A stretch of 35,235 nucleotides of DNA from Pseudonocardia sp. (GCA_030451825.1 JAKDNL010000011.1:1-35235); one strand, 5' to 3'; shown: positions 1 to 35,235, counted from the first letter of the stretch. A program made the numbers and translations. Notes: generated from the sequence alone by a model not told the origin.

Positions 1-1651
1 CCGGGTCGGGGGCGGGGGCCGGGGCGAAGCGCGCCTGCAGGTCCCGCTTGACGACCTTGCCCATCGCGTTGCGCGGCAGCTCGCCGATCACCTCGACCTG
101 TTCGGGGAACTTGCGCGTGGACAGGCCGCGGGCACCCAGGTGCGCGGCGAGCGAGTCCAGGGTGGGCGGGGCGCCCGGGTCGGCGGGGACGACGACGGCG
201 CAGGCGCGCTCGCCGGTGCTCTCGTCGGGTAGCCCGATCACCGCGACGTCGTCCAGCTCGGGGTGGTCGGCGAGGCACTCCTCCACCTCGCGGGCGGAGA
301 TGTTCTCCATCTTGCGGATGATGATGTCCTTGATCCGCCCGGTGACGGTCACGGTGCCGTTCGGGCTGACCCGCCCGAGGTCGCCGGTCCGGAAGTAGCC
401 GTGCTCGTCGAACGCCGCCTCGTCGAGCGAGGAGTCCACGTAGCCGAGCATCAGCTGCGGGCCGCGCACGCGCAGCTCGCCCTCCTCGCCGGGCTCCGCG
501 CGGGTCCCGTCCGCCCGCACCGCGAGGACCTCGCCGCCGGGCCCTGGCCTGCCCTCGCCGGTGGCGTGCTCGTCGTCGGTGTCCTTCGGTGTGCCCCAGG
601 TCAGGTAGGGGCATTCGGTCATCCCGTACCCGGAGACGACGCCGATCCCACCGATCTGCTCGCGCACCTGCTCGTGCAGGGCTGCTGGCCGCCCGGCGCC
701 ACCGCAGAGGGTGGCCCGGACGTGCTGGAACAGCGGCCGGTCCGGCTGCTCACGCTGGCGTGCGAGGTAGGTCTTGATGAACGGCAGGCCCGATCCGAGG
801 AGTGTGATCCGGTTCTCGGAGAGCAGGTCGACCGTGGCGGCCGGGTCGAACGCGGCGGTGGTGACCAGGCTGCCGCCGGTGCGCAACGAGGTGAGCACGT
901 GAGCGATCCCGCCGACGTGCGCGAGCGGGAGCAGCGTGGCCGTCTGGTCGCCCGCGGTGACGTCCAGGTTGGCGCAGAAGGTGTCCGACGCGGCGATCAG
1001 GCCTCGGTCGGTGTGCTTGGCGCCCTTCGGGTCCGAGGTCGTTCCGGAGGTGTAGAACAGCCAGCGCGCCTGCGCCGGACCGTCGGACTCCGGCGGCGAC
1101 GGCAGTAGCGACACCTCGCCGTCGGGTAGCGCCCCGGCGATCGGTCCGAGCGGTGTGGCGGGGTCGAGGACGTGGGTCCGCAGCCCGGGCACGGCCGCGG
1201 CCACCGCACCACCGACCGCGGCGAAGTCCGTGCCGCGGAACTCACCGGTCACGAACAGGTGGATCGCTCGGGCCTGGCCGCACACGAAGCTCAGTTCCCG
1301 CTCGCGCAGCAGCATGACCAGCGGGTTCTGCACCGCGCCGAGCCGGCACAGTGCCAGCGACAGCACGATGGTGGAGAACCGGTTCGGCAGCTGCCAGGAC
1401 ACGATGTCGCCGGGTGCGACGCCCAGGCCGGCGAGGCCCGCAGCCGCCCGCTCGACGGCCGCGTGCAGCTCCGCGAAGGTCATCCGGGTGCGGTGCTCGT
1501 CCACGCCGAACAGCGCGTCCGGGGTGGCCTCGGCGCGGCGGGCGAGCAGCTCGGCCACGGTCGCGGCAGGGAAGGGCGGCCTCCACACGGGAGGTGGGCT
1601 CTGTGGCGGGACGACCTCGACGGCTTCCGGCTCCACGGACACGTCGCTCAC
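1..1651 (-). CDS. AMP-dependent acyl-CoA synthetase/ligase, partial (C-terminus runs off window start)
   Basis: Reverse-strand frame from GTG at 1651 reads VSDVSVEPEAVEVV...ATPDALFGVDEHRTRMTFAELHAAVERAAAGLAGLGVAPGDIVSWQLPNRFST...; window edge reads ...NAMGKVVKRDLQARF, a typical ligase C-terminal motif. Start overlaps the upstream gene stop by 4 bp. Confidence 0.85.
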   Translation of the reverse strand, partial: MSDVSVEPEAVEVVPPQSPPPVWRPPFPAATVAELLARRAEATPDALFGVDEHRTRMTFAELHAAVERAAAGLAGLGVAPGDIVSWQLPNRFSTIVLSLALCRLGAVQNPLVMLLRERELSFVCGQARAIHLFVTGEFRGTDFAAVGGAVAAAVPGLRTHVLDPATPLGPIAGALPDGEVSLLPSPPESDGPAQARWLFYTSGTTSDPKGAKHTDRGLIAASDTFCANLDVTAGDQTATLLPLAHVGGIAHVLTSLRTGGSLVTTAAFDPAATVDLLSENRITLLGSGLPFIKTYLARQREQPDRPLFQHVRATLCGGAGRPAALHEQVREQIGGIGVVSGYGMTECPYLTWGTPKDTDDEHATGEGRPGPGGEVLAVRADGTRAEPGEEGELRVRGPQLMLGYVDSSLDEAAFDEHGYFRTGDLGRVSPNGTVTVTGRIKDIIIRKMENISAREVEECLADHPELDDVAVIGLPDESTGERACAVVVPADPGAPPTLDSLAAHLGARGLSTRKFPEQVEVIGELPRNAMGKVVKRDLQARFAPAPAPDP

Positions 1652-3192
1652 CGCCCCATCGGGGCGAGCAGCGCCGCCCGGACCTCGCGCTTGAGGATCT
1701 TGCCTGCAGGCCCCAGCGGCAGCTCGTCGCGGAATTCGAACCGGCGGGGCTGTTTGTACCCGGCGAGGTTGCCGCGGCAGTGGTCGCGCAGCGCCGCCTC
1801 CAGGCCGGGGTCCGGCGTGCCCAGGCCGACCACCACGGCCACCGGGGTCTCGCCCCACTCCGGGTCCGGCAGACCGACGACGGTCACCAGGTCGACGCCC
1901 GGGTGCGCCGCGATGACCCGCTCGATCTCGGCGGGATAGACGTTGAACCCGCCAGAGATGATCATGTCGGTTTTCCGGCCCGCGATGTAGAGGTAGCCGC
2001 GCTCGTCGAGCTTGCCGAGGTCGCCGGTCCACAGCCCGGTGCGGCGGAACGTCTCCGCGCTCGCCTCCGGCTTGTTCCAGTACCCGGCGGCGACCATGTC
2101 GGACCGGACCACGATCTCGCCGGTCTCGCCGATCGGCAGCTCCTCACCGTCGGCCCCGACGATCCGGATCTCGGGGATCGCCGTCCCCCGCCCGCACGAG
2201 GCGAGCAGGCCCTCGTCGCCCGCGACGGCGGCCCGGTGGTCGGCGGGAGTGAGGATGGTCGCCTGCCCGCCGGCTTCGGTCGACCCGTAGCGCTGCTGCA
2301 GGTCGCAGCCCAGCCGCTCCATGGCCTCCCGGGCCAGCCCGGGCGGGACGGGTGCGGAGCCGTAGCTGATCCGGCGCAGGCTGGAGACGTCCCGGCCGGG
2401 GTCGGCCTCGAGCACCTTCAACGTGCGCATGAGCATGGTCGGGATGAACGTGGTCATGGTGACCCGGCTGCGCTCGATCTCGTCGATCACGTGCTCGGGA
2501 TCGAAGCGCGGGTGCAGCACGAGGGTCTGGCCCAGGAACATCCCGGACACGGTGCGCACCATGCCGCCCGCGGTGAAGCACGGTGTGGTGCCCAGCGTGA
2601 CGTCGGTGTGCACGGCCTCCGTCGCCAGCGAGGTGTCCAGCGCCTGCGCGACCATGCCGCGGTGCAGCTGGACAACGCCCTTGGGGTGGCCTGTCGTGCC
2701 GCTGGTGTAGAGAAGGAACTGCACGTCGTCGTGGGTCAGCGTCTCGGGGGTCGGGTCGGCGTCGACCGACCCGGCGAGGAGACCTTCGTAGTCCTTGCCC
2801 GCCTCCTCGCCGCCGATCTGCACGACGAGCTCGAGGTTCTGCGCGAATACCTCGCCCGCCAGTGCGGTCTGGTCGGTGTGCACGATCCCCGCACGCGCAC
2901 CCGAGTCGGCGAGCTGGTGGGCGATCTCCGGGGCGGAGAGCCGGATGTTGACCGGGACCGCGACCAGTCCGGCCTTGGCGAGGCCGAACACGATCTCCGG
3001 CCACTCGGCGGTGTTGCGGGAGCAGACGGCGACCCGGTCGCCGGTGCGCAGCCCGGCAGCCAGCAGCGCCGTCCCGAGCCGATTGGCCCGCCCGTTCACG
3101 GCGGCCCAGGTCAGGGCGGTGCCACCGGAGAGTACGGCGGTCTTGGTGGGGTACCGGCGCGCGTTGCGGCGGGGGATGTCTCCGACGAGCAT
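1648..3192 (-). CDS. AMP-dependent acyl-CoA synthetase
   Basis: 514 aa; motif LLYTSGTTGHPKGVVQLHR, YGSTEAGGQ, WTGDLGKLDERGYLYIAGRKTDMIISGGFNVYPAEIE, C-terminal GPAGKILKREVR. Confidence 0.92.
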   Translation of the reverse strand: MLVGDIPRRNARRYPTKTAVLSGGTALTWAAVNGRANRLGTALLAAGLRTGDRVAVCSRNTAEWPEIVFGLAKAGLVAVPVNIRLSAPEIAHQLADSGARAGIVHTDQTALAGEVFAQNLELVVQIGGEEAGKDYEGLLAGSVDADPTPETLTHDDVQFLLYTSGTTGHPKGVVQLHRGMVAQALDTSLATEAVHTDVTLGTTPCFTAGGMVRTVSGMFLGQTLVLHPRFDPEHVIDEIERSRVTMTTFIPTMLMRTLKVLEADPGRDVSSLRRISYGSAPVPPGLAREAMERLGCDLQQRYGSTEAGGQATILTPADHRAAVAGDEGLLASCGRGTAIPEIRIVGADGEELPIGETGEIVVRSDMVAAGYWNKPEASAETFRRTGLWTGDLGKLDERGYLYIAGRKTDMIISGGFNVYPAEIERVIAAHPGVDLVTVVGLPDPEWGETPVAVVVGLGTPDPGLEAALRDHCRGNLAGYKQPRRFEFRDELPLGPAGKILKREVRAALLAPMGR

Positions 3193-3246
3193 GCGTCCTC
3201 GCGAGGTTGCAGGGCCGGCCGGCGGGCCGTCCGGGAGTGGGAGGGG

Positions 3247-3765
3247 TCAGATCAGGAACGCGAGCGTGGGCACGGGCCCGCCCGCGTTGACCAGGTGAAC
3301 GGTCTTGGCGGCGAGCGCGAGGCCTCCGTCGGGGCGGCGGCGCACGGTGTGGATTACCCGGCCGGCCCAGGTCGTGAGCCCGTGCCGGTACTCGAAGAGG
3401 ACGAAGTTCGCGGCCACGGTCACCGTGTCGCCCCGGTCGTCTCCGCCACGGTCGAGTACCTCGACGTTGGTCAGTAGCCGGCGCATCACCGACGGCGGCG
3501 TCTGCGAGTGCCGCGCACCCGAGTTGAGCTGCGCGACCCGGCTGCGGATCCGCTTGCGGTTGTCGTAGACGTAGGACAGGTTCACCCGTGGGTCGTGGTC
3601 CGGACCCATCGGGACCCAGTACACGCCGTCGTCGTCCCAGAGGGACTCCCACTCGGAGTACCGGGCCTCGTCGGCGAGGCGGGCCTCCCGGTGCAGGAAG
3701 GCCAGCACGTCGGGCTCGAGTGCGGGGTCCACCGGGGTCCCGGTGCCGAAGGCGGGCTCGCTCAC
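3247..3765 (-). CDS. Aromatic-ring-hydroxylating dioxygenase beta subunit
   Basis: 172 aa from GTG 3765 (VSEPAFGTG...FLHREARLADEARYSEWESLWDDDGVYWVPM); SnoaL/NTF2-like beta-subunit pattern, 4-bp overlap with alpha gene. Confidence 0.88.
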   Translation of the reverse strand: MSEPAFGTGTPVDPALEPDVLAFLHREARLADEARYSEWESLWDDDGVYWVPMGPDHDPRVNLSYVYDNRKRIRSRVAQLNSGARHSQTPPSVMRRLLTNVEVLDRGGDDRGDTVTVAANFVLFEYRHGLTTWAGRVIHTVRRRPDGGLALAAKTVHLVNAGGPVPTLAFLI

Positions 3766-5090
3766 GACTGCTCTCCATCCTGCGGCGCGCGGGTGTTGAA
3801 GCGGCCACCGAGGACCTCGGCCCAGTGCGCCCACCAGCCCCGCTGTGGGGTCTCCGCGCTCTTGTCGTGGTTGACCAGGCCCGTCTCGTCCGCCTCGTCC
3901 GTGTCCCGGCCGCGGGCCAGCACGATCCAGTCCGGCTTCCGGGCCGCCAGGCCGAGCTGGTTGCGGGCGCCGATCTCGCCGTCGTCGGCGATCAGGAAGC
4001 CGGCCGGGCCCATGGCGCCCTCGGTGCGGCGCAGCATCCGGCCGTTGAGCTCGTCCTGGTCCGGGATGAGGGCCGGGGTGGTGTACGCGACGGTCTCGCC
4101 CGGTGCGATCGGCTCGACCATCATGATGTTCATCTCGGCGAGGAACAGGTTCGGGAAGATCAGCGTGTGCGGCGGGCCGACGACGAAGGCCTGGTGCGTG
4201 TCGGCCGGGCCGTGCGCCTGCTCCATCGCGGCCACGTAGTTCGGCAGCTTCGTCCTCGGGGCCCGGCCGAACCACACGAACTCCTCGTCGAGGCGGGTGT
4301 ACTCGGCCGAATAGTCGATCTCGGAGTGGCCGTCGCCCATGTCCCGGACGCACACCTCGACCTTGCTCGGCACGTGCGAGACCTTGGCCTCGCGCACTGC
4401 CGAGTAGACCGACTCGTGGGTGAACAGCGCGTGGTAGCCGTCGACGTTGTTCTCCATCACCATCTTCCAGTTGCTCCGGTGCTGGTGTTTCATCCAGCCG
4501 GCGCGCAGGTCGAGGCGGCCGTCCGGGGACAGCGCGAGGAGACGGTCGATGGCGGTGGTCGCGCGGCCGAGGTGCTCGGCGAGGGTGATTCCCTCGACGG
4601 CGAGGGAGGCGAAGACGAAGCCGCGGTAGGCCCCGGTCCGGGCGGCGGGAGAGAGCCCGAGCTCGCTGCGCCGGGCCAGGAACTCCTTGTCGTAGCCGGT
4701 GCGCATGGGCACGCCGACCAGCGACCCGTCGTTGTTGAAGGTCCAGCCGTGGTAGGGGCAGCGGAAGGTGGTGCTGTTGCCGGACTCGGCGTTGCAGAGC
4801 CGGTTGCCGCGGTGGGCGCACCGGTTCATCAGGACGCGGACCTCGCCGTCCTTGCCGCGGGCGAGGATCACCGGCTGGCCGCCGATCCGGCGGGTCACGT
4901 AGTCGCCGGGTTCCGGGACCTCGCTCTCGTGTCCCACGAAGACCCAGCCGCGGCGGAAGACGTGCTCCATCTCCAGTTCGAAGACCTCGGGGTCGGTGTA
5001 GACCGAGCCGTGCACGTGGTCGTGCCGGACGAGGTCGTCCACGTCCGTGCGGGCCGGCGCCGCCTGCGGTCGGGTGTCGAGTTCGGTCAT
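3762..5090 (-). CDS. Rieske aromatic-ring-hydroxylating dioxygenase alpha subunit
   Basis: 442 aa; Rieske motif CAHRGNRLCNAESGNSTTFRCPYHGWTF and mononuclear iron motif NNVDGYHALFTH. Confidence 0.93.
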   Translation of the reverse strand: MTELDTRPQAAPARTDVDDLVRHDHVHGSVYTDPEVFELEMEHVFRRGWVFVGHESEVPEPGDYVTRRIGGQPVILARGKDGEVRVLMNRCAHRGNRLCNAESGNSTTFRCPYHGWTFNNDGSLVGVPMRTGYDKEFLARRSELGLSPAARTGAYRGFVFASLAVEGITLAEHLGRATTAIDRLLALSPDGRLDLRAGWMKHQHRSNWKMVMENNVDGYHALFTHESVYSAVREAKVSHVPSKVEVCVRDMGDGHSEIDYSAEYTRLDEEFVWFGRAPRTKLPNYVAAMEQAHGPADTHQAFVVGPPHTLIFPNLFLAEMNIMMVEPIAPGETVAYTTPALIPDQDELNGRMLRRTEGAMGPAGFLIADDGEIGARNQLGLAARKPDWIVLARGRDTDEADETGLVNHDKSAETPQRGWWAHWAEVLGGRFNTRAPQDGEQS

Positions 5091-5551
5091 GACGCTTCCT
5101 CCGGGTACGGGTCGTGCGCTGCGGGTGCGGTGGTGAAACCGGGCACGGCGACCTCGCCGAGCCGGCGGAAGCCGATGGCGACGGGATCGCCGATGGCGGG
5201 GGGTGCTGTGCCCGGGAAGACGGGGGCCAGCACGAGCCGGTGCCCGCCCGCCAGCTCGATGTCGGCCACCGGGTAGGGCTCCTCGGCCAGGACGAGCCCG
5301 GGTTCGCGCCGGTGCACGACCGTGACCGAGTGGACAGTCCCGGCCGGCTCGACCGCCCGCCAGATGACCTCGGCGCCACCGCAGCCGTCGCACACGCGCT
5401 GCTCGAGCTCCAGCGCGAGCCCGCACGCGGCGCAGTGCGGCAGGTGCAGCTCGCCCGCGGCGGCGCCGGTGTAGAGCGGCGCGAGTGAGTCGGCGGGATC
5501 GGGGGCGAGCCCGGGCGCGAGCAGCCAGTCGGTGAGCTGGGTGGTGGTCAT
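5087..5551 (-). CDS. Zn-ribbon/OB-fold (DUF35) protein, probable partner of the adjacent thiolase-like protein
   Basis: 154 aa; CAACGLALELEQRVCDGCGG Zn-ribbon followed by an OB-like region; 4-bp overlap with the thiolase-like gene. Confidence 0.85.
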   Translation of the reverse strand: MTTTQLTDWLLAPGLAPDPADSLAPLYTGAAAGELHLPHCAACGLALELEQRVCDGCGGAEVIWRAVEPAGTVHSVTVVHRREPGLVLAEEPYPVADIELAGGHRLVLAPVFPGTAPPAIGDPVAIGFRRLGEVAVPGFTTAPAAHDPYPEEAS

Positions 5552-6696
5552 GCAGCCTCCAGGACCAGGCAGGCGTGGTGGTCCGAGCGGCCGCCGAGCC
5601 CGCCGACGAGTGCGGTTCCGGCCCCGGGTACCTGGCGCTCGGCTCCGGCGCCGCGCAGCTGCACCACGGCCTCGTGCAGCGGTGTCATGCCCTGCAGGTA
5701 GAAGCCGGAGAGCTGGCCGCCGCCGGTGTTCGTGGGAAGCTCGCCGCCCGGGCCGAGCTGCCCGGCCCTGGCGAGCTCGCCCGCCTGGCCGGGCAGGCAG
5801 AGGGCGTACTCCTCCAATAGCGCCAGGGTGACGACGGTGAACGGGTCGTAGAGCTCGATCAGGTCCAGGTCACCGCGGGTCATCCCGGCGTGCCCGAGCG
5901 CCGAGTCGACGGCGGGACGACCGCCGCCGAACCAGGACTCCGCCCCGGTGCGCCTGCGCCGCGCGGGATGCGCGCGGCCGGTGCCCCGCACGGCAACCCG
6001 TGCGCCCTCCCCGACGCCGGGATCGGCGGTGAGCACCACGGCGACGGCGCCGTTGACCGGTCGCGCGCAGTCCAGGCGGCGCAGCGGCTCGGCTACCATC
6101 GGACTGGCGTGGTAGCCGTCGGCGTCGAGCGGGGTGCGCTGCACGGCCGCGGGGTTGCCGAGCGCCCAGGCCCGCGCGGCGAGCGCGACGGCGCACAGGT
6201 CCTCGGCCGCGCCGCCGTGGACGTGCAGCCAGCGGGCCGCGAGCAGGGCGTAGGTGGGGACCGAGCCGAGCAGGCCGGAGGCCCGCTCGAGCCCGCGCAC
6301 ACCGGAGTTGCCGCCGCTGTGCGCGTACGTGGAGCCGGCACTGCCGCGGGCGCGGACCGGGGCGTCGGCGAAGACGCACACCACGGTCCGGACGACCCCC
6401 TCGCGCAGGGCCAGGGCAGCGCGTTCGACCATCGCGATGGTGGTGGCGCCCTTGATCTCGATGTGCTCCAGCAGCCGCAGGTCGCCGAACCCGGCCTGGG
6501 CGGCGAGCTGCACGCCGACGCGGTCCGGCCGCACGCCCTGGCTGGAGCCGACGAGCAGGCCGTCGACCTCGGAGCGGGCCAGCCCGCAGTCGGCCAGCGC
6601 CGCACCCACGGCCTCGGCGGCGAGCGCCGCGGCCTCACCTCCCGGTGAGGTGGACATCACGGTCGCGCCGAGGCCCACGATCGCGGGGGCGTTCAC
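5548..6696 (-). CDS. Thiolase-fold (SCP2/Ltp2-like) protein
   Basis: 382 aa from GTG 6696 (VNAPAIVGLGATVMSTSPGGEAAALAAEAVGAALADCGL...); IELYDPFT and TNTGGGQLSG motifs. Confidence 0.82.
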   Translation of the reverse strand: MNAPAIVGLGATVMSTSPGGEAAALAAEAVGAALADCGLARSEVDGLLVGSSQGVRPDRVGVQLAAQAGFGDLRLLEHIEIKGATTIAMVERAALALREGVVRTVVCVFADAPVRARGSAGSTYAHSGGNSGVRGLERASGLLGSVPTYALLAARWLHVHGGAAEDLCAVALAARAWALGNPAAVQRTPLDADGYHASPMVAEPLRRLDCARPVNGAVAVVLTADPGVGEGARVAVRGTGRAHPARRRRTGAESWFGGGRPAVDSALGHAGMTRGDLDLIELYDPFTVVTLALLEEYALCLPGQAGELARAGQLGPGGELPTNTGGGQLSGFYLQGMTPLHEAVVQLRGAGAERQVPGAGTALVGGLGGRSDHHACLVLEAA

Positions 6697-7022
6697 GCCC
6701 GCTCGTCTCGGTAGTGCCCGACGCGCAGCCAGTTCACCCGGTCCTCGGCGCTGGCCAGGCACAGGCTCGCCAGTTCGAGCGGGGACAGCAGGATCTCCGC
6801 GCCGCTCTCCAGGTCCTCGACCAGCAGTCGCGGACCGTTGCCGCGCTCGTCGAGTGCGACCCGAACGGTCGCGAACTCGTTGCCGAGCTCGGCGAGCTCG
6901 CGGCGGCCCTCCTCGCTGTGGGTGGGCCCGGGCGCGCCGACACCGACGACATGCCCCGGCCGGGCGGTGCCGTTCATCGGGGCGCTCATCGGGCGAGACA
7001 CGCTTCTGTCGACGGTGACCAC
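6693..7022 (-). CDS. Small conserved-looking hypothetical protein
   Basis: 109 aa (or shorter, from an internal ATG at 6989); ...LLVEDLESGAEILLSPLELASLCLASAEDRVNWLRVGHY; 4-bp overlap with the downstream thiolase-like gene supports translation. Confidence 0.6.
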   Translation of the reverse strand: MVTVDRSVSRPMSAPMNGTARPGHVVGVGAPGPTHSEEGRRELAELGNEFATVRVALDERGNGPRLLVEDLESGAEILLSPLELASLCLASAEDRVNWLRVGHYRDERA

Positions 7023-7034
7023 GTCATGGTTCTA

Positions 7035-7053
7035 TCGTACACTTAGTGTCAGA
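7035..7053 (-). promoter_or_regulatory. Candidate operator, site A (TCTGACACTAAGTGTACGA on minus strand)
   Basis: 16/19 identical to site C (16677-16695); lies between divergent genes. Confidence 0.65.
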
Positions 7054-7080
7054 AACAATGTCCATACCGAAGGGCAGCCG

Positions 7081-7182
7081 ATGAGTATCTCGCCTCTCGC
7101 CCAGCTCAGCGACAGTACGAGCAGCGCGGGCTTTGTGAACACAGTGAGCACTGAAGTCCAGATCGAGGGAGGCGCGGCATGA
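7081..7182 (+). CDS. Short ORF, 33 aa ([33 protein letters not shown]), coupled to the downstream hydrolase
   Basis: ATG with upstream AAGGG; stop TGA overlaps the ATG of the hydrolase (ATGA 7179-7182); lies just downstream of site A. Confidence 0.5.
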   Translation: MSISPLAQLSDSTSSAGFVNTVSTEVQIEGGAA

Positions 7183-8054
7183 GCGACACGCAGTACCGCA
7201 GCGTCTGGACGCATCTGCGCGAGCTCGAGTTCCGGCAGGGCTATCTCACTGCCGACGGAGTGCGGACCCGGTACGCCGAGGCGGGCGACCCGAGTGCCCC
7301 GCCGCTGCTGCTGCTGCACGGCACGGGTGGGCACTGGGAGACGTTCGCCCCGAACCTGCCCGCGCTCGCCGAGCACTTCCATTGCGTGGCGATCGACATG
7401 GTGGGTAACGGGTTCTCCGACAAGCCCGACCACGACTACGAGATCGCGGTCTACCTGCGGCAGGTCCGGGCGGTGCTGGATGCGTTCGGGTTCACGAGCG
7501 CCGCGCTCGTCGGGATGTCGCTGGGCGCGTGGGTGGCCGCGGCACTGGCCGTCGAGGATCCGGAGCGCGTCGAGAAGCTGATCCTGATGTCCCCGGCCGG
7601 CCTGGTTGCCACGGCCTCGAACATGGCCCGCATCCGCGCCGAGCGCACCCGCGCGGTGGAGAACCCCGAGTGGGACTCGATCAAGGCGATGTTCGACCAC
7701 CTGATCGCGGACGAGGAGAACCGGATCCCGGACGTGATCGCGCTGCGCCAGGCGATCTACCAGCTGCCGGGGACCCTGGCCACCATCGACCACCTGCTGA
7801 TCCTGCAGGACCCGGACGCCCGCGAGCGCAACCTGATCCCCGAGGACCGCTGGCGGACGATCTCGTGCCCGACCCTGGTCGTGGCCTCCGGCAAGGACCA
7901 CGGCGAGTACCAGAGCACCGCGCGCCGGGTCGCCGAGCTGATCTCCGGAGCCGAGGTGCTGGAGATGCCCCACGTCAAGCACTGGCCGCACTTCGAGGAC
8001 CCCGAGGCCTTCAACGCCGCCGCGGTCCCGTTCCTGCGCAAGGTCCTCGCATGA
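7179..8054 (+). CDS. Alpha/beta hydrolase, meta-cleavage product hydrolase type
   Basis: 291 aa; [21 protein letters not shown], nucleophile motif [12 protein letters not shown]-terminal [17 protein letters not shown]. Confidence 0.88.
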
Positions 8055-8863
8055 CCCCTGAGGAGATCGCCGACACCGCGGCTCGGCTCGACCGGGCCGA
8101 GCGCACCCGCACCCCGATCCGCCAGCTGTCCCTGCAGTACCCGGACATGACGATCGAGGAGGCCTACGCGGTCCAGCACGCGTGGGTCGGCGCCAAGCTC
8201 GCCGGCGGACGCACCCTGCGCGGCCGAAAGATCGGGCTGACGTCGAGGGCGATGCAGCAGGCAGTGTCGATCACCGAGCCGGACTACGGCGCGCTGTTCG
8301 ACGACATGTTCTTCGACGACACCTCCACCGTCGCGCACGACCGGTTCATCCGGCCGCGGGTCGAGGTCGAGCTGGCGTTCGTGCTGGGCCACCCGGTCAA
8401 GGGACCCGGCGCCACGCTGTTCGACGTCCTGTCCGCCACCGAGTACGTCACCCCGGCCCTGGAGATCCTCGACGCCCGGGTGCAGATGTCGGATCCGGAC
8501 ACCGGGCACCTGCGCACGATCGTGGACACGATCTCGGACAACGCCGCCGACGCCGGGCTGGTCCTGGGCGGGCGGCCGGTCCGGCCGAACGAGGTGGACC
8601 TGCGCTGGGTGTCTGCCCTGCTCTATCGCAACGGGGTGATCGAGGAGTCCGGGGTGGCCGCGGCCGTGCTGAACCACCCGGGCAACGGGGTGGCGTGGTT
8701 GGCGAACCGGTTGGCGCCCTACGGCGTCGGGCTGGAGGCGGGGCAGGTGATCCTCTCCGGCTCCTTCACCCGGCCGGTGCACGCCGAGGACGGCGATCTG
8801 TTCCACGCGGACTACGGGCCGCTGGGAACGGTGGGCTGCCGGTTCGAGAGGGGCACACCGTGA
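8051..8863 (+). CDS. 2-keto-4-pentenoate hydratase / 2-oxohepta-3-ene-1,7-dioate hydratase family
   Basis: 270 aa; [42 protein letters not shown], family-typical. Confidence 0.9.
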
Positions 8864-9618
8864 CGTTCGCCGAGAAGCTGCGTGGCGCGAACCCGCAGAT
8901 CGGGATGTGGGTCGTGTCCGGCAGCGCCTACTGCGCGGAGATCTGTGCGGGCGGCGGGCTGGACTGGCTGCTGCTCGACTGCGAGCATGCGCCCAACGAC
9001 GTCACCACCGTACTGCCGCAGCTGCAGGCCGTGGCTCCGTACCCGGTCGAGACCGTGGTCCGGGTGCCGGTGGCCGACCCGGTGGTGATCAAGCAGTTCC
9101 TCGATCTCGGGGCCACCACCCTGATGCTGCCGATGATCGAGACGGCCGAGCAGGCCCGCGCGGTCGTCGCCGCCACCCGGTACCCCCCGGAGGGGATCCG
9201 CGGGGTGGGTGCGGCGTTCGCCAGGGCCTCGCGCTGGAACCGCACGCCGGGCTACCTGCGCGAGGCCGAGATCGGCGTGCTCGCGCAGATCGAGTCCGCG
9301 GCGGGGCTCGACGCGCTGGACGACATCTGCTCGGTGCCGGGGATCGACGGCGTGTTCGTCGGCCCGGCCGATCTCGCTGCGTCGCTGGGCCGGCTCGGTG
9401 AGCCGGAGCATCCCGAGGTCGTCGCGGCCGTGGAGAAGGCGATCACCACCGTGGCCGGTCGCGGCCTGGCCGCGGGTGTCAACGCCTTCGCCGAGCCGCT
9501 CGCCCGGCGCTACCTCGACCTCGGGGCACGGTTCGTGCTGGTCGGGGCCGACGTGGTGCTGCTCGCGCGGGGCAGCGAGCAGCTGGCCACGCGCTACCGC
9601 AAACCTGGAACGGAGTAG
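8860..9618 (+). CDS. HpcH/HpaI-type aldolase
   Basis: 252 aa from GTG 8860; [56 protein letters not shown]. Confidence 0.92.
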
Positions 9619-9621
9619 AGC

Positions 9622-10794
9622 ATGGATCTCGACTTCTCGCCGGAGCAGCTGCTGTTCCGCGACGAGGTGCGCACGTGGCTGGCGGAGAACGCGCCGTCCG
9701 AGCCGCGTCCGCACGGGGCCGCGCCGATGCGCGAGTACGACCTGGCCTGGCAGCGCACCCAGTGGGAGGGCGGCTGGGCCGGGATCGCCTGGCCGACCGA
9801 GTACGGCGGCCGAGGACTGACGACCCTGCAGCAGCTCATCTGGTACGAGGAGTACGCGAGGAAGGGAATGCCGAGCATCGACGCCTGCTTCGTCGGGCTC
9901 AACCACGCCGGACCGACCCTGATCACCCGGGCGAGCGAGGAGCAGAAGGCCCACCACCTGCCCCGGATCCTGCGCGGTGAGGTGGTGTGGTGCCAGGGGT
10001 TCTCCGAGCCGGAGGCCGGGTCCGACCTGGCCTCGCTGGCCACCCGCGGCGAGATCGACGGCGACGACATCGTGGTCACCGGCCAGAAGGTCTGGACGAG
10101 CTTCGCCGACCTCGCCGACCACCAGGAGCTGCTCGTCCGCACGGACCGCTCGGACAAGAAGCACCACGGGATCACCTGGGTGATCGCGGACATGCACAGC
10201 CCCGGCATCGACGTCCGGCCGATCGAGACGATCGACGGCGGCGCGGAGTTCTGCGAGGTCTTCTACGACGAGGTGCGGATCCCGCTGGCGAACGTGGTTG
10301 GCGAGGTCGACAAGGGGTGGGCGGTCGCGATGTCGACGCTCTCCTTCGAGCGCGGCACCGCCTACACCGCGGGCCAGGTCCGGCTGGCCGCGCTGGTGGA
10401 GAACCTGATCGAGCTGGCCCGCGAGCGCACCGGTCCGGACGGGCGGCGCCCGGCGATCGCCGACGACGAGATCTCGCGGCGGCTCGCCACCTGCCGTGCC
10501 GAGGTCGCGTCGCTGCGGGCGATGACCTACGCGGGCATCTGCCGCAACCTCGCCTCGGACGCCCCCGGCCCGGAGGGCTCGATCATCAAGCTCTACTACT
10601 CCGACATCGCGAAGCAGGTCGCGCGGCTGGCGATGGACGTGCTCGGCCCGGACGGGCTGGAGTTCGTGTCCCGCTGGGTGCCGGGTGGCTGGTCGGGCCA
10701 CTACTTCTACTCGTACTCCGCGTCGATCGGCGGCGGCACCTCCGAGATCCAGCGCAACATCATCGGCGACCGCGTGCTAGGCCTCCCGCGCTGA
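9622..10794 (+). CDS. Acyl-CoA dehydrogenase
   Basis: 390 aa; WCQGFSEPEAGSDLASL, SIGGGTSEIQRNIIGDRVLGLPR. Confidence 0.94.
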   Translation: MDLDFSPEQLLFRDEVRTWLAENAPSEPRPHGAAPMREYDLAWQRTQWEGGWAGIAWPTEYGGRGLTTLQQLIWYEEYARKGMPSIDACFVGLNHAGPTLITRASEEQKAHHLPRILRGEVVWCQGFSEPEAGSDLASLATRGEIDGDDIVVTGQKVWTSFADLADHQELLVRTDRSDKKHHGITWVIADMHSPGIDVRPIETIDGGAEFCEVFYDEVRIPLANVVGEVDKGWAVAMSTLSFERGTAYTAGQVRLAALVENLIELARERTGPDGRRPAIADDEISRRLATCRAEVASLRAMTYAGICRNLASDAPGPEGSIIKLYYSDIAKQVARLAMDVLGPDGLEFVSRWVPGGWSGHYFYSYSASIGGGTSEIQRNIIGDRVLGLPR

Positions 10795-10847
10795 TGCCGC
10801 GCCGAGCAGGGCCCGCCCGCCGCCGTCCCCACGAGACAGGACCACCG

Positions 10848-11885
10848 ATGGACCTCCTTCCCTCCGCGGATCAGCAGGAGCTGGTCGCCGCGGCCGCCGA
10901 GTTCTTCGCCGAGCAGGTGCCGGTCAGCGCCGTGCGCGAGCGCCGCGCCGATCCCGCCGCCATCGCCCCGAAGGTCTGGGCCGAGGGCGCGCTGCTGGGG
11001 TTGCTCGGGCTCGCCGCCGACGTGGCGGTGGGCGGCTCCGGCCGGCCCCTCGACGACGAGGCGCTGCTCTTCCGCGAGCTCGGCCGGGCCCTGGTACCCG
11101 GTCCCTTCCTCGGCTCGGTGATCGGTGCACGGCTCGCCGCGCTCTCCGGTGCCGCTGACCTGGCCGGTTTCGTGATCGAGGGGCACACGCTCGTGGCCCC
11201 TGCGCTGCTGCGCGTGGACGACGACGTCGCGACCGTCGCCGACGGCGTGCTCACCGGCCGGATCCGGCTGCTCGACCCCGCGGGCGCCGAGTACGCCCTG
11301 GTCGTCACGGACGACGGGGCCGGTCTGGTCGCCACGGCCGCGCTCACCGATCTGGCCCCGGTCGAGTCGTCCGACCCGGGCACCCGGATGGGGACGGCGC
11401 GCGCCGAGGCTGTGCCGGTGACCTGCTGGGTGCCCGCGACACAGGATCCGATCGCACTCCGGGGCGCCGTGCTGGCAGCCGCGCAGCTCGTCGGGATCGC
11501 GGAGGCGACCCGGGACCTGTCCACCGCGCACGCGAAGACCCGCATCCAGTTCGGCAGGCCGATCGGGGTGAACCAGGCGATCAAGCACCGCTGCGCGGAC
11601 ATGGCGGTCTCCGCCGAGGCCGCGCTGCAGCAGACCCTGTTCGCCGCGGTCAGCCTGCGGTCGGGGCGTGCGGACGCGGAGTTCCAGGTGCGCGCCGCGA
11701 AGGTCGTGGCGGGCCGGGCGGCGATCACCAACGCGGCCGAGACCATCCAGGTCCACGGCGGGATGGGCTACACCTACGAGCACGACGCGCACCTCTACCT
11801 CAAGCGCGCGCACGTCCTCGACCAGCTCTTCGGTTCCCGGACGGCGCAGCTCGCGCCGCTGCTCGCTCAGGAGGCAGCCCAGTGA
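10848..11885 (+). CDS. Acyl-CoA dehydrogenase, probable second subunit of a heteromeric enzyme
   Basis: 345 aa; AHAKTRIQFGRPIGVNQAIKHRCADM, IQVHGGMGYTYEHDAHLYLKRA. Confidence 0.88.
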   Translation: MDLLPSADQQELVAAAAEFFAEQVPVSAVRERRADPAAIAPKVWAEGALLGLLGLAADVAVGGSGRPLDDEALLFRELGRALVPGPFLGSVIGARLAALSGAADLAGFVIEGHTLVAPALLRVDDDVATVADGVLTGRIRLLDPAGAEYALVVTDDGAGLVATAALTDLAPVESSDPGTRMGTARAEAVPVTCWVPATQDPIALRGAVLAAAQLVGIAEATRDLSTAHAKTRIQFGRPIGVNQAIKHRCADMAVSAEAALQQTLFAAVSLRSGRADAEFQVRAAKVVAGRAAITNAAETIQVHGGMGYTYEHDAHLYLKRAHVLDQLFGSRTAQLAPLLAQEAAQ

Positions 11886-13048
11886 ACGACACGATCCGCA
11901 AGGGCCGCGGCGCCGTCGTCGCCGGCGTCGGGCTGGCCACGCCCACCGGCGTGGGGACCAACCCGTACGCGCTGATCGCCGAGGCATCCCGGGCGGCGCT
12001 CGCCGAGTCCGGCGTCGCCAAGCAGGAGATCGACGGACTCGCCTCCACCTCGCTGGGCACCCTCGCCCCGATCGACGTGGGGGAGTACCTGGGCCTGCGG
12101 CCGCGGTGGATCGACTCGACGGCGGTCGGCGGCGCCTCCTGGGAGGTGATGCTCGCGCATGCCGCGGACGCCATCGCCGCCGGGCACGCGGACGTCGTGT
12201 TGCTGACCTACGGGTCGACGGCGAAGTCCGACCTCAAGCGGGGGCTGCGCACCGCGAACCTGAACTGGGGCTCGCGCGGGCCACTGCAGTGGGAGGCCCC
12301 GTACGGCCACACGCTGATCGCGAAGTACGCGATGGCGGCGCGCCGGCACATGCACGAGTACGGCACCACCATCGAGCAGCTCGCCGAGGTGGCGGTCTCC
12401 GCGCGGGCCAACGCCGCGGACAACCCGCAGGCCGCCTACCGCGACCCGATCACGGTCGATGACGTGCTCTCCGGCCGGATGATCGCCGACCCCTTCACCA
12501 AGCTGCACTGCTGCATCCGTTCCGACGCGGGCGCCGCGGCGATCGTGGTGTCCGAGGAACGGGCCAGGGACCTGCCGGGTACACCGGTGCACGTCCTCGG
12601 GACCGGCGAGAACGTCTCGCACGTGTCCACCAGCCAGTGGGAGGACATGACGGTCGGGCCGGCCTCGGTCTCCGGCCCGCTGGCATTCGAGCGCGCCGGA
12701 GTCACCCCGGACGACATCGACGTCTGCGAGATCTACGACGCGTTCACCTACATGCTGCTGATGACCATGGAAGATCTCGGTTTCTGCAAGAAGGGCGAGG
12801 GTGGGCCGTTCGTCGCCGACGGCCGGCTGCGGCTCGGCGGGACGCTGCCGACGAACACCGACGGTGGCGGGCTCTCGGCCTGCCACCCCGGCCAGCGCGG
12901 GCTGTTCCTGGTGGTCGAGGCGGTGCGCCAGCTCCGCGGAGAGTGCGGCCCGCGGCAGGTGCCCGACGCGACGCTCGCCTGCGTCAGCGGCACCGGCGGC
13001 TGGTTCTGCTCGAACGGCACGGTGATCCTCGGGACCGAGCGGCCGTGA
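11882..13048 (+). CDS. Thiolase-fold (SCP2/Ltp2-like) protein
   Basis: 388 aa; ...CEIYDAFTYMLLMTMEDLGF...LPTNTDGGGLSACHPGQRG. Confidence 0.85.
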   Translation: MNDTIRKGRGAVVAGVGLATPTGVGTNPYALIAEASRAALAESGVAKQEIDGLASTSLGTLAPIDVGEYLGLRPRWIDSTAVGGASWEVMLAHAADAIAAGHADVVLLTYGSTAKSDLKRGLRTANLNWGSRGPLQWEAPYGHTLIAKYAMAARRHMHEYGTTIEQLAEVAVSARANAADNPQAAYRDPITVDDVLSGRMIADPFTKLHCCIRSDAGAAAIVVSEERARDLPGTPVHVLGTGENVSHVSTSQWEDMTVGPASVSGPLAFERAGVTPDDIDVCEIYDAFTYMLLMTMEDLGFCKKGEGGPFVADGRLRLGGTLPTNTDGGGLSACHPGQRGLFLVVEAVRQLRGECGPRQVPDATLACVSGTGGWFCSNGTVILGTERP

Positions 13049-14646
13049 CCGCGCAGCATGCGGGTCCCGCGCCGCTCGCCGGGTCCTTCGACACCGCGGA
13101 CGCCCTGCTGCGCGCCGCCGGCAGGGCGCACGGCGAGCGCGAGGCCTACGTGCAGCCGGACGGCACGCGGCTCACCTTCGCCGAGTGGGACCGCCGGTCC
13201 GACGCGGTGGCCGGGGCGCTGGCCGAGCGCGGCGTGGCGGCCGGCGACGTCGTCGCGCTGATGCTGCCGTCGTCGATCGACTACGCGGTCTGCTATGCCG
13301 CGCTGGCCCGGCTCGGTGCGGTGAGCACCGGCCTCAACACCCGGCTCGGCCCGCGGGAGGTCAGCGCGGTGCTGGACCGGGCCGGACCGGTGCTGGTGAT
13401 CCGCGACGGGGCGGCCGGCCTGCCCGCGGTGCCGGCCGGTGTGCCGGAGCTCGACCGCGCGGAGCTGGCCGCGCTGGCGCGGCACCCGGGGCTGGGGGAG
13501 GACCGGCCGGCGCCGGGCCCGGCCTCGCCCGCAGTGATCATCTGGACGTCGGGGACGACCGGGACGCCGAAGGGAGCCTGGTTCGACTCGCGCAACCTCG
13601 CGGCGGCCGCGCTGTCAGCGGGGGTAATGAGCAGCCCGTACGACCGCAGGCTCGTGGCCACCCCGTTCGCGCACGCCGGTTACATGGCCAAACTCTGGGA
13701 CCAGCTCGTCTGGGGGCTCACCCTGGTGATCTCGCCGGTGCCGTGGTCGGCGGCGGCGATGGCCACGATCATGCGGGAGCAGCGGATCACGGTCGTCGGG
13801 GGGGTGCCGACGCAGTGGAGCAAGCTCCTCGACGAGCCCGGTGCGCACGGGCTGCCGGACCTGCGGGTCGGTATCGCCGCCACCGCGCCCGCGTCGCCGG
13901 ACCTGATCGAGGCGGTTGCGCAGCGGATCGGCGTGCCCCTGGTCGTCCGGTACGCGATGACCGAGTCCCCGACGATCTGCGGCACCGAGCCCGGCGACCC
14001 GCCGGAGGTGCAGTTCCGCACCGTCGGCCGCCCGCAGGAGGGCATGGAGGTCGCGGTCACCGACGACGACGGGCGCCCCGTCGCCCCGGGCGGGACCGGA
14101 AGGGTCCGGGTCCGCGGCTCCTGCGTGATGCGCGGCTACTGGAACGACCCGGAGCGCACGGCCGAGACGCTGACCGACGACGGCTGGCTGGTCAGCGGGG
14201 ACCTCGGGCGGTTCACCCCCGAGGGGAACCTGGTGCTCGTCGGTCGCTCGACGGACCTCTATATCCGCGGCGGGTACAACGTGCATCCGCTCGAGGTCGA
14301 GAACGTCCTCGCCGAACACCCCGGCGTGCGCCGGGTCGCGGTCGTCGGCAGCCCGGCCCCCGTGATCGGCGAGATCGGCGTGGCGTTCGTGGTCCCGGCC
14401 GATCCGTCGGACCCACCCGCGCTCGACGAGCTGCGAGACTGGACCCGCGAGCGGCTCGCGGACTACAAGCGTCCGGACCGCCTCGAGCTCGTCGAGGATC
14501 TGCCGGTCACCGCGATGCTGAAGGTCGACCGGGACGCCCTGCGGGCCGCGGCCGCGCCGGCGGGCCGACCCGCGGGCCGGCTCAGCCCGCGAGGGTGCTC
14601 CGGCAGCGTTCGAGCAGGATCCCGGCCAGCTCGGCCGGAGCGCTGA
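13045..14646 (+). CDS. AMP-dependent acyl-CoA synthetase
   Basis: 533 aa from GTG 13045; VIIWTSGTTGTPKGAWFD, SGDLGRFTPEGNLVLVGRSTDLYIRGGYNVHPLEVE. Confidence 0.92.
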   Translation: MTAQHAGPAPLAGSFDTADALLRAAGRAHGEREAYVQPDGTRLTFAEWDRRSDAVAGALAERGVAAGDVVALMLPSSIDYAVCYAALARLGAVSTGLNTRLGPREVSAVLDRAGPVLVIRDGAAGLPAVPAGVPELDRAELAALARHPGLGEDRPAPGPASPAVIIWTSGTTGTPKGAWFDSRNLAAAALSAGVMSSPYDRRLVATPFAHAGYMAKLWDQLVWGLTLVISPVPWSAAAMATIMREQRITVVGGVPTQWSKLLDEPGAHGLPDLRVGIAATAPASPDLIEAVAQRIGVPLVVRYAMTESPTICGTEPGDPPEVQFRTVGRPQEGMEVAVTDDDGRPVAPGGTGRVRVRGSCVMRGYWNDPERTAETLTDDGWLVSGDLGRFTPEGNLVLVGRSTDLYIRGGYNVHPLEVENVLAEHPGVRRVAVVGSPAPVIGEIGVAFVVPADPSDPPALDELRDWTRERLADYKRPDRLELVEDLPVTAMLKVDRDALRAAAAPAGRPAGRLSPRGCSGSVRAGSRPARPER

Positions 14647-15328
14647 TCATCGCGTCGTGGCAGGTGTCGAGCTCCACCACCTGGTCGACCCCGCCCAGCG
14701 CCGCGATGGCCCGCCGCTGGGTGGCCGGGCTCTGCGCCCGGTCCCGCAGGGTGAGGATCCAGGTGCGCGGCACCTCCCGGGGCAGCGTGCTCCGGTCCGA
14801 CGGTTCGGCCGTGACCCGGGTGGACTCGCCGTAGCGCCGGCCGAGGGTGAACTCCCGCTGCGCGGGAGTCATCCCGTTGCAGAAGGACAACCGCGCGAGC
14901 AGCCGGGGCATCGGGGCCGACGGCCCGCCGCGGCGCGCGGCCCGACCCGCGTACCAGGCCAGCGGCCCGCTCAGGGTGTCGAGGATCGAGCGGCCCTGCG
15001 GCGGCACCGCCGCGGCCATCAGGACCATCCGCCGGACCCGGCCTGCTCCGAGCCGCGCGACCACGCCCGGCACGGTGAGCCCGGCCATGGAGTGGCCGAC
15101 CACGACGACGTTGTCGAGCCCCTCGGACTCGATCCGGCGCACCACCGAGTCCACCCAGTCCGCGACGGTGACGGTTGCCAGGTCGGCGGGGGACGAGCCG
15201 CGTCCGGGCAGGTCGACGGCAAGCACGGGGATGTCCGGTGCGCGTCGCCGAAGCTCGGCCACGGTGGGCTCCCAGCAGTCCGCGGCGTGCTGGCCGCCGT
15301 GGACGAGGACGAGTGCCGGACCGGACAT
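14582..15328 (-). CDS. Alpha/beta hydrolase
   Basis: 248 aa from ATG 15328 preceded by AGGAG; ALVLVHGGQHAADCWEP, VVVVGHSMAGLTVPGV, C-terminal DTCHDAMISAPAELA. Confidence 0.85.
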   Translation of the reverse strand: MSGPALVLVHGGQHAADCWEPTVAELRRRAPDIPVLAVDLPGRGSSPADLATVTVADWVDSVVRRIESEGLDNVVVVGHSMAGLTVPGVVARLGAGRVRRMVLMAAAVPPQGRSILDTLSGPLAWYAGRAARRGGPSAPMPRLLARLSFCNGMTPAQREFTLGRRYGESTRVTAEPSDRSTLPREVPRTWILTLRDRAQSPATQRRAIAALGGVDQVVELDTCHDAMISAPAELAGILLERCRSTLAG

Positions 15329-15366
15329 CGCGCTCCTGGGGTCGGGGATCGGCATCGACCCCGCGG

Positions 15367-15385
15367 AAGAACACAGACCGTCAGA
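15367..15385 (-). promoter_or_regulatory. Candidate operator, site B, weaker (TCTGACGGTCTGTGTTCTT on minus strand), next to a TACTAT -10-like box
   Basis: Matches TCTGAC and the GTGT core of sites A/C; upstream of the minus-strand hydrolase. A separate 6-bp inverted repeat GACCGT-N8-ACGGTC spans 15376-15395. Confidence 0.4.
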
Positions 15386-15517
15386 TAGTACGGTCGGACC
15401 GGCCGAAAAGGCACCTCTGCTCGGCAATATCTTCCGTTGATGCAGTTCGGAGCTTCGCTCTAGGGGTTGTATCGATGGCGATGCCGTCAGATAATCTTCG
15501 AAACCGATGGAGAGACC

Positions 15518-16612
15518 ATGGGCGTTCTCTCGGAACCACACCGTCGTGCCCGCCGGGGCGGGCTCGCCGCGCTCATCGCGGCGCTGGCGGCCCTCTTGGC
15601 GGTCGCCGCGCCGGCGGCCGCCGCCCCCCTGGCGCCCGCCTCGGCCGGGGCCTGCCGGGTCGTCGCGGTGCCGGTGGCCGGCGGCGCACAGGTCGAGGGC
15701 GACCTCTGCGATCCCGCCGGGCGCAACTCGCCGGTCCTGCAGCTGCTCGTACCGGGTGGCACCTACGCACGCTCGTACTGGGACTTCCCGGTCGGGCACA
15801 CCTCGGCCGGTGAGCCCCTCTCCTACTCCCGGCACATGACGGCCGCGGGCTACAGCACGCTCGCCCTCGACCCGCTGGGGGTCGGCGGGAGCAGTCACTC
15901 GCCGAGCGTGACGGTGACCATCCAGGCCCAGGCCGAGGCGATCCACCGGGTCGTGCAGGCAGCCCGGACCGGCGCCCTCGGCGCCACCTATCCGACGGTG
16001 GTGCTCGTCGGCCACTCGCTCGGAACCCTCACCGGCTACGTCGAGGCGACGACGTATCGGGACGTGGACGGGATCGTCGCCAGCGGGACGTCGCATTCGC
16101 CCGCGGCGGGAGCCGTCGCGGCGCTGTTCGTCCACGCCGTCCCGGCGCCGCTGGACCCGGCGACGCGCGACGAGGTCCCGCTGGACATGGGCTACATCAG
16201 CCTGCCCGGCGCCCGGGAGATCTTCCACGCCGGCGGCCGGACCGACCCGGCGGTGCTCCGGGCCGACGAGGAATCGCGCAGCCCGGGTTCGTCGGCCTAT
16301 CTCGGGACCCTCGCTCCCTACATCGCCGCCACGCCGCTGTTGCGGACCGAGACCCTCGACGTCCCCGTCCTCGTCGCCAACGGTCGCGGGGACGCCGTGT
16401 TCTGCCGGCAGGGTGGATACGGCTCGGGCACGGACTGCGCGGACGCGCAGGCCCTCCGGGCCACGGAGGCCCCGTTCTTCGGGCCCGAAGCGGTCCTGGA
16501 GACCTACGTGCTCCCGGACGCCGGTCACATCCTCAACCTCAGCCCGTCCGCCTCGGACTGGTTCGCCCATGCGACGGGGTGGTTCACCGAGCACTTCCCA
16601 CTCGACAGCTGA
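15518..16612 (+). CDS. Secreted alpha/beta hydrolase (lipase/esterase-like)
   Basis: 364 aa; N-terminal twin-Arg/hydrophobic signal-like region (RRARRGGLAALIAALAALLAVAAPAAAA), VVLVGHSLGTLTGYVEA nucleophile motif. Confidence 0.8.
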   Translation: MGVLSEPHRRARRGGLAALIAALAALLAVAAPAAAAPLAPASAGACRVVAVPVAGGAQVEGDLCDPAGRNSPVLQLLVPGGTYARSYWDFPVGHTSAGEPLSYSRHMTAAGYSTLALDPLGVGGSSHSPSVTVTIQAQAEAIHRVVQAARTGALGATYPTVVLVGHSLGTLTGYVEATTYRDVDGIVASGTSHSPAAGAVAALFVHAVPAPLDPATRDEVPLDMGYISLPGAREIFHAGGRTDPAVLRADEESRSPGSSAYLGTLAPYIAATPLLRTETLDVPVLVANGRGDAVFCRQGGYGSGTDCADAQALRATEAPFFGPEAVLETYVLPDAGHILNLSPSASDWFAHATGWFTEHFPLDS

Positions 16613-16676
16613 TTCTGACGCCGTCGTCGGGCAATGAGGGTGCCTTCCTCTCGGAACGAGCGCCTGCGTCCGCTAA

Positions 16677-16695
16677 TCTGACACTGCGTGCACGA
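16677..16695 (+). promoter_or_regulatory. Candidate operator, site C (TCTGACACTGCGTGCACGA), overlapping a TAATCT -10-like box
   Basis: 16/19 identical to site A; 35 bp upstream of the SDR ATG. Confidence 0.65.
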
Positions 16696-16729
16696 ATGCG
16701 GCACGGCGACCACGAGCAAGGGAGCGAGC

Positions 16730-17503
16730 ATGGACGTCAACGGGATCTCGGCAATCGTCACCGGCGGAGCCGGTGGCCTCGGTGAGGCGACCACCCGGCG
16801 GCTGGTGGCCGCCGGTGCGTCGGTCGTGGTGGCCGACCTGTCCGACGAGCGAGGCAAGGGGCTCGCCGACGAGTTGGGTGAGCGCGCCCGCTACGTGAGC
16901 ACGGACGTCACCTCGGACGACAGCGTCGAGGGTGCGATCGCGGCGGCCACCGAGCTCGGCCCGCTGCGGCTGCTCGTCAACGCGCACGGCGGCGCCCCGG
17001 GGCCTGCCGCCCGCGTGGTGGGCCGCGACGGTTCACCGGCGCCGATGGACGCGTTCGACGGATACGTGCGGCTGTTCCTGGCCGGCACGTTCAACACGAT
17101 GCGGCTGGTGTCCGCCGCGATCGCGCGGCAGGAGCCGGACGCGAACGGCTCGCGCGGGCTCGTGGTCAACACCGCGAGTATCGCCGCCTTCGAGGGGCAG
17201 GTCGGGCAGACCGCGTACTCGGCGGCCAAGGGCGGCGTCGTCGGCCTCACGCTGCCCGCGGCGCGCGACCTGAGCCCGCTGGGTATCCGGGTCGTGGCGA
17301 TCGCGCCGGGTACCTTCTTCACCCCCGCGTTCCGGATGGAGCGCGACGAGGCGGAGACGCGCTGGGGCAGCGGGGTGCCGTTTCCCAAGCGGATGGGCAG
17401 TCCGTCGGAGTACGCCGAGCTGGTGCACAGCATCGCGATCAACGACTACATCAACGGCGAGACCATCCGGATCGACGGGGCGCTGCGCTTCCAGCCGAAG
17501 TAG
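16730..17503 (+). CDS. SDR-family oxidoreductase (3-hydroxyacyl-CoA dehydrogenase type II-like)
   Basis: 257 aa; TGGAGGLGEATTRRL, NTASIAAFEGQVGQTAYSAAKGGVVGLT. Confidence 0.88.
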   Translation: MDVNGISAIVTGGAGGLGEATTRRLVAAGASVVVADLSDERGKGLADELGERARYVSTDVTSDDSVEGAIAAATELGPLRLLVNAHGGAPGPAARVVGRDGSPAPMDAFDGYVRLFLAGTFNTMRLVSAAIARQEPDANGSRGLVVNTASIAAFEGQVGQTAYSAAKGGVVGLTLPAARDLSPLGIRVVAIAPGTFFTPAFRMERDEAETRWGSGVPFPKRMGSPSEYAELVHSIAINDYINGETIRIDGALRFQPK

Positions 17504-17584
17504 GAGCGCTTCCGCTCGACGTGGCCGGGTCCCGGCGTCGCGGGAGAGCGTCCGCGGCGCCGGGTGCAGCCGGGTGCAGCCGGG

Positions 17585-18370
17585 TCAGCCGGCCGCAGCC
17601 TCGGCGTCGGTCACGGCGTCGCCGTTGATCGAGAATCCGCCGTCGGCCGTGAGCCGGCTCCCGGTGACGAACGCGGCGTGGTCGGAGGCCAGGTAGGCGA
17701 CCGCGTACGCGATGTCCATCGGGTTGCCGATCCGGGTGAGTCGGCCGCCGCCGGTGTGGTGGCCTGCGTCGCCGCGCAGGGCCACGACCCGTCCCACGAG
17801 CACTGAATTGGCGCGGATGCCGTCCGGCCCGCCCTCGACGGCCAGCGTGCGGGTGAGCGCATCGATCGCGCCCTTGGCCGCCCCGTAGGCGCCGAACCCC
17901 TTGAAGCCCGCGATCGCCTGGCCCGAGGAGATGTTCACGATGGACGCACCCTCGGACGCCGCCAGGTGTGGCCAGGCGTATTTCGAGGCCCAGAACACGT
18001 TGCCGGTCAGCGTCCCGACCAGGATCCGGTTCCACTCCTCGGTGCTCGTCTCGGCCACGCTCTTGATCGTCCCGGCGACCACGTCGGTGGGGGCGGCGTT
18101 GTTGACCAGTGTGGTGAGTACACCGAACCGCTCCACCGTCCGCTCGATGACCTCGCGGACGCTCTGCTCGTCCGTCACGTCGAGCGCGAGGAACTCGGCC
18201 TCGCCGCCCGCCTCCCGGATCCGGGCGACGACCTTCTCGCCCTTCTCCACGGTGCGGCCGGTGACGGCCACCTTCGCGCCCTCGGCTGCGAGGTGCTCCG
18301 CGATCGAACGGCCGATGCCGCGGGTCGACCCGGAGACCAGCGCGACCTTGCCCTGCATGAGTCCTGCCAT
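17585..18370 (-). CDS. SDR-family oxidoreductase
   Basis: 261 aa; SGSTRGIGRSIAEHL, NISSGQAIAGFKGFGAYGAAKGAI. Confidence 0.9.
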   Translation of the reverse strand: MAGLMQGKVALVSGSTRGIGRSIAEHLAAEGAKVAVTGRTVEKGEKVVARIREAGGEAEFLALDVTDEQSVREVIERTVERFGVLTTLVNNAAPTDVVAGTIKSVAETSTEEWNRILVGTLTGNVFWASKYAWPHLAASEGASIVNISSGQAIAGFKGFGAYGAAKGAIDALTRTLAVEGGPDGIRANSVLVGRVVALRGDAGHHTGGGRLTRIGNPMDIAYAVAYLASDHAAFVTGSRLTADGGFSINGDAVTDAEAAAG

Positions 18371-18414
18371 GTCGTCTCCTGTCCGGCGGGCGTACCCGTC
18401 TGTGGTCGACGTCG

Positions 18415-18433
18415 TCGACCTGAAAGTGTCAGT
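18415..18433 (-). promoter_or_regulatory. Candidate operator, site D, degenerate (ACTGACACTTTCAGGTCGA on minus strand)
   Basis: Divergent promoter region; followed on + by further half-site-like repeats GTGTTAGA (18435) and ATGTCAAA (18445). Confidence 0.4.
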
Positions 18434-18521
18434 TGTGTTAGATTATGTCAAAGAAGTCGACTGATTGTCCTCGTCGTGGCGTGGGCACAGCATCAGATGG
18501 TTCTCACGGAGAGGTGGGGCG

Positions 18522-19439
18522 ATGCGCTTCCTGCTGATGTTCCCGATGCGTGCGGTCAAGCACCACGAGCGCTGGCTGGACGGTGCCGACCTCGGCGATG
18601 TCGCTCGCGCGGTGGAGGAGGCCGGGTTCGACGCCGTCGCCATGACCGAGCACCCCTACCCGGACGGCCGCTGGCTCGCCGAGGGCGGCCACCACTCCTA
18701 CGACCCGTTCGTCTCGCTGTCCTACATGGCCGCGGCAACGACGCGGCTCCGGCTGGTCACCTACGTCCTCGTCGCCGCCTACCGCAACCCGTACCTGTCG
18801 GCGAAGGCGATCGCGAGCCTCGACTCGGTGTCCCGAGGCCGGTTGACGGTGGGGATGGCGGCCGGATACCTCAGGTCCGAGTTCGACGTCCTCGGCGCGG
18901 ACTTCGCGAACCGTGGTGCGATCCTCGACGAGACCATCGAGGCGATGCGGGCGGCCTGGGCCGGGCGCGACCACGTGGGGGCACGGTTCCCGGCCAGCGG
19001 ACACAGCATGGTGCCGGCCCCGGTGCAGCCGGACGGGCCGCCACTGTGGATCGGGGGCAACAGCAGGCCGGCCCGGCGCCGGGCGGTGCGGGTCGGCGCC
19101 GGCTGGATGCCGATCGCGCAGGGCCCGGAGATGGCCGCGATCACGGGCACCCCGCCGCTGCAGACGGTCGAGCAGCTCGCCGAGCAGGTGGGGGAGATGC
19201 AGCAGGTCCGGCGCGCGGCCGGTGCCGCCCCGCTCGACGTCTCGTTCGTGCCCTTCGAGAAGCAGTCGCGGCACGCCGGCGGTGCCGCCGAGTTCGCCGA
19301 GGAGATGCGCGGGCTGCTGGGGACCTACGCCGAGGCCGGTGTGACCTGGATGACTATCGAGCCGACCAGCCGTTCCTTCGCCGACTTCCGCGAGGACCTC
19401 GCGGCGCTGTCCCGTGGCCTGCTCGCGCCCGCGCGCTGA
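18522..19439 (+). CDS. LLM-class (F420-dependent-type) oxidoreductase
   Basis: 305 aa; MRFLLMFPMRAVKHHERWLDG..., DSVSRGRLTVGMAAGYLRSEFDVLG, PLWIGGNSRPARRRAV. Confidence 0.88.
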   Translation: MRFLLMFPMRAVKHHERWLDGADLGDVARAVEEAGFDAVAMTEHPYPDGRWLAEGGHHSYDPFVSLSYMAAATTRLRLVTYVLVAAYRNPYLSAKAIASLDSVSRGRLTVGMAAGYLRSEFDVLGADFANRGAILDETIEAMRAAWAGRDHVGARFPASGHSMVPAPVQPDGPPLWIGGNSRPARRRAVRVGAGWMPIAQGPEMAAITGTPPLQTVEQLAEQVGEMQQVRRAAGAAPLDVSFVPFEKQSRHAGGAAEFAEEMRGLLGTYAEAGVTWMTIEPTSRSFADFREDLAALSRGLLAPAR

Positions 19440-19513
19440 GGGTCCGGCCCGTCGGGTGCCCCGCGCGCAAGCCATTGTGCACCTGGCAGGCGCTCACTGG
19501 GCGACCCTGTAGC

Positions 19514-20563
19514 TCAGCCCCGGACGTGCTGGAGCAGCGGCCCGAGCAGCTCGGGTGTGGAGCCGTGCAGGGCGATCTCGTCCGCTCCGGCAGCCAGGTA
19601 CGCGTGCAACCGGGCGGCGCACGCTCCGGCCGGGCCCACCGCCGCGGACGATTCGATCCACTCCCGCGGGATCAACTCGCGCGCCACGTCGACGAGCTGA
19701 TGGCGGGTGTAGTGGTGATCGGCCGCGCCGCGGATCCCGCTGAACATCGGGTGCGCCCGCAGCGGCGCGAGCGGGGCCGGGTCCCACTCGTTCACCGACG
19801 CGAGGTTCTCGCCGAAGCCGGGGATCTGGAAGTAGGTGACCGCCCGGGCCGCGACGACCGCGCCCTCCTCCTCCGCAGTGAGGTCCGGCGCGGTCACGAC
19901 GGTGGCGTACACCCGGACCGCGGCCGGGTCCCGGCCGGCCTGGGCCGCGGCCTTACGCACCCGCTCGGCGGACCGGCCCACCGCCTCCGGGGTGAGAAAG
20001 GGGTGCAGGAGCACGCCGTCGAAATGCTGCCCGGCCAGCTCGAGGCTCTTCGGCCCGATGGCGGCCAGCACGATCGGCGGGGGTGGCGCGTCCGGGAGGT
20101 CGCCCAGGCGCATCTTCGGGAACTCGCCCGCCGGGCCGGAGTAGGAGACCTTCTCGCCCCGGCACAGTCTGCGGACGATGTCGGCGGTGTCGGTGAGGAC
20201 GGCGTTGGTGACCGCGGGCAGCCCGACGGCCTTCCATGTCGCCGCCACCGACCGGCCCACGCCCAGCACGAAGCGGCCACCGGTGAGGGCCTGCGCCGTC
20301 ATCGCCGTGGACGCGAGGGTGAGCGGGTGCCGCACGCCGAAGTGCGTGATGCCCGAGGCGATCCGCACGTGCTCGGTGGCCTGGCCGATCGCCCCGGCCA
20401 GGACCCCGAGGTCCTTGGTGCCCCAGCGCTCGCTCAGCCAGACCGACCCGAGGCCCAGGTGCTCGGCCGTGCGGGCTTGGCCCACCGCGGCCCGGGGATC
20501 GGGGACGCGGCCGGGCAGGACGTAAGCACCGAGCTGGTCCAGGACTGTTGCAGAGTTCGACAC
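19514..20563 (-). CDS. LLM-class (F420-dependent-type) oxidoreductase
   Basis: 349 aa from GTG 20563; TAEHLGLGSVWLSERWGTKDLGVLAGA, LTGGRFVLGVGRSV. Confidence 0.88.
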   Translation of the reverse strand: MSNSATVLDQLGAYVLPGRVPDPRAAVGQARTAEHLGLGSVWLSERWGTKDLGVLAGAIGQATEHVRIASGITHFGVRHPLTLASTAMTAQALTGGRFVLGVGRSVAATWKAVGLPAVTNAVLTDTADIVRRLCRGEKVSYSGPAGEFPKMRLGDLPDAPPPPIVLAAIGPKSLELAGQHFDGVLLHPFLTPEAVGRSAERVRKAAAQAGRDPAAVRVYATVVTAPDLTAEEEGAVVAARAVTYFQIPGFGENLASVNEWDPAPLAPLRAHPMFSGIRGAADHHYTRHQLVDVARELIPREWIESSAAVGPAGACAARLHAYLAAGADEIALHGSTPELLGPLLQHVRG

Positions 20564-20571
20564 CGGCCTAT

Positions 20572-20590
20572 TCTGACACCGTGTCTCCGA
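20572..20590 (+). promoter_or_regulatory. Candidate operator, site E (TCTGACACCGTGTCTCCGA), with perfect core palindrome GACAC-C-GTGTC and overlapping TATTCT -10-like box
   Basis: 23 of 28 positions identical to the site G region over 20569-20596 / 29669-29696; between divergent genes. Confidence 0.65.
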
Positions 20591-20653
20591 ATTGGCCACC
20601 ATGGTGGCCGGGTCGGGGCGGGTGCAGTACGCGATAGGCATGGAGGGGCGAGG

Positions 20654-21724
20654 ATGACGGTCGCCACGCGGCGTGAGGTGCGGGAGACGGCGGAACGGCT
20701 CACGGGCTGGCTCGCGGGTCGGCTCGGGGCCACCGATGTGCGAGTGTCCCGGCTGGAGCTGCCCGACGCCGGGTTCAGCAACGAGACGGCCTTCTGCGAG
20801 GTGGACTGGACCGGCCCGGAGGGCCCGGAGCACCGCGACTACGTGCTGCGCATCCAGCCGACCGCGCACCAGCTCTTCGTCGAGCCGAACGCGCTGTTCC
20901 AGGCCCGGATGATGCGGGCCCTCGGCGACTCGACGGACCTGCCGGTGCCGCGGATCCCGCTCGTCGAGCCGGATCCGGAGCTGTTCGGCGCACCCTTCTA
21001 CGTGATGGAGCGGGTGGCCGGGCGGATCCCGCCGGACGTGCCGAGCTACCACCGCCGGGGCTGGGTGACCGAGCTCGACGAGGATGCGCGCGCCCGGATG
21101 TACGACAACGGGCTGGTCGCCATGGCCCGGCTGCACGCCGTGGACTGGCGGCGGGGCTTCGGTTTCCTGGCCCCCGCGGGTGGCGCGGACCCACTGGCGG
21201 CCTACGTCGAGCGGCTGGCGGAGTGGTTCACCTGGGCGCAGGCGGACGTGATCCACGACGCGGACGTGGTGCGCGCGGGCCTGGAGCACGTGGTCGGCCA
21301 CCGGCCCGAGCCGGAGGGTGAGGGTCTCGTCTGGGGCGACGCTCGGGTCGGGAACATCATCTACGGCGCGGACCTCGAGGTCGCCGCGATGATCGACTGG
21401 GAGACCACGACGATCGGCCCCCCCGGGATCGACCTGGGCTGGTGGCTGGTGTTCGAGGACTACCTCTGCGAGGCCCAGCACAAGCCCAGGCTCGCCGGGG
21501 TCCCCGGCCGGGGGGCGACCGTGGCCCGGTACGAGGAGCTGGCCGGGCGGCGCCTACCGGCGATCGCCTACTACGAGGTCCTCGCGGCGCTGGTCCTCTC
21601 GCTGATCACCAGCAGGCTCAGCCGGCTGCTGATCGAGAGCGGCTTGGCGGAGGACGTCGCCACCGAGTACACGACCCGGGTGACCGGGATGCTGCGTCGC
21701 AGGCTGGAGCGCGTGGCGGGTTGA
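20654..21724 (+). CDS. Phosphotransferase family (APH-like, acyl-CoA dehydrogenase family member 10/11-like N-domain type) protein
   Basis: 356 aa; LVWGDARVGNIIYGADLEVAAMIDWETTTIGPPGIDLGWW (Brenner-like motif with DW). Confidence 0.85.
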   Translation: MTVATRREVRETAERLTGWLAGRLGATDVRVSRLELPDAGFSNETAFCEVDWTGPEGPEHRDYVLRIQPTAHQLFVEPNALFQARMMRALGDSTDLPVPRIPLVEPDPELFGAPFYVMERVAGRIPPDVPSYHRRGWVTELDEDARARMYDNGLVAMARLHAVDWRRGFGFLAPAGGADPLAAYVERLAEWFTWAQADVIHDADVVRAGLEHVVGHRPEPEGEGLVWGDARVGNIIYGADLEVAAMIDWETTTIGPPGIDLGWWLVFEDYLCEAQHKPRLAGVPGRGATVARYEELAGRRLPAIAYYEVLAALVLSLITSRLSRLLIESGLAEDVATEYTTRVTGMLRRRLERVAG

Positions 21725-21755
21725 TCGCCTCCGGAGGAGGCGGGGCGGAGGGACG

Positions 21756-23186
21756 ATGGGCGCGATGACGGGCCCCGGGGCCGAGGGGCGCGAGCCCGCG
21801 GGCGGTGGCGGCCGGGGACGCCCGGGCGCCACCGGGTGGGGATCGCCCCGCCGGTCGAGCTACGGGCCGAACAGCCCGCAGGTCGGCAGCCGCGGCGCCA
21901 GGACGCGGGTACACATCCTGGACACTGCGCTCGACCGGTTCGCCGGCCAGGGCTACCAAGCGACGTCGGTCGAGGACATCGCCCGCGCGGCCGGAGTGTC
22001 CCGGGCCACCCTCTACCAGTACTTCGAGGGCAAGGAACAGGTCTTCGCCGAGCTCCTCGACGAGTGCGGCGCCGCCCTCATGCGGCTGATCCGGCGGCTC
22101 GGCCCGCTCGGCCCCACCGCCGCGGGTTTCGACAACCTGCACTGGTGGCTGGGGGAGTGGGCGTGGGTCTATGACCGCTACGCCTCGATGTTCGTCCAGT
22201 GGGACGTGATCGACCACGCGGGCCGGCCGTTCCGGCCGATGGTGGCGAGCTTCGTCGACGCCTACGCGGGGCGGATCGCGGACCGGCTGGCGGAGTCCGG
22301 GTTCGACGACCCGGACCGGCTCGAGCTCGGGCTGGCGCTGCTGCTGGTGGTGCACCGGGTGAATCTCTACCGACACACCGGGTTCAGCCCCGTGGAGGAC
22401 CGTGCGGTGCTCGACGGGCTCGCCACCGTGGTGCAGCAGGTGCTGTTCCCGGCCACGCCGTCGGGGGTGCTGACCGGACTGGTCGGGGTGCCAGCTCCGG
22501 TGTCCCCACCCGGACCCGTGCGCTCGTACGACCCGGCTCCGCGCACCCGCCATCTCGGCCGGCGCGCCGCGGCGACGGTCGCCCGGCTGCAGGAGGCGGG
22601 CGGCGTCGCGTTCGCCGAGCTCGGTTACCGGCACGCGAACCTCGACGCGGTCGCCGCGCAGGCCGGGGTCGCGCGGGCGACGCTCTACAAGTACTTCCGC
22701 GACAAGGGTGCGCTGCTGGCGGTGCTGAGCGAGGAGGCCGCGGGTGGGGTCGTCGGGACTGCCGCCCGGCTCGACGACCTGACCGGCTCGGGCCCGCCGG
22801 ACCCCGCTGCCCTGCGCAGTTGGCTCGACGATTACGTGCACTTCCACACCCGCTACCAGGGCGCGTTCGCGGTCTGGTTCGACGACCCGGACGCTGCGCG
22901 CGAGATCCGGGTCGACGCGGCGGCCGCGTCGACGCACCTGTTCGCGGCGGCCTACCGGCTCACCGCGAGCGTGTCGCGGGACTACCCGTTCCCGTGCCAC
23001 GTGGGGGCGATGGTGCTGCTGGCGCTGCTGCAGCGGGTCCCGTCCGGGATGGCCGAGCTGTTCCCGGAGCACCCGGCCGGCCGGGTCGCCGACGCGGTAG
23101 CGCTGTTCGTGGAGCGGGGCCTGCTCGACCGCGCGGGACCCGGGGCCGGGCTCAGTCCGAGGAGGGGAGCGGAGCCGCCGACTTGA
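21756..23186 (+). CDS. Transcriptional regulator with two tandem TetR domains (paralogue 1)
   Basis: 476 aa; N-domain HTH ...QATSVEDIARAAGVSRATLYQYFEGKEQVF, C-domain HTH ...ANLDAVAAQAGVARATLYKYFRDKGALL. Confidence 0.9.
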   Translation: MGAMTGPGAEGREPAGGGGRGRPGATGWGSPRRSSYGPNSPQVGSRGARTRVHILDTALDRFAGQGYQATSVEDIARAAGVSRATLYQYFEGKEQVFAELLDECGAALMRLIRRLGPLGPTAAGFDNLHWWLGEWAWVYDRYASMFVQWDVIDHAGRPFRPMVASFVDAYAGRIADRLAESGFDDPDRLELGLALLLVVHRVNLYRHTGFSPVEDRAVLDGLATVVQQVLFPATPSGVLTGLVGVPAPVSPPGPVRSYDPAPRTRHLGRRAAATVARLQEAGGVAFAELGYRHANLDAVAAQAGVARATLYKYFRDKGALLAVLSEEAAGGVVGTAARLDDLTGSGPPDPAALRSWLDDYVHFHTRYQGAFAVWFDDPDAAREIRVDAAAASTHLFAAAYRLTASVSRDYPFPCHVGAMVLLALLQRVPSGMAELFPEHPAGRVADAVALFVERGLLDRAGPGAGLSPRRGAEPPT

Positions 23187-23460
23187 GCTCGAGCGGCTCC
23201 TCACCGACCGAGAGCGACCCGGGCCCGGCCTTCGTGCAGAGCACCTCGACGCCCTGTCCGGGGTGCACGTAGCGCTTGCCGACCTGGACGCCGCCGTCGA
23301 ACGGCGGGACCGGACCCGCGCTGCCGACCGGCTCGTCCTTGCCGACCATGGGGGCGCCCCCGCACCGGAGATCGGCGGGGCCGCCGGCACGGAGGACCAC
23401 GACCTCGGTCGGGCAGACGGCGGAGCGCAGGCGCACGCCGGGGCTGAGGGTGAGGCTCAT
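23152..23460 (-). CDS. Small hypothetical protein (102 aa)
   Basis: MSLTLSPGVRLRSAVCPTEVVVLRAGGPADLRCGGAPMVGKDEPV...; good RBS GAGGAG upstream, and an operator-like site just upstream. Confidence 0.7.
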   Translation of the reverse strand: MSLTLSPGVRLRSAVCPTEVVVLRAGGPADLRCGGAPMVGKDEPVGSAGPVPPFDGGVQVGKRYVHPGQGVEVLCTKAGPGSLSVGEEPLELKSAAPLPSSD

Positions 23461-23476
23461 CGGAAAGCTCCTCGAA

Positions 23477-23495
23477 TCTGACAAATTTGTTCAGG
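23477..23495 (+). promoter_or_regulatory. Candidate operator, site F, partial (TCTGACAAATTTGTTCAGG)
   Basis: TCTGACA half matches; right half differs, but the element contains ACAAATTTGT and CTGA...TCAG symmetry; 17 bp upstream of the 102-aa gene ATG. Confidence 0.45.
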
Positions 23496-23509
23496 TATGG
23501 TGGGCCGGC

Positions 23510-24433
23510 TCAGCTGCCGAGCCGCAAGCCCGGAGTCCGGGTCCTGAAGACGTCGGTGGCGAGTCGGGCGCCGAGCTTCTCCGCGTCCCAGCGGGTGCCG
23601 CCGTTGGAGATCGTCGCACCGCGGGACCAGCCCTGCATCAAGGTGATCTCCTCGCCGATCGCCCGCAGCACCTGCCCGCTGATGTGCCCGGCCTCGGGGC
23701 TGGCCAGCCAGGCCACGACCGGGCAGCACAGCGACGGGTCCTTCGGATCGAACTCGTCGTCGGGGCGCTCGTCGGGTTCGAGAGCCTTGCGATCGCCGCC
23801 GAGGGTGGCCGAGAGGCGGGTCACCCCTCCGGGGCTGATCGCGTTGACGGTCACGCCGATTCCGGCCAGCTCGAGGCTCAGGGTCTGGGTGAGCCCGACG
23901 ATCGCGGCCTTGGCGGTGCCGTAGTTGGTCTGGCCGAAGTTGCCGAGCAGACCGGCGCCCGAGGTCGTGTTGACGATCCGGCCGTAGACGTTGCCGCCTC
24001 CGGCCTTCGCCTCGGCCCGCCACCGGGTCGCGACCGCGCGGCTGACCAGCCATGTCCCGCGCACGTGCACACGCATCACCAGGTCGAAGTCCGCCGGGCT
24101 CATGTTCCAGATCGCACGGTCGCGGACGATCCCGGCGTTGTTGACCACGATGTCGAGCCGGCCGAGCTCGTCGACGGCCCGCCCGACCATGTCCTCGACC
24201 TGCTGCTCGTCGCCGACGTCGCTGTAGTCCGCCACGGCCTTCCCGCCGCGCGCGCCGATCAGGTCGACGACGGCGTCGGCGTCGCGACCGGAGCCCTCAC
24301 CGGACACCGAGGTCCCCAGGTCGTTCACCACGACCGTGGCGCCGTGCTTCGCCAGCTCCAGCGCGTGGCCCCGGCCGATGCCGTGGCCCGCGCCGGTGAC
24401 GAGGGCGATCTTGCCTTCCAACAGGCCGGTCAT
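23510..24433 (-). CDS. SDR-family oxidoreductase (peroxisomal multifunctional enzyme-like)
   Basis: 307 aa; TGAGHGIGRGHALELAKHGATVVVNDLG, NTTSGAGLLGNFGQTNYGTAKAAIVGLT. Confidence 0.9.
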   Translation of the reverse strand: MTGLLEGKIALVTGAGHGIGRGHALELAKHGATVVVNDLGTSVSGEGSGRDADAVVDLIGARGGKAVADYSDVGDEQQVEDMVGRAVDELGRLDIVVNNAGIVRDRAIWNMSPADFDLVMRVHVRGTWLVSRAVATRWRAEAKAGGGNVYGRIVNTTSGAGLLGNFGQTNYGTAKAAIVGLTQTLSLELAGIGVTVNAISPGGVTRLSATLGGDRKALEPDERPDDEFDPKDPSLCCPVVAWLASPEAGHISGQVLRAIGEEITLMQGWSRGATISNGGTRWDAEKLGARLATDVFRTRTPGLRLGS

Positions 24434-24873
24434 GCGGTAGCTCCTTCGGGGGCGGCCGGCCGGAACACGGTCGCGGTCAGCTCGTCGGTCAGCGGGGCGG
24501 GGACGGCCAGCAGGGGCATGCCGATCCGCAGGTCCCCGGGTGGGCAGTCCACGACGTTCGTCATGACCCGAGGGCCCTCGGCCAGCTCGACGACGGCCGC
24601 GACGTAGGGCAGCCGCTCGGCGAACGGGACGAGGTCGTTCACGAACACGGTGGAGTGGGTGTAGAGCGTGGCCCGGCCGCTCGCCTCCTCGGGGGTGACG
24701 GCGCCGGACCAGCAGTGCGGGCAGAACGGGCGGGGGTAGTGGTGGGCCCGGCCGCACCCGGCGCACCGGGCGATCAGCAGCCGGCCCTCCCGGGCGGCGG
24801 CCCAGTAGACGTCGGTGTCCGCGTCCGGGGTGGGGATGTCGCTGCGCGGCTTGCTCGCCGGTGGGGTGGTCAT
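24430..24873 (-). CDS. Zn-ribbon/OB-fold (DUF35) protein
   Basis: 147 aa; CAGCGRAHHYPRPFCPHCWSG ribbon; 4-bp overlap with SDR. Confidence 0.85.
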   Translation of the reverse strand: MTTPPASKPRSDIPTPDADTDVYWAAAREGRLLIARCAGCGRAHHYPRPFCPHCWSGAVTPEEASGRATLYTHSTVFVNDLVPFAERLPYVAAVVELAEGPRVMTNVVDCPPGDLRIGMPLLAVPAPLTDELTATVFRPAAPEGATA

Positions 24874-24881
24874 GTGTCCTC

Positions 24882-25697
24882 TCAGTGTCCGCGGTAGTCG
24901 GGGTCGCGGCGCTCGACGAACGCACGCACGCCCTCGCCGGAGTCGTGGGCGTGCGACTGCAGTTCCTGCGCCATCGCCTCGGCGAGGTAGGCCCCCGCGC
25001 GGTCGGTGTCCGGGGACGCGTTGAGCAGTTTCTTGGTGAGGGCGATCGCGCTGGTCGGGGCCACCGCGAGGCGTTGCACGAATGCCTCGGCGGCCTCCGC
25101 CAGCTCCGCGGCCGGGACGACCCGGTTGACCAGACCGAGGGCCAGCGCATCGGCGGCGGGCAGCGCGTCGCCGAAGAACGCCAGCTCCTTCGCCTTCTGC
25201 ATACCGATCCGCCGGGGGAGCAGGTAGGCGCCGCCGCCGTCCATCACCAGGCCACGACGGACGAACGCCTCGACGAAGGTCGCCTGCTCGCTCGCGACGA
25301 CGAGGTCGGCGGCGAAGGCCAGGTGCGCCCCGATCCCGGCGGCCGGGCCCTGGACGATGGCCACCACCGGCTTGCCGCAGTCCAGCACGGACGCGACCAG
25401 GGTCTGCGCGCCGTCCATGATCTTCCGCATCGCGTCGCCGACACGCTTCTCCCCGCCCGACGCCCGGTTGCGGGCCAGCGCCTTCACATCGGCCCCGGAG
25501 CAGAAGTGCCTGCCCTCGGCGGCGAGGACGACCACCCGGACCTCGGGATCGCCGTCGGAGGCACGCAGCGCGTCGATCACTGTGTCGCGGTCCTCGGGCC
25601 GCAGCGCGTTGGCCGCCTCCGGCCGGTTCAGGGTGATCCGGCGGACGCCCGCCGCGTCGGTCACGAGGACGCCTGGGGCGGCCTCGGTCGTGGTCAC
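24882..25697 (-). CDS. Enoyl-CoA hydratase/isomerase family protein
   Basis: 271 aa; GRHFCSGADVKAL, VAIVQGPAAGIGAHLAFAADLVVASEQATFVEAFVRRGLVMDGGG. Confidence 0.93.
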   Translation of the reverse strand: MTTTEAAPGVLVTDAAGVRRITLNRPEAANALRPEDRDTVIDALRASDGDPEVRVVVLAAEGRHFCSGADVKALARNRASGGEKRVGDAMRKIMDGAQTLVASVLDCGKPVVAIVQGPAAGIGAHLAFAADLVVASEQATFVEAFVRRGLVMDGGGAYLLPRRIGMQKAKELAFFGDALPAADALALGLVNRVVPAAELAEAAEAFVQRLAVAPTSAIALTKKLLNASPDTDRAGAYLAEAMAQELQSHAHDSGEGVRAFVERRDPDYRGH

Positions 25698-26977
25698 GCC
25701 GTCACCTCCTGGGGAGTGAACTCGGCCCGCAGGTGCTTGACACCGTGCAGGAAGTTGGAGCGCAGGAACTGGGGCTCGCCGACCGCCCGGATGTCCGGTA
25801 GAAGCTCGAACAGCGTCCGGAAGGCCACCGACAGCTCCAGCCGCGCGAGGTTGGCGCCCAGGCAGTGGTGCGGGCCCGGCGCGCCGAAGGCGACGTGCGC
25901 CCCGTGGTCGCGGGTGACGTCGAACCGGGTCGGGTCGGGGAATCGGCTCTCGTCCTGGTTGGCCGAGCGGTACCAGAGCACCACCTTGTCGCCCTCGCGG
26001 AACTCCTGCTCGCCCAGCCGGACACCATCACGGGTCACGGTGCGCCGCATGTACAGGACCGGGGAGGCCCAGCGGACCACCTCGTCGACGGCGGCGATGG
26101 TGTGGGTATCCGGGTCGCCCTGCCACAGCGCCCGCTGCTCGGGGAACTGGGTCAGCGCGAGCAGGCCGTGGGACAGCGCGTTGCGAGTGGTCTCGTTGCC
26201 CGCCCCGACGAGCAGGATGAAAAACCGGGCCAGCTCCTCCGGGGTCAGCCGCTCGCCCTGGGCGGTGACGAGCGTGGTGATCAGGTCGTCCTTCGGCTCG
26301 GCGATCCGTTCCGCGGCCAGCTCGCGGAGCAGGTCGGACAGCGCCTCGCCCGCCTTCCAGACGGCGGTTGCGACGGCGCGCGGGGTCTGGTCCGGGACGT
26401 ACTCCGGGTCGCTCGCACCGAGCACGATATTGGTCTGGTCGAAGATGAACTGTTCGTAGCGTTGCGGGATCCCCATCATCACGTTGACGATCCGCAGCGG
26501 GAGCAGGGCCGCGATGTCGGTGACGAAGTCGCACCCGCCGCGCGTCGCGACCGCCCCGATGATGTCTCGGGCAGACTGCTCGACGTCGGTGTGCAGCCGG
26601 TCCAGGGACTTCGTGGTGAACCCGCGCGAGACGATCCGGCGAAGCCGCTGGTGCTCGGGGTTGTCCATATCGATGATCGAGCCGCGGTACTCGCGCAGCG
26701 AGGCCGGCTGGTCGAAGATCGTGGTGCCCTGCCCGGAGCAGAAGTCGTCCGGCCTGCGGCTGACGTCCCACACGTCGTCGTAGGTGGTCAGGGCCCAGAA
26801 CCCGCCGCCGCGCGGTGCCCCGCCGAGGTCCCGCTCGAGGACGTAGGGGCGCGGGTCCTCGGCGCGCAGTCGCGCGAAGAGCGCGTCCCGCTCCTCGACC
26901 GGGCGGGTCCACCAGGTCAGGTCGTCCAGGACGTCGCCGGGCCGCTCGGTCCCGGTGCTGATTTCCGTGCTGGTCAC
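25694..26977 (-). CDS. Cytochrome P450 (CYP124/125/142-like by motif style)
   Basis: 427 aa; I-helix LVGAGNETTRNALSHG, heme motif FGAPGPHHCLGANLAR. Confidence 0.93.
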   Translation of the reverse strand: MTSTEISTGTERPGDVLDDLTWWTRPVEERDALFARLRAEDPRPYVLERDLGGAPRGGGFWALTTYDDVWDVSRRPDDFCSGQGTTIFDQPASLREYRGSIIDMDNPEHQRLRRIVSRGFTTKSLDRLHTDVEQSARDIIGAVATRGGCDFVTDIAALLPLRIVNVMMGIPQRYEQFIFDQTNIVLGASDPEYVPDQTPRAVATAVWKAGEALSDLLRELAAERIAEPKDDLITTLVTAQGERLTPEELARFFILLVGAGNETTRNALSHGLLALTQFPEQRALWQGDPDTHTIAAVDEVVRWASPVLYMRRTVTRDGVRLGEQEFREGDKVVLWYRSANQDESRFPDPTRFDVTRDHGAHVAFGAPGPHHCLGANLARLELSVAFRTLFELLPDIRAVGEPQFLRSNFLHGVKHLRAEFTPQEVTA

Positions 26978-26989
26978 GGGTCCGCCCTC

Positions 26990-28111
26990 TCAGCCGGCCG
27001 CGGGGTACCGGAGGACCCCGCGCAGGAAGTTGCCGGTACGCATGTCGGCGTAGCCGTCGTTGATGTCCTCGAGTGCATAGGTGCGCGAGACGACGGCGTC
27101 GAGATCGACGAGTCCCGCGGACCAGAGCTCGAGCAGCTTGGGGATGTCGGCCCGCGGGTTCGCGGAGCCGTAGAGCGTGCCGACGATCTGCTTCTCGGAC
27201 AGCGTCAGGTCCATGAAGTTCACCGCGACCTCGCGCTCCGCGGCGGGGTGGATGTTGGTGACGACGAGCCTGCCGCGCTTGGCGGTCATGGCGAGCGCCT
27301 TGCGGATGAGCTTCCCGTCGCCCCGGCCCATGGTGCAGATGAACTTGTCGACGCCGCGGTTCCAGGTGGCCTCGGTGACCACGCCGGGGGCCTCTTCCCA
27401 GCTCGTCGCGACGTGCGTGGCGCCCATGGCGAGCGCCTGGTCCTTCTTGGACGCCGCCGGGTCGAGCGCGACGATCACCCGCGCGCCGGCGAGCTTCGCG
27501 CCCTGGATGGCGGCCGCCCCGATGCCCCCCCCCCCGGCCACGACGACGGTGTCACCCGGCCGGACGTCGGCCGCGTAGACCGCCGAGCCCCAGCCGGTGA
27601 CGAAGCCGCAGCCCAGCAGGCAGGCCCGATCCAGCGGGACTGCCGGGTCGACCCGGATGCAGCTCGCCTCGTGGACCACGGTGTGGTGGGCGAACGAGCC
27701 GACCAGGCAGGCCGTGGCGATGTCCTGGCCGCGGCCGTGGTGACGGGCCGTGCCGTCGGCGATCTGCCGGCCGGTGTAGAGCCGGGCGCCGAGGTCACAG
27801 AGGCTCTGGTGCCCCGTCGAGCACGACGGGCAGCGCCCGCACGAGGGCATGAATCCGAAGACGACGTGGTCGCCGGGCCGGACCGAGGTGACCTTGTCGC
27901 CCACCGTGGTCACGACGCCCGCGCCCTCGTGCCCGCCGATGCAGGGCAGGTGGAAGGGCATGTCGCCGGAGACGATGTGCTCGTCGGAGTGGCACATCCC
28001 GGAGGCGTGCAGCTCGACCTGCACCTCCTGCGGCCCGGGGGGGTCGAGCTCGATCGTCTCGACCGACCAGGGCGCCTCGCGCTCCCAGAGCACCGCTGCC
28101 AGCGTCTCCAC
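26990..28111 (-). CDS. Zn-dependent alcohol dehydrogenase (NDMA-dependent-like)
   Basis: 373 aa from GTG 28111 preceded by AAGGAG; GMCHSDEHIVSGDMPFHLPCIGGHEGAGVV, CGRCPSCSTGHQSLCDLG. Confidence 0.9.
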   Translation of the reverse strand: METLAAVLWEREAPWSVETIELDPPGPQEVQVELHASGMCHSDEHIVSGDMPFHLPCIGGHEGAGVVTTVGDKVTSVRPGDHVVFGFMPSCGRCPSCSTGHQSLCDLGARLYTGRQIADGTARHHGRGQDIATACLVGSFAHHTVVHEASCIRVDPAVPLDRACLLGCGFVTGWGSAVYAADVRPGDTVVVAGGGGIGAAAIQGAKLAGARVIVALDPAASKKDQALAMGATHVATSWEEAPGVVTEATWNRGVDKFICTMGRGDGKLIRKALAMTAKRGRLVVTNIHPAAEREVAVNFMDLTLSEKQIVGTLYGSANPRADIPKLLELWSAGLVDLDAVVSRTYALEDINDGYADMRTGNFLRGVLRYPAAG

Positions 28112-28151
28112 GATCTGCTCCTTCAGGTAATTCCGGTATCGGTCGTCCGGC

Positions 28152-29612
28152 TCAGCGCGCGGCCGGGACGACGATCGACTGCTGTTCGACGAAGGCGGTG
28201 ACGCCCTCGGGCCCGCACTCGCGGCCGGTGCCCGAGCGGCGCATGCCGCCGAAGGGGCTGCCGAGATCCATGGCGGCCGAGGAGTTGACGGCGACCGAGC
28301 CGGCGGCGAACCGGCCCGCGAGGAGCTCGGCACGGTCCGGATCGGCGCTCCAGACGCTCCCGGCGAGGCCGTAGTCCGTGGAGTTGGCGATCCGGACGGC
28401 CTCGTCCACGTCGGTGTAGGGCAGGACCACCGCGACCGGGCCGAAGATCTCCTCGCGGGCGACCGGGACGGCCGGGTCGACGTCGGTGAACAGCACGGGC
28501 GCGACGTAGTGGCCTGCCGGCAGGTCGGGGGCGCCGGCGCGGCCCGCGACGCGGGCACCGGCGGCCTCGGCGTCGGCCACGATCCTCTCGATCCGCTGCT
28601 TCGCCCGGTCGTCGATCACCGGGCCGATCTCGGTCTCCTCGTCGGCCGGGTCACCGACACGCAGCGCCGAGATCCGGGCCGCGAGCGCCTCGGTGATCTC
28701 CTTCGCGCGCGAGCGGGGGACCAGGAACCGGGTCTGGGCGATGCAGATCTGCCCGCTGTTCGCCATCGCCCCGTCGACGAGGTCGTCGACGACGCGGTCG
28801 GTGAGCTCGACGTCGTCGAGCAACAGGGCGGCCGACCGGCCGCCCAGCTCGAGGGTGCAGCGGCGCTGGTCGCGGGCACAGAGCTCGCCGATCCGGGTAC
28901 CGACCGCCGTCGAGCCGGTGAAGCTGATCTTGTCGACGCCGGGATGCGAGACCAGGTGCTCACTCGCCTGCGCACCGGCGGGCAGCACGGTGAGCACCCC
29001 CTTCGGCAGGCCGGCCTCGGCGGCCACCTCGGCGAGGACGACGGCGGAGAGCGGGGCCAGCGGCGACGGTTTGAGGAGCACGGTGCAGCCGGCCAGCAGG
29101 GCTGGGGCGAGTTTCAGCACCGCGGTGAACAGCGGGGCGTTCCACGGCACGATCGCCCCGACCACGCCCACGGGCAGCCGGCGTACCCGGACCTCGCCGC
29201 CGACCAGCGCGGCGCGCGTCTCCACCCACGGATAGGAGGCCGCGAGTGCGCGGTGCACGTGCAGCACGCCGAGCGCGGTGCCGACCTGCCCGCCGACCGC
29301 CCAACCGCGCGGCGAGCCGACCTCGTCGGAGATGAGGTCGGCGAGCTCGTCCGTGCGGTCGCGCAGCAGCGTGCCCATCCTGCCGAGGATCTCGGCGCGC
29401 TCCTGCGGGGTCGTCCGAGCCCACGGGCCGGAGGCCAGGGCGGTGCGGGCGGCGGCCACGGCGGCGTCGACATCGGCGGTGTCCGCCTCCGCGACGGTGC
29501 CCACGATCTGCCCGGTGGCGGGGGAACGGACCTCGATGGTCCGGCCCGACGCGGACGCGCGGGGTCGCCCGCCGATCAGCAGCTTCTCATGGATGCGCAC
29601 GGTGGTCGTCAC
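28152..29612 (-). CDS. Aldehyde dehydrogenase
   Basis: 486 aa; GAIVPWNAPLFTAVLKLAPALLAGCTVLLKPSP, TLELGGRSAALLLDDV, GQICIAQTR. Confidence 0.93.
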   Translation of the reverse strand: MTTTVRIHEKLLIGGRPRASASGRTIEVRSPATGQIVGTVAEADTADVDAAVAAARTALASGPWARTTPQERAEILGRMGTLLRDRTDELADLISDEVGSPRGWAVGGQVGTALGVLHVHRALAASYPWVETRAALVGGEVRVRRLPVGVVGAIVPWNAPLFTAVLKLAPALLAGCTVLLKPSPLAPLSAVVLAEVAAEAGLPKGVLTVLPAGAQASEHLVSHPGVDKISFTGSTAVGTRIGELCARDQRRCTLELGGRSAALLLDDVELTDRVVDDLVDGAMANSGQICIAQTRFLVPRSRAKEITEALAARISALRVGDPADEETEIGPVIDDRAKQRIERIVADAEAAGARVAGRAGAPDLPAGHYVAPVLFTDVDPAVPVAREEIFGPVAVVLPYTDVDEAVRIANSTDYGLAGSVWSADPDRAELLAGRFAAGSVAVNSSAAMDLGSPFGGMRRSGTGRECGPEGVTAFVEQQSIVVPAAR

Positions 29613-29671
29613 GCTGGCTGGTACTCCCCGCTCGAGGGCGCCGCGGCGTCGCGACGGCTGGACAGACTTAT

Positions 29672-29690
29672 TCTGACAATGTGTCTACCA
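29672..29690 (+). promoter_or_regulatory. Candidate operator, site G (TCTGACAATGTGTCTACCA), overlapping TATTCT
   Basis: Close relative of site E; divergent ALDH/MaoC promoter region. Confidence 0.65.
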
Positions 29691-29738
29691 TTTGGCAAGC
29701 AGCGAGTGGGCCCTGTGCGGCGTGGACCGCTCCCGATT

Positions 29739-29757
29739 TCTGACGTAGCGTGTCGCG
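29739..29757 (+). promoter_or_regulatory. Candidate operator, site J, weaker (TCTGACGTAGCGTGTCGCG)
   Basis: Shares TCTGAC and GCGTGT core; upstream of the MaoC-like gene. Confidence 0.4.
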
Positions 29758-29804
29758 CAGTCCGGCGGGCTGCCGTCGTGGCGGCCCGGGAGGAGGAGGA
29801 TCCC

Positions 29805-30260
29805 ATGAGTGCCCCCGTGAGCGCCCCGGTCGGGACGCGCGGCGAGGAGTTCGAGGTGGTGGTCGAGCGGGGAAAGATCGCAGAGTTCGCCGCCGCGATG
29901 CAGTCCGCCGATCCGGCGTACCGCGGCGCCCAGGCGGTCGTCCCGCCGACGTTCCTGGCCAGCTCCGCCCTCTGGCGCCCGGAGTCGGCCCGGGTCGCGG
30001 TCGGGTTCGACCGCAGACGGCTGCTGCACGGTGAGCAGGAGTACGTGTTCCGTGGCCCGCCGCCCCGCGCGGGGCAGACGCTCACGGCTGTTGAGCGGGT
30101 CGACGAGCGCTATGCGAAGCCCGGCAAGAGGGGCGGTGAGATGCGTTTCTGCGTGGTGGTCACCGAGTTCCGGGACGAGGCGGGCACCCTGGTCGCCGAG
30201 GCCAGGGCCACCTACATCGAGCGAGCGGCCCGGCCGGCCGCCACGGACGAGGCATCATGA
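29805..30260 (+). CDS. MaoC N-terminal/FAS1-type dehydratase-like subunit
   Basis: 151 aa; FAAAMQSADPAYRGAQAVVPPTFLAS...HGEQEYVFRGPPPRAGQTL; preceded by AGGAGGAGGA. Confidence 0.8.
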   Translation: MSAPVSAPVGTRGEEFEVVVERGKIAEFAAAMQSADPAYRGAQAVVPPTFLASSALWRPESARVAVGFDRRRLLHGEQEYVFRGPPPRAGQTLTAVERVDERYAKPGKRGGEMRFCVVVTEFRDEAGTLVAEARATYIERAARPAATDEAS

Positions 30261-30673
30261 GCGCGCCGGCGACCGCGGTCGAGGTCGGCGCCCGGGCTCC
30301 GGCCCGGGACTACGGCCCGATGACCCCGCAGATGTTCGTCCGCTACTCCGGCGCCTCCGGGGACCTCAACCCGATGCATTACGACGACGCGATGGCGCGC
30401 TCGGCCGGCTATCCCTCGGTGTTCTCCCAGGGGATGCACGTGGCGGCGCTGCTGGCCGGATACGCGGTGGACTGGCTCGGTGCCGATGCGGTGCGCCGGT
30501 TCGGGGTGCGCTTTCGCGAGCAGGTCTACCCCGGCGACGTGCTGAGCTGCTCAGGCGAGGTCGTCGAGGCCGAGCCGCGCCCCGACGGGGTGTTGCTCAC
30601 CGTGTCGTTGGCGGCCAGCGTCGGGGAGCGCACTGCCGTCACGGCGATCGCGGACTTCCTGCTGCCGGGGTGA
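30257..30673 (+). CDS. MaoC-family (R)-hydratase
   Basis: 138 aa; FVRYSGASGDLNPMHYDDAMARSAGYPSVFSQGMH hydratase-2 motif. Confidence 0.88.
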   Translation: MSAPATAVEVGARAPARDYGPMTPQMFVRYSGASGDLNPMHYDDAMARSAGYPSVFSQGMHVAALLAGYAVDWLGADAVRRFGVRFREQVYPGDVLSCSGEVVEAEPRPDGVLLTVSLAASVGERTAVTAIADFLLPG

Positions 30674-30773
30674 CGCGGTAACCACTGCCGCGGTGCGGCG
30701 GTGATCGCCACGACCGGGGGTCGTCGGCGCCACGCCGTCCGCCCGGCGTCGGCCCCGGGGTGAGGTGGGCCTA

Positions 30774-30792
30774 TCATGGACACGATGTCAGA
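30774..30792 (-). promoter_or_regulatory. Candidate operator, site H (TCTGACATCGTGTCCATGA on minus strand) overlapping the start of the second tandem-TetR gene
   Basis: TCTGACAnnGTGTC shared with E and G; overlaps TATCAT -10-like box (30772-30777) and the ATGs at 30776/30785. Confidence 0.65.
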
Positions 30793-32098
30793 GAGCGGCG
30801 AGATCCTGCGACGCGACGGCTACTGGCCCGCGAGCCCGGTCGTCGGTCGTCGTGGCGCCCGCACCCGGCAGCGGATCGTCGTCGAGACCCTGAAGCTCTT
30901 CGAGACCCAGGGGTTCCACAGCACCTCAGTCGACGCGATCGCGAAGGCTGCAGGCACCTCACGCGCCACGCTCTACCAGTACTTCGAGAGCAAGGACCAG
31001 ATCTTCGTCGAGCTGCTCGACGAGTGCGGTGCCGCGCTGATGCGCGTCGTGCGCAGGCTGGGTGCACTCGGACCCACCCCGGAGGGCTTCGACAACCTGC
31101 ACTGGTGGCTCGGCGAATGGGCATGGGTCTACGACAAGTACGCCACGATGTTCGTGCAGTGGGCCAGCATCGACACCCCGGACGCCGCCGTCCGCCCACT
31201 GGTCATGGGCTTCGTCCGCTCCTACAACTCGCGGATCACCCGGCGGCTCGCGCAGAGCGGCGTCGAGGGGATGGCCCTGGACGCGGCGTCGCTCGCGCTG
31301 ACCGGGCTCGTGCACCGCTTCAACTATTTCCGGCACCGGGGCAACGTTCCGCTCCCCGGCGTCGACGAGTGCATCGACGGGCTCGCCGTGGTGATGCAGC
31401 TGATGCTGTTCCCGGACACCCCGCCGCAGGCGTTCGACCAGCTCGGGCCGGTCGAGACCACGCCTCTGCACCGGGTGCCGGAGTCGGTGACGATCGAGAT
31501 CGACCGCCCCCGGCCGAGCGCCCGCGCCGCCACGACCGTCGACGCGATCATGGCCACCGGAGCGCGACTGTTCGCCGAGCGCGGATACCACGGCACCGGG
31601 GTCGACGAGCTGGTCGCCGAGGCGGGGTTCGCCAGGGCGACCTTCTACAAGTACTTCGACGACAAGCTCGACCTGCTCCGCAGGCTGTCCGCGGAGTGTC
31701 AGGTCGTCGCGGTCGGGCTCGCGGGCCGGCTCGCCGCGCTCGATGCGACGCCAGGGCAGCTGCGGACGTGGCTGACCGACTTCGTCCCGTTCCACCGCCG
31801 CTACCTCGGGGTCTTCCGGGCCTGGGTCGACGGCGCGCTGACCGACCCGGGCCTCGTCGCGGCCGCGGAGGGCGGCAATGCCGCCATGCACGCCGCCGCC
31901 ATGCGGGTGCTCGCACAGCTGGAGCGGCCGTACCCGCTGGATCTCGACGTTGCGGCGGGGGTGTTCCTTGCGGTGCTCGATCGGCTCCCCGAGGCGATCC
32001 AGGAGTCCGCGCCCGACATCTCGGACTCGGAGATCGTGGACCTGATGGTCGAGGTCCTGGAGCGGGGCCTGCTCGTCGGAGAGCCCCGCACGCTGTAG
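30785..32098 (+). CDS. Transcriptional regulator with two tandem TetR domains (paralogue 2)
   Basis: 437 aa from ATG 30785 (alternative ATG 30776); N-HTH TSVDAIAKAAGTSRATLYQYFESKDQIF, C-HTH TGVDELVAEAGFARATFYKYFDDKLDLL. Confidence 0.9.
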   Translation: MSESGEILRRDGYWPASPVVGRRGARTRQRIVVETLKLFETQGFHSTSVDAIAKAAGTSRATLYQYFESKDQIFVELLDECGAALMRVVRRLGALGPTPEGFDNLHWWLGEWAWVYDKYATMFVQWASIDTPDAAVRPLVMGFVRSYNSRITRRLAQSGVEGMALDAASLALTGLVHRFNYFRHRGNVPLPGVDECIDGLAVVMQLMLFPDTPPQAFDQLGPVETTPLHRVPESVTIEIDRPRPSARAATTVDAIMATGARLFAERGYHGTGVDELVAEAGFARATFYKYFDDKLDLLRRLSAECQVVAVGLAGRLAALDATPGQLRTWLTDFVPFHRRYLGVFRAWVDGALTDPGLVAAAEGGNAAMHAAAMRVLAQLERPYPLDLDVAAGVFLAVLDRLPEAIQESAPDISDSEIVDLMVEVLERGLLVGEPRTL

Positions 32099-32111
32099 AC
32101 GCGCCGTCAGA
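32093..32111 (-). promoter_or_regulatory. Candidate operator, site K, weaker (TCTGACGGCGCGTCTACAG on minus strand)
   Basis: TCTGAC...GTCTAC resembles site G; sits at the TetR stop codon, upstream of flavin reductase. Confidence 0.4.
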
Positions 32112-32156
32112 AATGTGAGCTCGACTCCGTCTCGAGGCGTTGACCGGGGCTTCAGA

Positions 32157-32175
32157 TCGTGAACATAATGTCAGA
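32157..32175 (-). promoter_or_regulatory. Candidate operator, site I (TCTGACATTATGTTCACGA on minus strand)
   Basis: Matches A and C at TCTGACA, T9, G12-T13, and ACGA; upstream of flavin reductase. Confidence 0.65.
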
Positions 32176-32248
32176 AGCGGGTCGATGCTGTCGGTCGCCC
32201 CGACCCTCGTGGGGCTGCTCGCCCCGGTCAGCGTTGTCTGGAGTGGAC

Positions 32249-32848
32249 ATGCCAGTCGATCTCGATGCCGCGAACTATGCGCTCTCCGGCCTCCGGCCGT
32301 TCCCGGTGGCGGTGACCACCATCGAAGGCGGGGTGGCGAACGGACTGATGTCGCTGTCGGCGGGCGCCGCCAGCATCGTCCCGGAGGCGCCGCGCGCCAC
32401 CATCAGCCTCACCAAGTACAACAAGACGCACGACATGGTGCTGAGCTCCGGCGTCTTCGTGATGCACCTGCTCGCCGCCGCGCCGGAAGAGGCGCTGGAG
32501 GAGTCCCTGGAAATCCTCATGGGCCTGGGCGGCAGCTCGGGGCGCGACGGGGACAAGCTCACCGCGTTCCGGACCAAACCGGGGGTCACCGGGGCCCCGA
32601 TCCTGCTGGGCGCCCACAGCTACGTCGAGGCCCGCGTGGTGAGGTCCCTGGACATGGACGAGAGCACGCTGTTCGTGGGCGACGTTGTCGCCGCCGAGCG
32701 TTTCAGCCAGGACGAGCGGCTGCGGGTCGGTGAGGCCTGGAAGCGGCTGCCGAAGGAGTGGATCGAGCAGTACGACGCGAACCACGCCCCGCAGCTGGCC
32801 AGCGCCCGTCGATACCGCGGCCTGCCCGAGGATGGTCCCGCCCACTAG
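32249..32848 (+). CDS. Flavin reductase family (FMN-binding split barrel) protein
   Basis: 199 aa; MPVDLDAANYALSGLRPFPVAVTTIEGGVANGLMSLSAGAASIVPEAPRATISLTKYNKTHDMV...; start may extend in frame to 32159. Confidence 0.75.
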   Translation: MPVDLDAANYALSGLRPFPVAVTTIEGGVANGLMSLSAGAASIVPEAPRATISLTKYNKTHDMVLSSGVFVMHLLAAAPEEALEESLEILMGLGGSSGRDGDKLTAFRTKPGVTGAPILLGAHSYVEARVVRSLDMDESTLFVGDVVAAERFSQDERLRVGEAWKRLPKEWIEQYDANHAPQLASARRYRGLPEDGPAH

Positions 32849-33839
32849 GGCGTGTCTCCCATATGAGGCGTCCGGTTTGCGGGACGATCGCGCGGTGAGT
32901 TCGTCGAGATTCGCGGTGCTCTCGGATGCCCAGTGGCAGCGGATCGCTCCGTTGCTGCCCTCCAACGTGGGACGCCGCGGTCACCCGTTCGGCAACGACC
33001 GTCGAGTGGTCGAGGGGATCATCTACCGCTACCGGACCGGGCTGCCCTGGCGCGATCTACCGCGGGAACAGTTCGGGCCGTGGCAGACAGTGTGGAAGCG
33101 CCACCGCCGCTACGCCGCGCAGGGCACCTGGGACCGGGTACTGGCGGCGCTGCTGGCCCAGGCCGACGCCGCAGGCAAGATCGACTGGACCGTGTCGGTG
33201 GACGCTACGATTAACCGGGCCCACCAGCACGCCACGAACACGACCCGCCCCGAGCAGGACACAGGGGGCACGGTCGAACTACACGAAACCGCCACCGGGG
33301 TTCCTGCCCAGCCCACTGGGCGGACCGCGTGAACCAGCAGGTCACGGCATCGGCCGCTCCCGTGGCGGCCTGACCACCAAGATCCATGCAGCGGTCGACC
33401 GACACGGCCGCCCGCTGGCACTGGTGGTGACCGGCGGGCAGCGCAACGACGGCGCGATGCTCGAACAGGTCCTGGCCGACATCGCCGTGCCCCGCCTGGG
33501 CGCGGGCCGCCCCCGAACCCGGCCCGACACCGTCGTCGCCGACCGGGCCTACTCCTCGGGAGTCAACCGGCGCGCGCTGGCCCGCCGCGGGATCACCACC
33601 GCCATCCCGCAGAAGAAGGACGAAATCGCAGCCCGCCAACGCCGCGGCTCCGCCGGCGGGAGGCCGCCCGGACTCGACACCGAGACCTACAAGGGCCGCA
33701 ACGTCGTCGAACGCCACTTCGCGCTGACCAAGCAATGGCGCGCCCTGGCCACCCGATACGACAAACTCGCCATCACCTACCGCGCCGCCACCGTCCTCAG
33801 CGCCTGCATCACCTGGTCACGACTATTGGGAGACATGCC
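32849..33839 (+). mobile_element. IS5-type insertion sequence (IS427-like group by target and ends)
   Basis: Imperfect terminal inverted repeats GGCGTGTCTCCCATA / GGCATGTCTCCCAATA (right end reverse-complemented), flanked by CTAG at 32845-32848 and 33840-33843; two-frame DDE transposase inside. Confidence 0.85.
32895..33332 (+). CDS. IS5-family transposase, first frame
   Basis: VSSSRFAVLSDAQWQRIAPLLPSNVGRRGHPFGNDRRVVEGIIYRYRTGLPWRDLPREQFGPWQTVWKRHRRY...DWTVSVDATINRAHQHA. Confidence 0.85.
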   Translation: MSSSRFAVLSDAQWQRIAPLLPSNVGRRGHPFGNDRRVVEGIIYRYRTGLPWRDLPREQFGPWQTVWKRHRRYAAQGTWDRVLAALLAQADAAGKIDWTVSVDATINRAHQHATNTTRPEQDTGGTVELHETATGVPAQPTGRTA

Positions 33840-33843
33840 CTAG
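33301..33843 (+). CDS. IS5-family transposase, second frame (needs frameshift; start is approximate)
   Basis: GIGRSRGGLTTKIHAAVDRHGRPLALVVTGGQRNDG...DTVVADRAYSSG...YKGRNVVERHFALTKQWRALATRYDKLAITYRAATVLSACITWSRLLGDMP; stop TAG lies in the right-hand CTAG. Confidence 0.8.
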   Translation, partial: FLPSPLGGPREPAGHGIGRSRGGLTTKIHAAVDRHGRPLALVVTGGQRNDGAMLEQVLADIAVPRLGAGRPRTRPDTVVADRAYSSGVNRRALARRGITTAIPQKKDEIAARQRRGSAGGRPPGLDTETYKGRNVVERHFALTKQWRALATRYDKLAITYRAATVLSACITWSRLLGDMP

Positions 33844-33853
33844 TAGCTCCGAG

Positions 33854-33899
33854 GTCACCGCGAGGGGAAGGACCGTGACGTCCTTCCCCTCGCGGTGAC
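33854..33899. terminator. Strong bidirectional hairpin terminator
   Basis: Perfect 20-bp arms GTCACCGCGAGGGGAAGGAC / GTCCTTCCCCTCGCGGTGAC with 6-nt loop, between convergent genes. Confidence 0.85.
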
Positions 33900-33907
33900 A
33901 CAAGCGC

Positions 33908-35101
33908 CTACCGGAGCAGGCGTCGCGCGATGACCATCCGCTGGACTTCCGAGGCGCCCTCGCCGAGCAGCTTCACCCGCAGGTCGCGGAACCAGCGCTC
34001 CAGCGGCATCTCCTGCGACAGCCCCATCGCACCGAACAGCTGCACGCAGCGGTCGACGACCCGGAACGCCGTCTCGGTGCCGAACACCTTGCAGACCGAC
34101 GCGTCGACCTTGACGTCCTTGCCGAGGTCGGCATTCCACGCGGCCTGATACATCAGCAAGCGGGCGGCCCGCAACTCGATCTCGCTGTCGGCCACCATGA
34201 ACTGCACCGCCTGCTTGTCGGCGAGAGCCTCGCCGAAGACCTGGCGCCGCTTCACCCAGTCCACGGCCAGGCCCAGCGCGTACTGGGCGATCCCGATCGG
34301 GCCCGCGGCATAGACGATCCGGCCGTGCACGAGGAACTCGCTCGCGAGCCGGAACCCGGCGCCCTCGTCGCCGATCCGGTTGGCGGCGGGCACCCGTACG
34401 CCGTCGAAGTGCAGCTCGTAGGGGGAGAAGGAGTTCATGACCCCGATCGGCGTCATCGTGAGCCCCGGGGTGTCCTGCTCGACGATGAAGCAGCTGATCC
34501 CGTCCCGGGCCCCCGCCTCGCCGGTCCGGGCGTAGACCACACCCCAGTCGGCGTTCCCGGCGTGCGAGGTCCACAGCTTCGTCCCGGTCAGTACGTACTC
34601 GTCACCGTCGCGCACCGCGCGGCAGCGGATCGCCCCCGCCGGGTCGGAGCCCCCGGTCGCCTCGCTGATCGCGGTGTACGCCTTGGACATCCGACCCTCG
34701 ATGATCGGCCGCGCGAACCGGTCGAACTGCTCGGTCGACGCCTTGTACATCACGTTCGGAGGGTTCCCGCCGAACGCGCCGCCGGCGGGGAAGAACGCCC
34801 CCATCCGACATTTCGCCGCTTCCTCGCCGATCACCACCTGGCCGAGCACGGACAGGCCCGCGCCTCCGAACTCCCGTGGGGTGGCCAGCGCCCACAGGCC
34901 CATCTTCCGCGCCTTGTGCTGCAGCTCGCCGAGCTGCGGCTGCGGCACACCGGCGGTGTCGTGCGGGAGGGTGTCCTCCAGCGGGTGCACCTCGGTCTCG
35001 ACGAACTCGCGGACCGTCTCGCGCAGCAGCACGAACTCCTCGGGGAGCTCCCAGGCGCCGGTTGGGAGGACGTCCTCGAGGTCGAGCTCGGTCCCGGTCA
35101 T
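33908..35101 (-). CDS. Acyl-CoA dehydrogenase
   Basis: 397 aa; YTAISEATGGSDPAGAIRC, RQVFGEALADKQAVQFMVADSEIELRAARLL, GEGASEVQRMVIARRLLR. Confidence 0.93.
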   Translation of the reverse strand: MTGTELDLEDVLPTGAWELPEEFVLLRETVREFVETEVHPLEDTLPHDTAGVPQPQLGELQHKARKMGLWALATPREFGGAGLSVLGQVVIGEEAAKCRMGAFFPAGGAFGGNPPNVMYKASTEQFDRFARPIIEGRMSKAYTAISEATGGSDPAGAIRCRAVRDGDEYVLTGTKLWTSHAGNADWGVVYARTGEAGARDGISCFIVEQDTPGLTMTPIGVMNSFSPYELHFDGVRVPAANRIGDEGAGFRLASEFLVHGRIVYAAGPIGIAQYALGLAVDWVKRRQVFGEALADKQAVQFMVADSEIELRAARLLMYQAAWNADLGKDVKVDASVCKVFGTETAFRVVDRCVQLFGAMGLSQEMPLERWFRDLRVKLLGEGASEVQRMVIARRLLR

Positions 35102-35235
35102 GTGCCGATGGCCGCTGAGACCTCGTCGCGCAGTGTGCGGCGCAACAGCTTCCCGGTCTCCGAGTAGGGGAGTTCGGTCCGCAGGTCGATGTGTTCGGGG
35201 GTGCGCGTGGAGCGCAGCCGCTCGCGGACGAACGC
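35098..35235 (-). CDS. AMP-dependent acyl-CoA synthetase, C-terminal fragment (gene runs off window end)
   Basis: AFVRERLRSTRTPEHIDLRTELPYSETGKLLRRTLRDEVSAAIGT*; ATGA overlap with the downstream acyl-CoA dehydrogenase gene. Confidence 0.75.
   Translation of the reverse strand, partial: AFVRERLRSTRTPEHIDLRTELPYSETGKLLRRTLRDEVSAAIGT

Follow-up and report, generated by a model that had tools for sequence, protein, structure and literature searches.

Two double-TetR regulators in a catabolic gene cluster

The window, the whole 35,235-nucleotide stretch from Pseudonocardia sp. that was analysed, is one entire contig of a 7.49-Mb genome assembled in 968 contigs with 8.3% contamination. It carries the genes of two regulators, P0001 and P0002 (Table 1), and an ORF check gave open frames at both coordinates. 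An alternative in-frame ATG is available for P0002 at 30776; the orthologues favour 30785. P0001 is probably co-transcribed with the APH-like gene located 5' of it. The genes near the regulators encode FadD ligases, a pair of acyl-CoA dehydrogenases, thiolases with ChsH2-like DUF35 partners, MaoC hydratases, SDRs, two LLM monooxygenases with a flavin reductase, a P450, an ADH, an AldDH, a Rieske oxygenase, an FAA hydrolase and an HpcH aldolase. In other genera, many of these genes keep synteny with the regulators. The cluster looks like a pathway that breaks down a cyclic, terpenoid- or steroid-like compound through beta-oxidation-type reactions. Mce or YrbE domains, which would mark the mce/yrbE lipid-transport genes expected beside a true Mce3R, were not found among the window's genes.

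Table 1 Regulator genes and predicted operator sites in the window
Feature	Position	Strand	Remarks
P0001, double-TetR regulator	21756-23186	+	476 aa
P0002, double-TetR regulator	30785-32098	+	437 aa
Operator-like site TCTGACACTAAGTGTACGAT	7034-7053	-	Exact pattern, overlaps promoter-like pair; divergent promoters of thiolase/DUF35/Rieske-oxygenase operon (-) and hydrolase/FAA-hydrolase/aldolase/ACAD/thiolase/FadD operon (+)
Second TCTGACG site near hydrolase gene	15361-15380		
TCTGACG-type site	15467-15486	-	Upstream of hydrolase gene 15518-16612
Weaker partner, TCTGACG...	16614-16633	+	63 bp from 16677
Operator-like site	16677-16696	+	Upstream of SDR-1 (16730-17503); pairs with 16614
Degenerate site, TCTAACA variant	18418-18450	-	Between SDR-2 (-) and LLM-1 (+)
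Operator-like site	20572-20591	+	Between LLM-2 (-) and APH-P0001 operon (+); kept in locus L048
Variant TCTGACAAATTTGTTCAGG, spacer longer by one base	23477-23496	+	Upstream of small gene 23152-23460 (-)
Operator-like site	29672-29691	+	Over AldDH promoter, in AldDH/MaoC-N divergent region
Weaker partner TCTGACGTAGCGTGTCG	29739-29758	+	67 bp from 29672
Operator-like site	30773-30792	-	Across P0002 start codon; putative autoregulation site
Weaker partner TCTGACGGCGCGTCTAC	32087-32106	-	64 bp from 32156-32175
Operator-like site	32156-32175	-	Over flavin-reductase promoter

Pfam matched TetR_N to two separate stretches of each protein (8.4e-28 and 1e-33), in agreement with the two complete TetR domains reported for both ORFs in the first-pass annotation, and the N-domain string and C-domain recognition helices quoted there as alike are present in the sequences as written. 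The proteins are 47% identical over an alignment spanning almost their full length (E 8e-119), with 59% identity between the N-domains and 41% between the C-domains. The C-domain of one regulator also aligns with the N-domain of the other over the full domain (28% identity, E 4e-13), and therefore each protein represents an internal duplication. The recognition helix reads SRATLYQYF in the N-domain and ARATxYKYF in the C-domain, and in each half the HTH is followed by a helical ligand-binding domain, seen as helices 4-9 in the AlphaFold2 models and in TetR matches by Foldseek. MftR and other NCBIfam identities were rejected, with coverage of the HTH only and scores far under the cut-offs.

A third paralogue (49% identity) was found on contig C267 of the same genome, and searches with all three as queries gave 36 family loci in Actinomycetota, belonging to Pseudonocardia, Frankia, Parafrankia, Streptosporangiaceae, Actinoallomurus, Streptomyces, Acidimicrobiia and one Mycobacterium MAG. 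Both halves are covered in nearly all of these loci, where genes were called by a home-made caller using codon usage, and a few are shortened by contig ends. The search patterns were built on the N-domain motif, so that more divergent doubles are under-sampled; a phylum-wide set of 398 genomes yielded additional doubles and many single-domain proteins matching chiefly the C half. Pseudonocardia sp. KRD291 has a protein identical to P0002, and the same three sites surround its gene there. On the tree, P0001 clusters with the C267 type and P0002 with its own orthologues; hence, the two are not recent duplicates. The family is defined by an RRxSYGP arm and the GFDNLHWWLGEWAWVYD helix. The arm, RRxxYxxxS..VGxRGxxTR, and the N-domain helix-5 motif occur in both P0001 and P0002, their columns being invariant and nearly invariant among 33 family members. 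The mean pairwise identity of 15 representatives is 64% for the N-HTH, 55% for the N ligand domain, 56% for the C-HTH and 31% for the C ligand domain. The 20 most conserved residues, GFDNLHWWLGEWAWVYDKYA, form helix 5 in the N-domain model of P0002 (residues 99-118); in TetRs, this is a pocket helix.

AlphaFold2 was run on each protein as a monomer, with family alignments of 33 rows for P0002 and 29 rows for P0001, and gave confident one-chain models (pLDDT 90.3 and pTM 0.88 for P0002; pLDDT 87.3 and pTM 0.85 for P0001). In both, the N domain is packed on the C domain, and the single-chain pseudo-dimer suggested at first pass is thus confidently predicted for each protein. The top PDB match of the P0002 model by Foldseek was Mce3R over its full length (9b7y; 428 columns, E 9.3e-9, TM 0.63/0.70), followed by single TetR domains with E values of 3.5e-4 or worse.

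A predicted operator at the cluster promoters

The window has 7 copies of the heptamer TCTGACA against 2.2 expected, a count reached in none of 100 shuffles. In the intergenic DNA of 24 regulator loci, picked by regulator homology alone with no motif assumed, the 7-mers in greatest excess were TTCTGAC (64 against 4.3 expected) and TCTGACA (63 against 4.3), counts that are partly dependent because some of the loci are related; nearly all copies at these loci are intergenic. The 20-bp pattern TCTGACANNNNGTNNNNSAW was derived from the window's own sites, of which the 7-mer test is independent. By pattern search, on which all genome-wide regulon counts are based, it has six exact copies in the 35-kb window and seven in the 7.49-Mb genome, and the reversed control has none. 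The seventh copy lies on contig C538, upstream of a CaiB-like gene and opposite an isochorismatase-like gene (both named by eye). The exact pattern is absent from the locus of the third paralogue (L009), which holds looser copies only. A refined PWM came to match the coding sequence of the conserved HTH, CTTCTACAAGTACTTCGACGA, and served solely for locating sites.

When the AldDH/MaoC-N intergenic regions of Pseudonocardia, Streptosporangiaceae, Actinoallomurus and the Mycobacterium MAG were aligned without constraint, a footprint shared by four genera was retained, ATTCTGACA...GCAA, in which the MAG differs by a single G-for-A substitution; all rows except the MAG carry a second TCTGAC[G/A]T..CGT. 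The footprint at 29672 is conserved from Pseudonocardia to Streptosporangiaceae, and at L048 a close counterpart of the 18418 site precedes the SDR-2/LLM-1 homologues. As a predicted operator signature, TTCTGACA stands at most of the cluster's promoters, and across Actinomycetota it recurs close to genes related to the two regulators.

Promoter-like pairs, defined by consensus matches to the hexamers, are overlapped by five of the six exact sites and by the degenerate 18418 site, compared with 3 of 200 random 20-mers, and by none of the four weaker sites (15361, 16614, 29739 and 32087). The AldDH site lies between and over TTGCCA-17-CAGAAT, the flavin-reductase site over TTGACC-18-CATAAT, and the site at the P0002 start codon also covers a -10-like hexamer, TATCAT. 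In P0002 orthologues the site has the same position, and in Frankia and Parafrankia it lies 10 bp ahead of the regulator start in the opposite orientation. The regulator-start site is kept in Pseudonocardia, Streptosporangiaceae and Frankia, and in Parafrankia too, where the neighbours differ. This arrangement fits promoter occlusion and autoregulation by a protein bound at the predicted sites.

Where two sites lie 30-130 bp apart in a shared intergenic region, they have the same orientation in 29 cases and opposite orientations in 5, and the order is mostly TCTGACA then TCTGACG. When orthologous regions were collapsed by hand, about 14 same-orientation pairs remained against 3 opposite (one-sided sign test, about 0.006). 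The spacing of same-orientation strong/weak pairs is 55-112 bp, with no clear 10.5-bp periodicity as judged by eye; the AldDH pair is spaced by exactly 67 bp in four Pseudonocardia loci, the window included.

The first-pass annotation had proposed an asymmetric element, and for Pseudonocardia this is what was found: the palindromicity of the sites is 0.523 versus 0.519 with a shuffled right half, in a coarse test that forces the TCTGACA half, and the predicted operator is asymmetric and non-palindromic. The arms have a TGA/ACA core in common, with unlike flanks that are one base out of register, which is in line with the recognition helices SRATLYQYF and ARATxYKYF. The related claim of two different DNA-reading heads stands only in part, in that the helices are similar and the half-sites share a core, while the asymmetry lies mainly in flanks and spacing. 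Asymmetry is not obligatory, because Acidimicrobiia carry a near-perfect palindrome, TCTGACACGGACGTCAGA, at the regulator.

Usual TetRs are homodimers, and this palindrome would also suit chains that swap partners, giving N-N and C-C homodimers as two symmetric TetR units, each with its own palindromic operator and ligand. Such an arrangement, drawn as an alternative in Figure 1D of the Mce3R paper (PMC11667970), is improbable for P0001 and P0002: AlphaFold2 packs N on C within the chain (pTM 0.85-0.88), the sole solved double TetR takes the one-chain form, and the Pseudonocardia sites are non-palindromic. As the recognition helices are alike and the sites near-palindromic in some clades, a two-chain mode on symmetric sites may be used in some clades.

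Proposed mode of regulation

It is likely that P0001 and P0002 are single-chain TetR-type repressors that bind an asymmetric site, are released by a ligand and regulate the cluster as well as P0002 itself. The N and C domains of one chain would build the four-helix bundle that two chains build in ordinary TetRs, and one monomer would set two similar, unequal heads on TTCTGACA-N3-(T)GT-N-(C)ACGAW. The constant half, TTCTGACA, would most likely be read by the conserved N head, and the variable half by the C head, which evolves faster; this assignment follows a correlation of conservation only. A repressor bound over the -35/-10 elements or the start codon would block RNA polymerase, and P0002 would repress its own gene. 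Release would be brought about by a pathway intermediate, probably an acyl-CoA or a hydrophobic acid, in a pocket that would include the nearly invariant helix 5 of the N-domain. The two regulators probably share a regulon, since the P0001 operon carries the same predicted site, and cross-regulation between them is possible because the motif is found at the promoters of both.

Against this reading, the motif could belong to another regulator conserved in the same clusters: TCTGACA would then be an operator travelling with the catabolic genes, of which AldDH, ADH, P450, ECH and MaoC are co-conserved with it, and the double TetRs would bind elsewhere. This is improbable. Even where the neighbours differ, as in Parafrankia, Frankia, Streptomyces and Acidimicrobiia, the motif is still found at the double-TetR gene or close to it. 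It covers the start codon of P0002, and no regulator gene other than P0001 and P0002 was found in the 35-kb window.

Comparison with Mce3R and other TetR regulators

Mce3R (Rv1963c) from Mycobacterium tuberculosis likewise has two TetR domains in one chain and, in the literature found, is the only double TetR with a structure. Its single chain forms an omega that has one pocket and a pair of unequal heads, and the site it binds is asymmetric, non-palindromic and 25 bp long (PMC11667970). No double-TetR family beyond Mce3R and no TCTGACA operator was found in the open-access literature, within incomplete coverage. Autoregulation and lipid-type beta-oxidation targets, known for Mce3R, are predicted for P0001 and P0002. 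The kinship with Mce3R, cited at first pass as an exception with two TetR domains, holds for the architecture, the closest solved one by Foldseek, and fails for descent. In domain trees that included ordinary TetRs of the same genome, the two Mce3R domains (M1 and M2) form one clade (support 100/91), ordinary TetRs lie between this clade and the P0001/P0002 family, and the N and C halves of the family group with single-domain relatives on the opposite side from Mce3R (98/89). Forcing M1 to group with N lowers the log-likelihood by 53 units (AU p 0.001), and forcing M2 to group with C lowers it by 51 (AU p 0.007). On the basis of these trees and AU tests, the one-chain architecture probably arose twice, separately in Mce3R and in the P0001/P0002 family, although the small sample of single-domain TetRs makes this a strong lead rather than a settled phylogeny.

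Orthology with Mce3R through a single ancient fusion, which the similar architecture and fold and the control of FadE-type lipid genes by Mce3R might suggest, is very unlikely, being rejected by these trees and AU tests under the model used. Mce3R lacks the RRxSYGPxSPVVGxRGARTR arm of the family, and its M1 helix is VTARALYRHY and not SRATLYQYF. In 12 Mce3R-type genes, no TCTGAC lies within 400 bp upstream of the start; the sole match falls 21 bp inside one gene (L083). Mce3R-type doubles, with open frames mostly of 395-450 aa, were found in 64 of 299 Mycobacteriales genomes and form a clade separate from P0001, P0002 and the C267 paralogue; the window's genome carries one such copy as well, at C688.

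The same-orientation strong/weak pairs recall the two-site operator of Mce3R, in which one strong and one weak site lie 53 bp apart (about 78 bp from start to start) and the monomers pair back to back (PMC11667970). With this analogy, bridging of a predicted pair by two back-to-back monomers is a reasonable idea. A fuller version, in which an independent second family of one-chain double TetRs binds a strong TCTGACA over the promoter and a weak TCTGACG in the same orientation at 55-112 bp, so that back-to-back monomers could loop the DNA, is put forward tentatively, as the less probable outcome. If true, looping would allow cooperative, directional repression beyond the reach of an ordinary palindromic TetR.

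With a separate family that spans the phylum and has its predicted operator at many promoters, it becomes testable whether one-chain TetRs always act on asymmetric DNA and why the TetR fusion would have occurred twice. TTCTGACA may also serve as a regulon signature for grouping catabolic genes, so far uncharacterised, of Pseudonocardia, Frankia and related organisms. The nearest kin of both halves, especially of the C half, are single-domain TetRs of Actinomycetota (L056-L076), which are presumably ordinary homodimers on palindromes. KstR, KstR2 and Fad35R are TetR repressors of sterol and fatty-acid catabolism with acyl-CoA-type ligands (PMC11667970). They resemble P0001 and P0002 in the kind of target genes but, unlike them, are single-domain homodimers on palindromic sites.

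Variant and distant copies of the element

A variant of the operator-like element in which the TCTGACA core reads TCTAACA recurs in the window and in L048, a locus of the P0001 type, and it is perhaps the form preferred by P0001, the first of the two double-TetR regulators. The exact element at L090 is flanked by a CaiB-like CoA-transferase gene and an isochorismatase-like gene, both named by eye, and this locus is a possible distant member of the regulon.

Coordinates of elements, window genes and regulators
Feature	Location	Position	Setting
TCTAACA variant	window	18418-18450	between SDR-2 and LLM-1
TCTAACA variants	L048	903 and 2074	P0001-type locus
Exact element	L090 (G000:C538)	1298-1317	sole copy in genome beyond window
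APH-type phosphotransferase-fold gene	window	20654-21724	immediately upstream of P0001
DDE-transposase reading frame	window	32926-33843	between flavin reductase and acyl-CoA dehydrogenase
Third paralogue of P0001/P0002	L009 (G000:C267)	5232-6545	
Mce3R-type double TetR	G000:C688	7349-7804	window's genome

Other genes of the window

The pairing of the APH-type gene with P0001 is also retained in L048. The DDE-transposase frame is broken up in the codon-usage gene calls and may be a degraded insertion.

Related double-TetR regulators

The third paralogue has DUF35, thiolase, FadD and ECH genes beside it. The intergenic sites in its vicinity are looser (TCTGACAACAGCGTTCAC, with TCTGACG as pair partner 81 bp off), which points to a possible shift in its specificity. 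In other actinobacterial genomes, divergent double TetRs of 420-427 amino acids were found (L055, L070 and L050); in L055 and L070 the N half clusters with the P0001/P0002 family, from which L050 is more distant. The genome of the window also carries an Mce3R-type double TetR (a 406-amino-acid open frame), and therefore two kinds of double TetR coexist within one genome.
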